From the NCBI GenBank assembly GCA_018061065.1, contig JAGOUV010000011.1, forward strand, positions 1 through 49,125: a stretch of DNA of 49,125 bases, read 5' to 3'. A model generated the notes under the pieces. The model saw only the letters and a list, made by a program, of their open reading frames with translations. It was not told the DNA's origin and searched no databases. A program made the position numbers and the translations under genes. Positions within the stretch are counted from its first letter, which is position 1. Each line of letters opens with the position of its first letter. Positions 1 through 49,125 of the stretch are shown here, piece by piece. The DNA comes from Candidatus Altimarinota bacterium. Its GTDB lineage: Bacteria; Patescibacteriota; Gracilibacteria; UBA1369; UM-FILTER-53-11.

Positions 1-392
1 CTTTTCAGATCTATTAGATTTGCCTCCTCTTCTGCCTCGGCGGCAAGTAATGTGCAGTTAGGATCTACCACGTCATAATTGTGGAGAATGACACATCTAG
101 TTGTCTCCTCTAGAAGGTAGGGAATAAACTCTGCTTCACACCTTGCGATTTCAGCATCACATGTATCCCTAATAACTTTTTCTGCCATTTGAGCTGCAGT
201 GACATCACCCTGCTCAATAAGTTTTGCAAGCGCATTGCTCTCTGCTTCTCCCTCTTCCTCGTCGGAGAGCTCTGCTTTGATCGCCTCTTGAGTGGCGGAA
301 CGTTGCGGGCCGAAATATGCTGCCGCACTGAGTGCCACCACTGCTGCGGTGGCGCCCCAAACTACATTTTTTCTATCGAGCGATTTTTCCAT
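1..392 (-). CDS. Membrane-anchored hypothetical protein, 3' end cut by window edge
   Basis: Open reading frame that starts with ATG at 392 and runs off the left edge without a stop, so at least 130 residues are coded. The product begins MEKSLDRKNV, has one hydrophobic segment at about residues 10-28 (VVWGATAAVVALSAAAYF), then an acidic region (ELSDEEEGEAES) and a part with four cysteines. This suggests a single-pass protein with its C-terminal part outside the membrane. The start follows the previous stop by 17 bp of almost pure A/T, as between all genes of this operon. It is the last visible gene of a five-gene minus-strand operon. No known family was recognised. Confidence 0.7.
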   Translation of the reverse strand, partial: MEKSLDRKNVVWGATAAVVALSAAAYFGPQRSATQEAIKAELSDEEEGEAESNALAKLIEQGDVTAAQMAEKVIRDTCDAEIARCEAEFIPYLLEETTRCVILHNYDVVDPNCTLLAAEAEEEANLIDLK

Positions 393-409
393 AAAATTAA
401 ATTAAGTAA

Positions 410-1300
410 TTAATTAGTGATATCGATCCACACTTCTGGAGCACCTTTAAAGCTAAAAACTTCATAGGTGCGTTCATTGTCTTTAGCCATACGTTTATTT
501 GCCAAACGTTTTCCAGGTCGTATGTGATTCATGATCATGTGGCCTATCAGTTGTCTCTGTGTGGATCCGATGTTTCCGACGATTCGTATTGGTTGCTGCA
601 ATGATCCATTACCTCCGCTCATTTTTATTTGAAAAATGTCGAACGCGTTCATGAGATCTGCTGCCCGTGATACACCGAACGCCTTTCCTAGTTCCACTAT
701 CAAACGTGTACTTTCCTTATCTCCTTTTTGCACTGCATTATAGATGCTTGTATACAGCTCGATAAAAGTATAAAGAGTAGGCGTGTATGCAGGTTTGAGT
801 GTGCAAATAATCGAGTCTTTCATATCAGCACACAGCTGCTCCGGCTCATTTGCCGGAAGGATATCAACGCATTTTGGGGAGTCCTTGCCCTGACATCTAT
901 TGCCCAGTATCCACTTACCCGCATGTATCCATAACTCTTTTTTATTTACAAAAGTATAATGTAAAAATACTTCACCATTTACTTTTGTTGGTACTCCCGG
1001 TTTTATGAACTTACTGCCAGCTCCTATTTTGTGAGCCAAAAGTAAGCAAATACCCACGAAATGATCTTCTCGGTGAGGTCCGGTTATCTCAACTGCTTGT
1101 TGATGAGTAGAGCCATCGCCACCAAAAAACTCTACTCCTAGCTCAGTCATTTTTTTCTCGAGCGTAGCGGCAGTTGCGGTAGATAGGTCAAGCATGTCCT
1201 TAAAACTACTTCTTTCGGCATCCGTCCAAGGCATCCCAGCAAGCGACTCAATTGAGTAGTGCTCACTCTGTTTTTCAGACCTTTCACACAGTTGGTTCAT
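410..1300 (-). CDS. Hypothetical protein with two GGDGS-type domains
   Basis: 296-residue protein of unknown function without clear signal peptide or membrane segment. It holds two copies of a roughly 80-residue unit. The N-terminal copy (about 45-135) has GVEFFGGDGSTHQQAVEITG and ends ELWIHAGKW. The C-terminal copy (about 217-296) has QIKMSGGNGSLQQPIRIVG, then NHIRPGK and EVWIDITN. The neighbouring 144-residue protein at 1785-2219 has one copy with the same landmarks (GGDGS, HLRPGK, VFSF, LWIDI). The unit therefore looks like a small domain family duplicated inside the operon. The gene starts 18 bp after the lipoprotein gene, with an A/T-only leader ending TTTT-ATG and no Shine-Dalgarno site. 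Confidence 0.85.
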   Translation of the reverse strand: MNQLCERSEKQSEHYSIESLAGMPWTDAERSSFKDMLDLSTATAATLEKKMTELGVEFFGGDGSTHQQAVEITGPHREDHFVGICLLLAHKIGAGSKFIKPGVPTKVNGEVFLHYTFVNKKELWIHAGKWILGNRCQGKDSPKCVDILPANEPEQLCADMKDSIICTLKPAYTPTLYTFIELYTSIYNAVQKGDKESTRLIVELGKAFGVSRAADLMNAFDIFQIKMSGGNGSLQQPIRIVGNIGSTQRQLIGHMIMNHIRPGKRLANKRMAKDNERTYEVFSFKGAPEVWIDITN

Positions 1301-1318
1301 AAAATTAAGTAATTCTAA

Positions 1319-1759
1319 TTATTTGAAATATGTTTGTAAGGTTTCTTCCTCACAGGTTCTTTGACTGTCATCTGCCCATTTATCCAAATCCTCTTCTGAT
1401 GCTGATGCTAAGTCGGTAAGTGGCGCACAGTATGCTGGTCTAGAATCCTTTAGGCATCTGTCGATTGCCGTAACTAACTTTTCTCCCTCTTCTTTTTGTT
1501 TTGAGAGGCAAAAATTTTGGATAGCAGTTCGGATCATTTTGGCTGCTTTCGTATTTCCATTCTGCGCTGCCTCTCCCAATTTTCTTAGGGCCTGGGTTGT
1601 CAGTTCTGCGCTCGTTAATTCAGGAACATGCGCCGTCTGCTGTACTGCAGCGCTTGTCTTGGTAGAAACCTTTCCAAGATCTTTATGTAGTGATGCTGGT
1701 GCGCTCCCGCAGGCTGCAAGTGATGCGGTAAGTGCGAATGCTTCAAATGATTTTCTCAT
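1319..1759 (-). CDS. Putative lipoprotein
   Basis: 146-residue exported protein. The N-terminus MRKSFEAFALTASLAACGSA is a short signal peptide ending in a lipobox (LAAC), so the mature protein should start at the lipid-modified cysteine 17. The rest is helical and rich in Lys, Glu and Ala with five further cysteines in the C-terminal half (FCLSK, DRCLKD, AYCAP, RTCEEE), which could form disulfides outside the cell. It is the third gene of the minus-strand operon, 25 bp after the 144-residue GGDGS protein and 18 bp before the two-copy one. That order suggests the operon products work at the cell surface. No family was recognised. Confidence 0.8.
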   Translation of the reverse strand: MRKSFEAFALTASLAACGSAPASLHKDLGKVSTKTSAAVQQTAHVPELTSAELTTQALRKLGEAAQNGNTKAAKMIRTAIQNFCLSKQKEEGEKLVTAIDRCLKDSRPAYCAPLTDLASASEEDLDKWADDSQRTCEEETLQTYFK

Positions 1760-1784
1760 AAAAATAAATTAAATAATTGATAGA

Positions 1785-2219
1785 TTAGTGTAAGTCATTC
1801 TTTTCAAGTCCCCACCACTGAGATATGTCGATCCAGAGATCGGGGTCATCGGGGAAAGAAAAGACATCGAACCGCTCTGTCCCTTCATTATTTTCAATGA
1901 GTTGTTTCCCATTAAAAGTTTTTCCGGGACGCAGATGCTTGATAACTATGTGTTCTAAAAGGATGCCATAAGGTCCCAAGATATCTCCGGTTATAGAAAT
2001 GGCTTCTTCTTGAGACGAGCCATCGCCACCCTCAATTTTCACCCTCAATCGTTCCAGTGCAGCAACAAGTTCGTCCGGCTTTTGAATCTGGAATGCCCTC
2101 TGGAGTATTGCAATAAACTGTCCCCCGACACGTCCAGCTGTGTGCTCGCGCATGAGACTGGTAATAACTTCTTTGAGTGGATAGGTTGTTTTGGGATTTT
2201 CGCCCGGACCGTGCGACAT
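1785..2219 (-). CDS. Hypothetical protein with one GGDGS-type domain
   Basis: 144-residue soluble protein of unknown function. Residues about 1-55 are helical; residues about 57-140 carry the motif RVKIEGGDGSSQEEAISITG followed by EHIVIKHLRPGK and DLWIDISQWW. The same landmarks occur twice in the protein at 410-1300, which makes this the best single copy for describing the domain. The pattern (aliphatic strand, Gly-Gly-Asp-Gly-Ser turn, then Ile-x-Ile-Thr-Gly) suggests a beta-rich fold; that is an inference. The gene lies 18 bp after the 832-residue membrane protein and 25 bp before the lipoprotein, within one operon. Confidence 0.85.
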   Translation of the reverse strand: MSHGPGENPKTTYPLKEVITSLMREHTAGRVGGQFIAILQRAFQIQKPDELVAALERLRVKIEGGDGSSQEEAISITGDILGPYGILLEHIVIKHLRPGKTFNGKQLIENNEGTERFDVFSFPDDPDLWIDISQWWGLEKNDLH

Positions 2220-2237
2220 AAAAAAGTTAATTAAGAA

Positions 2238-4736
2238 TTAGTGTAATTGATCTAAGAAAGAACTCACCGGCCAAAAACCATGCTGGTTGGTCCCGCGCTG
2301 TCTCTTGAATACGTCGAAGTCGTGTTGGCTCACCACATAGGGATGTAGTAGCTGATTTGGGCCTTCTGCAAGCAGTTTTAGATCATGTTGTAATCCCGCT
2401 CCGATCGAGCCATTTTTAGGAATACTATAAAATGCGAACGGTTCTTGTCCCTCAAAGCCGATATATATAAACTCATCGCTAAATATTTTTTGAGTTGCTC
2501 TCTTGCCACCGACTTCTGCAGCATCTTTATTTGGCACAATATCTTCACGGCCACCTTTATAATGAAAATCCGCTTGGCCCACGTAATCAGAAAACATCTG
2601 CGGAATGTGTTTGCCTGAGATATCAATATCGAAGTCAATAAAATATCCCACGAGATTTCCCTTCTTCTGCGACATAATATTGAGCCCCGATAATCTCCCC
2701 TGAGCGTTTGTTTCTACCGGCATACCGTTTTCAGTTAGTTCTTTAAGTGCTTCTGTAGGGTTCGTCATGCCAAGTTCAATAATTGGCTTTAGCGCTTTGA
2801 AAATCTCTTGCGCACCCGAATAAACTCCGGTAGATGAGCTGTTCAAATTCAGAGCCTCGCCGTTACTTTGTGAATCATAGTTGTTATAGCCCACGTAGGT
2901 GTTCATTAATTTTCCAGTGGATACATCAAACGCGATAAATGCACTTCGTTTGCCGCCGAGTTTTTTATAATATCCTGATGTCTGATACTGCCTTAGTTGC
3001 ACGTCGTCTCCTTCCGGAAGCGCAATTTTTACCACCACGGTATTCTTGTTTTTTTCATGGTAAATACCTTGAATAGATGTGTCTTTTACCGTCAATACAC
3101 CACCTTCTGCACTCATTAGTTCAACTTCATTTCTTTCGTCGATGACTATGTCGCCCGGTGCGGTTCGCTCAATCCAGGGGAATTCATCTACTGAGTGTGC
3201 GTAGTCTGTATCTGCTTTCGCATCTCGAACGGTTAATGAGGGTCTATGATTAAAACGAATTTTTGTGTCAGCGAGAAGTTTCTCAGGAGCGATTGCTTTT
3301 AATTCTGCAGCAGCTTTTTTAATCGCATTGAACACAAGATTATCCAGCTCTTCAACTTTCTCTCTTGTTCCGTCTGTCACTTCCTGTGAGTGATGGTCTT
3401 TAATTGCTGGCGCAACGGCGAGTCCAATACCAACGGTTGCAGCAGTGGCCGCAAATAATTTCCCAAAATGTTTTTGTAGCCATGAGGGGGATGGAGCTGG
3501 CGAAGTTCTAGTTTTTTCCGTGCTAGCAGCTGCGGGAATTCTCTGTTCGAGGAGTTCCCAAGCTTTTGCATATTCGTCTGTTACTGGCTCATCTTCCACG
3601 GCCATACTCGGAGTTTCTACTTCCGGTTCTAGCTCTGCCTCAAGTTCAGGCTGAGGCGGTGCAGGTGGCAACACGAGTGGCGTTTTGATGCGGACGTGGA
3701 AATCGTTTTCTGGAGGTGGGAATGCTGTTATTAGGTCGCTATCCGCATGTTGAGTAAAGTCATCTCTTAATGTGCCCATGTCAGTGGTAAACTGACTTTC
3801 AACAGCAGGCCAGATGTGTGCCCAGAGTGATGCTATTTCTATGGGGAGTAGCTCAACCTTTGGTTCCATGGGATCGAGCTTTCCAAGACACAATAAAAAC
3901 AATTGGTCGTAATTCCTGGTGAATAATTGTTTGCCCGAAATAGGTGAGCGCCATGTGGCAAGTCTTGGATGGTTGATATCTATGCTGATAATTTCTCCGT
4001 TGCGTGTATCTACAGACAAGCCTATTGCAAAGTCGTTGCCACAAGAAGGACCCCTATCATCACTTATATTACTGAAAGACATTTGAGCTTCATGTTTTTC
4101 GTAATTAACCTGCCACCAAATCACCATTGAGCTTCCCGGCACACTTTCGTGCTTCAACGTAAATCCTCTATATCCATTTCCATGATCGTAAGGAATAAAA
4201 GTTGTTTTATTGCCAATATCTACAGGAAAATTAATAACTCTTCTACGGATCCATAACTCGGATGCATAGTTTCGTAAAAATTCACTGAAGACCTCTGCGG
4301 TTGGCGTAATATCTTCTCCCACTGATTGCAAGACACGGCTGTCTAAGGGAGTGGGACCCTCTAGCAATGGCACAAAGTCCAGCTCAAGTTGTTTTCGATT
4401 TACAGTGGAAGGCTCAGGTTTAGCCGGTACGGTCTCTGTAGAAGTGGGAACGGTGATGACTCTTTTAATTTCTTTGCCGGTTGTATTTTGAACAAAGAAG
4501 CAGGCTCTAAGCGGAATAACTAGCTGATCGCCCGGCTTATATATATCGAGGGGGGGGTTGTATATGGTGTCATTGAATCCCTCCAGCTTCGCGAATCTCT
4601 TGCGCGTAGCACCCGCGGATGCTGCAGCTACTGGAGTAGGTGAGCCATCGTCGAGTTCAAGATCTCTGAATCTCTTGTTTCTTTCGGGAGATTTTTCGCC
4701 CGGCTTGTTGTTAGGTGATTCGGCCATGGAGGTCAT
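2238..4736 (-). CDS. Large single-pass membrane protein of unknown function
   Basis: 832-residue first gene of the minus-strand operon. The order is: charged N-terminal tail (1-60), a first globular part (about 60-340) with IPYDHGNGYRGFTL and WWQVNYEKHE, a low-complexity Pro/Glu linker (about 345-395), one hydrophobic segment near residues 425-445 (LFAATAATVGIGLAVAPAI), and a long C-terminal part rich in beta-forming residues and glycine. There is no signal peptide, so the topology is probably N-in/C-out with separate inside and outside domains. ATG at 4736 was chosen; a second ATG lies at 4727. The promoter and a 26-bp inverted repeat lie just upstream, facing the TrmB-like regulator. No family was recognised in either half. 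Confidence 0.85.
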   Translation of the reverse strand: MTSMAESPNNKPGEKSPERNKRFRDLELDDGSPTPVAAASAGATRKRFAKLEGFNDTIYNPPLDIYKPGDQLVIPLRACFFVQNTTGKEIKRVITVPTSTETVPAKPEPSTVNRKQLELDFVPLLEGPTPLDSRVLQSVGEDITPTAEVFSEFLRNYASELWIRRRVINFPVDIGNKTTFIPYDHGNGYRGFTLKHESVPGSSMVIWWQVNYEKHEAQMSFSNISDDRGPSCGNDFAIGLSVDTRNGEIISIDINHPRLATWRSPISGKQLFTRNYDQLFLLCLGKLDPMEPKVELLPIEIASLWAHIWPAVESQFTTDMGTLRDDFTQHADSDLITAFPPPENDFHVRIKTPLVLPPAPPQPELEAELEPEVETPSMAVEDEPVTDEYAKAWELLEQRIPAAASTEKTRTSPAPSPSWLQKHFGKLFAATAATVGIGLAVAPAIKDHHSQEVTDGTREKVEELDNLVFNAIKKAAAELKAIAPEKLLADTKIRFNHRPSLTVRDAKADTDYAHSVDEFPWIERTAPGDIVIDERNEVELMSAEGGVLTVKDTSIQGIYHEKNKNTVVVKIALPEGDDVQLRQYQTSGYYKKLGGKRSAFIAFDVSTGKLMNTYVGYNNYDSQSNGEALNLNSSSTGVYSGAQEIFKALKPIIELGMTNPTEALKELTENGMPVETNAQGRLSGLNIMSQKKGNLVGYFIDFDIDISGKHIPQMFSDYVGQADFHYKGGREDIVPNKDAAEVGGKRATQKIFSDEFIYIGFEGQEPFAFYSIPKNGSIGAGLQHDLKLLAEGPNQLLHPYVVSQHDFDVFKRQRGTNQHGFWPVSSFLDQLH

Positions 4737-4746
4737 ATGAAAAACG

Positions 4747-4800
4747 TAGATAAATAACGAATTAGTTATCTAATCTACACAATAAATGTCGACATGTAAA
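4747..4800 (-). promoter_or_regulatory. Promoter with 26-bp inverted-repeat operator for the five-gene operon
   Basis: On the minus strand TTTACA (4795-4800) and TAGATT (4772-4777) are spaced by 17 bp. The spacer contains the 10-bp palindrome ATGTCGACAT (4786-4795). An imperfect 26-bp inverted repeat with arms TAGATAAnTAA / TTAnTTATCTA (4747-4772) covers the end of the -10 box and the likely transcription start, the usual position of a repressor site. The divergent gene encodes a TrmB-type regulator, the obvious candidate to bind here. Confidence 0.6.
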
Positions 4801-4842
4801 GCCCTTGTGTCCTATTTTACCCTTAGATAAGGCCTTTTTTGG

Positions 4843-4848
4843 TATAAT
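4843..4848 (+). promoter_or_regulatory. Extended -10 box of the TrmB-like gene
   Basis: TGGTATAAT, an extended -10 element without a clear -35, ends only 4 nt before the ATG at 4853. The mRNA is therefore probably leaderless. It also overlaps the alternative ATG at 4847, making that start unlikely from this promoter. Just downstream GTCGA and TCGAC form an inverted repeat around AATTCG (4855-4870), echoing the GTCGAC palindrome at 4788-4793. Confidence 0.55.
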
Positions 4849-4852
4849 GAAG

Positions 4853-5629
4853 ATGTCGAAATTCGTCGACAAACCTGTAAACGCCTTACTCCCTATGCTT
4901 CAAGAATTATTTAAAAAACTCGGTTTTAGTGAAAAAGAGGCAGTGATTTATACTATTTTGAATCAGCGTGGTGCGAACTCAGTTTCAGTCCTCTCTCAAC
5001 TTACAAAAATTAAACGCACTTCTATATACGATATTTTGAAGGAGCTCATGGCGCGTGATTTGGTGATGAGTTTTCAGCAGGGTGGCACAACCTACTTTGC
5101 CATCGACGATGTTCAGAAAATTTCCTTTGAGCAAAAAGAGCGCCTCAATTATGCGCAACAATTAATCAATCAGTTAAAGAGCACAGCTTTTGATCAAGAG
5201 CATGCGATGCAGGTAAACTATTATAGAGGACAAGAAGGATATCGTGAGATGTATGAGGATGTCTTGCGGCAATGCAAAACAGAGCTTCTGGGCTGTCTGG
5301 AGAACGATAATCTCTACTCAGGTATCGATGAAAAACGTGAAGAGCAGTGGACTAAGGAGCGCTACGAAAAGGGAATTAAAGTACGCTTAATTCTGCAGGA
5401 CTCAAAGTCTGCTCGTGAAAAGAAGAAAGAGGATAAGGGATTAAATCGAGAAACCAGAATCATTCCTAAAAATAAATTTCCCTATCAGAGTAGTTCATTT
5501 ATTTATGAAAATTACCTGACATTTTTTTATGCTGGGCCAGATGGATTTTTAGGAGTCCGCATTAATCACGCTGAGTTTGCGAATTTGCAACGCCAGATGT
5601 TTGAGATGTCATGGAGTCTGCTCGGGTGA
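4853..5629 (+). CDS. TrmB-family transcriptional regulator
   Basis: Probable DNA-binding regulator of about 258 residues. Residues about 14-85 form a TrmB-type winged helix: LFKKLGFSEKEAVIYTIL, then SVSVLSQLTKIKRTSIYDIL as the recognition region. A short coiled linker follows and then a C-terminal domain (about 115-258) of the phospholipase-D-like fold used by TrmB proteins as a sensor (YYRGQEGYREMYEDVL). In archaea and bacteria TrmB proteins often sense sugars; the ligand here is unknown. ATG 4853 was preferred because the -10 box overlaps the earlier ATG at 4847; an open frame extends back to 4805. The gene diverges from the five-gene operon and overlaps the convergent gene at 5609-6808 by 21 bp. 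Confidence 0.85.
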   Translation: MSKFVDKPVNALLPMLQELFKKLGFSEKEAVIYTILNQRGANSVSVLSQLTKIKRTSIYDILKELMARDLVMSFQQGGTTYFAIDDVQKISFEQKERLNYAQQLINQLKSTAFDQEHAMQVNYYRGQEGYREMYEDVLRQCKTELLGCLENDNLYSGIDEKREEQWTKERYEKGIKVRLILQDSKSAREKKKEDKGLNRETRIIPKNKFPYQSSSFIYENYLTFFYAGPDGFLGVRINHAEFANLQRQMFEMSWSLLG

Positions 5630-6808
5630 TGGTGGTGGCTCATATGAAATCGCCCCATCTTCGTCTCCTATAACGGGAGTATAGTCTGCGGGTATCGGCT
5701 TAGCATCGGGGTCTATTCCTTTCACATAGCGAGCATATCCATACATTCCGGTGAGGGTAAGGGTATTTATTACGCAGCCTGCTATTAACAGTCGAATGCG
5801 CGCAAGACTTCGTTTTTTCTTTTGAAGTTCGAAGGTCTGTGATTTTATATGGACCGTCTCAAAAGGCGTGTCTTTTCCAAAGAGTGCAAGCAGCGGATGA
5901 AGTTCAGGGAAATTTTTTCTGAGATTTGTATCTCCTTGAAGTCCCTTTGCTACCCTAATAATAAAATCATCGTAGACCTGTTGTCGGCTCACTCCCATCT
6001 GAGTTTTCTGTCCGCTGAGCAGTGCACGCAATCTAAAGGCAATCTCATTCAACCCATAGTAGGTACTGGAGTGATCGATCGGAAGTTTTTTTAACTCACC
6101 GGGTCGCAGCTTTGCAAACTGATCGAGAAGCTTGGGATTTTTTTGAGCTGCTTGATACAGAAATTGTGCAATTTCAAGCGCACTTGATTCTCTTGTAAGT
6201 TGGATTGGTGCTTCAGTTGAATACGCTTTATCTACATCAACAGCTCCTTTTTCAGGATCAAAACATGTTTTCAATGTACCGAATAACGCTTGGTTTTCTG
6301 GCAAGCTCTCAACCGTACAGACGCGGGTTGTTCTAAATGTTTCACTATTGAATCGACCTCTTGCGATACTTCCAATTAATCTCATCTCTTCTCCTAAGCT
6401 GAGAGAGTCATCTGTCTCACCATGACCATTGAATAACTCACTGGGAGTTCGGCATACTATGACAGTTACCGTTTCACCTTTTGGCGTACAGCTATAAGCA
6501 TAGCGAAGTGTGGCCGTAAGGATGGGCTCGCTATAGGTGCCGGTCGATCCTTTTGGCAGTATTCCAAATGACTCTCGAAATACCTCTATAATCTCATCAT
6601 GCTTCATTATTTTTCCTAAATAAATTGCAGCAGTATCGGCCGTTATCGTGGGCTGCTGAGGTTGGCCATCTTTAGGCTTTTTGCCTAAAATTTGATACGA
6701 GGCAGTCCCATCTTTTGATGGTTTCCGGCTTGGAGCAAAGGCATCCATGAAGGTTTCTGTGACAGCCGTACCAGCTGAACGACCAAATTGAGATACTCTT
6801 TCGAGCAT
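5609..6808 (-). CDS. Hypothetical protein with C-terminal membrane segment
   Basis: 399-residue protein. There is no signal peptide; one hydrophobic segment lies near residues 342-362 (RIRLLIAGCVINTLTLTGMY) and the last 35 residues are acidic and proline-rich (YEPPPSPEQTP). Most of the protein should thus be cytoplasmic and tethered to the membrane near its C-terminus. A mid region (about 205-330) is helical. No catalytic motif or known family was recognised. It has its own strong promoter with a palindromic operator (6841-6868) and its 3' end overlaps the TrmB-like gene by 21 bp in the opposite direction. Confidence 0.75.
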   Translation of the reverse strand: MLERVSQFGRSAGTAVTETFMDAFAPSRKPSKDGTASYQILGKKPKDGQPQQPTITADTAAIYLGKIMKHDEIIEVFRESFGILPKGSTGTYSEPILTATLRYAYSCTPKGETVTVIVCRTPSELFNGHGETDDSLSLGEEMRLIGSIARGRFNSETFRTTRVCTVESLPENQALFGTLKTCFDPEKGAVDVDKAYSTEAPIQLTRESSALEIAQFLYQAAQKNPKLLDQFAKLRPGELKKLPIDHSSTYYGLNEIAFRLRALLSGQKTQMGVSRQQVYDDFIIRVAKGLQGDTNLRKNFPELHPLLALFGKDTPFETVHIKSQTFELQKKKRSLARIRLLIAGCVINTLTLTGMYGYARYVKGIDPDAKPIPADYTPVIGDEDGAISYEPPPSPEQTP

Positions 6809-6840
6809 GTTTTTAACCTGTTAAATAGAAATAGCCGATT

Positions 6841-6868
6841 ATTTTAACATTTTAGTCTAAAATGTCAA
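6841..6868 (-). promoter_or_regulatory. Sigma-70 promoter whose spacer is a 19-bp palindrome
   Basis: On the minus strand TTGACA (6863-6868), a 16-bp spacer and TAAAAT (6841-6846) precede the 399-residue gene. The whole spacer is part of the palindrome ACATTTTAGTCTAAAATGT (6847-6865), symmetric except for the centre base. A dimeric repressor bound here would block the promoter. Confidence 0.7.
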
Positions 6869-6899
6869 TAGTGCTTGATCGAGAGCTCTGCCCACCTGG

Positions 6900-6905
6900 T
6901 ATAAT
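6900..6905 (+). promoter_or_regulatory. Extended -10 box, leaderless start at 6912
   Basis: TGGTATAAT ends 6 nt before the GTG start codon at 6912, the spacing expected for a leaderless mRNA. It also decides the start of the downstream membrane protein. Confidence 0.6.
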
Positions 6906-6911
6906 GACCCG

Positions 6912-7667
6912 GTGAAATCAAAATTACTGTTCTACCACCTTATCTTCTCTGCCTTTCTGCTATTTGTGCATCCGCTTATAGGTAAGCAGCTTGCGGATGT
7001 CATGAAGCAAAATCAGACCGCGGTGATGGTAGGTGCAGGGATTTTGGTGTTGTTGGTCGCCGAGCATTTTGCCCTGCGCGCAAAACTTGCCTACGTGGCT
7101 CAGAAGTATCTGGCATTAGTAAAGAATAAGTCACCTAATAAAACTTCTTCAGTACATTTCTTTTTGTGGATGACTCATATGTTGGGCTTGGCGATTGTTT
7201 TTATGATTATAGTGAGTGCGATCTACGGTGAACTAAAAAATGCCCCCCAGTTGATTCTGGGAATTCTAATGGGAGTCATCGTGGTGAAGGATATCAGGCT
7301 TATGTTTTCTGGCCCGTTTGACGAGGCGTTTAGTAAGAAACCAAAACTTTCTGAGCCAGTTGCAGATGTAGTTCTGATACTCTTTGCGCTCTGTCTGCAT
7401 ACCGTGTGGTGGGATATTGGCGTGGCCCACAATGGAAGCATTTTGTATCACCCGTATATCAATACCCCCACTGCGGTGATCGTTACGTTTATTATGAATG
7501 TCGTAGGAATTTCATTTTTGTTTTTGTTTAGTTATCTCATGGGACGCGTACCATTTCTTCTTCAGGAAAAAGTTTTTGCCATGGAAAAGGGAACTGCGGT
7601 TGTTGTGATGCCGTATATCTTTGCCTTCTTATCTAATATCATCAGCGTCATGCTGCTCAACTCATAA
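6912..7667 (+). CDS. Polytopic membrane protein of unknown function
   Basis: 251-residue integral membrane protein with about six hydrophobic segments (near residues 5-22, 38-55, 85-105, 112-128, 150-168, 190-212 and a last one at 228-248). There is a TrpTrpAsp motif (HTVWWDIGVAHNG) between segments. The GTG start at 6912 is supported by TATAAT 6 nt upstream. The next gene, a membrane-anchored tandem rhodanese, starts 1 bp after the stop, so the two are surely one operon and may act together in sulfur or redox handling at the membrane; that is an inference. The family was not recognised. Confidence 0.75.
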   Translation: MKSKLLFYHLIFSAFLLFVHPLIGKQLADVMKQNQTAVMVGAGILVLLVAEHFALRAKLAYVAQKYLALVKNKSPNKTSSVHFFLWMTHMLGLAIVFMIIVSAIYGELKNAPQLILGILMGVIVVKDIRLMFSGPFDEAFSKKPKLSEPVADVVLILFALCLHTVWWDIGVAHNGSILYHPYINTPTAVIVTFIMNVVGISFLFLFSYLMGRVPFLLQEKVFAMEKGTAVVVMPYIFAFLSNIISVMLLNS

Positions 7668-7668
7668 T

Positions 7669-9105
7669 ATGATTCGATTATTACTGCTTATTGGTGTGTC
7701 ACTCTTTGGAATTCCTTTGGCCTATGCGGTTCCGCCACCCGATTTTTTATTTAATGTAGGCTCGCAAGTTGCACAATTTTTCTCGATAATTATTTTATTT
7801 CTCGGTGCGGGTTTGGCCGCCATGCGACAGTTTGGACAGGTTTATTTTGATCGTTTTAAACATAAGAAACTTGTGTGGGTTGTCTTAATTTTAGTCGTCA
7901 TCGGTATTGGATTAGTTGGCGCATATTTTTATGGAACATATCAACAAGATGCGGCTTATGATAAATGGTTGAAGGAAAGTGCAGAACAAAATGAGGTAGA
8001 GCCTTCTGAAATTGATACGAGTCTGGATCAATTAAAGATGGATGATCAGGTGCCGGCAGTTCTAGCGGCAGCGGTTTTACCAGGGAAGAAAGAGGAAAAA
8101 GAAAGTAGGGGCGCGATGTTTATCCGTAGCTACTATGATAATTTGGGAAAAGGAAATATTGAGGCTGCTTATAATGTCTCAAAAAAATCAGTGAGCCTTG
8201 AGACATATAAAGGGTGGTATAAAAATATAACCAGCGTGACGATCGATAGCGTGCAGCAAATTGATGAGTATACATTTTCATTGCGATTGAGTTTGGAAGA
8301 GGGTGGTAAAATCACGCGTTATGCAGTGCTTATGACTCTTGAGGAAAATGCGAATGGTGATTTGAATATCAAAACATCGGAAGTGCGAATATTGGCGGGA
8401 GAGGATACACAAGAGGAAGATACTACGTTTGTTCAAGCGGATGCTAATCTTCCGTTATCAATTTCCAATATTGAGTTTCAGCAAGTTGTTAATCAGAACA
8501 GCGATGTATACGTCCTAGATGCGCGGGAAGATGAGGAATACGGAATTGGTAGATTCCCCGGCAGTCATCATATTCGTTTTGCAGATCTATTGGCTGGTGA
8601 GTGGATTAGCGTTCCCACCGATCGTGTGGTGTATGTGTTTTGTTGGTCGGGAATGCGCGGGAAGGAAGTGGCGAATTTTTTGAGAACTAAAAAAGTTGCG
8701 GCTCGCTATGTAGAAAGGGGCGCAGATAAGTGGGTGGAAGAATTTCACGGCAAGTGGGAAGGTGGTATTAAATTTACTGAGGCCTATCCTGCAGAGCAGT
8801 TTCAGGTCACGTTTTTGCTTGGTGATATGAAAAAATATATTGCTGATGGTGTGGTATTGGTGGACTCGCGAACCCCAGCACGATACGAGCAGTGGCACAT
8901 TCCCGGCAGTATCAATATTCCGCTTATCTATACGCCGACAAGTAAAATTGAGGAGCGTCTTAGTGAAGTACCCCCGGGCAGTAAGGTGATAACGGTATGT
9001 GATGAATTTATAAGCTGTTTTGATGCAAAGATCGGTGGGTTAAAGTTGCAGCGTAAGGGGCATCAGTTTTTAGGACGTTTTAATACGCCGTGGGAGTTGA
9101 AATAA
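7669..9105 (+). CDS. Membrane-anchored tandem rhodanese protein
   Basis: 478-residue protein from ATG 7669, which directly follows the previous stop; an earlier in-frame start at 7621 would overlap that gene. Residues 1-20 look like a signal peptide, and hydrophobic segments lie at about 35-52 and 68-89. A region at about 150-245 resembles the NTF2/SnoaL-like domains that precede rhodanese modules. Two rhodanese-like domains follow: about 265-365 with active-site loop CWSGMRGKE (Cys325), and about 375-478 with loop VCDEFISCF (Cys444, Cys450). The first loop fits the CxxGxR pattern of active sulfurtransferases; the second does not and may be structural or a dithiol pair. The likely role is persulfide transfer at the membrane. 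Confidence 0.85.
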   Translation: MIRLLLLIGVSLFGIPLAYAVPPPDFLFNVGSQVAQFFSIIILFLGAGLAAMRQFGQVYFDRFKHKKLVWVVLILVVIGIGLVGAYFYGTYQQDAAYDKWLKESAEQNEVEPSEIDTSLDQLKMDDQVPAVLAAAVLPGKKEEKESRGAMFIRSYYDNLGKGNIEAAYNVSKKSVSLETYKGWYKNITSVTIDSVQQIDEYTFSLRLSLEEGGKITRYAVLMTLEENANGDLNIKTSEVRILAGEDTQEEDTTFVQADANLPLSISNIEFQQVVNQNSDVYVLDAREDEEYGIGRFPGSHHIRFADLLAGEWISVPTDRVVYVFCWSGMRGKEVANFLRTKKVAARYVERGADKWVEEFHGKWEGGIKFTEAYPAEQFQVTFLLGDMKKYIADGVVLVDSRTPARYEQWHIPGSINIPLIYTPTSKIEERLSEVPPGSKVITVCDEFISCFDAKIGGLKLQRKGHQFLGRFNTPWELK

Positions 9106-9117
9106 TTTTAACTATCT

Positions 9118-10998
9118 ATGATATTTCTTGGCGGTGCAAAAGGAGTCAATTTGCAAAAGCTGTTAGATGCGGGTTTTAATGTGCCGTCGTTTGTTGTGGT
9201 ATCGAGTGCCGGAGAGGGAAGTGATGCACATGGAAAATTGAAATGCGAACGCTATGCGGTGCGCTCGAATGCGCTCGTAGAAGACGCGCAGGGCTCTGCG
9301 CATGCGGGGCAGTTTCTTACGAAAATCAATCAGAAGCCCGAGGATCTTGCTGGTGCAATTGAGGAGGTTTTAAAAAGTGGTGCGGAGTCGGCGATTGTAC
9401 AAGAGTATATCCCTGCAGATTATGCGGGAGTTTGTTTTACAAGAAATCCGCTTGGTGGGCGTGAGATGGTGTTGGAGTATCATGCGGGACTAGGAGAGGA
9501 TGTGGTCGGTGGAAAAGTTGTGCCGAAACAAAAAAGTTTTTATTGGAATGAGACCGAGATTGAAGTCGCGTTGCCGAATTTTTCAACCGCTTTTGAACAG
9601 TTTAAGAAAATCGAAAAATTATTTTCAGCACCACAGGATATCGAATGGTGTATTCGGGATGGGAGATGGTATTTTTTACAAACGAGGCCTATTACTACAT
9701 TGACGCGAGCACAGTATGAAGAGTCGCTTTTTTTAGACAATATTTTGCCCAAGCAGAAAAAATTTTTCTATGAAAAAACCGAGATTGCAGAAATTGCTCC
9801 TCGGCCAACGCCCTTTACGTTAAGCCTTTTGCGCGAGATATATAGAGAAGGTGGACCCGTCGATACGATCTATAAAAAGTACGGTGTGCAGTATGAGTCG
9901 CGTGATTTTTTTATCATAGTGGCTGGACAATTATATGTAGATCGTGAGGTGGAGATGCAAACGTTATTGCCGTCGTATAGTTACCTTTCAAAAAAAGATT
10001 TTCAACCTCATTGGAGTTCACTAAACGGGATAGTGCGCACACTGAAAAATATTTTTTCACTTAATTCAATTTCCGTAGCACATGGCAACGAACTGCAGGA
10101 ACGGTTAAAGAGCGAACTTGCATCACCTTTCCCTACACATGAAAATTTCGCCAATGCGCTGACTGGATTTCTAAAAACCTATGAATTAATTTTTGAAATA
10201 AACCTCTGTGCACAGAAGGCTTTGAAACGGCTTGAATATAGTATAAAGGGTCAGCCTATATCATTGGCACAACTTTTGAGCACGGCGCCCGATATACAGA
10301 TAGATTTTTCTTCCAAAGAATTTTTAGGTAATGCTCTTGAGATTGCTGATGAGACACCGTTTAAACAATTTACTAATTCTACTGTGCCTACAAAAGAAGT
10401 TGAGCAATGGTTTACGTCATTGCCCAATATTAAACAGCAGCTCTTGAAGCCACTTATTGAAAATGCACAAAAGTTTAATCTACTGCGTGAGTTTGGACGT
10501 TGTCTTACGGTAAAGCAGGTGAGTCGCCTGCGTGCCGCAGTCGACAATAATACATTGTATTATTTTGCTACAGTTCAAGAAATAATTGACGGAAAAATAT
10601 CTGAGGACGTATATACTCAGCGTAAAAATGAATATGAAAAAAATCCCGAGTATAACTTTCCTTCATCGCTCACCAGCTCGCCGATACACCAAAAACATCA
10701 TATGATGGGTGTTTCAAGCGGTAAAGCAGTTGGTGTCCTGGTTAGCGTTGAACATATTGAGAAGGAAAAAAATCCTATTTTATATACACCTATTCTTTCC
10801 CCTGATCTCACGCGCTATTTTCCACAGATTAAAGGAATTGTTTCGGAGAGTGGGGGAATGCTCTCTCACTTGGCAATTATGGCACGCGAACATCACATTC
10901 CCGTGATAGTGAATGTGCATCTTGCCCAGAACAAATTACACCTCGGAGATAGTATTGAGATGGATGCCGATGCTTCAACTATTTCTGTTCGTTCATAA
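9118..10998 (+). CDS. PEP-utilising phosphotransferase (PPDK N-domain plus swivelling His domain; RPH-like order)
   Basis: 626-residue protein. Residues 1-200 match the ATP-binding domain of pyruvate phosphate dikinase and PEP synthase: GGAKGVNLQKLLDAGFNVPS, AVRSNALVEDAQGSAHAGQF, VFTRNP-like CFTRNPLGG, and IEWCIRDGRWYFLQTRP. Residues about 535-626 are the phosphohistidine swivel domain, GGMLSHLAIMARE with the catalytic His584. The PEP/pyruvate TIM barrel that ends PPDK and PpsA is missing. Instead a roughly 320-residue unrecognised domain lies between, the same order as in rifampin phosphotransferases (ATP domain, acceptor domain, His domain), although those have about 870 residues. It likely phosphorylates an unknown small molecule with the beta-phosphate of ATP. 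It overlaps the convergent GIY-YIG gene by 20 bp. Confidence 0.85.
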   Translation: MIFLGGAKGVNLQKLLDAGFNVPSFVVVSSAGEGSDAHGKLKCERYAVRSNALVEDAQGSAHAGQFLTKINQKPEDLAGAIEEVLKSGAESAIVQEYIPADYAGVCFTRNPLGGREMVLEYHAGLGEDVVGGKVVPKQKSFYWNETEIEVALPNFSTAFEQFKKIEKLFSAPQDIEWCIRDGRWYFLQTRPITTLTRAQYEESLFLDNILPKQKKFFYEKTEIAEIAPRPTPFTLSLLREIYREGGPVDTIYKKYGVQYESRDFFIIVAGQLYVDREVEMQTLLPSYSYLSKKDFQPHWSSLNGIVRTLKNIFSLNSISVAHGNELQERLKSELASPFPTHENFANALTGFLKTYELIFEINLCAQKALKRLEYSIKGQPISLAQLLSTAPDIQIDFSSKEFLGNALEIADETPFKQFTNSTVPTKEVEQWFTSLPNIKQQLLKPLIENAQKFNLLREFGRCLTVKQVSRLRAAVDNNTLYYFATVQEIIDGKISEDVYTQRKNEYEKNPEYNFPSSLTSSPIHQKHHMMGVSSGKAVGVLVSVEHIEKEKNPILYTPILSPDLTRYFPQIKGIVSESGGMLSHLAIMAREHHIPVIVNVHLAQNKLHLGDSIEMDADASTISVRS

Positions 10999-11230
10999 GC
11001 AGCAACTTTTTCTCACGGGTCAGTTGCTTAAGTGCATACTCTCTTTTGCGTGCCTCGCTTATATTCTCACATTGTTCACTATACACAAGGCTCACCGGTC
11101 GACGTTGCTTGGTGTAACGCGCCCCCGTCTTGAGATGATTGTGTGCATGCAGCCGCTTCTCTAAATCGTTGGTACTACCAATATAAAGCGATTCGTCGCT
11201 GCATTTGAGCATGTAGACGTAAAACGTCAT
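10979..11230 (-). CDS. GIY-YIG domain protein (UPF0213/YhbQ-like)
   Basis: 83-residue single-domain GIY-YIG protein. The N-terminus FYVYMLKCSDESLYIGST holds the two strands with YVY and YIG, RLHAHN holds the conserved Arg/His, and SEARKREYALKQL holds the catalytic Glu helix. The family includes small structure-specific nucleases of uncertain role, proposed in DNA repair. It lies 9 bp after the ABC-F gene on the same strand, so the two are probably co-transcribed. Its 3' end overlaps the PEP-utilising gene by 20 bp. Confidence 0.85.
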   Translation of the reverse strand: MTFYVYMLKCSDESLYIGSTNDLEKRLHAHNHLKTGARYTKQRRPVSLVYSEQCENISEARKREYALKQLTREKKLLLMNEQK

Positions 11231-11239
11231 AATAATAAT

Positions 11240-12703
11240 TTATGCCTCTAGATCCAATGTCTGATCGATACGGATTTGCGAGACGAACTCAGGAACGTGT
11301 GAGACCAAAATCATCGCACCTTCATACGCATCGAGTGCTCGTGCGATCACAGGAATATGACGGAAGTTGATATGATTAGTAGGCTCATCCAAGATTAATA
11401 ATCCCGGCTCCTGCAGAACCAAACGCGCAAAGGCAACAAGTCCTTTTTGTCCTTCTGATAGGCTTCCAATCGTGTTATGTACTACCTCACCCGTAATGAG
11501 AAAGCCCGCCGCTATGCTGCGGACATGCTGTTCAGTGTTGTCTTTTGCAACCGCAAGAAGCGAGTCGTATACCGTGTCATCAAAATTTAATGTAGAAAAA
11601 TCCTGACGATAATATCCCACCTCTATACCCGGCGTTATGGTGGCACCTTTTGCAGTTCCATTTGCGAGCGATTCCAAAAGCGTGCTTTTGCCAATTCCAT
11701 TTGGTCCCGTGAGTAATAAATGCGTCTTTTTATTCAGTGAGATTTTGCATTTCTTGGTCACTGCCTTATGATCCTTGATCATTGAGAATGAAGTGATCTT
11801 GAAAACTTCACCTTTTACATCCGGTTGCATGGGAATTTCAAACTCGCGAATCGTCTTGTCTTCACGGCGCACATCTACCATGCTTTCTTCCATTTCTGCT
11901 GCTGCCTCACGCATACGCTTAGCCACGAAACGTAAATTACCACCTTTATTAGCAAAGACGTTTGCCTGTTCTTTTTTTGCCTGTGCCTCTTTTTCTAAAC
12001 GTGCATTTTTCTGATTTTCTTTTTCAATTCGATTTGCAATTTGTTCCTGCACATCAAAATAATTTCCTTCATACTGCTCAACTTTTTTAGTGTGCACATC
12101 TAAGTACAACACGCCATCAGTAAAGGAATTCAAAAAGTCAGAGTCGTGGGATATAACGATGCATGTCTTGTCGTAGCCAAGCAAAAATCCAGTGAGATGA
12201 TCAATGCCATCACGGTCGAGGTTATTTGTTGGTTCATCCAAAAGTAATAAATCTGGATTTGAGATCAGTGCAGAGGCAAGAAGTAGACGTGCCTGCTGTC
12301 CTCCGGAAAATGATTTTATGATTCTATCGTGGGGCGCATGGAAGTTCACTACCTCAAGAACCGCATTTATATGGCGGCTTATGTCGTATGCTTTTTCTCC
12401 ATCGGGAGAGTAATGCTTGTGGAAATAGTCGGTAACGGTCAACTCGCGGTCGGCGTGAGGAATAACCTGCTGAGCGGTGCCTACGGTAAAACCGGGGAAC
12501 AGATTTACTGAGCCAGATTTCGCCTTGTGCACACCCGTCATAAGTTTAAGTATGGTGCTCTTGCCCGCGCCATTTTGTCCCATGATCGTAATTTTTGATC
12601 CCTGTCGAACAGAAAAGCTGACCTCATCTAGGAGGGGTCTGTTCTCCTTAAAACCAAAGGTGACGTGATCAAAACTGATGATTGTTCCGTTATTTTGTGC
12701 CAT
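11240..12703 (-). CDS. ABC-F family ATPase
   Basis: 487-residue protein with two ABC domains and no membrane segments. The first has Walker A GQNGAGKST, signature FSGGQQARLLLASAL and Walker B LLLLDEPTNNLD. A charged coiled linker rich in Lys/Glu (about 235-290) follows. The second has GPNGIGKST, signature SLSEGQKGLVAFARL and LLILDEPTNH. This layout defines ABC-F proteins, which act on ribosomes (translation factors or antibiotic protection) rather than in transport. ATG 12703 was chosen because the ABC fold starts a few residues later; the frame also has an ATG at 12724. Which ABC-F subfamily it is (EttA, Uup, YdiF, ARE) cannot be told from reading. Confidence 0.9.
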   Translation of the reverse strand: MAQNNGTIISFDHVTFGFKENRPLLDEVSFSVRQGSKITIMGQNGAGKSTILKLMTGVHKAKSGSVNLFPGFTVGTAQQVIPHADRELTVTDYFHKHYSPDGEKAYDISRHINAVLEVVNFHAPHDRIIKSFSGGQQARLLLASALISNPDLLLLDEPTNNLDRDGIDHLTGFLLGYDKTCIVISHDSDFLNSFTDGVLYLDVHTKKVEQYEGNYFDVQEQIANRIEKENQKNARLEKEAQAKKEQANVFANKGGNLRFVAKRMREAAAEMEESMVDVRREDKTIREFEIPMQPDVKGEVFKITSFSMIKDHKAVTKKCKISLNKKTHLLLTGPNGIGKSTLLESLANGTAKGATITPGIEVGYYRQDFSTLNFDDTVYDSLLAVAKDNTEQHVRSIAAGFLITGEVVHNTIGSLSEGQKGLVAFARLVLQEPGLLILDEPTNHINFRHIPVIARALDAYEGAMILVSHVPEFVSQIRIDQTLDLEA

Positions 12704-12728
12704 ATACAGGCCGTAGACTACCATTAGC

Positions 12729-12756
12729 TTGACCTTCTTGCCAAATATATTAAAAT
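12729..12756 (+). promoter_or_regulatory. Promoter upstream of the small ORF and engB
   Basis: TTGACC (12729-12734), 16 bp, TAAAAT (12751-12756). It lies in the divergent region between the ABC-F gene and the small plus-strand ORF at 12786, giving a leader of about 22-24 nt. Confidence 0.45.
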
Positions 12757-12785
12757 GCCGGCTTGTATTGATTAACTTACTGTTT

Positions 12786-12989
12786 ATGAGTTCACCAGAA
12801 ATTGACGGTCAATTTGATGAGATAGAAGGGGTACAAGATAACGCGCAGGGTCCTACGTTATCAGGAACGGCTGTTATTGATACGACGATTCGGGAGCTAC
12901 GTGTACCTATTAGTGGTACTAATGCGGTGGTCGTTTTGCTTAACGGCTCTCGGCATGGATCAAATTTGGGTGAGGGCTGGGCAGATTAA
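12786..12989 (+). CDS. Small hypothetical protein
   Basis: 67 residues from ATG 12786 (MSSPEIDGQFDEIEGVQD), soluble, acidic at the N-terminus and with an aliphatic strand near the middle (NAVVVLLNGS). The frame is open back to 12729, but that part lies across the promoter. A promoter and a good ATG support it, and it precedes engB by 27 bp on the same strand. No family was recognised; it could be a chance ORF. Confidence 0.45.
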   Translation: MSSPEIDGQFDEIEGVQDNAQGPTLSGTAVIDTTIRELRVPISGTNAVVVLLNGSRHGSNLGEGWAD

Positions 12990-13016
12990 GTCGCCCAGTT
13001 CTGCTATTGTAGATAT

Positions 13017-13586
13017 ATGGAAATCCGTTCGGCAGAATTTGTAAAAGGAGTAGTGGGGCCTGATGATGTTTTAAACGATGGTAAACCTCAGATCGCAATC
13101 ATTGGCCGCTCAAACGTGGGAAAATCAAGTCTGATCAACTCGCTTACGCGAAAAGAAAACTTGGCACGCACGAGCCCGTTGCCGGGTCGCACTCAGGAAC
13201 TCAATCTGTTTTTGATTAATAAATCTTTCTATTTAGTTGATCTGCCGGGGTATGGATTTGCCAAGACCTCACACGAGAGCCGTGAAAAAATTCATAATTT
13301 AGTTAACTGGTATTTTTTTGACTCTGAGCATAAGCAGAAAAAGGTCGTGCTTATTATCGATGCAAATATTGGACTCACCGATAGTGATTTGGAGATGTTG
13401 TGCGCTTTAGAGGAACACGGCAAAGATATTATTTTTGTGGCGAATAAAATAGATAAGATGAAGTCATCGGAGTGTCAGCGAAAACTTAATGAGATTCGTA
13501 AGTCAGTAGGTGCACGCAAAGTTATTCCGTATTCATCAAAAAAGAAGATCGGTATAGCGGAATTGGCAAAAGAATTTCAGCTCTAG
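13017..13586 (+). CDS. engB: Ribosome biogenesis GTPase EngB (YsxC/YihA)
   Basis: 189-residue TrmE-Era-EngA-EngB-Septin GTPase, the usual length. G1 is GRSNVGKSS (about 30-38), the effector region has ARTSPLPGRTQ, G3 is DLPGYGFAK, G4 is NKID and G5 is YSSKK. EngB acts late in assembly of the large ribosomal subunit and is essential in most bacteria. The ATG at 13017 is preceded by TATTGT with 6 nt in between, compatible with a leaderless mRNA. It ends 10 bp before a convergent gene. Confidence 0.95.
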   Translation: MEIRSAEFVKGVVGPDDVLNDGKPQIAIIGRSNVGKSSLINSLTRKENLARTSPLPGRTQELNLFLINKSFYLVDLPGYGFAKTSHESREKIHNLVNWYFFDSEHKQKKVVLIIDANIGLTDSDLEMLCALEEHGKDIIFVANKIDKMKSSECQRKLNEIRKSVGARKVIPYSSKKKIGIAELAKEFQL

Positions 13587-13596
13587 GGAACCTAAA

Positions 13597-14559
13597 TTAC
13601 GACTTTTTATACGAGTACGAGCCAAATATCGCTTTTGTACCGTCTTTTGTCTTTGCTGTTCCCGTTACGCTTCCGCTCGTCCAGTTCTCTGCAATTGAGT
13701 CGGGTGTCGTGAGCGTTAGTTCTGTAGAGAGGTTTGGAAGTGTCACCTTCCACGTTTTTTCAGATTCCTGGAAACTCACCTTCGCCTCAAAAAATTTCTG
13801 CATATAATTTCCTGCGGCATTTTTGTATAACACCCAGGTGTGTGGTCGATAAAAAGGACTATCTCTGCTTACCGTGGAGTCATCCAAGAGGTAGAAATTA
13901 TTGTCAGTATCCCAAACTAAGAAGCGATAGGTTCGTGAACTTAATTCTTCTATGTCGGAAAAGAAAAGATATTTACCCGAGTCGGCAGAATAAATATTTT
14001 CCAAGACCACATTCGTTTTAATTTTTTCGCCGTTCATCTCTACATCGCCTTTTCCAATACTCAAGTAGCGGGTATAAGCGATATCGTTTTTAGTAATAAA
14101 ATCGCCCTCAAGTCCGCTCGTGCTTACCTTTATTTTTTTATCATCAATGGTGAGAGAAAATACATAATTTTCTCGCGTAGAGAGATCATCTGCAGTGGTA
14201 TGCGTGTAGCTAGGTAAGAACGCGTTTGCCTTTATCTCTGGGCTATTAGAATAAAAGTTCGTTTGAATTGTTTTCTTCTTCCCATTCTGGAAAATATGAG
14301 CCGTATAGTAGTGCAAAAAATTTCCTTTATTGATTTCTTTCCTACTCAAGTCCATCTCCAATACAAACTTTTCTTTGTCATTCTGATTTTCACTCACGAC
14401 AATTATTCCTTCATTAAAATATTTCAAATCAGATCCTTGTACTGATCCCGTAATAAGTTGATTATCAACGGGAATAACTGTGCTGCCCTTATTCAGAAAA
14501 TAATTCGAGATCAGAAGGGTAAGTGCTACAGTGATGAGGATTCCGGGAATGAATTTCAT
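13597..14559 (-). CDS. Exported or membrane-anchored hypothetical protein
   Basis: 320 residues from ATG 14559 (MKFIPGILITVALTLLISNY), which starts right at an uncleaved signal anchor; the frame is open to 14586 but that would overlap the divergent gene. After the anchor the protein is beta-rich and polar with many Asn, Ser and Thr, as in extracellular domains. Alternating strands and motifs such as FLHYYTAHIFQNGKKKTIQ and SGSVTGTAKTKDG faintly recall AttH/CrtC-type lipocalin-like proteins; this is a weak guess. It is divergent to 14585-15004 with only 25 bp between the two start codons. Confidence 0.75.
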   Translation of the reverse strand: MKFIPGILITVALTLLISNYFLNKGSTVIPVDNQLITGSVQGSDLKYFNEGIIVVSENQNDKEKFVLEMDLSRKEINKGNFLHYYTAHIFQNGKKKTIQTNFYSNSPEIKANAFLPSYTHTTADDLSTRENYVFSLTIDDKKIKVSTSGLEGDFITKNDIAYTRYLSIGKGDVEMNGEKIKTNVVLENIYSADSGKYLFFSDIEELSSRTYRFLVWDTDNNFYLLDDSTVSRDSPFYRPHTWVLYKNAAGNYMQKFFEAKVSFQESEKTWKVTLPNLSTELTLTTPDSIAENWTSGSVTGTAKTKDGTKAIFGSYSYKKS

Positions 14560-14584
14560 ATATATGTATGCTACTGTATTGTAC

Positions 14585-15004
14585 ATGAATAATGAAACGG
14601 AGATGATCTTAAAACAACACCAAGCTACGCTTGAGCAGTTTTTTATATGGAATATCAGACGTACAAGGAAATTCTTTCGTATATTGAGTATTATAGTTCC
14701 CGGAGTTGATGTCGTCTTTTTTTCATATATTGCATATGTGAACTATTCTCAAAATCCTGAATTAACTCAACTGCCTCTTATACTCGTGAGCGCAGGAGTT
14801 GTTTGTGCAGTGACAGGAGCATTTGCACTGCGTTTTATTATGACAAAATTACCGAAAACGATTCAAGAGGCCCAAAAAGACCCGCGGAGCAAAGCGCAGT
14901 TTGATCTTTCAATAAGTGAAAAATCTCTTTCTCGTATCACAGAAAGTCAGTGGCAGGAAATTGTTATGATTGTTCCCAGTCAAGAATCGCAGCCTTACGT
15001 TTGA
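14585..15004 (+). CDS. Small membrane protein with two membrane segments
   Basis: 139 residues from ATG 14585 (MNNETEMILKQHQATLEQFF). An earlier in-frame start at 14531 would lie inside the divergent gene. Two hydrophobic segments at about 36-58 (IIVPGVDVVFFSYIAYV) and 68-90 (LPLILVSAGVVCAVTGAFAL) are followed by a charged cytoplasmic tail. The upstream TACTGT ends 7-8 nt before ATG. The 3' end overlaps the ogt gene by 41 bp in the opposite direction. Function unknown. Confidence 0.65.
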   Translation: MNNETEMILKQHQATLEQFFIWNIRRTRKFFRILSIIVPGVDVVFFSYIAYVNYSQNPELTQLPLILVSAGVVCAVTGAFALRFIMTKLPKTIQEAQKDPRSKAQFDLSISEKSLSRITESQWQEIVMIVPSQESQPYV

Positions 15005-15458
15005 TTCCCCAGCGATAACCGCCCAGCGTGCCGTCGGAGCTCATCACACGATGACAGGGGATTACTACACCGATGGTATTTTTGCCGCATGCGGTTCCTA
15101 CGGCGCGAGCTGCCTTTGGTGATCCGATATCTTGAGCAATTTGTGCGTAAGTTGTGGTAGCTCCTCGGGGAATTTTTAATAGTGCTTGCCAGACTTTTAT
15201 TTGGAAATCAGTTCCTTTTAGAAGAAGCGTAATCGATGACCCGGCCTTCGTATTCTTTAATGTGAATATTTTTTTCACATATGGTGCGGTGTGCCTTTGG
15301 TCAGAAATCAACAGTGCCTCTGGCCATAATTGTTCAATCAGTTTTCTGTTTTTTGTATCGTTATTTTCAATAAACGAAAAATGACAGACCTTATTTTGGC
15401 TTATACCAACTAAGCACCATCCAAATGGTGATCGATGTATTCCGTAGTGAATTTCCAT
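14964..15458 (-). CDS. ogt: Methylated-DNA--protein-cysteine methyltransferase (Ogt/MGMT)
   Basis: 164-residue DNA repair protein that removes alkyl groups from O6-alkylguanine by transferring them to its own cysteine. The active site IPCHRV is present (Cys135), with the downstream GTLGGYRWG substrate loop and GTDFQIKVWQALLKIPRG helix before it. The N-terminal ribonuclease-like domain is short, as in Ogt. ATG 15458 was chosen over an upstream TTG at 15467. It is divergent to the copper cluster with 34 bp between the starts. Confidence 0.93.
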   Translation of the reverse strand: MEIHYGIHRSPFGWCLVGISQNKVCHFSFIENNDTKNRKLIEQLWPEALLISDQRHTAPYVKKIFTLKNTKAGSSITLLLKGTDFQIKVWQALLKIPRGATTTYAQIAQDIGSPKAARAVGTACGKNTIGVVIPCHRVMSSDGTLGGYRWGIKRKAAILDWEQS

Positions 15459-15492
15459 GATTGTCAAAATTGTAGTATACTTAGGTCGTCTT

Positions 15493-15819
15493 ATGAAGAT
15501 GAAATTTCTCAGTTACGTTGTACTTGTCGGGCTCATGGCTTTGAATTTTGTTCATATCGATATGAGCGGCCATAACGAACATATGAATATGACTCAAGAC
15601 AGCAGCTGTCTTGCGCAGTGTTTGGCAGAATCAAATGCTCATCAACAAGAGCTGTTTTTGCAGGATTCTTCAATTAAAATTAAGTACACTCCTGTATCTC
15701 AGTTTTTAGCTTCAGTTCAGGTTGAGCCTCGTACCTTAGATTTTGCTAAGCCGCCGGCTACTTTTAGTAACGCAAAACGACTTCATCAAATAGTTACCAC
15801 AATAGTAATAAGAACGTAG
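15493..15819 (+). CDS. Small exported His/Met-rich protein, putative metal binding
   Basis: 108 residues from ATG 15493 (MKMKFLSYVVLVGLMALNF), with an N-terminal signal peptide or anchor. A metal-ligand-rich stretch follows at once: HIDMSGHNEHMNMTQ, then CLAQC. Methionine and histidine clusters of this kind bind Cu(I)/Cu(II) in exported copper proteins. The gene opens a plus-strand cluster of copper genes, which strengthens that reading. TATACT lies 11 nt upstream of ATG. An in-frame start at 15457 is unlikely because it would precede the signal peptide with 12 residues and lies across the promoter. No named family was recognised. Confidence 0.7.
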   Translation: MKMKFLSYVVLVGLMALNFVHIDMSGHNEHMNMTQDSSCLAQCLAESNAHQQELFLQDSSIKIKYTPVSQFLASVQVEPRTLDFAKPPATFSNAKRLHQIVTTIVIRT

Positions 15820-15867
15820 AATAGGATGTGCAGTTAAGCATGTTTTATTTTGTATGTTTTATTTACT

Positions 15868-17250
15868 ATGGAAAATTCTAATAAATGCTTTGCAGAGATA
15901 CGCATTGGCGGCATGACCTGCGCAAGCTGTGAAATACTTCTTGAGAAAAAACTTAAAGCTCTTAATGGAGTTCTTAAGGTTGAGGTAAATCACAAAACGG
16001 GTGTCGCTCATATAGTGGCAGATAAGAGTAATCTCCCTAACGGAGGACTTATTCAGGAAACTATTAAGAAAGCAGGCTATCGTGTTGAGGATGGCGATTA
16101 TAGTGTGACCGTTGCTGCACCTGAAAAAAGAAAATGGCTCGAAATTGGTGTGGCATTGCTCATAATTTTTGCCGGTTATAAATTGCTTCAGGGATTTGGT
16201 TTATTTGAATATATTACTGCGGGAACAAGTGCGGCTACGCTCGGTGGTGTACTTCTCATTGGTTTAGTTGCAGGAACATCGAGCTGTCTAGCAGTTACAG
16301 GCGGGCTATTATTAAGCATGGCTGCAAAACACAATGAGGTGAACCAAGCGGAAACACCATGGCAGAAATTCAAACCGCTGTTGTCCTTTAATCTAGGTCG
16401 TTTGTCTTCGTACTTTGTACTGGGAGGAGTAGTAGGGTTGATCGGCAGCTCACTGACGTTGAGCACGCGCATGACGGGGTATCTTAATATTATCGTCGCG
16501 TTGGTAATGTTATATTTGGCACTTTCAATATTAAAAATAATTCCAAAGGGCAGTTTTCCGATTCGTCTTCCCAAACGCTTCACGCGATGGATCGCGAATT
16601 TATCTGAAAGTGAACATCCGCTCGCGCCTTTCATGCTTGGCGCATTCACTTTTTTCCTTCCCTGTGGTTTCACCCAATCGTTGCAAGTTGCGGCGCTCGC
16701 TTCAGGAAGTTTTGTGAGCGGTGCACTGACTATGGGTGTCTTTGCTTTGGGTACACTTCCTGCACTTATAGGAATCAGTCTTATCTCATCTTTTGCACAA
16801 GGAACATTCTCTCGGCTCTTCCTTCGTTTTTCAGGAACACTCGTTTTAGTGCTCGCACTTTTTAATTTAAATAGTGGTTTGGTACTGACGGGTGTAGATG
16901 CAACGAGTTTCTTTAAAAGAGGCACAGACACGGTTGATAGTAGTGAATCGGTCGTGCAGACACCAGATGGTAAACAGATACTTACGATGAACGTTGATTC
17001 ATATGGATATTCTCCGGATTCATTTACCATTCAAGCAGGGAAGCCTACGGTAATACGAGCTGTCGCTTCTAATAATATGGGCGGATGTGCCAGTATCTTG
17101 ACCGCTCCTGCATATGGCCTGACCGCTTATCTAAACCCTGGAGAAACGACTGAATTAGGTACGATTGAAAACCCTACAAAAGATTTTCTCTTAACATGTT
17201 CCATGGGAATGTTTCGCGCACGAGTAAAAGTAGTTCCCGCTCTTAACTAA
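15868..17250 (+). CDS. HMA domain - DsbD/UreH-like membrane - cupredoxin fusion
   Basis: 460-residue protein from ATG 15868 (a TTG at 15850 is an alternative). Residues about 8-75 are a heavy-metal-associated domain with GGMTCASCE. About 90-330 is a six-helix membrane domain of the COG2836 type (urease accessory UreH-like/DsbD-like transmembrane family), with GTSSCLAVTGGLLLSM and FFLPCGFTQ; each half has one cysteine inside the membrane. The last 90 residues are cupredoxin-like with GYSPDSFTIQAGKPT, NNMGGCAS and LLTCSMGMF, containing candidate Cu ligands Cys and Met. The family is known in copper handling in Gram-positive and CPR bacteria; this one likely passes Cu(I) across the membrane or out of the cell. 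Confidence 0.88.
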   Translation: MENSNKCFAEIRIGGMTCASCEILLEKKLKALNGVLKVEVNHKTGVAHIVADKSNLPNGGLIQETIKKAGYRVEDGDYSVTVAAPEKRKWLEIGVALLIIFAGYKLLQGFGLFEYITAGTSAATLGGVLLIGLVAGTSSCLAVTGGLLLSMAAKHNEVNQAETPWQKFKPLLSFNLGRLSSYFVLGGVVGLIGSSLTLSTRMTGYLNIIVALVMLYLALSILKIIPKGSFPIRLPKRFTRWIANLSESEHPLAPFMLGAFTFFLPCGFTQSLQVAALASGSFVSGALTMGVFALGTLPALIGISLISSFAQGTFSRLFLRFSGTLVLVLALFNLNSGLVLTGVDATSFFKRGTDTVDSSESVVQTPDGKQILTMNVDSYGYSPDSFTIQAGKPTVIRAVASNNMGGCASILTAPAYGLTAYLNPGETTELGTIENPTKDFLLTCSMGMFRARVKVVPALN

Positions 17251-17257
17251 TCACTAT

Positions 17258-17386
17258 ATGACTCATATTACGTGGCATGACATGCCCACCGATACATCTA
17301 AGGATCAATCATCGGCAGGGACTCCATGGATTGTTGCAACAATATTGTTGATAGGTATCATCATTGGATTTTTTATTAATCGTTAA
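17258..17386 (+). CDS. 42-residue membrane peptide in the copper cluster
   Basis: Short ORF between the HMA fusion and the CopZ-like gene, 7 bp after one and 10 bp before the other. The product MTHITWHDMPTDTSKDQSSA is followed by a single transmembrane helix (TPWIVATILLIGIIIGFFIN) and Arg. The N-terminus has two His and two Met that could bind copper. Its fit into the gap of a tight operon and its clear signal anchor support a real gene. Function unknown. Confidence 0.6.
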   Translation: MTHITWHDMPTDTSKDQSSAGTPWIVATILLIGIIIGFFINR

Positions 17387-17396
17387 TATTATTTTT

Positions 17397-17612
17397 ATGG
17401 TTACGACTGTTTCAATTCCTGGAATGCATTGTGGATCATGTATCGCGTTGATCAAAGATGTTTGTTCTGAATTTTCTGCGATTACGGATGCTCAAGTCGA
17501 TCTCGATGCTAAAAAAGTCACGCTCCAACACAGTGATGAACTTGATCTTGCAAAATGGACAGAAGAAATCGAATCACTTGGTGAGAAATATAAAGTAACT
17601 CCTTCCCTATAA
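17397..17612 (+). CDS. copZ: CopZ-like heavy-metal-binding protein
   Basis: 71 residues from ATG 17397, a stand-alone HMA domain of ferredoxin-like fold. The metal site IPGMHCGSCIALI holds the CxxC pair in the first loop. Such small proteins carry Cu(I) in the cytoplasm to CopA-type ATPases. It lies 3 bp before copA. The frame is open back to 17364, but that start would lie inside the previous small gene. The C-terminal half is acidic, as in other chaperones. Confidence 0.85.
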   Translation: MVTTVSIPGMHCGSCIALIKDVCSEFSAITDAQVDLDAKKVTLQHSDELDLAKWTEEIESLGEKYKVTPSL

Positions 17613-17615
17613 TTT

Positions 17616-19937
17616 ATGGACACTAAAAATACGACACTCTCAATAACGGGAATGACCTGTGCCAGCTGTGCGGCGCTCATCACCCGCAAATTAAAAAAAA
17701 CGGCTGGTGTACAAGAAGCGAATGTTAATTTTGCCGCAGGTAAAGCCTATGTACGGTTTGATGCAGCGCTTGCAACTGAGCAGGCCTTAGTAAAGGCAGT
17801 GCAAGCGGCGGGATATTCTGCAGAAAGTGCAGATAATGAAAAAAAAGGTTCTCAGCAGGAAAAACGTAAACAGGAAGTGCAGAAGTATAAATATAAGTTT
17901 TTGATGGGCCTGCTCTTTAGTGTGCCGCTGGTGTATTTCATGCTTATGGCATTTTTCCCGCAACTGCGGCTGTCGGAAAGGATTGAGTCTCTGATGGGAA
18001 TTGCCTCGCTCCTATTAGCAACGCCCGTACAGTTCTGGCTCGGCGCCAGTTTTTATAAAGGAGCATGGGCTGCATTGCGCATGCGCACTTTTAACATGGA
18101 TAGCTTAATCGCCATTGGAACCTCAACTGCATTTTTTTATAGTTTATATAATTTAATTTCCTTCGCAGTTCAAAACGGAAGTGTACTTGGTGAAATTGAA
18201 AATTTATATTTTGAAGTTGCCGCGCTCCTCATAACCTTTGTGTTGCTTGGTAAATGGCTTGAAGCTCGGGCAAAAGGAGCAACGGGTGAGGCGATTGAAA
18301 AGCTCATGGGGTTGCAGGCGAAGACGGCACGCGTGATGCGTAATGGAACGATAGTGGAAGTACCCCTGGAACAAGTAGCGGTTGGTGAGACCGTGGTGGT
18401 TCGCCCGGGAGAAAAAATTCCCGTTGATGGAATTGTTATAAAAGGTCTTTCATCTGTGGATGAATCCATGCTCACCGGAGAAAGTATTCCGGTGGAGAAA
18501 CATGAAGGTAATAAGGTTTTTGGGGCAACCATGAATGGGAATGGCTCACTGGAATTCCGTGCTGAAAAAGTGGGAAGTGAGACGGCACTTGCCCGGATTA
18601 TTAAGTTTGTAGAGGAAGCACAGGGCTCAAAAGCTCCTATTCAGGATTTTGCCGATAAGATCTCCGCATGGTTTGTACCCGCGGTTATTGGTATTGCCAT
18701 TCTCACCCTAGTAGTGTGGTTGTTGCTCGGTGCTACGCTTAATTTTGCACTGCTCGCTTTTGTTTCCGTCATTGTGATTGCATGTCCCTGTGCATTGGGA
18801 TTGGCAACACCTACAAGCATTATGGTGGCTACGGGAAAGGGAGCACAGTATGGAATTCTCATACGTGGAGGAGAACCACTTGAGGCAGCAAATAAACTTG
18901 ATGCGATTATTTTTGATAAGACCGGAACACTTACAAAAGGTAAGCCAGAGGTGACGGATGTTATTGCACTTGGTGCTCAAGAAAAAGAAGTGCTCACGAT
19001 TGCGGCGCGCCTTGAACAAGGATCTGAACATCCGCTTGCGGCAAGTATTGTGGCGCACGCTCAAAAATTGAATATCACACTTGAAGAAGTGCAGAAATTC
19101 AAAGCAGTTCCGGGACATGGGGTAGAAGGTGAGATCAGCGGTAGCATGTATTTCTTGGGCAATAGAAAGCTCATGGAGAAGATGGGACTTTCCAGTGCCG
19201 ATGCAGAATCAGAATTAACACGATTGGAAAATGAAGGAAAAACGGCGATGATCTTGAGCGATGACAAAAAGGTTTTGGGATTGATCGCTGTCGCCGATAC
19301 AGTAAAAGAAACGTCTCGCGAAGCTGTGCAAAAACTTACCGCAATGGGATTGGAGGTATATATGATTACTGGCGACAATAAGCGCACCGCACACGCACTC
19401 GCACAACAAGTCGGCATAGAAAATGTTCTTGCAGAGGTTATGCCTGAAGATAAGGCAAATGAAGTTAAACGTCTGCAAGCCGAGGGCAAACGCGTGGCGA
19501 TGGTAGGGGACGGTATCAACGATAGTCCCGCCCTTGCTCAGGCTGAACTGGGGATCGCCATGGGAAGTGGAACCGATATCGCGATGGAAACAGGCGGTAT
19601 CGTTTTAGTGAGAAATAATCTTCTTGATGTCGTTACCGCACTGCGTTTGAGTCGCGCCACGGTAAGTAAAATTAAGCAAAATATGTTTTTTGCACTCTTT
19701 TATAATATCATCGGAATTCCGATTGCTGCTCGTGTCTTTGCTCAATTTGGTTTTATTCTCCGTCCGGAGCTTGCAGGATTGGCCATGGCATTCAGCTCAG
19801 TATCGGTGGTGGTGAACTCATTGCTGCTTAAAGGTTTCCATCCTACTAAGCGTAATCTCATTTCCGATGTGGCACCCATCCTCATGACTCTTGCGTTTGT
19901 TGCGCTCTTCTTTGTTTTTGCACGCATCAGCGTTTAG
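17616..19937 (+). CDS. copA: Copper-translocating P1B-type ATPase CopA
   Basis: 773-residue Cu(I) exporter. One N-terminal HMA domain has GMTCASC (Cys15, Cys18). About eight membrane segments follow; the sixth has the metal-selecting CPC motif (Cys390-Pro-Cys392, [10 protein letters not shown]). The actuator domain has TGES, the phosphorylation site is DKTGTLTKG (Asp434), the nucleotide domain has SEHPLA with the conserved His-Pro, and the hinge has [10 protein letters not shown]. Length and domain order are normal. It is the last gene of the copper cluster and is followed by a strong intrinsic terminator. No CsoR- or CueR-type regulator is in the window. Confidence 0.96.
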
Positions 19938-19958
19938 AAGACATATAAAAAACACTAT

Positions 19959-19989
19959 AAAAGGGTCTCGCTCCGGCGGGGCTCTTTTT
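19959..19989 (+). terminator. Intrinsic terminator after copA, probably bidirectional
   Basis: A 13-bp stem (AAAAGGGTCTCGC / GCGGGGCTCTTTT, with three G-U pairs) closes the loop TCCG and ends in five T. The A-run on the 5' side gives a T-run on the other strand, so it can also end the convergent membrane-protein operon whose stop is at 19988. Confidence 0.85.
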
Positions 19990-20290
19990 AAATATGCTTC
20001 AAATATTCATACACAAAAAATCCAAAGACGGAAAACGTTCCCACAAATGTCACCAGCATAATAGCAGTCAAGTACGCGCCATCTTTTTTCTCATCATCCG
20101 GCCATTTTTTGAAACTCAATAATCCGTATATAAGGGCATACATGAGGATGAGCACGATACTTTTTCCCAGCCAGTGATGCCAAAATGTACCTTTTAAGAG
20201 ATTTTTAAGTGGTGCGCTCAGCTCAGACCCGATCGTAATAATCGGTATGTAGAGTAATGCGATGATGGTAGTGATATAGAATTTTTTCAT
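19988..20290 (-). CDS. Small membrane protein, three membrane segments
   Basis: 100 residues from ATG 20290 (MKKFYITTIIALLYIPIITI). The start overlaps the previous stop as ATGA, which shows translational coupling and argues against the earlier start at 20329. Hydrophobic segments lie at about 5-20, 45-62 and 78-96, with FWHHWLGKS before the second. Function unknown; partner of the 163-residue membrane protein just upstream. Confidence 0.7.
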   Translation of the reverse strand: MKKFYITTIIALLYIPIITIGSELSAPLKNLLKGTFWHHWLGKSIVLILMYALIYGLLSFKKWPDDEKKDGAYLTAIMLVTFVGTFSVFGFFVYEYLKHI

Positions 20291-20778
20291 AACCCTGCTT
20301 GAAGCCATAAAGCTGTTCGCGCACCCCACGTAATCATGTAGCCCATGATTGCCATTGAGAATACAAGGAGCGCTGTTAAGCCTACAAATATAAGATATTT
20401 TTTCCTCAGTGCTTTGTTCTCAACTAATACATTTCCGCGTTTCTGAGCATAGACGGCAAGAAGGAAAATGAGAATTGGTAAAAATAAGAAGAGATGCTCT
20501 TTAGTCTCGGTAAATACGCCATGAGCCCATGCTTCAGGGCCGGCGTTGATAACAGGCTTTACCAGTGGATATAACAATAAATAGTAGCCACCTCCAAATA
20601 CCCACGCCATCATGACTCCTGCAAATGCGATCCACAAACTCGCTTTGAGCCATTTTAAACGGTCGGCGGAGAGGTGAAGGAGCTCCTTAAAAGTCCAAAG
20701 TAAACTAGCTCCGGCGAGCTCGCCACAGGCTACGTGAAGAAAAACGAATATTTGTGATTTTATGAGAAACAACGTCAT
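20287..20778 (-). CDS. Membrane protein, four to five membrane segments
   Basis: 163 residues from ATG 20778 (MTLFLIKSQIFVFLHVACGE). The frame is open to 20901, but that would run into the divergent U32 gene, and a promoter of the TGACACTTTT class ends 9 nt before 20778. His residues in or near membrane segments (VFLHVACGE, AWAHGVFTETKEH) are noteworthy and could bind heme or metal, but no cytochrome family was recognised. It is coupled by an ATGA overlap to the 100-residue membrane protein. Confidence 0.7.
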   Translation of the reverse strand: MTLFLIKSQIFVFLHVACGELAGASLLWTFKELLHLSADRLKWLKASLWIAFAGVMMAWVFGGGYYLLLYPLVKPVINAGPEAWAHGVFTETKEHLFLFLPILIFLLAVYAQKRGNVLVENKALRKKYLIFVGLTALLVFSMAIMGYMITWGARTALWLQAGL

Positions 20779-20787
20779 TAACTGTGA

Positions 20788-20816
20788 TAAACACACGAGC
20801 AGCAAAAAAGTGTCAT
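20788..20816 (-). promoter_or_regulatory. TGACACTTTT-class promoter for the membrane-protein pair
   Basis: On the minus strand ATGACA (20811-20816) followed by CTTTTTT, 17-bp spacing and TGTTTA (20788-20793), 9 nt before ATG 20778. It has the same architecture as the promoters at 24252-24280, 24298-24326 and 34292-34320. Confidence 0.55.
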
Positions 20817-20866
20817 CATGAAGTTCACTTGTCCGTTTTGGCTCACTGACGCTATACTGCGCCCGC

Positions 20867-22213
20867 ATGATTCCTGAACTTTTATTGCCCGCCGGAGACA
20901 TTGAAAAAATGAAGTTTGCATTTCAGTATGGAGCTGACGCGGTGTATGCCGGCGTGCCCATGCTTTCTTTGCGCACGAAAGAAAATAAATTCAATATTGC
21001 CATAGTACGTGAAGCGGTGGAATATGCCCGATCTCAGGGGAAAAAGATCTACCTCACCGTAAATATTTTTCCTCGTAACTATAAGATTCCGCTTTTTAAG
21101 GAAGCGATTCGTCCGATGGCTGATTTAAAGCCGGATGCTTTTATCGTGGCAGATCCAGGTGTGATTATGTTGTGTAAGCAATTTGCTCCGGAAATTCCCG
21201 TGCATCTTTCGGTACAGGCAAATAATGTGAACTGGGCTTCGGCGCAGTTTTGGCATAAACAAGGAGTAAGTCGTATTATTTTATCTCGTGAAATTTCTCT
21301 CGCAGAAATCAAAGGCATACACGAACACAACCCGACACTAGAGTTGGAATTTTTTGTGCATGGATCAATTTGTATGGCGTACTCAGGACGTTGTTTGCTC
21401 TCAAGCTACATGGCCTATCGCGATGCAAATCAGGGGATTTGTGCCCATAGTTGTCGCTGGGAATACAAGGTGCATAAGGCCGTAGATAAAAATACCGTCG
21501 ATGAGCAAGAGGCAATAGATAACGCATATAAAACGCTTGATGGTGATTATTACTTGGAAGAAATAGGACGGCCAGGTCAGTATTTCCAAATTGATGAAGA
21601 CGTTAATGGCACCTACATAATGAACTCTAAGGACATGTGTTTAGTCGAATATTTAAAAGAATTGAGAGACGCAGGCGTATGTAGTTTTAAAGTTGAGGGA
21701 CGAAATAAGACATTTTACTATGTGGCAACGGTTGCACGCGCTTATCGTAAAGCAATTGATGATATGCAGGCGGGGAAGCCATTTAATCGTGAGTATTTAA
21801 CTGAATTGGCCAAGACTTCTAATCGTGGATTTATTCCCGGATTTTTGGTTCATAACCCACGCGATAGTGCACAGGAGTATGAAAAAAGCCTTACCTATCA
21901 AACGCATGAGTTTATCGGTGTGGTGCGTAACGTAGTGAATAAAGAGGGAACTACGTTGTACGAAATTGAAGTTAAAGGCCGCCTCGATGCTCCTACAAGC
22001 TGTGAGATTCTCACTCCCGACGATACATTCGAGGCAAAGATAGAACGCTTTATTACAGTCGAAGGTAAAGAGGCCTCCGTTATCCATCCAGGCCAGGCAA
22101 AACATGTATTTATTGAACTACCTCGATCGGTGCCCGTAGGTTCCATATTGCGAAAAGAGAAAGATAAACACCATCCTTCTCCTGAAAGTCGTGGACCTAT
22201 TACGGTGTTATAA
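20867..22213 (+). CDS. trhP: Peptidase U32 family protein, TrhP/YegQ-like
   Basis: 448-residue U32 family protein. The N-terminal part is a TIM barrel starting ELLLPAGDIEKMKFAFQYGA with GADAVYAG. The U32 signature lies near residues 160-200, ELEFFVHGSICMAYSGRCLL followed by GICAHSCRW with cysteines thought to bind an iron-sulfur cluster; a later segment has FKVEGRNK. U32 proteins of this length (TrhP/YegQ) act in prephenate-dependent hydroxylation of tRNA uridine 34, and no longer look like peptidases. TATACT ends 8 nt before ATG, close to a leaderless arrangement. The 3' end overlaps the PAS-sigma gene by 14 bp. Confidence 0.9.
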   Translation: MIPELLLPAGDIEKMKFAFQYGADAVYAGVPMLSLRTKENKFNIAIVREAVEYARSQGKKIYLTVNIFPRNYKIPLFKEAIRPMADLKPDAFIVADPGVIMLCKQFAPEIPVHLSVQANNVNWASAQFWHKQGVSRIILSREISLAEIKGIHEHNPTLELEFFVHGSICMAYSGRCLLSSYMAYRDANQGICAHSCRWEYKVHKAVDKNTVDEQEAIDNAYKTLDGDYYLEEIGRPGQYFQIDEDVNGTYIMNSKDMCLVEYLKELRDAGVCSFKVEGRNKTFYYVATVARAYRKAIDDMQAGKPFNREYLTELAKTSNRGFIPGFLVHNPRDSAQEYEKSLTYQTHEFIGVVRNVVNKEGTTLYEIEVKGRLDAPTSCEILTPDDTFEAKIERFITVEGKEASVIHPGQAKHVFIELPRSVPVGSILRKEKDKHHPSPESRGPITVL

Positions 22214-23282
22214 TTTGCTTGCGCAATTTTCGTCGTGCGCGTGAAAGGTGAAGCTTGACCGCATTTTCGCTTTTCCCAATTTTTCTACCGATTTCTGCAA
22301 TAGCGAGGTCGTCTTTATATTTCATTGCTAGAATTTGTTGTTCCAGCAGTGGAAGAGATTCAATGTATTGCCACACCAATGCAAACTCAATTTTTCTTAT
22401 CATTGGATGATTTTCTTCGATACTTAAATGAGGAAGTTTTTCCAGTGAAATCGTTTTTGAACTGCGATAATAATTCACCAAAATATTATGTGCGGCTGCA
22501 AGTAGATAACTGAAGTAGCTTGTATGGGTAATAGTAAAGTGTGATAGTTGAGAAAGGGCTTTGCTAAAGGTCTCTTCCGTAAGATCTTCGGCAAGAACTG
22601 AGTCGCCTCCAAGATGATGAAGAAAATAATTAAAAATTTTAGGACGATATTTTTCATACAATGCTCCGTAGTTTTTCATGTCTGTTTGAGCATCGAGAAT
22701 TAACTGCTCATTTTCGATCTGCAGCTTGTCTCCTTCAGAAACAAAAATACGCCCCAATAGCATTGAGAGTTCCTCGTGGTCGTATTGTTTAAACAACTTA
22801 GTGGTTTTATGTTTGCTTGAGAGCCATGTTAAAACTTGTTGCATAAATTCGCTTGGACGCTTTTTTTTATCTTTCATAAAAGCAACGAATTCTTTCTTAA
22901 ATGCATCTGCCTGTTTTTTTGTAGTGAACTTCGGTTGAACGGCGATATAGTAGATAACCTTTCCTTTTTTATCGAGTATCGGCTGAATATGTAATGTTTC
23001 CATCATGCCAATCGAGTTTTTCTTTTTATTGTTAACTTCACCAACAAAAGGCATTTTTTTTATGGCCAGCGTCTCACTCATATTTTTATAGAAATCCTTC
23101 GACATATTTCCGCCCCATAGTCGTCCCGGAGTTTTTCCAATAATTTCTTTCATCAGAAATCCACTGCTTTTTTCTAACGACTTACTCGCATACAAAATAT
23201 GGGCATGAGAATCGGTAACGAGCAGGTATCCCGTCAAATTATCAAAATAACGCCGAATCTCAGTTAATGATCCAGATGGCAT
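22200..23282 (-). CDS. Sigma-70 family (ECF-like) sigma factor with N-terminal PAS domain
   Basis: 360-residue fusion. Residues about 5-115 are a PAS sensor (YLLVTDSHAHILYASKSLEK, EIIGKTPGRLWGG, PILDKKGKVIYYIAV). It lacks the photoactive Cys of LOV domains, so blue-light sensing by that route is unlikely. A helical linker follows. Sigma region 2 spans about 205-275 (YEKYRPKIFNYFLHHLGG, AEDLTEETFSKALSQL) and region 4 about 305-358 (LLEQQILAMKYKDDLAIAEI, then the HTH GKSENAVKLHLSRARRKLR). Regions 1.2 and 3 are absent, as in ECF factors. The start overlaps tspO by 23 bp. The order GerMN-tspO-sigma suggests sensing of a redox, tetrapyrrole or envelope signal. Confidence 0.9.
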   Translation of the reverse strand: MPSGSLTEIRRYFDNLTGYLLVTDSHAHILYASKSLEKSSGFLMKEIIGKTPGRLWGGNMSKDFYKNMSETLAIKKMPFVGEVNNKKKNSIGMMETLHIQPILDKKGKVIYYIAVQPKFTTKKQADAFKKEFVAFMKDKKKRPSEFMQQVLTWLSSKHKTTKLFKQYDHEELSMLLGRIFVSEGDKLQIENEQLILDAQTDMKNYGALYEKYRPKIFNYFLHHLGGDSVLAEDLTEETFSKALSQLSHFTITHTSYFSYLLAAAHNILVNYYRSSKTISLEKLPHLSIEENHPMIRKIEFALVWQYIESLPLLEQQILAMKYKDDLAIAEIGRKIGKSENAVKLHLSRARRKLRKQIITP

Positions 23283-23736
23283 AATTTAAATATGATGCAA
23301 AGCTAACCCAAGCTAAATAAGGGATGAGCAATAGTCCTGCTGGCCGTGATAATTTGTAAAAAACAACGATGGTCCACCCAATAGAAAACCAAAGCGCAAT
23401 AATATCAATAAGGGCAAGGATAGGACTATGGAGACCAAAAAATAAGAGTGACCACAGGACATTGAGACCCAATTGAATGCAAAATATAAGTGCTGCTTCT
23501 TTTACGCGCCTTTCTTTAACACCCTTACGTAAAACTAGAAATAATGAAACTCCCATAAGGAAATAGAGTGCCGTCCATACGGGACCAAAAACCCAGCTCG
23601 GGGGAGAGAGGAGCGGTTTTTGTAGGGTCGCATACCAGGTGGGAATCGAAGGTATGGTAAATAAAGAGCCTACAATCCCTGCTAGTTCTACCACAACAAC
23701 ACAGAACGCCAGCTGAACTAATCTGATAGGTTTCAT
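23260..23736 (-). CDS. tspO: TspO/MBR family membrane protein
   Basis: 158-residue, five-helix translocator-protein family member, normal length. Family motifs are WYATLQKPLLSPPSWVFGPV, WTALYFLMG, LNVLWSLLFFG and the C-terminal LAWVSFASYLNYAIW, which line the porphyrin/ligand pocket. Bacterial TspO proteins bind porphyrins and take part in oxygen- or light-dependent and stress signalling. Here it is the middle gene between a GerMN protein (22-bp gap) and the PAS-sigma factor (23-bp overlap), so it may supply or modulate the signal read by that sigma factor. Confidence 0.93.
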   Translation of the reverse strand: MKPIRLVQLAFCVVVVELAGIVGSLFTIPSIPTWYATLQKPLLSPPSWVFGPVWTALYFLMGVSLFLVLRKGVKERRVKEAALIFCIQLGLNVLWSLLFFGLHSPILALIDIIALWFSIGWTIVVFYKLSRPAGLLLIPYLAWVSFASYLNYAIWIIN

Positions 23737-23758
23737 ATACCCTAGTCTACTCTTTATT

Positions 23759-24244
23759 TTAGGGTTGGAATAATTCTTCCGGTTTGAACTGTACTCGTAT
23801 AACGCCGCTCAATTGTTGTGCGGTTGCCTCTATCTGGAACCACAATATGCCTACGCGGCATGAGCCGCCCCCTGTTTTATTTTCAGGATCAGAAAATTGT
23901 AAGGTTAGGATCCCATTTTCTAAAGTAGTTGAGAGAAGGCGAAACCCCGGTAGCGGATATTCGGTGGTAATTCCTTCGGCTTTTTCTTGAGGAGTTAATT
24001 CGCCTTTCAGTAAAAGATTAATGGTGTCTTCAATTGGTGTTGCCGTTTCTGGAATGCTGCGTTGTACGGCAACTAATCCATTTCTACTGCACTCAATATT
24101 GCCAATGGCATTTTTGTCTTTGTCTGCATTGTAGTAGTACAGCGAAACGTTAGTCTGGGGAATTTCCTTATCTCCCATTAAAAATGGAACAAGAAAAAAT
24201 ATAAAAACTGCAATCCCTATTATGATGATCATAAGGCGGTTCAT
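23759..24244 (-). CDS. GerMN domain protein, membrane anchored
   Basis: 161 residues: a signal anchor (MIIIIGIAVFIFFLVPFLMG) and then one GerMN domain, with VSLYYYNADKD, INLLLKGELTPQEK, GILTLQFSDP, GGSCRVGILWFQIEATAQQL and a final FQP. GerMN domains occur in spore germination proteins and in lipoproteins of other phyla and bind unknown cell-wall or small ligands. It is the first gene of the operon with tspO and the PAS-sigma factor. The start is 7 nt after a TGT-type -10 box, compatible with leaderless mRNA. Confidence 0.85.
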   Translation of the reverse strand: MNRLMIIIIGIAVFIFFLVPFLMGDKEIPQTNVSLYYYNADKDKNAIGNIECSRNGLVAVQRSIPETATPIEDTINLLLKGELTPQEKAEGITTEYPLPGFRLLSTTLENGILTLQFSDPENKTGGGSCRVGILWFQIEATAQQLSGVIRVQFKPEELFQP

Positions 24245-24251
24245 ACTATTA

Positions 24252-24280
24252 CATACACTTTAGAAGCCAAAAAGTGTCGT
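24252..24280 (-). promoter_or_regulatory. TGACACTTTT-class promoter for GerMN-tspO-sigma operon
   Basis: On the minus strand ACGACA (24275-24280) followed by CTTTTT, 17-bp spacing and TGTATG (24252-24257), 7 nt before the ATG at 24244. It faces the sister promoter at 24298; together AAAAGTGTC and GACACTTTT form a 9-bp inverted repeat. Confidence 0.55.
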
Positions 24281-24297
24281 TACGCACCCCTTGTCAA

Positions 24298-24326
24298 GTG
24301 ACACTTTTAGTGCGTTAGACTGTTGT
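24298..24326 (+). promoter_or_regulatory. TGACACTTTT-class promoter for the His-rich peptide
   Basis: GTGACA (24298-24303) followed by CTTTT, 17-bp spacing and TGTTGT (24321-24326), 7 nt before ATG 24334. It diverges from the promoter of the sigma-factor operon. Confidence 0.55.
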
Positions 24327-24333
24327 TACTTGT

Positions 24334-24498
24334 ATGAATGACACTATTTCTCATCGCAAGCATCGAGCAATCGTCAAGGCGCCTCACGTAGAGCTTGAGG
24401 AGAAAGTGAGTTGTGGCACCTGGTGTAAGTCATGGAAGCATCCTCATGGCAAGCAGCCGCATGTGCATGTTATTACCTTTAGTCATGTGGCACATTAA
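24334..24498 (+). CDS. 54-residue histidine-rich peptide
   Basis: Short ORF from ATG 24334. The product is soluble and basic, with 10 histidines in 54 residues and one CxxxC: EEKVSCGTWCKSWKHPHGKQ, then PHVHVITFSHVAH. The Cys and His spacing suggests binding of zinc, copper or heme, not a known zinc-finger family. A promoter fits exactly before it, and it ends 12 bp before the phosphoribosyltransferase gene, so the two are likely co-transcribed. It is divergent to GerMN-tspO-sigma. No family was recognised. Confidence 0.6.
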   Translation: MNDTISHRKHRAIVKAPHVELEEKVSCGTWCKSWKHPHGKQPHVHVITFSHVAH

Positions 24499-24510
24499 GT
24501 AATTATCTTT

Positions 24511-25164
24511 ATGCCATTATATTATTCACGTGCGGAGGCAGGAGAGCGTCTTGCTCAAAAAATCCCTGATTGGTACTGCAAACCTGATACGTTTGTCGTG
24601 GGGTGTTCGTTAAATGGCATGCCGGTAGCTGAGGGGTTAGCCCGCGCGCTCAATGTTCCGCTCGAATATATTGCTGTTTGTAGAATTGTTGCTCCGTTCG
24701 AGCCTGAAAAAACGATAGGTGCGGTTGATGATCAGGGCAATGAAACATGGCATAAGGAGATGGTTGAACGCTATCACGCATCAGTTGAATTTCTAAAAAA
24801 TAGCAGTAAGGAAGCCGCATTAGAAGCGCAGCGCCGCATGAAGTTGTTTCGACCAGGCCGACCGCCGCTCAATCTATACGGAAAAAATGTCATACTAACC
24901 GATGATGGTACTGCTTCTGGATATACGATGTTAGCGGCGGTCGGTGCGGCGCGCAGTTACGGTGCAGAAAAGGTTATTGTGGCTGTTCCGGTGGGCACAG
25001 AAGAGGGAAGGCGTTTATTGCAACCTGTTGCCGATGAGGTAGTTCACCTGTACACACCGCGCATTCTCAATCCGGTACGTTCGTTTTATCAGGAATTTCC
25101 TATGATTATAGATCAGGACGTCGTTTTTCTCATGGAACGACATGGGGTATCAAAAAGTGCCTAA
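24511..25164 (+). CDS. Predicted phosphoribosyltransferase (COG1926 type)
   Basis: 217-residue type I PRTase-fold protein. The PRPP-binding loop is VILTDDGTASGYTMLAA (about 128-144), and the flexible hood and early strands are YYSRAEAGERLA and FVVGCSLNGMPVAEGLARAL. The insert FLKNSSKEAALEAQRRMKLF and FRPGRPPLNLYGK matches the COG1926 group, whose substrate is not known; it is not a classical purine or pyrimidine enzyme. It follows the His-rich peptide and precedes pilB. Confidence 0.85.
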   Translation: MPLYYSRAEAGERLAQKIPDWYCKPDTFVVGCSLNGMPVAEGLARALNVPLEYIAVCRIVAPFEPEKTIGAVDDQGNETWHKEMVERYHASVEFLKNSSKEAALEAQRRMKLFRPGRPPLNLYGKNVILTDDGTASGYTMLAAVGAARSYGAEKVIVAVPVGTEEGRRLLQPVADEVVHLYTPRILNPVRSFYQEFPMIIDQDVVFLMERHGVSKSA

Positions 25165-25170
25165 ATATGG

Positions 25171-25176
25171 TATAAT
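25171..25176 (+). promoter_or_regulatory. Extended -10 box before the pilus operon
   Basis: TGGTATAAT, 26 nt before the pilB start codon; no good -35 box. It is the likely promoter of the type IV pilus operon. Confidence 0.5.
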
Positions 25177-25202
25177 TTCAGGAAACACAAAAACAAAATA
25201 AT

Positions 25203-26912
25203 ATGGAGATAAGTGATAAAAAACTGGCGGATTTGCTCATACAAAAAGGCCTCATTACTGAAAAGGTCCTAAAATCTTTTTTAGAGCAGGCTGAGGTGAA
25301 GGGAATGTCTCTTGAAAATATACTTTTTGAGCGTGAAATTATCCCTGATGAAAAGTTAGGTGCGGTCATGGCGGAACTGTATGAAGTTCCTTTTGTTAAG
25401 GTTTCTGAACGCATTATTCCAGAAGATTTGCTGCGCACTGTTTCATATACGCTCGCATCGACACAATTCCTCATGGCGTTTGAAAAGAAAGCAAATGAGT
25501 TGAGCATTGCGATGAATAATGTGAAAAACTATGAAATCGCTAATTTTTTGGAACGAAAAACTGGACTTGTGATTAAGCGATTTTATGCGACCAAAAGAGA
25601 TATCAAACAGGCGCTAAAATTTTATAATAGAGACGTAAATGAAAAATTTAATAAGTTACTAAAAAGCGGTCTTGAAGATCCGACTAAAATCGAGTCACTA
25701 AAAGACACGGCAAAAATTCTCGACACGATTATTTTGTTTGCGTATCAGAATGATGCTTCCGATATTCATATTGAGCCGCATAAGAATTTTCTTGGTATTC
25801 GATATCGTATTGATGGCTTACTGAAGACCATTGCGGAGCTTCCTGTGAGCATTCTTGATCTTATTACGACACGTATAAAAGTGCTTGCGAATTTGCCTAC
25901 TGATGAACATCGCGCAGCTTTGGACGGACGCTTTAAAATCGAACTTGAAAACAATGAAATCACTTTGCGTGTTTCTATCGTTCCTACCTATGAAGGAGAA
26001 AAAACGGTTATGCGTGTTTTGAGTAGTTCGAATCAGGAATTAAATATAGAAACACTTGGATACTCTGAAAAAAATATGCAGATTATTCATAATAATATCG
26101 TAAAAACAAATGGTATGATTTTGATTACCGGACCTACGGGTTCTGGTAAGACAACAACTCTGTACTCAATTCTTAAGTTGCTGAATTCTCCGGAGATAAA
26201 TATCTCGACTATTGAAGATCCAGTGGAGTATCGACTTGAGGGGGTTAATCAGATTCAGGTAAATCCAAAGACAAATTTAACATTTTCTACTGGTCTGCGT
26301 TCACTTCTTAGACAAGACCCCGATGTGGTTATGGTGGGTGAAATTCGTGATCAAGAAACGGCTGGAATCGGTATTAACGCTGCGCTTACGGGACATCTCG
26401 TGTTAGCGACATTGCATACCAATGATGCCGCAAGCACACTGCCACGTCTTATCGATATGGGTATTGAACCTTTTTTGATTTCAGCAACGGTTAAGGTGGT
26501 GATTGCACAACGACTGGTTCGTATTATTTGCCCAAAATGTAAGATTTCCTATGAACTTACTCTTGAGCAGATACAGTCTATTTGTACTAAATTTAATATA
26601 AATCAAAATCTGAAGGCGCTCTTTGAGGAAGCTGCAAAGAAGGTCTCAAATGAAAAAAATACGGTTACTTTTTATAGAGGTGCTGGATGTGCAACGTGTG
26701 GGCAGACGGGATTTAAGGGACGTTTTTCAATTGCTGAAGTTATTGATGTATCAGACACTATTAAGAAATTACTCCTCACTGAAAACTCTCCTCAACTGCT
26801 TGAAGAAGCGGCAAGAAAAGAAGGCATGGTGCCTATGCTCGTTGATGGAATGAATAAAGTTTTGGCGGGTGTAACAACTATCGAAGAAGTTTTGCGCGTC
26901 ATGCGTTCATAA
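25203..26912 (+). CDS. pilB: Type IV pilus assembly ATPase PilB
   Basis: 569-residue GspE/PilB family hexameric ATPase that powers pilus extension at the inner face of the membrane. The N-terminal MshEN-like domain (1-150) is followed by DASDIHIEPHKNFLGIRYRI, Walker A GPTGSGKTTT (about 310), the Asp box STIEDPVEYRLEGVNQIQVN, Walker B DPDVVMVGEIRD, the His box TGHLVLATLHTND, and a four-Cys zinc site (CPKC ... CATC). Length and order are normal. It is the first gene of an operon running to 34217. No PilT retraction ATPase is in the window. Confidence 0.96.
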   Translation: MEISDKKLADLLIQKGLITEKVLKSFLEQAEVKGMSLENILFEREIIPDEKLGAVMAELYEVPFVKVSERIIPEDLLRTVSYTLASTQFLMAFEKKANELSIAMNNVKNYEIANFLERKTGLVIKRFYATKRDIKQALKFYNRDVNEKFNKLLKSGLEDPTKIESLKDTAKILDTIILFAYQNDASDIHIEPHKNFLGIRYRIDGLLKTIAELPVSILDLITTRIKVLANLPTDEHRAALDGRFKIELENNEITLRVSIVPTYEGEKTVMRVLSSSNQELNIETLGYSEKNMQIIHNNIVKTNGMILITGPTGSGKTTTLYSILKLLNSPEINISTIEDPVEYRLEGVNQIQVNPKTNLTFSTGLRSLLRQDPDVVMVGEIRDQETAGIGINAALTGHLVLATLHTNDAASTLPRLIDMGIEPFLISATVKVVIAQRLVRIICPKCKISYELTLEQIQSICTKFNINQNLKALFEEAAKKVSNEKNTVTFYRGAGCATCGQTGFKGRFSIAEVIDVSDTIKKLLLTENSPQLLEEAARKEGMVPMLVDGMNKVLAGVTTIEEVLRVMRS

Positions 26913-26931
26913 TAATGTTCCAATAATTTTC

Positions 26932-28140
26932 ATGCCTAAATATAATTATATTCTCAGTAACTCAGTCGGAGTGAAGACAAGAGGCTTCATCGTTGCTTCC
27001 AATCCAGAAGCGGTTAAATTGAAGTTGCAGGAAGAAGGGCAGATTATTATTTCAATTATCGAGGAGCAGAAATTGCATACTTTTTTCTGGAAAAAACCGG
27101 GATTAAGTTTTGTGGAAATAATGATGTTTGTTAGACAGCTGGGTACGATGATTAAAGTCGGAGTTCCGATTATGGAAGCTCTTGAGATTATTATCAGTCA
27201 AACGCGCGAAAAAAAGAATCGTAAAATGTATGAGAATATTTTAGGAATGATTCAGTCGGGACAGACGTTGTCAAAAAGTCTAGCCGAGTACGGTACGATT
27301 TTTCCCGATGTTATTATCAAAATGATTGAGACAGGGGAGGAGAGTGGCACGCTTAACGATGTAATGGAATATCTCAATGTTCAGCTTGAAAAAGAATATG
27401 AAATTCGCAAAAAACTTGTTTCTGCATTTATTTATCCTGCCGTAATTATTGGTCTTACGCTTATGATGACTATGGGTATTGTAATTTTTATCATGCCAAA
27501 GATTACTAAAATCTTTTCATCATTTAAGATTAAATTGCCTTTTATAACCCAAATTTTGATTGACTTCAATACGTTTGTTACGCAAAAGCCTTTCTTAACC
27601 GTATTTATTTTATTTGCCACTATTTTCTTTTTCAAAACTATATTTAAGCTCAAAGCACTTAAACCTTTTTGGAATAGACTTTCCATCTATCTACCTGTAT
27701 TTGGAAGAATAACTGTTTCGGCAAATTTAGCGCGCTTTAATAGAACCTTAAGTTCATTACTGCAGAGTGGAACATCGATCGTGAAAGCTCTGGAAATTGT
27801 GACTAATACCGTCTCAAATGACTTGTATAAAAAGGCAATACAAGCAGCATCTAATAAGGTAGAACAAGGAGGAAAATTGGGTGAAAGTTTGGAGAATAAT
27901 GAGAAGCTCTTTCCCGTATTAGTTACTAAAATGTTGTATATCGGCGAGAAAACAGGAAGTTTGGAGACAACGACAAATCGCTTGGCTACGATGTATGAAC
28001 GCGAGGTTGATAATTTAACGAGAAATCTTTCCGTATTACTTGAGCCGCTCCTTTTGATTTTTATGGGTGTGCTCGTGGGAGGTATCGCACTCGCAATTAT
28101 TCTTCCCATTTATCAGCTGCCGAACTTATTGCAAAAATGA
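26932..28140 (+). CDS. pilC: Type IV pilus inner membrane platform protein PilC
   Basis: 402-residue GspF/PilC family protein. It has two repeated cytoplasmic helical domains, FVRQLGTMIKVGVPIMEALE and FNRTLSSLLQSGTSIVKALE, each with the T2SSF signature, and three membrane segments (near 170-190, 220-240 and 370-392). It forms the platform turned by PilB. The stop overlaps the next start as ATGA, so translation is coupled. Confidence 0.95.
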   Translation: MPKYNYILSNSVGVKTRGFIVASNPEAVKLKLQEEGQIIISIIEEQKLHTFFWKKPGLSFVEIMMFVRQLGTMIKVGVPIMEALEIIISQTREKKNRKMYENILGMIQSGQTLSKSLAEYGTIFPDVIIKMIETGEESGTLNDVMEYLNVQLEKEYEIRKKLVSAFIYPAVIIGLTLMMTMGIVIFIMPKITKIFSSFKIKLPFITQILIDFNTFVTQKPFLTVFILFATIFFFKTIFKLKALKPFWNRLSIYLPVFGRITVSANLARFNRTLSSLLQSGTSIVKALEIVTNTVSNDLYKKAIQAASNKVEQGGKLGESLENNEKLFPVLVTKMLYIGEKTGSLETTTNRLATMYEREVDNLTRNLSVLLEPLLLIFMGVLVGGIALAIILPIYQLPNLLQK

Positions 28141-28601
28141 ATATCCAAGACAAAAACAAAACAGCTTTTTCTTCACTCGAAATTATCATTACAATAAGCA
28201 TTATTGCAGTGGCATTTACTTTTTCGATGCTCTTTTATCAGACCTCGCAGCTCCGGGCGGATTTAAATACGCAAACTGCTTTGATAATTTCTCATGTGCG
28301 TCTCGCACAAAGCAATGCCGCTTCTGGAGCGACAGATCAACCGATGGGAATTCATTTTGCTGCTGATTCATTTACCACATATATAGGACCTGTTTATGAT
28401 CCCAACAGTGCATCAAATGTAGTTGTTACCTTGCCTTCAACATTAACCATTACTGCCATAACTTTGGCGGGAGGGGGGAGTAATATTTTATTTACATCTC
28501 CGCAGGGACAGACGGTTAATTCAGGAAGTTTCACTTTGTATTCAAGTAGTTTAGATACATCAAATATCATAACCATCACTTCCCTTGGCACGATCAATTA
28601 A
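28137..28601 (+). CDS. Minor pilin, GspH/FimT-like
   Basis: 154-residue pseudopilin. The type III signal is MNIQDKNKTA|FSSLEIIITI: the residue before the cut is Ala instead of Gly, while Glu5 of the mature protein is kept. The hydrophobic helix (FSSLEIIITISIIAVAFTFS) is followed by a beta-rich domain with LAQSNAASG and FTSPQG. The first place in a run of four minor pilin genes fits the H position of the H-I-J-K order in type II secretion and pilus systems. Confidence 0.85.
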   Translation: MNIQDKNKTAFSSLEIIITISIIAVAFTFSMLFYQTSQLRADLNTQTALIISHVRLAQSNAASGATDQPMGIHFAADSFTTYIGPVYDPNSASNVVVTLPSTLTITAITLAGGGSNILFTSPQGQTVNSGSFTLYSSSLDTSNIITITSLGTIN

Positions 28602-30426
28602 CCATAAAGGGTTTTCACTTATTGAAATGCTTTTAGCAATGATGGTGTTCGGCTTGTTTGCTACGGCGGTTTTTGGTGTTGCTCTTGATACGAGCCAGCG
28701 AGATGCAAAAGTAGAGTTGGAAAATCAAGTTTTGGCTTATGCTCAAGAAGGACTAGAGGCGGTGCGTAATATGCGTGATAGAAATTATCTACTCGTCACC
28801 AACGGTGATCACGGACTTAAACTCGAAAATGATGTATGGAGTTTTATAGCTGCTCCTGAAACAATCGATGCTTTTTATGAACGTACCATAACGGTTGATG
28901 ATGTGTATCGCGATGGAACCGGCGCTATTGCGGCAGTGGGAACGTTTGATCCAGATACAAGAAAAATAACTTCAACGGTAAACTGGGATTACAACGGCAT
29001 ATTTTCACGGAGTACTTCACTGGTAATGTATCTTTCAAACTGGAAAGGAAGCGATCATATAAGTACGACATGTACGGAGTTTAATGTAGGAACATATACT
29101 GACACGGAAGCGATTGAAACGTCTGCTCCTCCAGCAGATAACTGTGCAGTTAAACTTAATGTAATTGAATCAGCGAGCGAGGGTTTTACTTCCTCTGATC
29201 TTGGTGATCACGGCAATGATGTAGTGGTCGATGGGGACTATGCATATGTGGCAAATAATAAGACGCAGACGGGACTTACCATTGTTAATGTTGCGAATAG
29301 AAGTGCTCCCGTTATTACTAAAAATATCGATATTGGTGCAAAAGGTAGGCATGTAGTTAAAGATGGAAACTACGCATTTGTAGGAGTAGAGAAGTCATCA
29401 AAAGGTCTGGCCATTGTTGATGTGAGTGTACCGGGCACCGCTTTTGTTACGTCAACACTTAATGTAGGAGACTACGGCAACGACCTGCGCGTTTCAGGCA
29501 ATTATTTATATATGGGAGTACATCAGGAGACGAATAGTTTTAAAGTAATTAATATTGCCAATAAAAGTGCACCTTCGGTAGCAGGTCAGCTTAACTACAA
29601 TGACATCGTTCAGGCGATAGAGTTGCATAATAATTATGCTTATTTAGGACTCAGTGATGATTCACAAAGTTTTAAAGTGGTGGATATTACCAATCCTGCA
29701 GCTCCGGTTAAAGTTACTTCCCTCGATGTCGATGAGGAAGTTAATGCGATCGCTATTAGCGGATACTATGCTTTTGTAGGGATAGAAAACTCGTCAAATT
29801 CGCTCAAAGTAGTAGATATTTCAAATCCCGCAGCCCCTGTTGTTGTGGCCTCACTTAATGTAGGTGGTGAGATTCAAGATCTCTCTATTTTTGGTGATTA
29901 TCTGTATGCAGCAATTGATGAACACGATGCTGCCCTTGGTGCAATCAATATATTAAATCCGTTAGCACCCTATCTTGCGTATAACAAAGATCTCGCAGCA
30001 AAAGCCAGCGGTATTGATTCAGATGCTTCAAGTATTTTCATAACGATCGATGTAAATAATAAAGGCTTGTTGATAACGGGTACTACGCTCATTGAAACAT
30101 TGGCTAACGGGACATTTATATCAAATAAAATTGATACGGGCAGTACCTCTACGCGTTACAACTATATTACGTGGGATCAAGTCACGACGCCTGGAGGCGC
30201 TATTACTATGCAGCTGAGAACAGCAAGCTCGCTCGCAGGGCTTGATACGGCTGTATGGGCGGGAAGCGATGGAACCAACAGCACCTATTATGAAAATCCG
30301 CGTACTGCTATCCAATTAGCTCCGGGTAGTACCGGTCCACGTTATTTCCAGATGAAGGCATTTATAAGCTCAAACGGAGTGAACTCACCATTATTAGAAA
30401 GCATCAAAGTTAACTATACCCCATGA
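28585..30426 (+). CDS. Minor pilin fused to a seven-repeat LVIVD beta-propeller
   Basis: 613 residues. The N-terminus MARSINHKG|FSLIEMLL is a prepilin signal with Glu5, followed by the pilin helix and a GspI-like head (to about 165). From about 205 to 510 come seven repeats of about 44 residues of the LVIVD type; repeat cores read TGLTIVNV, KGLAIVDV, NSFKVINI, QSFKVVDI, NSLKVVDI and ALGAINI, the last is partial, each followed by a GxYAYVG-like strand. A beta-sandwich-like tail ends the protein. TTG 28585 is the start; it overlaps the previous gene by 17 bp. As the I-type minor pilin it should sit in the tip complex, so the propeller is a candidate adhesin, comparable in logic to PilY1. Confidence 0.88.
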   Translation: MARSINHKGFSLIEMLLAMMVFGLFATAVFGVALDTSQRDAKVELENQVLAYAQEGLEAVRNMRDRNYLLVTNGDHGLKLENDVWSFIAAPETIDAFYERTITVDDVYRDGTGAIAAVGTFDPDTRKITSTVNWDYNGIFSRSTSLVMYLSNWKGSDHISTTCTEFNVGTYTDTEAIETSAPPADNCAVKLNVIESASEGFTSSDLGDHGNDVVVDGDYAYVANNKTQTGLTIVNVANRSAPVITKNIDIGAKGRHVVKDGNYAFVGVEKSSKGLAIVDVSVPGTAFVTSTLNVGDYGNDLRVSGNYLYMGVHQETNSFKVINIANKSAPSVAGQLNYNDIVQAIELHNNYAYLGLSDDSQSFKVVDITNPAAPVKVTSLDVDEEVNAIAISGYYAFVGIENSSNSLKVVDISNPAAPVVVASLNVGGEIQDLSIFGDYLYAAIDEHDAALGAINILNPLAPYLAYNKDLAAKASGIDSDASSIFITIDVNNKGLLITGTTLIETLANGTFISNKIDTGSTSTRYNYITWDQVTTPGGAITMQLRTASSLAGLDTAVWAGSDGTNSTYYENPRTAIQLAPGSTGPRYFQMKAFISSNGVNSPLLESIKVNYTP

Positions 30427-30932
30427 AGAAAAGAATAAAACTTTACGGTACGACCTTAATTGAAATGCTCATTTATTTTTCACTCATCACGGTGATGATG
30501 GTTGCTGGTGTAAATTTTTCGCTTCATATTCTCACGGCGAGCAAGCAGTCGGATAATTTTCACGAGTTACAATCTACGATGAACTTTATTGCCGATCGTC
30601 TGATCTCGACGATTGAAACGGCTGAAAGTGTCCATGGCGATAGTGTTTTTGATGTTGATCAAGGAACAATTTCACTTACTGTTTCAAATCCGGCAAACTC
30701 ACCAACTAAGCTCTATTTGCTCAATGGAAATGTATATATCCAGCAAGGCGCCGCCGCAGCTGTTCAGTTGAATTCAACTGCAGTTACCTACACAAAGTTA
30801 CGATTTCATAAAATTTCATCTTCAAAAACTCCCGATCAAATTACCCTTGATATGCAGTCATCTATTGATAAGGACATCGCCAGTCTCGATAAGCAAATTT
30901 CATTTCACACCTCAATATCTTTACGCAAATGA
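30423..30932 (+). CDS. Minor pilin, GspJ-like
   Basis: 169-residue pseudopilin with the signal MKKRIKLYG|TTLIEML (Thr at position 1, Glu5 kept) and the hydrophobic helix LIYFSLITVMMVAGVNFSLH. The head domain has the ELQSTMNFIADRLISTIETA helix typical of J-type pilins. The start overlaps the propeller-pilin stop as ATGA and its own stop overlaps the next start in the same way, so the I, J and K positions are translated in fixed ratio. Confidence 0.85.
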   Translation: MKKRIKLYGTTLIEMLIYFSLITVMMVAGVNFSLHILTASKQSDNFHELQSTMNFIADRLISTIETAESVHGDSVFDVDQGTISLTVSNPANSPTKLYLLNGNVYIQQGAAAAVQLNSTAVTYTKLRFHKISSSKTPDQITLDMQSSIDKDIASLDKQISFHTSISLRK

Positions 30933-31327
30933 AACGTATAAAACCTATTCATGGCTCGATTGCGCTCATCAGTATTCTGATTATTTCAGCTTTTACATTG
31001 ATTCTAGTGGTTGGTATGTCTGAAACCAATATTCTCACTTCAACCTATTGGCTCAATGCAAACGCGAGCAAAAACACCTATTATGGCGCAGAATCTTGCC
31101 TTGAGGAAGGTATGAAACGATTAAAAGCAGATGCGGCTTTTGTCACAACAACCCTTACTCTGGACGCTGCTTCTTCATGTACGATCACTTTTGCGGGAGG
31201 TGCAGTTAAGACCATCTCAATAACTGCTCAGTATGACAACTACACGCAACACTTCTCGGGTCAGGCGTCATTCACTCAAAATGGAACGGCAAACAATGTA
31301 ATCCTTTTAAGTTGGGGCAAAATTTAA
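30929..31327 (+). CDS. Minor pilin, GspK/PilX-like, without Glu5
   Basis: 132-residue pseudopilin with MKRIKPIHG|SIALISILII. There is no Glu at mature position 5, the hallmark of GspK-type pilins that cap the pseudopilus. The helix continues ISAFTLILVVGMSETNILTS. The head has YYGAESCLEEGMKRLK, and Cys in CLEE and SSCTI may form a disulfide. It is smaller than GspK of type II secretion. Confidence 0.82.
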   Translation: MKRIKPIHGSIALISILIISAFTLILVVGMSETNILTSTYWLNANASKNTYYGAESCLEEGMKRLKADAAFVTTTLTLDAASSCTITFAGGAVKTISITAQYDNYTQHFSGQASFTQNGTANNVILLSWGKI

Positions 31328-31339
31328 TATCATGATCGT

Positions 31340-32974
31340 ATGGATTTGTTTCAAAGAAAAATTGTAGGAATAGATTTCCATGATTACTCTGCGCAGTTGA
31401 TTGAGTTAAATTTAACAAGCGGAAAATTATTTCTAGAAGCATACAGTCGTGTATTGATTCCTCCTTCAGTTATCGTAAATGGTGAAATTAAAAAAGAAGA
31501 AGAGCTGAAAGAGCTCATCACCGCTCTTTTTCAACACGCTAATCCGCATCCTATTTTAGAAAAAGAAATTGTCGTTGTTTTTCCTTCGACGCTTGTTTTT
31601 AATCATATTTTCACCTTCCCGGCCAATTTCACCGAAGACGAAATTCGCAAAGCAATTCCCTTTGAAGCAGAAACAGTCATTCCGTTTGCAATCACTGATA
31701 TGTACTGGGATTTCATTATGCTTGATGCGCCACCATTAGAAAAAGGCAAACCTCATTCAGTATTGTTTTCTGCAATTGAGCGAAAGACCGCAGATCGTTA
31801 TCGCGGTGTACTAGAGTCGATGGGGCTTACCCCGTATTTCTTCGGAGTTGAGGCGGAATCGCTTCACTATGCCCTTTTAAAGCAGACAGGAAATACAAAA
31901 AGTTCTCTCATCGTTGATATTAATACGCTCTCAACCAACTATTTGCTTATTAAAAATAATGTTATCACGGATTATTTTAGCTCCAATGAAGGCGGGCAGT
32001 ATCTCGTGCAAATGTTGAGTGAAAAATATCAGATCCAACGCGAATCAGTAATTGCCGATATAGAAAAAGAGTCATTGGATGAGAAGTATCTTCCCACGAT
32101 CACTGCTTTCTTAGAAGAAAAGTATCGCGTTGCTCAGAAAATAATCGATGCCAATGAGAAAAAGCATCCCGGACTTGTAGTAGATAATATTTTCCTGACT
32201 GGTGAGTTTCTCGATATACCGAACTATATGGAAACCGCTAAGCGATTCTTCCCCAGTAAAGACATTGAAGTAGGGGATCCACGCAGCAACCTCACGATAC
32301 GTGCGGAGAATTTTACTATGCCGAATGCTCAGAAAGATATCTCGGCACAATATTATGTATTTTTTGTTCATTCCATCGGAATAGTTGCAAAGGCGTTACT
32401 CGCAAAGGCACACGAGGGTATTAATTTACTTCCCGATCAACTTAAACGAAATTTCCACGATAAAAAAATAAAATTACTTGCTGCATTTTTTGCCATTGGA
32501 CTTACTGCTGTGTCATTGGTCGTTGCTACGTTATTTATGCATCGATATATTTTGCTTAATTATGAAAGGCACAGTCTTGAAATCCAAAAAGCATCGGTAA
32601 CACAGGTGTTATACGGGACGCGATATCAAGAAATTCGTGATCAGATAGTCTCTTTTAATAAAGAGGTGGATGAGTTAAGTACGATTGATAATTCGCTCTT
32701 TTCTGTGCCCCTTGTGCTCAATAAAATACAAGCGATTATGCCTGTGGGGATAAAAATTACGGGCGTGACCTATGCGGATGAATCACTGACGGTTGAGCTT
32801 AATGGTGTTGCACATACGCGTGAAGATCTATTAAAAGCTCATCGTGACTTGCAGAACGCAGAGTTTATAGAAGAAGTTATTACTCCGGTCTCCAGCTACG
32901 ATGAAAAATACGACGCCTCTTTCTCTATACGATTAAAACTTAAATTTACCAATCTTCCTCGTTATGGAAATTGA
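31340..32974 (+). CDS. pilM: Fused PilM-PilN pilus assembly protein
   Basis: 544 residues. Residues 1-350 are an actin-like PilM: IVGIDFHDYSAQLIEL at the start, VVFPSTLVFNHIFTFP, AIPFEAETVIPFAI, and the nucleotide-site strands SLIVDINTLSTNYLLI. Residues about 370-540 are PilN: KLLAAFFAIGLTAVSLVVAT as the single membrane helix, a periplasm-side coiled region and a ferredoxin-like end (GIKITGVTYADESLTVELNG). In most species these are two proteins that bind each other; a one-chain version is known as GspL in type II secretion. It connects the PilB/C motor to the PilO-like protein, whose gene overlaps by 11 bp. Confidence 0.88.
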   Translation: MDLFQRKIVGIDFHDYSAQLIELNLTSGKLFLEAYSRVLIPPSVIVNGEIKKEEELKELITALFQHANPHPILEKEIVVVFPSTLVFNHIFTFPANFTEDEIRKAIPFEAETVIPFAITDMYWDFIMLDAPPLEKGKPHSVLFSAIERKTADRYRGVLESMGLTPYFFGVEAESLHYALLKQTGNTKSSLIVDINTLSTNYLLIKNNVITDYFSSNEGGQYLVQMLSEKYQIQRESVIADIEKESLDEKYLPTITAFLEEKYRVAQKIIDANEKKHPGLVVDNIFLTGEFLDIPNYMETAKRFFPSKDIEVGDPRSNLTIRAENFTMPNAQKDISAQYYVFFVHSIGIVAKALLAKAHEGINLLPDQLKRNFHDKKIKLLAAFFAIGLTAVSLVVATLFMHRYILLNYERHSLEIQKASVTQVLYGTRYQEIRDQIVSFNKEVDELSTIDNSLFSVPLVLNKIQAIMPVGIKITGVTYADESLTVELNGVAHTREDLLKAHRDLQNAEFIEEVITPVSSYDEKYDASFSIRLKLKFTNLPRYGN

Positions 32975-33521
32975 ATTACGACCAAATACGGCAAAAAGAA
33001 TTTTTTCTGTGACATTTATTCTTATAGTTATTGGTTCTTTTATTATATTGTTAATTGGACGCGCAACTGCACGCATCCATGACGAAACTAAAGAGCTAAA
33101 GACATTTTTGGCAACATCAGATAATATTAAGCAAAATTTCGAACGCAGTCTTAAAGTCTATACTGCAAGTACACAATTAATCATTCAGCATCTTGCTAAG
33201 TTACGACCGCATGACGAAGAATCATTCATTGAATTCATATCGAAAATTGAAGCAATTGGACAAAAACTGGATATTAAAATTGAACTGCAGTCACTCGATA
33301 GTGCCAATACAAAAGCCATTGGAGCGATGAAAACATTAGATTATCGCGTTTTATTTAATGGAACAATGCAAGATTTAGAAAACGTTATTAATGAGGTTCA
33401 GAAATTGCCGTATTATGTAAAAGTGAGTGAGATTCGGTACCTCACTCCAGAGCTGGCTCGTGAAACTGACAAAGCTGATGCTCAGAACATTAATCTTAGA
33501 ATTAATTTATTTATCAAATAA
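32964..33521 (+). CDS. pilO: PilO-like pilus assembly protein
   Basis: 185-residue protein with a short cytoplasmic start, one membrane helix (FSVTFILIVIGSFIILLIG), a coiled-coil (about 35-75) and a C-terminal ferredoxin-like domain with LDYRVLFNGTMQDLENVINE, typical of PilO. It follows the PilM-PilN fusion with an 11-bp overlap, the usual gene order. Sequence likeness is modest, so the call rests on position and architecture. Confidence 0.75.
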   Translation: MEIELRPNTAKRIFSVTFILIVIGSFIILLIGRATARIHDETKELKTFLATSDNIKQNFERSLKVYTASTQLIIQHLAKLRPHDEESFIEFISKIEAIGQKLDIKIELQSLDSANTKAIGAMKTLDYRVLFNGTMQDLENVINEVQKLPYYVKVSEIRYLTPELARETDKADAQNINLRINLFIK

Positions 33522-33532
33522 AGGTTACTGAT

Positions 33533-33727
33533 ATGGATGTGCAAAAATACAAAGATTATTTTATATTCATAGCGTCCTGCGTTTGCTTTATAGTAAGCAT
33601 TATATACGCAGCGATGGTCTATGTTGATTGGAACACACCAGCTAAGGATAAAAACTACGCACTTGAAGTATCACTACCTATTTTGGATTTAGAAAGGTAT
33701 TCAAAGTTGTCAAAATCGGCTGAATAA
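33533..33727 (+). CDS. Small single-pass membrane protein of the pilus operon
   Basis: 64 residues: short N-terminus, one membrane helix (FIFIASCVCFIVSIIYAAMV) and a short external tail ending in charged residues. It lies 11 bp after the pilO-like gene and before the major pilin. It might play the part of a PilP remnant, but there is no sequence support for that. Confidence 0.6.
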   Translation: MDVQKYKDYFIFIASCVCFIVSIIYAAMVYVDWNTPAKDKNYALEVSLPILDLERYSKLSKSAE

Positions 33728-33770
33728 TGTTAGTGTAAACCAGGTTTATTTATTATTCCTTATCATCTTT

Positions 33771-34217
33771 ATGAAAAAGTTACTCAATAAAGGTTTCACG
33801 CTCGTTGAGGTTCTTTTGGTAGTCGTTATCATCGCAATTCTAGCTGGTGTAGTTATCGTTGCTATTAATCCAGGACGACAAATCTCACAGGCAAATAATA
33901 CTCAGCGCAGCAGCGATGTACGTGCTGTTCTTGATGCAGTTTCACAGTACGCTATTGATAACAGAGGAGCACTTCCTACCACAATTACATTGGTTCCAAC
34001 TGCAATGGGTAGCGCAGCTGGTCTTATTGATGTTTGTGCAGACATCGTTCCTACATATACAGCAGCTATGCCTTACGATCCGACTGCAGCAGGTGCACAT
34101 TTCACAAGCTGTGCTGACTACGCAACAGGCTATAACATCTCAAAGAATGCTACAGGCCGCGTAACTGTTTCTGCACCTAGTGCTGAATTGACTGCAACGA
34201 TCAGCGTAACTAAATAG
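33771..34217 (+). CDS. pilA: Major type IV pilin
   Basis: 148-residue prepilin with the classic signal MKKLLNKG|FTLVEVLLVV (Gly8, Phe9, Glu13) and a long hydrophobic helix up to NPGRQISQANNTQR. The small head domain has two cysteines (VCADIV and TSCADY) that likely form the D-region disulfide. Codon choice is narrow and regular, as expected of a highly expressed gene, and a good terminator follows at once. It is the last gene of the pilus operon and may also have its own promoter in the 43-bp gap before it. Confidence 0.93.
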   Translation: MKKLLNKGFTLVEVLLVVVIIAILAGVVIVAINPGRQISQANNTQRSSDVRAVLDAVSQYAIDNRGALPTTITLVPTAMGSAAGLIDVCADIVPTYTAAMPYDPTAAGAHFTSCADYATGYNISKNATGRVTVSAPSAELTATISVTK

Positions 34218-34245
34218 TAGTTTCGCGCGATAGAGTAAAAGTTAG

Positions 34246-34279
34246 AAAGGGGAGGGGCGTATGCTTCTCCCTTTTTTTG
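34246..34279 (+). terminator. Intrinsic terminator after the major pilin
   Basis: AAAGGG, one bulged G, AGGGGC pairs with GCTTCTCCCTTT around the loop GTAT, followed by seven T. It closes the pilus operon. Confidence 0.8.
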
Positions 34280-34291
34280 TTTTATTTGAAT

Positions 34292-34320
34292 GTGACACTT
34301 TTGTTTAACTTAACTGTTTA
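34292..34320 (+). promoter_or_regulatory. TGACACTTTT-class promoter before the 87-residue membrane protein
   Basis: GTGACA (34292-34297) followed by CTTTT, 17-bp spacing and TGTTTA (34315-34320). ACTGTT at the -10 region is shared with the promoter at 24298-24326. A leader of about 30 nt precedes ATG 34358. Confidence 0.5.
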
Positions 34321-34357
34321 GATCTTCAGTGCAACTTATCATGTAACCTCATCCTAT

Positions 34358-34621
34358 ATGAAAATCAATCAACTTACCACAGGGCTTATGTTGGGTGCAT
34401 TTGTAGGTGGCATTCATCTATTATGGAGTGTCATTGTGGCGGTGGGGCTCGCTCAACCCCTAGTAGACTTCATTCTCTCGGTTCATTTTCTCAACAATCC
34501 CTTTACTGTAGCGCAGTTTGACCTCTGGTTTGCCTTTTTGCTTGTTGCTATTACTTCTATTGTTGGGTTCGTCGTAGGCTGGTTTTTGGCCTTTTTATGG
34601 AACCGTTTTCAGACTAAATAA
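34358..34621 (+). CDS. Small membrane protein, two segments
   Basis: 87-residue integral membrane protein with segments at about 8-32 and 56-80 (LWFAFLLVAITSIVGFVVGW). A Phe/Trp-rich end (FLAFLWNRFQTK) follows. It stands alone between the pilin terminator and the RNA gene and has its own promoter. Function unknown. Confidence 0.75.
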   Translation: MKINQLTTGLMLGAFVGGIHLLWSVIVAVGLAQPLVDFILSVHFLNNPFTVAQFDLWFAFLLVAITSIVGFVVGWFLAFLWNRFQTK

Positions 34622-34636
34622 GGTTATATATGGTCA

Positions 34637-34665
34637 TTGACAATATATTCTAAAAAGTATATAAT
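34637..34665 (+). promoter_or_regulatory. Perfect sigma-70 consensus promoter
   Basis: TTGACA (34637-34642), exactly 17 bp, TATAAT (34660-34665). It is the only full-consensus promoter I found in the window. No protein gene follows, only the structured RNA region that ends in a terminator at 35286. Confidence 0.85.
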
Positions 34666-34671
34666 AATAGT

Positions 34672-35286
34672 GTAATTGTTCATTAAAAATAAATATCAAA
34701 AAATGTTTAGGAAGGGTTGAGCAGCTAAGTATAGTGCGATTTGGCTGTTGTACCCTTCCTAAAATGTTCCTTCTCACGCACAGTGAGGAGGTCATGTAAG
34801 GGAACCTGACATTAATCTTACCTTTCGGTGGGACGCTCTCATATTTCGCAAGAAATAGAGGGACGGTTATCAGGGGCATTTCCTTTTTATCAGTATTCTC
34901 GGGTAGCCTCGAAGGATATGATAAAGAGAATTGGATTTGATCCAATGTTTATTTTCTTGGATGCTAACGATCTTCGTACCGCAAGGTTCAGAAGAAGAAA
35001 GTGTTCAGTGGTCGAGCAAGAGTGTTGGTGACGATACTCAAGCAAACATCATGGTGACGATAAGAATTTGGGAGAGAGTCTTCCAATGCACTATCGCTCG
35101 CGAAATACTCATTGTTTGCCGGTCGCTCGCAAGAGTCGCCGCGTGAAGCAATTCAATTATTCAGAACGGGTGCAGTGCAATAGCTGTAACTATTCTGAGT
35201 CACTTGTCTCAAACTCTTTTATATGACACCGGAATATTTTAGCCAGGTGCTACAAAAAAGCCATCTTTAATACGGATGGTTTTTTT
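34672..35286 (+). ncRNA. Large structured RNA of unknown class, about 615 nt
   Basis: Between a perfect promoter and an intrinsic terminator there is no convincing ORF, but many paired elements are visible: a 12-bp helix TTTAGGAAGGGT / ACCCTTCCTAAA (34706-34763) with an inner 8-bp helix; CCTTCTCAC-GCACA-GTGAGGAGG (34769-34791); TATTTC-GCAA-GAAATA with a GNRA loop (34840-34857); CTTTTTATCA / TGATAAAGAG (34883-34928) enclosing TCGGG-TAGC-CTCGA; ATTGGAT-TTG-ATCCAAT (34930-34946); ACC-GCAA-GGT inside TCTTC / GAAGA (34971-34995); TTGGGAGA-GAG-TCTTCCAA (35068-35086) inside GCAAACA / TGTTTGC (35042-35119). The direct repeats GGTGACGATA (35027, 35053) and TCGCTCGC (35094, 35123) are also seen. I found neither RNase P core motifs nor a tRNA-like end. 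Confidence 0.65.
35254..35286 (+). terminator. Intrinsic terminator of the structured RNA, bidirectional
   Basis: AAAAAAGCCATC pairs with GATGGTTTTTTT around a 9-nt loop. T-runs on both strands let it also end the convergent minus-strand gene whose stop is at 35301. Confidence 0.85.
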
Positions 35287-35300
35287 GCGTTCAAGTGACT

Positions 35301-35927
35301 TTATGTGCCCTTGTTTTTGTATTTCCACTCGATAAGCTGACCGGCACGGCGCTCCATGGTGTCGGCTTTTCGAATCAGCTTAATGTTCTTTTTGGGGATG
35401 ATTTGTGTATGTGGTGCCTCATCTACCGCCTCTGCAATAAAGAATAATTCTTCTTCCGTGGTTATCCATTTTTCCCCTAATTTTTTAAGATCGAACGGAG
35501 TAGAGGAGTAGCTGCGCAAAACTTTTTTGCCAGTGGTATTACTAAAATATTCATGAAAATAGGAGAGCGCCAATTCACGCAGATTTTTATATATAGGATC
35601 GCGGAATCGTAGCGAGCAATGGTTCGTTTTGCTGATAGCACCCCAGTAGCCATTTTGTTTGTATAGCGCAACCACATGATCATCATCGCCGTCACACTTG
35701 AGATCCAAGAGCATCGCAGGCTTGCCCTGAACCCAAAGAGCAGTCGCCGCTAAAAGGGCACCTTCTAAACAGTGCATTTTATTTTCTCGTAGCACGCGTC
35801 GCGGTGACATATACGTTTCACCTTTTTTCTCCCAGTTCAGCGGTACGGCGTCTAGGAAATCTTGAATTTTTATCGGCGTCGAAAGTTTTTTAAGTGTTTT
35901 TAATTCCAAGTTAGAAAGGCCAAACAT
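35301..35927 (-). CDS. Transglutaminase-like cysteine protease-fold protein
   Basis: 208-residue cytoplasmic protein. The segment MHCLEGALLAATALWVQGKP holds a Cys (53) at the start of a helix, DGDDDHVVALY gives a His (84) on a strand, and ISKTNHC follows. This Cys-His order and the helix-strand pattern match transglutaminase-like domains, where the third residue is Asp or Asn. The substrate is unknown. It ends just after the bidirectional terminator of the RNA gene and is preceded on the same strand by a rhodanese gene. Confidence 0.7.
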   Translation of the reverse strand: MFGLSNLELKTLKKLSTPIKIQDFLDAVPLNWEKKGETYMSPRRVLRENKMHCLEGALLAATALWVQGKPAMLLDLKCDGDDDHVVALYKQNGYWGAISKTNHCSLRFRDPIYKNLRELALSYFHEYFSNTTGKKVLRSYSSTPFDLKKLGEKWITTEEELFFIAEAVDEAPHTQIIPKKNIKLIRKADTMERRAGQLIEWKYKNKGT

Positions 35928-35966
35928 AAGAATATGGGTAATGTGCTCGTACTTATTCCAGCTTTA

Positions 35967-36287
35967 TCACACGAGAGGGAATCCCGCCTCATGCCACGCA
36001 ATAATCCCGCCTTCCACATTGTATATTTCAGCATCGATACCATGTGATGCAAGAAGCTCCGCCGCGAGTCCGCTGCGCCCCCCCGAAAAACAGTGAACAT
36101 AAATAATCTTTTTATCCTTAAGTTCGTTAGTTCGGGAGAGTAATTCATCAAGAGGTATGTTTTGCACGCCCTCAATATGATGTGCATCGTATTCTGGTAT
36201 TGAGCAGACATCTATAAATGCGATATCACTTTGTGAGGCGCCACTTTCCAGTGCTTTTTTGAACTCTTGGACGGAACAGTTTTTCAT
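35967..36287 (-). CDS. Single-domain rhodanese (sulfurtransferase)
   Basis: 106-residue cytoplasmic rhodanese domain. The CDC25-like loop VHCFSGGRS carries the persulfide cysteine (Cys66), and FIDVCSIPEYDAHHIEGVQN and GGIIAWHEAGFP are the family start and end motifs. Length is typical of GlpE/PspE-like enzymes. It has its own start 81 bp from the divergent surface-protein gene. Confidence 0.92.
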   Translation of the reverse strand: MKNCSVQEFKKALESGASQSDIAFIDVCSIPEYDAHHIEGVQNIPLDELLSRTNELKDKKIIYVHCFSGGRSGLAAELLASHGIDAEIYNVEGGIIAWHEAGFPLV

Positions 36288-36325
36288 ATAAATAGAGATT
36301 ATGTAACAAATATATAATTGAACTG

Positions 36326-36340
36326 TATGACTATGTCATA
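36326..36340. promoter_or_regulatory. Palindrome in the rhodanese / surface-protein divergent region
   Basis: TATGAC-TAT-GTCATA, a perfect 6-3-6 inverted repeat. It lies next to TTGAAC (36319-36324) and a weak -10 (ACAATA) on the plus strand, so it may be an operator. Confidence 0.4.
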
Positions 36341-36368
36341 ACAATACTACCTTAATTAGGCCTTTAGT

Positions 36369-38339
36369 ATGAAAAAAAATCTAGTTGCATCGATTGTTTT
36401 ATCAATAAGTGTTTTTGCGTCGCCTCTTGTAACGCATGCCCTTCCATGGGCGAATAATGCTTTTGTGAGCCACGGAAATATAAATATAGCGGTGGCAGGC
36501 AATTATGAGCCGAGTGGAATGGCGTGGAATCCCGTTACCAATAAGCTTTTTACCGTGTGTAACACCGGACAGGTGACCATGATGAATTTGGATGGTACGG
36601 CACAGGAAAATGTGAGAATGCCCTCGTATATGGACTTTGAGGCTATAACAATTGCAGATCCAAATTCTAGTAAAGTGTTTATTGGTCTTGAAAATAGAGA
36701 CTCAATACTCGAGTTTGATTGGGCAACACGGAGCTTAACCGGCATGAGATGGGATCTTACGAGTGTCATGACAGGTCCTGATAACGCCGGATTGGAGGGA
36801 TTAACGTTTGTGCCAAATGGCTACCATCCTTTTCCCGATAGTGCTTCTGGAGGAGTTTTTTACGCTGCCATCCAACGAGCTCCTGTTCCTGGTGGAGTAG
36901 TAACCGATGACTATTTAATCTATGCCTTTGATATCGACCTAAACACGAATGGAAGAATTGTTAACTGGTGGGGAATTCCTGTTGCAGCAAACACTCCAAC
37001 AAGCGATATTTCCGATCTTTATTTTAGCCAAGATACGGGTGTTCTTTACGTACTTTATGATGGAGCCAATCGTCTTATAGAAATGACTACTGCGGGTGCT
37101 AAAATAACTGTGGATGACGTAGAAAAAGACTACACCAATGTACCCGTTGCGGATCAGGAAGGAGTAGCAATCGTTACGAATTATAATTCCGGAACTGCAG
37201 ATATATATTTGGCTTCAGATTCAGCTAAATCGATTGGCTGGTTCTCTGGATATCCCGTATCCTACTATGATTTTGATGGCGATGGAGTTGATTATATTGC
37301 TGATTGCAATGACAGAGACGCTTCTGTTTCGGTGTGCCAAACATACTATAGCGATGTGGATGGAGATGGTCTGGGTTCGGATGTAGAGACGTCTGTTTGC
37401 GCGAGTGTCCCTCCGGCTGGTTTTGTTCTTAATTCCAATGATGCAAATGATAATGATCCAGCAAATATAGTTGCATACAGCGAGCAAAATCTCGTTAACG
37501 ACGGTGATATGGAATCTGTTGATACTACTGCTTGGAGAAACTACGGGGTACCTACGGTTGTTGAAAAACGTGTGGATGCTACTAAGAATCCGGTGAGTTC
37601 TCAAGTGATGCATATATCAACGAATGGCGGTGGTGTGCAACAGACGAATGTTCCTGTGGTCGCCGGTCATACCTATGAATTGAGTTATGAAGCAAAGGTG
37701 GCAAGCGGTCTTTTATATGTGCGTTTGGGCAATAATGACTCAAATTCGGATTTTCAAAATGCTCAGCAAATAACAGGGATATCTCCATCCTATGTTACTA
37801 AAACTCGTCGCTTTGTGGCTCCCGCTTCAGCTAATTTTCGTTTAGTTATGGCTGTCAGAGGCGGTGATGTCTACATTGATAATGTAAGCATAGTAGAGGT
37901 AGATCCAGGCAATCTTCTTGGTGATGGAAATATGAGTGCACTTAGCGATGGAGTGTGGAATAAATACTCTACGCAAAGCAAAGAAAAGCTGTGGAGTGAA
38001 GAAAAAAACGGACGAATAATGCATTTATCTAGCATAGGCTCTGGTGCACAGCAAAATTACCTCAATGTACAGCCCGGAAGAAGATATATTTTAAAATTTG
38101 ACTATAAAACCTCCGGTAATGGTCTATTGCGTCCCGTATTGAGCACTAAAAAAGTCGAAAGTGATTTTGAGGGATTGTTTGTTAATTTACGTAGTGAACA
38201 AGGATGGAGTGAGTACGTGAGAGAGTTCACGGTTCCTAATGATTTTGTTGCAGGTACGACTCGATTCACGTTAAACTTTATCAATCGAGGAGGTCAGGTA
38301 TATATCGATAATGTGACTATCATTCCAATTCTTAATTGA
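36369..38339 (+). CDS. Secreted surface protein: beta-propeller, Ca-binding linker, two CBM-like domains
   Basis: 656 residues with a signal peptide (KKNLVASIVLSISVFASPLV, cut after THA). Residues about 35-295 have beta-propeller character with MAWNPVTNKLFTV, MDFEAITIADP and LEGLTFVP, close in style to SdiA-regulated/YjiK-type propellers. About 296-345 have acidic Ca-binding loops as in thrombospondin type 3 repeats (DFDGDGVDYIADCND, YSDVDGDGLGSDVE). Two jelly-roll modules like CBM4/9 follow, about 370-512 (NLVNDGDMES ... GGDVYIDNVSIV) and 515-656 (NLLGDGNMSA ... GGQVYIDNVTII). No anchor was seen at the C-terminus, so it is secreted or held by binding to glycans. Confidence 0.85.
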   Translation: MKKNLVASIVLSISVFASPLVTHALPWANNAFVSHGNINIAVAGNYEPSGMAWNPVTNKLFTVCNTGQVTMMNLDGTAQENVRMPSYMDFEAITIADPNSSKVFIGLENRDSILEFDWATRSLTGMRWDLTSVMTGPDNAGLEGLTFVPNGYHPFPDSASGGVFYAAIQRAPVPGGVVTDDYLIYAFDIDLNTNGRIVNWWGIPVAANTPTSDISDLYFSQDTGVLYVLYDGANRLIEMTTAGAKITVDDVEKDYTNVPVADQEGVAIVTNYNSGTADIYLASDSAKSIGWFSGYPVSYYDFDGDGVDYIADCNDRDASVSVCQTYYSDVDGDGLGSDVETSVCASVPPAGFVLNSNDANDNDPANIVAYSEQNLVNDGDMESVDTTAWRNYGVPTVVEKRVDATKNPVSSQVMHISTNGGGVQQTNVPVVAGHTYELSYEAKVASGLLYVRLGNNDSNSDFQNAQQITGISPSYVTKTRRFVAPASANFRLVMAVRGGDVYIDNVSIVEVDPGNLLGDGNMSALSDGVWNKYSTQSKEKLWSEEKNGRIMHLSSIGSGAQQNYLNVQPGRRYILKFDYKTSGNGLLRPVLSTKKVESDFEGLFVNLRSEQGWSEYVREFTVPNDFVAGTTRFTLNFINRGGQVYIDNVTIIPILN

Positions 38340-38343
38340 AGTA

Positions 38344-38859
38344 ATGGATATTATTTCACACGGACTATGGGGCGCGATTGCCTTTGGTAGGAAAGCAAAA
38401 AAGAGCTATTGGAAAGCATTTGCTTTCGGCGTGCTCCCCGATCTTTTTTCTTTCATCCCGCAATTTATATATTTGTTTTTTAGTCCAGAGGCAGCGCATT
38501 TTGGTAGTGGGCCACCGTCACCTGAAAGTATTTTGCCCCTCACCTACATGCTCTATAACATCTCGCACAGTCTTGTTATTTTTTCTATTATTTTTGGGGT
38601 AGTATGGCTTGTACGCAAAAAACCAATGTATGAGTTGCTTGCATGGGGACTGCATATCCTCAGTGATATTCCCACACACTCAACGGATTTCTTTCCTACA
38701 CCATTTCTGTGGCCGCTTTTCGATGTTAAAATTAATGGATTTTCATGGGGTCAACCCTGGTTCATGATTCTCAATTATTCACTTTTGGCGGTAGTATATA
38801 CTGCTTTTATATGGCACAAAAAATATGAATCACGAAGAAAAACTACAATCAGTGGTTGA
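38344..38859 (+). CDS. Membrane-bound metal-dependent hydrolase, YdjM-like
   Basis: 171 residues with four membrane segments. Conserved polar residues match the YdjM/LexA-binding membrane hydrolase family: DIISHGLWGAIAFG, GVLPDLF, YNISHSL and LHILSDIPTHSTDFFPTP; these His and Asp are the proposed metal ligands. The substrate is unknown, perhaps a lipid. It starts 4 bp after the surface protein and overlaps the next gene by 35 bp. Confidence 0.8.
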   Translation: MDIISHGLWGAIAFGRKAKKSYWKAFAFGVLPDLFSFIPQFIYLFFSPEAAHFGSGPPSPESILPLTYMLYNISHSLVIFSIIFGVVWLVRKKPMYELLAWGLHILSDIPTHSTDFFPTPFLWPLFDVKINGFSWGQPWFMILNYSLLAVVYTAFIWHKKYESRRKTTISG

Positions 38860-39469
38860 AGAGCTCTTGCGCGGACACGGTTACATAGCTGAGCGAACCC
38901 TGGAAAAGCTTTTTTTTCCAGAACAGCATATTGCACTCTATTCAAAGATTAATTTTACCGATCAAACGCCGGAACGAGTGATGATGCAAATTGATATTTC
39001 AATTGAATTGCTCATGTATAAAAAAGAAATACGAGAGTCTTTTGTGGGTATTGGAAAGGACGTGGAAAGTGCACTGAGAAACGCAGTGGAGAATTTCTGG
39101 AGGAGCGCGCTGCATGTTCTGTTAGCTGCATTTTTTAATGATAAAAAAGTGGATGTAGTACAGGAGCAATGGCAGATCAAAGGGGAGAGCTGGAACGTTT
39201 TTCTAGGTGATCCACTTATGCGCGGACGTAATCCTCAGATTATTGAAATTGCGAAGCCGCTTCTGGATGATATTCAGAAACTTATCGAAAGCGAAGGAAT
39301 TGAAAAACCCGCCAGCTGGCTGAGCATGTTCCTCAGTAGCAGTGAAAAACAGATTTTTCTAAATAACAATCGTTGGGTTCGCGGAGAAGAGTTATTCAAA
39401 AAATACCAATGGCCAGAGGGATCCGACTATTATAGTTTGAGACTTTGTTTGGCATTTATTGCTCAATAA
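38825..39469 (+). CDS. Hypothetical protein, DUF6348-like
   Basis: 214-residue soluble protein. The patterns SFVGIGKDVESALRNAVENF, SALHVLLAAFF and VQEQWQIKGESWNVFLGDPL recall the DUF6348 family, a set of unknown proteins found in varied bacteria; this is from memory of the family pattern and not certain. ATG 38825 lies inside the end of the membrane hydrolase gene (35-bp overlap). The stop overlaps the convergent DUF1905-like gene by 14 bp. Confidence 0.7.
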   Translation: MNHEEKLQSVVEELLRGHGYIAERTLEKLFFPEQHIALYSKINFTDQTPERVMMQIDISIELLMYKKEIRESFVGIGKDVESALRNAVENFWRSALHVLLAAFFNDKKVDVVQEQWQIKGESWNVFLGDPLMRGRNPQIIEIAKPLLDDIQKLIESEGIEKPASWLSMFLSSSEKQIFLNNNRWVRGEELFKKYQWPEGSDYYSLRLCLAFIAQ

Positions 39470-39983
39470 GTATTCCGTTATTCGCTACAGAGGGGTCGGT
39501 GCACATAGCGCGGTTGAAGCAGCATGGTCTTCGCATGCCAGACTCGAGCTTGGAGAGCGCTACACCAATGCGTTTTTTGCGGGTCTCTGGATTTTTGGTT
39601 GAGCCGAGCCAGCGAACCCAATCCCAACGCGCCATTGGTGTTGTGTCCAGCCACACAGCGTGAGCCTCTGGATGCCCCACGAGAGCCGCCTTCAAATCCG
39701 CTGGAACCTTCGGGTCTGGCCATTCTTTTATCGACGCAATCTCTAGCGTAACCGTATCGCCGACCTCTGCATTAATAGCCTTCAGCATAGGTTTTTCTAC
39801 CTTGAGCCAGTGGCTTTTCTTACCGTCGGGCTCGAGCGGCGCTTGAAACTTGAAACCGTTAATTGTTCCCTCAACCATGTTCATGCCTCGTGAAGGCAGC
39901 TTCGAACTCGCGCTTTGAGGTAATAGGAGAATAGTTGATGTGCCGATGTTAGAGAGCTTAGCTTTGAAATTAACGGTCGACAT
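39456..39983 (-). CDS. DUF1905 / YdeI-OmpD-associated family protein
   Basis: 175 residues with two parts. The N-terminal DUF1905 barrel has FKAKLSNIGTSTILLLPQSA, SRGMNMVEGTINGFKFQAPL and VGDTVTLEIA. The C-terminal helical YdeI/OmpD-associated part has VPADLKAALVGHPEAHAVWL, WDWVRWLGSTKNPETRKKRI and RRPCCFNR. Proteins of this pair are common and were named for bacteriocin protection; the molecular role is unclear. GC content is higher than in its neighbours (many GAG, GCC, CGC-type codons), so recent transfer is possible. Confidence 0.85.
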   Translation of the reverse strand: MSTVNFKAKLSNIGTSTILLLPQSASSKLPSRGMNMVEGTINGFKFQAPLEPDGKKSHWLKVEKPMLKAINAEVGDTVTLEIASIKEWPDPKVPADLKAALVGHPEAHAVWLDTTPMARWDWVRWLGSTKNPETRKKRIGVALSKLESGMRRPCCFNRAMCTDPSVANNGILIEQ

Positions 39984-40115
39984 AGCTATATTGTACTAAA
40001 AGCAGCTTTAATAAGCCATAAATGAATCCATGCTGGTTGTAATCAGAACCTGGTTTGAGGAGAATCCCTTCAGTATTTAGGAACGGGGATCATATTAAGA
40101 GCGGTCAAACTTTGA

Positions 40116-40121
40116 TATACT
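40116..40121 (+). promoter_or_regulatory. -10 box of the amphi-Trp gene, leaderless spacing
   Basis: TATACT ends 7 nt before the ATG at 40129. The -35 region (TATTAA at 17 bp) is weak. Confidence 0.45.
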
Positions 40122-40128
40122 GTTCGGT

Positions 40129-40341
40129 ATGAAAAGAGATATTGAAAAAGTTTACACTAAAAAAGAGTTTGTAAAAAAACTTAGACGGCTGGCTGATTCG
40201 ATAGAAGATAACAAAAGATTTTCTATACAAGTAGCTGGCAAGAGGGTTGTTGTACCAAAAGATGCGATTATAAATGTGGAGCATGAAAAAGAAGGAAAAA
40301 GCGAAGAACTAGAATTCCAAATAAAATGGATTAATAAATAA
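40129..40341 (+). CDS. Amphi-Trp domain protein
   Basis: 70-residue soluble protein with the layout of the amphi-Trp domain: an N-terminal helix (YTKKEFVKKLRRLADSIEDN), a strand pair with VAGKRVVVPKDA, then acidic strands ending in LEFQIKWINK with the terminal Trp. Such small proteins occur mainly in archaea and some bacteria, and their role is unknown. It stands alone with its own -10 box. Confidence 0.75.
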   Translation: MKRDIEKVYTKKEFVKKLRRLADSIEDNKRFSIQVAGKRVVVPKDAIINVEHEKEGKSEELEFQIKWINK

Positions 40342-40366
40342 ATCCTTTTATGGGTGAAAGTAAAAC

Positions 40367-40410
40367 TTGGCTCCCCATGCTGGATGCTATCCGAACGTGG
40401 TTTCAGGGTG
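40367..40410 (+). repeat. Dispersed intergenic repeat, copy 1 (no insert)
   Basis: TTGGCTCCCCATGCTGGATG, then CTATCC and GAACGTGGTTT. It matches the repeat at 41070-41126 at nearly every position, apart from a 20-bp palindromic segment found only there. It lies between two genes, downstream of the amphi-Trp gene. Confidence 0.6.
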
Positions 40411-40424
40411 TGGCGCTCGGGGAA

Positions 40425-41033
40425 TCACTTATTTGCAATTAGAATAAAGTATTTAATGAGACCTAGGGGGTTATACTCTGCTTTATGGATTATTTTAAAC
40501 CCCTGACTTTCTAGGTAATGAAAAAACTCTTTTTTCGTGTACATGGAATCGTAAGGATGAACAAGCAGTCGTCGAAGTATTTTTCCAAAACGAGTAGTGA
40601 ACGTTTCTATAGAGAGATCTTCGAGCACCAAAGTGCCACCTGGTTTTAGCACGCGTTGTAACTCCTTAAGGCAGTCTTTCCAATTCGGGATGTGATGAAT
40701 GATGCCAAAATCAAAAATAGCATCGAATGTTTTATCTTCGTAAGTCAAGCAAGCAGCATCACCAACACTAAATGTAACTGAAGGATCTTGGTTTTTTTGA
40801 ATAGCCACTTTAATCATCTTGGGATCAAGATCTATTGCCTCAATGTGCTTTGGCTTAAAATGCTTTTTAATGAGTTTTGTTCCATAGCCGCTTCCGCAAC
40901 CTATTTCCAAAACGAGAGAGGCACCTGGCTGAAGGCGTGCTAGTTTCCACATTCTTTTGACCTCCAAAGTCCTCTGTACGAGTTGCCTTAAAGGGTTATT
41001 CATTAAAACAAATTCCAGCCGATTCATGATCAT
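40425..41033 (-). CDS. Class I SAM-dependent methyltransferase
   Basis: 202-residue Rossmann-fold methyltransferase of the Methyltransf_11/25 type. Motif I is VLEIGCGSGYGTKLI, the acidic residue after strand 2 is AIDLDPKMI, then SVGDAACL, FDFGIIHHIPNW (post-II) and LKELQRVLKPGGTLVLED. The substrate cannot be read from sequence; the order is like ubiquinone/menaquinone- or small-molecule-type enzymes. TATAAT lies 9 nt before ATG 41033; a second ATG is at 41027. Confidence 0.9.
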   Translation of the reverse strand: MIMNRLEFVLMNNPLRQLVQRTLEVKRMWKLARLQPGASLVLEIGCGSGYGTKLIKKHFKPKHIEAIDLDPKMIKVAIQKNQDPSVTFSVGDAACLTYEDKTFDAIFDFGIIHHIPNWKDCLKELQRVLKPGGTLVLEDLSIETFTTRFGKILRRLLVHPYDSMYTKKEFFHYLESQGFKIIHKAEYNPLGLIKYFILIANK

Positions 41034-41069
41034 ACGGTGTCTATTATAACTTATTTATTAATAATTCTT

Positions 41070-41126
41070 TTGGCTTCCCATTCTGGACGCAATCCCTGCC
41101 TGCCGGCAGGCAGGCGAACGTGGTTT
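41070..41126 (+). repeat. Dispersed intergenic repeat, copy 2, with 20-bp palindrome
   Basis: TTGGCTTCCCATTCTGGACG, CAATCC, then a 20-bp extra segment, then GAACGTGGTTT. The extra segment nearly coincides with the perfect palindrome CCTGCCTGCCGGCAGGCAGG (41095-41114). Apart from it, the repeat matches copy 1 at 40367-40410. Confidence 0.7.
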
Positions 41127-41154
41127 TGTCCAAGCTAACAGGACAGATAGGCGC

Positions 41155-42171
41155 CTAATGCAGAGTTTTTCGTACTAACGTAACAAAGCCTTCTATGTCT
41201 TCTGCTGTTGTATCGAATGAAGTAACCCAACGCAATCCTCGCGGTTCTTCAAAGAACAGGTATTCAGTTTGAAGTTTTGGTACGTATTTACGTGGCATAT
41301 CTCCAAAGATAATATTTGTCTCAACTTTTTGAGTTATTTTAACTCCAGATATTTCAGAGAGTTTTTTGGCTAGTAATTGAGCCATCTCATTTGCATGACG
41401 AGCATTTTTGAGCCAAAGATCTTTCGTAAAGAAAGCCTCAAACTGAGCTGCGATAAAGCGCATTTTTGAAGGCAGCTGCGTGCATTGCTGGCGTACGCGT
41501 CCAAAGTGTTCAGCGAGTTTTTTGTTGAAAATTACCACGGCTTCACCCAGCATCATGCCATTTTTTGTTCCACCAAATGAAATAATATCTACTCCTGCTT
41601 TATTGGTAATTTCTTTAATATCCACATTAAGAGCTGCTACCGCATTCGAAATACGAGCTCCATCAACATGCAGAAACATATTATTTTTGTGAGCCAAGTC
41701 GCCAATAGCCTTTATCTCTTTAGGAGAGTACAAAGTCCCAAGCTCAGTTGATTGTGCTATAGAGATGACTTTCGGTAATGGCAAGTGGTCAGCAGTTGTC
41801 GTAAGATAGTGTTTAATTTGATCAGGAGTTATTTTGCCATTTTCAGAGGGTATTGTAAGAAGTTTGCAGCCAGTAATCTTTTCAGCGGCGCCTGCTTCAT
41901 GACAGTTAATGTGAGCGGTTTCTGCGCAGATGATTCCATTGAAAGAATCGGTACAGGCTTTTAGGCTGACGATATTTGCCCCAGTCCCACCAAATACAAA
42001 AAAGACATCTACATTTTTGCCGAATACCTTTTTGAATTTTTCAATCGCTCGAGGTGTATAAGGATCACTGCCGTATGCTGCAAAATGTCCTACGTTTGCA
42101 TCAGCTATTGCTTGAAGAATATCAGGGTGTATACCTGCATTGTTATCACTGGCAAAAGTACGAATATTCAT
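41155..42171 (-). CDS. ltaE: Low-specificity threonine aldolase family protein
   Basis: 338-residue PLP enzyme of the threonine aldolase/beta-eliminating lyase family, which splits threonine to glycine and acetaldehyde. FASDNNAGIHPDIL opens the fold, VFGGTGANIVSLKA is the cofactor phosphate site, HVDGARISNA holds the conserved Asp-Gly-Ala-Arg, and SFGGTKNGMMLGE holds the PLP lysine. Length is normal. It could give the cell glycine, useful with a reduced metabolism. It lies downstream of tRNA-Asn with a 140-bp gap that contains the third copy of the dispersed repeat. Confidence 0.92.
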   Translation of the reverse strand: MNIRTFASDNNAGIHPDILQAIADANVGHFAAYGSDPYTPRAIEKFKKVFGKNVDVFFVFGGTGANIVSLKACTDSFNGIICAETAHINCHEAGAAEKITGCKLLTIPSENGKITPDQIKHYLTTTADHLPLPKVISIAQSTELGTLYSPKEIKAIGDLAHKNNMFLHVDGARISNAVAALNVDIKEITNKAGVDIISFGGTKNGMMLGEAVVIFNKKLAEHFGRVRQQCTQLPSKMRFIAAQFEAFFTKDLWLKNARHANEMAQLLAKKLSEISGVKITQKVETNIIFGDMPRKYVPKLQTEYLFFEEPRGLRWVTSFDTTAEDIEGFVTLVRKTLH

Positions 42172-42224
42172 AATGGAACTTGGTAGTTAGATTAAAAACA
42201 CCTGGCTCATTATACATCACTGTT

Positions 42225-42270
42225 GGGATTGCGTCCGATTTTCCATTTTGCAAAATTAGGAGCCGAACGA
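42225..42270 (-). repeat. Dispersed intergenic repeat, diverged copy 3, inverted
   Basis: Read on the minus strand it keeps GGCTCC and GGACGCAATCCC of the other copies, with the 12-bp palindrome ATTTTGCAAAAT (42245-42256) in between. Likeness is partial, so membership is tentative. Confidence 0.4.
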
Positions 42271-42311
42271 GAAAAAGCTTTATTTGAAGGGATAAACGTA
42301 CTATTTATTTG

Positions 42312-42386
42312 TGGCTCCGGAGCCCGGACTCGAACCGGGAACCATCTCGTTAACAGCGAGCCGCTCCACCATTGAGCTACTCCGGA
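42312..42386 (-). tRNA. tRNA-Asn (GTT) with encoded CCA
   Basis: A full cloverleaf can be drawn on the minus strand: acceptor TCCGGAG / CTCCGGA, D-arm GCTC...GAGC, anticodon arm CTCGC-TGTTAAC-GAG with anticodon GTT, T-arm CCCGG-TTCGAGT-CCGGG, discriminator G, then CCA. It lies 20 bp after the methylase gene and is probably co-transcribed with it. Confidence 0.95.
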
Positions 42387-42406
42387 ATAAAACGCGGTGA
42401 TGAAAA

Positions 42407-43651
42407 CTAACTTTTGACGAATCTCACGATCTCGCGGGCGACTTGTTGGTCTGGGCGACTATATATGAGAGAGACGTCTTGAAAAGGATCAAATGCTGAC
42501 AAAGTATAACCAAGGCCTTCGATTCGCGCAATAAGCTGATCCGCGATGCTCTCGTGGCGACCTTTTTCACTTCCTGAATTGCCCAAATTCCAGAGCGGAA
42601 AGGCAAAAACAACGGTTGTACCCTTTGGAATCCAGCTGGCCAGGTTCTCGAAAAAATCCATATATAACATAGACAACTCACCCATAATCTTATTTAACTG
42701 CGCGGGGCTGGGACTCTGGCGCAGTGGGGGACCTAGATATGGTTCAGTGATAACGGTGAGAAGTTTTTTCGGATCTTTTGGATTTAGAGAGTTGCGGCCG
42801 ATAACATTTTCCTGAGTTACCTGCGTTGCTGACTTGGTAAACAAACGCACCTCACGGGTTGGTGGCACGCGGAATTGTGCCCGTAGCCAGTCGACGTTTT
42901 GTTGTGCACCATCAATAATTGCGGCATCTTTATCTGACCCCGCGACATTGAATCCCATCAACAGCGCCTCACCCAAGATCGTTCCACTTCCACAGAAAGG
43001 ATCGTAGACCAGGGGAGTACCATCACCCACGCCGAGATTGATCATCACTTGCGCAAGTTTAGGCGGAAGCATTCCAGAAACCGCATCACGATAAGGTTTT
43101 TCGTAGTCACGTTGGCTATATGCGTCGATATCTTGTACCGCGCGTGTCACGCCAATACTCACATGCTCAGGTTTTTCTTCTTTAATAATCCAGACATTGG
43201 TACCAATCGCATCCATGCCCTGCTTGCCGACAAAAACACGATTTACATTGCTGCCTTCGTTGTTGGCAAAAGCGCCGCGCAAACTATTTTCCTTGAGCAT
43301 TTTCTTGATAGACATGAGCAACTTGCGGATTCGAGTCGGATTGCCGCCCTCGCGTTCAGGCCAAAAATTCACGCCAAAGAAAAATTTCTTGTTTTGAAAC
43401 TGCGCTGCTTCAAGGACGATACGGGTCACTTCTTTTTCAATCGCTGCATGGGGAACGTTTTTCTGAAGAATTTCGATAATTTCAACCGTTCCGCCGAGGC
43501 GCTGTAATAGGTCTACAGAGGCAACGGGGAGCTGTTCTACCTCAACAAATCCCTGTCCTTGTTCCCACTGGACGTTGTCACTGCCACAGACCGCCGCGAT
43601 CTCTGCGATCGACAGTTTGGCGTGTTTTCCGATAAGAAAGATAAAGCTCAT
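42407..43651 (-). CDS. TRM11-type RNA N2-guanine methyltransferase family protein
   Basis: 414-residue RNA methyltransferase. The first 170 residues have the style of the THUMP-containing part of Trm11/TrmG10 proteins (GKHAKLSIAEIAAVCG at the start). The catalytic Rossmann domain begins near 205 with motif I YDPFCGSGTILGEALLMG, then VAGSDKDAAIIDGAQQNVDW, and motif IV TEPYLGPPL, which takes the place of the common DPPYG. In archaea and eukaryotes this family makes m2G10 in tRNA; homologues are frequent in CPR genomes. The neighbouring tRNA gene fits such a role but proves nothing. Confidence 0.85.
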   Translation of the reverse strand: MSFIFLIGKHAKLSIAEIAAVCGSDNVQWEQGQGFVEVEQLPVASVDLLQRLGGTVEIIEILQKNVPHAAIEKEVTRIVLEAAQFQNKKFFFGVNFWPEREGGNPTRIRKLLMSIKKMLKENSLRGAFANNEGSNVNRVFVGKQGMDAIGTNVWIIKEEKPEHVSIGVTRAVQDIDAYSQRDYEKPYRDAVSGMLPPKLAQVMINLGVGDGTPLVYDPFCGSGTILGEALLMGFNVAGSDKDAAIIDGAQQNVDWLRAQFRVPPTREVRLFTKSATQVTQENVIGRNSLNPKDPKKLLTVITEPYLGPPLRQSPSPAQLNKIMGELSMLYMDFFENLASWIPKGTTVVFAFPLWNLGNSGSEKGRHESIADQLIARIEGLGYTLSAFDPFQDVSLIYSRPDQQVAREIVRFVKS

Positions 43652-43661
43652 GTGGCCGTAC

Positions 43662-43819
43662 TATACTATATATAGTTTGACTTGTAACAAAAATATTACG
43701 GCTCTTCGTTCCCGGGAACGAATTTTGGGGAGGTGGATGGCTTCTACATGCCAATAAATAGTTCTAAAAGTCTGCCCGGGCAGACTTTAGATACGCAACA
43801 TATACTTATATATAGTTTG
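43662..43819. repeat. Paired palindromes and direct repeats upstream of ssb
   Basis: The 267-bp divergent gap between the methylase and ssb (43652-43918) holds TATACTATATATAGTTTG (43662-43679) and its near copy TATACTTATATATAGTTTG (43801-43819). Between them lie two perfect palindromes with a CCCGGG centre: TTCGTTCCCGGGAACGAA (43705-43722) and a 22-bp one, AAAGTCTGCCC and its complement (43767-43788). No gene is seen in the gap; ssb promoter elements are probably in the last 60 bp (TATGAAT near 43890). Confidence 0.7.
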
Positions 43820-43918
43820 CCCGCGGGGAAAAGGCTGGCAATTCGAAAATCGGAAAATCTCTTCCTTTCCTGCTCGCCATTCGCTACCTTATGAATAGTA
43901 TTTCTTAAGTTTTTTGCT

Positions 43919-44398
43919 ATGGCATTCTCACTCAATAAAGCACAGTTAATTGGTAACGTAACCCGTGAACCAGAGGTTCGCGTGGCAGGAACACAGAAGG
44001 TCGCTACCATTGGTATCGCCACAAATTTCTCTTGGACAGACGCAGCTGGCCAGCGCAAAGAGAAGGCCGAGTTTCACAATGTCGTTGCATGGAGAAAATT
44101 GGCAGAGTTAATTGAAAAATACGTTCACAAGGGCAACAAGATTTATGTAGAAGGACGCATGCAGACCCGCGAATGGGAAGGTGAGGACGGTGTAAAACGC
44201 TACAAAACTGAAATTGTTGCCGACAGCATTATTTTATTGGGTGCAAAGGGCGAGCCTACTGGTCACTACAACGCTCAAGAAGATGCTGCCGATACGACTT
44301 CATTCCAAGCTCCCCGTGAACAGCGTTCAGTAAAACAACCCGCTGCTCAGGAGGCTCCGGTAGAAGAAGAAGTTTCAATCGACGACTTGCCGTTCTAG
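43919..44398 (+). CDS. ssb: Single-stranded DNA-binding protein
   Basis: 159-residue SSB. The OB fold spans 1-110: LNKAQLIGNVTREPEVRVAG, EFHNVVAWRKLAELIEKYVH, GNKIYVEGRMQTREWE. A flexible Gln/Ala-rich linker follows, and the acidic tail DDLPF, which recruits repair and replication proteins, ends the protein. All are as expected for a bacterial SSB. It is followed by a long intergenic region with many hairpins. Confidence 0.96.
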   Translation: MAFSLNKAQLIGNVTREPEVRVAGTQKVATIGIATNFSWTDAAGQRKEKAEFHNVVAWRKLAELIEKYVHKGNKIYVEGRMQTREWEGEDGVKRYKTEIVADSIILLGAKGEPTGHYNAQEDAADTTSFQAPREQRSVKQPAAQEAPVEEEVSIDDLPF

Positions 44399-45166
44399 TA
44401 GCACGGCAAAAAATTCTGCAGGTGACGAAGCAGGACGCAATTTGTAGATTTTGAATAAGTTCTTCCTTGTTGGGCGTCACACGGTGACGCCGCGAGGCAA
44501 GGCGAAGATCTGGCTTTTGCCAGTCTGAGCCGCAGCTGAGCTTATATTTAAGAAGCGGTGGTCTGATTGGGCACGTGTGTTCTGGCAAAGCCAGGAAGGC
44601 ACAGAGGTGAGACCACCGCTCCAACGCAATACTTTTTCGGATCCTATCTGCCTTAACATATTAAGTGTGGAGACAGAGGACTGTAGTCGCCTTGCGGCGT
44701 TGAAAAAGCGGTAGAGAATACGAGTCGACTACGTTCTCATATTCCATCTCCGTCGCGTGGCGGAGAAACCTCCCTACCGTTCTTGGGTGGATGTTTTTTA
44801 TGCATTTTACCGAAGCAAAGTGCTAAGACCTTGCCCACCAAGGTCTTAATTATTTGTTTTGTATTTTTGGTGTCGAAGTCCACGTCTCTATAAAAGAGGG
44901 CAGGCAAACGACTTTTTGTAAGGTTTGTTTTTGTATGTTTTTGTTGCCTCATCCGTCATATAGACAGAGTGAGGATACTTTTCATGTGTTGGGAGCGGTA
45001 GCCGGCCGTTCCACGCTTGAAAAGTAGGGAGAAGCGAAGGGGAAGAAATGATAAGTAACTTCCCACCGCGCATCCTCCCCACTTTCCAGCATTTGTTTCA
45101 AGAAAGTTTATTGTAGAGAGGCCCAGGTTTTAAATGATCGAATCTGTTTTCACTTCCGGAATGTAT
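44399..45166. other. Long structured intergenic region, possible RNA gene
   Basis: About 770 bp without a convincing protein gene; open frames of 60-71 codons on the minus strand have atypical composition. Many helices are visible: GGCGTCAC-ACG-GTGACGCC (44473-44491); CTGGC-TTTT-GCCAG (44510-44523); an 11-bp outer stem AGCGGTGGTCT / AGACCACCGCT (44554-44620) with inner CTGGC / GCCAG; GTAGTCG / CGACTAC (44683-44732) enclosing CGCC-TTGC-GGCG; TCTCCG / CGGAGA (44747-44766); AAGACCTTG-CCCAC-CAAGGTCTT (44825-44847); TACTTTTC / GAAAAGTA (44976-45026) enclosing GGAGCGG / CCGTTCC. A minus-strand promoter at 45173-45201 points into the region, but ssb readthrough on the plus strand is also possible, so the strand is open. 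Confidence 0.5.
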
Positions 45167-45172
45167 TAAATC

Positions 45173-45201
45173 ATTATAACACTTTTCTCTATTGTGTTCA
45201 A
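45173..45201 (-). promoter_or_regulatory. Promoter pointing into the structured region
   Basis: On the minus strand TTGAAC (45196-45201), 17 bp, TATAAT (45173-45178); transcription would start near 45166. The -35 box nearly abuts the plus-strand promoter (TTGTGT at 45192, TATAAT at 45213-45218) of the gene at 45244, so the two overlap. Confidence 0.6.
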
Positions 45202-45243
45202 TAGGCTTCTGCTATAATCACACCTTAAATAACGAATGCATAT

Positions 45244-45870
45244 ATGGGACACGAAGGGCTCACCGCTGTTATACAAACTGACCTGGAAAAGGGCGATCTT
45301 ATCCCTCCTCCTCAGGGGTTAGCAAAGGTGTTATCAGAACAATTTCATGGCGTGCACGTAAATCCCGAGGCAGGAAGGGTGGTTATTCTTAACCAGCAAT
45401 TTCCCCATCAACCTCCACGGGCTCTTATTAATACAAAAGATGGGACGATTCGATTAGCGGTTGATCATTATGCAGGGAAAGTGGTGCGTGCGCTTTCTCA
45501 TGTTGGCGATGAAGAACGGGTAGTATTACATCGTAATGATCATGGTGTGGAGAGAGTAGAGGCTCCTGTCATTTTTCAGATAGAACGTCTTTTCCAAAGG
45601 CTACCGGGGGAATTTGCATTACGTTGTATTCACAATGGGGCAAATAGGGAAACAAATGTTGACCATACAGATTTTGGCCGAGAGAGACGTGCGGTAGGAG
45701 ATTGGTTCGAACAAGAATGCCGCGAAATGTCAGACATGTTTCCACACCAAAAACCTCACCTTGGAGTTGAGTACGATATGCTTAGTGGTATGCTTGCTGG
45801 TCGGCCGGATATATTACAGAAGATTTTTGGTCCTGAACTTTTGAGAATTCTTGATACATCTAAACGTTAG
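45244..45870 (+). CDS. Hypothetical protein
   Basis: 208-residue soluble protein, not recognised. A first part (1-80) has strands such as RVVILNQQFPHQPPRALINT and GTIRLAVDHYAGKVVRAL; a second part is helical with many His and Glu (VEAPVIFQIERLFQRL, WFEQECREMSDMFPHQKPHL). TATAAT lies 25 nt upstream. The 3' end overlaps the convergent SGNH gene by 11 bp. No signal peptide or membrane segment. Confidence 0.7.
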   Translation: MGHEGLTAVIQTDLEKGDLIPPPQGLAKVLSEQFHGVHVNPEAGRVVILNQQFPHQPPRALINTKDGTIRLAVDHYAGKVVRALSHVGDEERVVLHRNDHGVERVEAPVIFQIERLFQRLPGEFALRCIHNGANRETNVDHTDFGRERRAVGDWFEQECREMSDMFPHQKPHLGVEYDMLSGMLAGRPDILQKIFGPELLRILDTSKR

Positions 45871-47104
45871 ATGTTTTCTCGTTGATGTTCGCCGCTTTTT
45901 TTACAAATGCCGCAATTTCTTTTTTCATTTTGCCACTGGGGTGCAGGCCGTCTTTTGAACGTGGATAACGTGGGTCGTCGTAAGGCATATTTTTTTCTAA
46001 ATCAATGAGTGCTTCTACGCGTCCCGCGGCATATTCTGCACGAATATGTTCATTGAGCTGCCTCGTCATTTCTTCCGCAATCTGTGCATAGGCACGTTCG
46101 CCATCTTCATTGAGTAGTTCTGGTGGTTTTTTTCCTGCCGACCGAGCTTTCTCAGCCTTATTTCTTAATCTTTCTGCGACCCGACCCGCACACTTTTTTT
46201 CATCCCAATCGTACATCGTGCAGGCCACCACAGGCATATTATACGCGTGGGCTTTGTTTGTTATGGTGGTGAGATCTCCCGCAATACTCGCTACGTATTT
46301 CTTAATATCCGCCGTGACATCTTTACCATTTTGAGCCTTCAGTGCGAGTGTTGTTGCCGCGCCTGCAATGTTATTAACACCTCCTAAAAACACCGCGCAC
46401 TCGCCGGCATTTTCAGCAGTGGGATTAAAGTTTTCAACCATCCATTTTGTAGACTGACCACCTTTGGCGCAGGTCTTAGTGCCGGGAATATCGCGTGCAT
46501 AGCCTCCAGCTGATTTATCGAGTGCAGGATCGGTGATCGAGTCACCTATGAGGGTAACTTTTTCCGCGTCGCGTGATTCACTTAGTCGAGATATAACTTC
46601 GGGCTTTTGTTCTTGTGGAGCAGGTGCAACGGCTCCTGCTGCCGGGGCGGGCTCCGCCTTGGGAGATTGTTGAGGCTCACGAATTTGCGGCTCCTCTGTA
46701 GGTAGTGGTTCTTTACTCGCCGTAACTGTATACCCGTTCCAGATAGTTATATAACGGCCATCGGCACGATAAAAATTACCCTGATCACCGCGCACACCAT
46801 CGATTATTTCTCCTCGTGTTGTTGTGATGCGCACATGTGAATAGTCTGCTGGAATTATATGCGAAAGTCCCATAATCCACTCTAAGCGTGGCGGCACTTT
46901 GCTAAAATTAAGCTTCATTGAAAGTTTATCGCCCTCAGTTTTTTTATCTTCTCCCACTAGATCCAGACACACACTCGTATCTAAACCGCTGAGCTCCTCA
47001 CGCGTCTGGGCATTGAGGATTTTCTCCTTAATCTCTGCAGCGGGATTCGGTGTAGGGGGCAGCGTTTCAGGGACTTTTGGTAGTGGTTGTTCTGGTGTGG
47101 CCAT
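45860..47104 (-). CDS. SGNH/GDSL-type hydrolase
   Basis: 414 residues from ATG 47104 (MATPEQPLPKVPETLPPTPN); a longer frame starts at 47122. Residues about 1-135 are an unrecognised domain with IIPADYSHVRITTTRGEIID and GNFYRADGRYITIWNGYTVT, then a Pro/Ala/Glu-rich linker. The C-terminal SGNH domain has block I TLIGDSITD (Ser189), block III FLGGVNN (Gly and Asn) and block V DGLHPSG with the Asp/His pair. The enzymes cleave esters of lipids or sugars. There is no signal peptide, so the site of action is unclear. It diverges from gmk. Confidence 0.85.
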   Translation of the reverse strand: MATPEQPLPKVPETLPPTPNPAAEIKEKILNAQTREELSGLDTSVCLDLVGEDKKTEGDKLSMKLNFSKVPPRLEWIMGLSHIIPADYSHVRITTTRGEIIDGVRGDQGNFYRADGRYITIWNGYTVTASKEPLPTEEPQIREPQQSPKAEPAPAAGAVAPAPQEQKPEVISRLSESRDAEKVTLIGDSITDPALDKSAGGYARDIPGTKTCAKGGQSTKWMVENFNPTAENAGECAVFLGGVNNIAGAATTLALKAQNGKDVTADIKKYVASIAGDLTTITNKAHAYNMPVVACTMYDWDEKKCAGRVAERLRNKAEKARSAGKKPPELLNEDGERAYAQIAEEMTRQLNEHIRAEYAAGRVEALIDLEKNMPYDDPRYPRSKDGLHPSGKMKKEIAAFVKKAANINEKTSNV

Positions 47105-47165
47105 TTTGAAAATGTATCTCATCAGTATACCGGATTTCGGCCTCTTTTGCTACAATGCCCACGTT

Positions 47166-47735
47166 ATGCCGACAGGAATGTTTTTTCTCATACTAGGCCC
47201 CTCGGGATCGGGAAAGGGAACAGTGATCACGCACCTTAAAAAAGCCCTTTCAGAGGCCGTTTTTCCGCTGTCATGTACTACGCGTCCGCCGCGTCCACGG
47301 GAAAAAGACGGAGAGGTCTATAATTTTGTGACTAAAGAAGAATTTCGCCGACGAATTGATGCAGGGGAATTTTTGGAGTGGGCACTTGTGCACAATGACA
47401 ACATGTATGGCACGCTCAAGCAGCCGATTATGGATGCGCTCGATGCGGGAAAGTTGGTGATCCGTGAGGTGGATATGCAGGGCGTCGAGTCGATTCGCAA
47501 GATTTTTGGTCCCGATCGTGTGAAAGCGATTTTTATTACATCACCCTCTTGGGAAAGTTTGAAGACGCGTATTCTTAAACGAAGCCAATTGCCCGATGAA
47601 GAGCTGCACCAGCGCGAAGAAAGCTATAAAAAAGAGATGCTGTTTGCCTCACAGTGCGACTATGTGGTGATGAGTGAAGATGGAAAAATCCCCGAGGTCT
47701 GCGCGGAGGTAGAGGGGATTATCAGGCGCAGTTGA
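47166..47735 (+). CDS. gmk: Guanylate kinase
   Basis: 189-residue GMP kinase (GMP + ATP to GDP + ADP). P-loop LGPSGSGKGT, GMP site SCTTRPPRPREKDGEVYNFV, FLEWALVHNDNMYGT, and lid-region EVDMQGVESIRK are all present. ATG 47166 was chosen; the frame is open far upstream across the SGNH gene, which is not real coding here. TACAAT ends 9 nt before the ATG. The conserved Gly-Thr after the P-loop Lys is normal. Confidence 0.95.
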   Translation: MPTGMFFLILGPSGSGKGTVITHLKKALSEAVFPLSCTTRPPRPREKDGEVYNFVTKEEFRRRIDAGEFLEWALVHNDNMYGTLKQPIMDALDAGKLVIREVDMQGVESIRKIFGPDRVKAIFITSPSWESLKTRILKRSQLPDEELHQREESYKKEMLFASQCDYVVMSEDGKIPEVCAEVEGIIRRS

Positions 47736-47741
47736 GAGTTT

Positions 47742-47966
47742 TTATTTTGGGAAATTTTCCTGAAACCAGCGGAGAAGACTTGTACTCCCTCCTACCACAG
47801 GAATCGATACAAGATAGTACCATTCCAGTCGCATACATACTAAAGTTATTAGCAGAATTGCCGTGAAGGCAAGTATGATTTCCCAATCCTTCATGGCTTT
47901 TCTCCCAGTCCACAGCTGCCATTTAGATTTTCCTTCATTTCGAGTTGTGGCTTTGCTGCCGCTCAT
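47742..47966 (-). CDS. Small membrane protein
   Basis: 74 residues from ATG 47966 (a GTG at 47978 is possible). A polar N-terminus (MSGSKATTRNEGKSKWQLWT) is followed by two close hydrophobic segments (DWEIILAFTAILLITLVCMR and LEWYYLVSIPVVGG). It is convergent to gmk with 6 bp between the stops. Function unknown. Confidence 0.55.
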   Translation of the reverse strand: MSGSKATTRNEGKSKWQLWTGRKAMKDWEIILAFTAILLITLVCMRLEWYYLVSIPVVGGSTSLLRWFQENFPK

Positions 47967-48005
47967 TTGTACTCTCACATTAAAAAATAAATTTGCACAA
48001 GTAAG

Positions 48006-48752
48006 TTAGATGGTTTCATTCTTCTTTTTAATGAGGTTCGCTGCGGATTCAAGCGCCTTGATTTGATCTCCAAATTCACCAACTGCAAAGGAGTATGCCA
48101 ATTCTGCTGGGTATAAAATTACTAAACCACTGGGAAGGCTAATCCTCTGCATATCTTGTTCTGCTGTGCCACTTCTCTGAAATGTCTGGAAAAATGAGCC
48201 GATCTTCGTAGTAGCCTCTATTGAAGACTCACTCATCTCATTTTTTGTCATATCAACAACGATGCCATTCTGGTATAAACCAGCAAATTCAATGCTGTGT
48301 CGAAAGGTATTGGCAAGAGTTTTTGCTACGTTTTTAGTAATTGAATGGCGGTGAATTAGAATATTATCGAGTGCTGCTGGTAGAGCCTGACTTGAATAGG
48401 TGCTAATAAGAACATTAAATAATTTTGGAGTTCGAACCGCCTCTTGGATGGCTGCTCTCTTATCACTATCATCGATTGGACGAATAATCCTAACAGCAAG
48501 ATTAGAATTCTGATAGGAATTGCCAGTTCTCAATACTAAACCATAGTGCACTAAAGCGGCCAACCTACTCCCAGAAGTTCCTGTTACTGAGCTATATCCC
48601 ATAGCTTGGACAGCCCCATCTCTGCCAAAGGGAGTTTTACCAAAAGCGCCTTCTAACATTTGACTAAACTCAATGGCTTGTTCTAGGGATATTGCTGGAT
48701 AAGCCGCACTACGTTCTCTTTTAACACCTAGATCTTTCGATGGATTTTCCAT
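48006..48752 (-). CDS. Hypothetical protein with N-terminal HTH-like region
   Basis: 248 residues. The start SAAYPAISLEQAIEFSQMLE, GRDGAVQAMGYSSVTGTSGS, RLAALVHYGLVLRTGN and NLAVRIIRP is typical of a group of bacterial proteins whose N-terminal part looks like a winged helix; the family has no known function. The C-terminal half has a region AELAYSFAVGEFGDQIKALE. TAAAAT ends 6 nt before the ATG, which suggests a leaderless mRNA. The 247 bp upstream of it (48753-48999) hold no gene; a TTGACAAGGGTGCGT element at 48797-48811 (minus strand) is shared with 24280-24295. Confidence 0.75.
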   Translation of the reverse strand: MENPSKDLGVKRERSAAYPAISLEQAIEFSQMLEGAFGKTPFGRDGAVQAMGYSSVTGTSGSRLAALVHYGLVLRTGNSYQNSNLAVRIIRPIDDSDKRAAIQEAVRTPKLFNVLISTYSSQALPAALDNILIHRHSITKNVAKTLANTFRHSIEFAGLYQNGIVVDMTKNEMSESSIEATTKIGSFFQTFQRSGTAEQDMQRISLPSGLVILYPAELAYSFAVGEFGDQIKALESAANLIKKKNETI

Positions 48753-48999
48753 AGTAGTATTTTAAAGATATAATTCGGTCAAAGCATATCTAATATGACG
48801 CACCCTTGTCAAGGCATTCCCTTGTCTTGTCTGTATAGTTAGTTTTTGCCCTTATATAAAGGATATCTTGCGTCCTAGGTACCTGGCTTTTAGTGTGGGA
48901 TTTTGGGATTATTTATCAGTTAATTTGGGTAGTGAGGGTGTAAATATATTTACTAAAATACAAAAACACATCTGATGAATGGTTCATAAACTCTTACAT

Positions 49000-49073
49000 T
49001 GGTTGGGGAGGAGGGATTCGAACCCCCGATGCCGCCTCCAGAGGGCGGTGCCTTACCACTTGGCGACTCCCCA
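49000..49073 (-). tRNA. tRNA-Gln (CTG) with encoded CCA
   Basis: Cloverleaf on the minus strand: acceptor TGGGGAG / CTCCCCA, D-arm GCCA...GGC, anticodon arm CCGCC-CTCTGGA-GGCGG with anticodon CTG, T-arm GGGGG-TTCGAAT-CCC, discriminator A, then CCA. The U1-A72 acceptor end is usual for glutamine tRNA. The CTG species reads CAG only; a TTG isoacceptor must lie elsewhere. Confidence 0.95.
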
Positions 49074-49098
49074 GTAGCCTAAAGTTTAAGCGAGCGGA

Positions 49099-49104
49099 AT
49101 TATA
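49099..49104 (-). promoter_or_regulatory. -10 box of the tRNA-Gln gene
   Basis: TATAAT on the minus strand, 25 nt before the tRNA 5' end. The -35 box would lie at or past the window edge. Confidence 0.5.
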
Positions 49105-49125
49105 ACATAGCTTTTATTTGACGAC

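Follow-up and report, generated by a model that had tools for sequence, protein, structure and literature searches.

Four sites of the same build, S1 to S4, lie around a gene for a PAS-ECF sigma factor and are very probably promoters of a single class that is read by this adjacent factor. They stand in a window of 49,125 nucleotides, by which is meant the whole stretch of DNA that was analysed. The original prediction had already placed the four sites in one class read by the neighbouring PAS-sigma, and three lines of comparison, each like the sites themselves visible in the sequences, now support it: within this genome the motif is restricted to the sigma locus; in other families it is linked to PAS-sigma genes, in G445 and in all five of the mutually related f83 genomes that have one; and the sigmas so linked fall in one ECF clade, in which recognition helix and -35 sequence go together. 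The ECF class is itself already known, and what is described here is a variant with a fused N-terminal PAS domain and GACAC-type promoters. How ultra-small bacteria of this kind, most of them uncultured, regulate their genes is hardly known at all; in the present case one can read from the sequence, and check across families, the sigma factor together with its likely sensor domain, promoter sequence and targets.

Build of the four sites and the genes behind them

The candidate promoters and the genes concerned are as follows.

24252..24280, minus strand: candidate promoter S1, ACGACA-N17-TGTATG with spacer CTTTTTGGCTTCTAAAG (read from 24280 to 24252), upstream of GerMN-tspO-sigma; predicted +1 on the ATG (24244)
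24298..24326, plus strand: candidate promoter S2, GTGACA-N17-TGTTGT with spacer CTTTTAGTGCGTTAGAC, upstream of the His-rich ORF and phosphoribosyltransferase gene; predicted +1 on the ATG (24334)
20788..20816, minus strand: candidate promoter S3, ATGACA-N17-TGTTTA with spacer CTTTTTTGCTGCTCGTG (read from 20816 to 20788), 37 nt 5' of the membrane-pair start
34292..34320, plus strand: candidate promoter S4, GTGACA-N17-TGTTTA with spacer CTTTTGTTTAACTTAAC, directly 3' of the pilin terminator, with a leader of ~30 nt to the membrane protein
23759..24244, minus strand: GerMN-domain protein (PF10646, 2.8e-9), first in the sigma operon
23260..23736, minus strand: TspO/MBR protein (PF03073, 1.4e-52), with a 23-bp overlap with the sigma gene
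22200..23282, minus strand: PAS-ECF sigma factor, 360 aa (PAS 8-115, sigma region 2 208-276, region 4 303-355)
24334..24498, plus strand: His-rich small ORF, 54 aa, without a homologue in 195 relatives
24511..25164, plus strand: phosphoribosyltransferase-domain protein (PF00156, 3.1e-12), 12 bp 3' of the His-rich ORF
20287..20778, minus strand: membrane protein, 163 aa, without a family and nearly orphan
19988..20290, minus strand: membrane protein, 100 aa, with a 4-bp overlap with the gene for the 163-aa membrane protein
34358..34621, plus strand: two-TM protein, 87 aa, whose homologues match DUF5676

All four sites have NYGACA and then, at an identical spacing of 17 bp, a TGT element; between these two blocks a single T is the sole further invariant column, and the consensus is YGACACTTTT-N12-TGTWKD, with 16 bp from GACAC to TGT. 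The coordinates and strands first predicted for the sites proved correct, and the build attributed to them, (G/A)(T/C)GACA followed by CTTTT and, exactly 17 bp on, by TGTATG, TGTTGT or TGTTTA, is read directly at each. The description of the -10 as TGT-type instead of TATAAT holds as far as the TGT is concerned, but the element is the TGT form of the usual CGT-type -10 of ECF promoters, and across relatives the spacing is 16-17 bp. From the Y of YGACAC to the A of the start codon there are 35 nt at S1, 35 at S2, 37 at S3 and 65 at S4. The distance at S1 and S2, a divergent pair within a 90-bp gap, therefore places the predicted transcription start on the ATG, and the GerMN and His-rich messages are predicted to be leaderless or nearly so.

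The regulon originally proposed (GerMN, TspO, the sigma factor, a His-rich peptide and three membrane proteins) is supported, and the phosphoribosyltransferase should probably be added to it, as its gene probably lies on the transcript of the His-rich ORF. This ORF, which lacks homologues, may serve as a leader and not encode a protein. The membrane pair is likely to start at ATG 20778 and not in the longer open frame reaching 20901, since S3 would otherwise lie inside that frame. CopA, CopZ-like and DsbD-like genes adjoin S3, and a copper regulon was considered and rejected, there being no motif ahead of those genes. For the two-TM protein behind S4, 11 other genomes have a homologue, in some cases one that matches DUF5676, and several of these homologues carry TATAAT-type elements 5', for example TGCTATAAT, about where S4 sits here; to judge by these, a switch of promoter class appears to have occurred at this gene in the window's lineage. 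The four sets of targets are mostly lineage-specific.

The resemblance of YGACA to TTGACA, together with the identical 17-bp spacing, might suggest that S1-S4 are weak housekeeping promoters with a TTGACA-like -35 and a poor -10. This is highly improbable: a perfect TTGACA-N17-TATAAT of the housekeeping class is present at 34637, 320 bp from S4, the homologues of the S4 gene have TATAAT-type elements of their own, and the part that is conserved is GACAC(C)TTTT plus YGTTW, without TATAAT and clustered near one sigma gene. Very unlikely too is that S1-S4 are operators, with an ACAC-N15-GTGT dyad bound by a repressor or activator and the promoters at some other place. In its favour, the 7-bp dyad ACACTTT/AAAGTGT is perfect in S1, and each of the four window sites shows ACA..TGT symmetry, but conservation of the T-tract is one-sided, the dyad does not hold in S2-S4 or in G705 and G512, whose versions have CGTTT, the orientation of the sites and their distance from the start codon are those of promoters, and no TATAAT promoter was found at the sites.

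Distribution of the motif and of the sigma clade

The restriction of the promoter-like motif to one locus is marked. In the window YGACACTTTT occurs four times against 0.35 expected, a number reached by none of 100 shuffles, and YGACACTTTT-N12-TGT averages 0.005 copies and never exceeds 1 in 400 dinucleotide shuffles of the window. Pattern searches of the genome (1.30 Mb, 98.5% complete) for exact YGACACTTTT-TGT at spacings of 12-14 returned five matches, the spacing being 12 in every one; the reversed control pattern returned none. Four of the five fall within 13.5 kb around the PAS-sigma gene, none of them within a likely gene and each directed into one; the fifth, at C18:55046, is within a 281-aa ORF. 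The question raised with the prediction, whether the motif is as frequent inside genes as upstream of them, is answered by four copies in promoter position and one genic copy. Against the genome background, the probability of at least four copies in one window is ~1e-7. The one-mismatch matches are within ORFs as well, and when up to two mismatches are allowed the 53 motif matches are near the 36 control matches, so that no wider regulon is detectable; the regulon detectable by the motif is the four transcripts of S1-S4.

Few genomes have a full-length PAS-ECF fusion: within the class (353 genomes) it occurs only in G001 and the genome studied here, the 380-genome phylum sample yielded G445, G512 and G420, and G697, G696 and G705 came from searching 144 relatives of G420. 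(The ~1-Mb genomes of this phylum are consistent with the designation CPR used at the outset.) In the f83 genomes with a PAS-sigma (G420, G697, G696, G705 and G512), YGACACCTTTT-N11/12-YGTTW overlaps or abuts the stop codon of the sigma gene in five of five, which, these genomes being related, are not five independent events. The motif often includes the sigma gene's own TGA, and the next gene is nrdD, for anaerobic ribonucleotide reductase, followed by nrdG. The nrdD product is an oxygen-sensitive enzyme. Of 41 f83 genomes, the motif is present in all five with the sigma and in two of the 36 without it, both times within a gene. In the f83 alignment the ten-base GACACCTTTT and GnGTT are invariant, at a mean column identity of 60%. 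Since GACACCTTTT is coding in G420 and spans the sigma stop codon in the other f83 genomes, protein conservation does not explain it. Across the 144 relatives of G420 the raw motif count (22) shows no excess over the reversed control (33), and it is therefore position, not count, that constitutes the evidence.

Further instances come from outside f83. G445, of family f94, has TGACACC-N15-TGTTTA 110 bp 5' of nrdD on the PAS-sigma contig, ~9.2 kb from the PAS-sigma gene, the stretch between being masked in the data. This site is also part of a terminator-like hairpin, AAAAAAAGGTGTATGACACCTTTTTTT; it was first put aside for that reason and was reinstated once nrdD was found 110 bp downstream, the hairpin being still a caution. 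Two of the 17 remaining matches, in G754 and G778, lie at or within ~10 bp of the stop codon of ECF sigma genes that lack a PAS, with no clear protein gene 3' of the motif, and G646 carries a variant, TGAAACCTTTT, at the sigma stop codon, with AAC. The matches in G701 and G645 are genic. Among 117 class-level relatives the motif count was at chance, and all their fetched loci were without an ECF gene. No close relatives of the sigma were found in viral contigs or in a single scan of genome contigs; the matches in the latter, in Thiomargarita and Sulfurimonas, were weak and confined to the PAS region. As to whether the motif is kept wherever the sigma is kept, it is so in f83 and in G445 but not in G001, which is of the same family as the genome studied here and whose PAS-sigma has 31% identity: the motif is absent genome-wide from G001, no synteny with the window was found at its PAS-sigma locus, and it is an exception to the linkage of motif and sigma. 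No target gene is common to the regulon of the window and the nrdD-type regulons, which would mean rapid regulon turnover.

A tree was built of 41 sigma domains, three of them from further ECFs of the genome studied here. It groups the nine motif-linked sigmas, without exception, in a single 12-member ECF clade (support 100/99), whose other three members are from G646 (variant motif) and from G001 and G031 (motif not found). None of the 29 ECFs outside the clade is motif-linked, the three of this genome included; the association of clade and motif (Fisher 6e-7) is inflated by relatedness. The helix of region 4 that would recognise the -35 is S(E/H)NA(V/I)KL in the clade, with SVNSVKL in G031 differing, and is KKEEGAIRT, NCTENNVGV or ERSQASLRI in the three other ECFs; judged from such alignments, recognition helix and -35 sequence correlate across the clade. 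These data bear on the alternative that a different ECF sigma encoded in this genome uses S1-S4 as its promoters, with the PAS-sigma as a mere neighbour or target. Other ECFs are indeed present, the genome having given six matches to the query in all, but the three examined have different region-4 helices, lie outside the motif-linked clade and have no motif copy near them, while in other families, too, the motif goes with the PAS-sigma clade. We consider such a sigma a very unlikely reader of these sites.

The PAS domain and its possible signal

The predicted structure of the PAS domain (pLDDT mostly 70-87) has as its top match the FAD-binding PAS of NifL (2GJ3; E 8.9e-9, TM 0.82 on target), and its best sequence matches are NifL, MmoS and Aer, which are flavin redox sensors (PMC9668731). 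The flavin-contacting asparagine of these proteins is N102 in NifL and N85 in Aer (PMC12540587); NifL N102 aligns with N85 of the PAS-sigma of the window (P0001), and Asn is present in six of seven homologues (seven of eight proteins). Of the NifL pocket residues (PMC12540587) only N102 is clearly kept, E70 aligning with Pro and S39 with Leu. A LOV photoreceptor was ruled out, the PAS domain being without any cysteine. DoxX genes are found near the sigma gene in G420, G512, G697, G696 and G001, and in G418 a DoxX gene adjoins a stand-alone PAS protein. From the likeness to flavin PAS domains, the kept asparagine, the nrdD link and the DoxX genes, redox or oxygen is the signal that we prefer, with slightly less than even confidence. 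The nrdD connection suggests a way for such cells to match their synthesis of DNA precursors to oxygen.

Proposed circuit and comparison with known systems

The sigma operon consists of GerMN, TspO and sigma only, and a co-encoded anti-sigma gene is absent; the fused PAS is the obvious switch. We infer that the ECF sigma of 22200-23282 binds S1-S4, and that its N-terminal PAS replaces a separate anti-sigma factor as an on-board switch, gating sigma activity through a flavin by cellular redox or oxygen. The sigma would here activate its own operon, GerMN-tspO-sigma, and would also drive the His-rich ORF with the phosphoribosyltransferase, the membrane pair and the DUF5676-like protein. The autoregulation suggested earlier is compatible with the place of S1 at the head of the sigma's own operon in this genome; it does not extend to f83, in which this arrangement is not seen and the site lies behind the sigma gene, facing nrdD. 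In other families, sigmas of the same clade would read the same promoter at or near their stop codon; wherever the gene behind it has been identified, this promoter would drive nrdD-nrdG. It is tempting to go further and to propose, quite tentatively, a one-component family of redox-sensing flavin-PAS-ECF factors in this small-genome phylum, with the promoter code GACAC(C)T4-N11/12-YGTTW, which in some lineages would govern anaerobic deoxynucleotide synthesis and in others an envelope or tetrapyrrole/metal set peculiar to the lineage, and would replace separate sensor, anti-sigma and regulator genes. With its sensor built in as a PAS domain, such a sigma would couple signal to promoter in a single protein, and the circuit is compact enough that it could be rebuilt in E. 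coli.

As in ECF (group IV) sigmas such as the sigma-W class, only regions 2 and 4 are present in the sigma part: Pfam gives Sigma70_r2 (208-276) and r4_2 (303-353) alone above cut-off, regions 1 and 3 being absent, and there are also matches to SigW and another ECF chain. ECF promoters have AAC at -35 and CGT at -10, with frequent autoregulation (PMC8103513), and a T-tract directly behind the AAC helps recognition (PMC6056542). The ten sites, relatives included, have GACAC-T4 and YGTTW 16-17 bp apart, with CAC for AAC; they thus resemble ECF promoters in the (A/C)AC at -35, the T-tract, the CGT/TGT-type -10 and the spacing, and the operon may likewise be autoregulated (PMC8103513, PMC6056542). 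The system differs from the sigma-W class in having GACAC for GAAAC, no anti-sigma gene, and an N-terminal PAS fused on; a co-encoded anti-sigma is common, yet not defining for ECFs in current classifications (PMC8103513). A regulatory domain within the sigma polypeptide is known from ECF41 (SnoaL_2), from the metal-sensing tail of CorE and from N-terminal extensions in Planctomycetes (PMC8999054, PMC8103513). Unlike these, the domain here is an N-terminal soluble PAS, and in the ECF literature examined no description of a PAS-ECF fusion was found. In sequence and fold this PAS is closest to those of NifL, MmoS and Aer, whose flavin-contacting asparagine it keeps; it differs from them in several pocket residues and in its output, which is a fused sigma factor instead of a kinase, NifA binding or chemotaxis.

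A candidate structured RNA

34637-35290 (+): candidate large structured RNA region, with promoter, folding and terminator hairpin

A perfect TTGACA-N17-TATAAT promoter opens this region, and the approximately 614 nt downstream of it, which contain no long open reading frame and are closed by a terminator hairpin, fold far more strongly than shuffled controls (z -9.4, 20 shuffles). Comparison of the stretch with Rfam gave no meaningful match, and it is proposed as a candidate large structured RNA of unknown type.

Metal cluster and stand-alone PAS protein

15850-19937 (+): metal cluster, encoding an HMA-DsbD_2 membrane protein, an HMA (CopZ-like) protein and a copper-type P-type ATPase
L143 (from G418), oriented-locus positions 8.0-9.0 kb: stand-alone PAS protein of 157 aa, its gene divergent to a DoxX gene

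The metal cluster is convergent with the membrane pair (20287-20778 and 19988-20290, both -) behind S3, the predicted promoter at 20788-20816 (-). The G418 protein is close to the PAS domain of the PAS-sigma factors, and has no sigma domain.

Downstream of the motif in related genomes

L162 (G754), about 1660-1690: 9-residue peptide ORF MAKKKGGKK, behind the ECF-linked motif

Directly upstream of nrdD in three loci (L144, L145 and L146), the predicted message starts with the hairpin GGTACGGAggacaTCCGTACC, which takes in the GGAGG ribosome-binding site and runs up to the nrdD start codon; G705, whose motif faces nrdD, has a different hairpin at the same place. In G754, whose ECF sigma factor is PAS-less, the sole start-like ORF behind the motif is the lysine/glycine-rich MAKKKGGKK, followed by a strong terminator; the product of the ECF-linked promoter may be a small RNA or a peptide.
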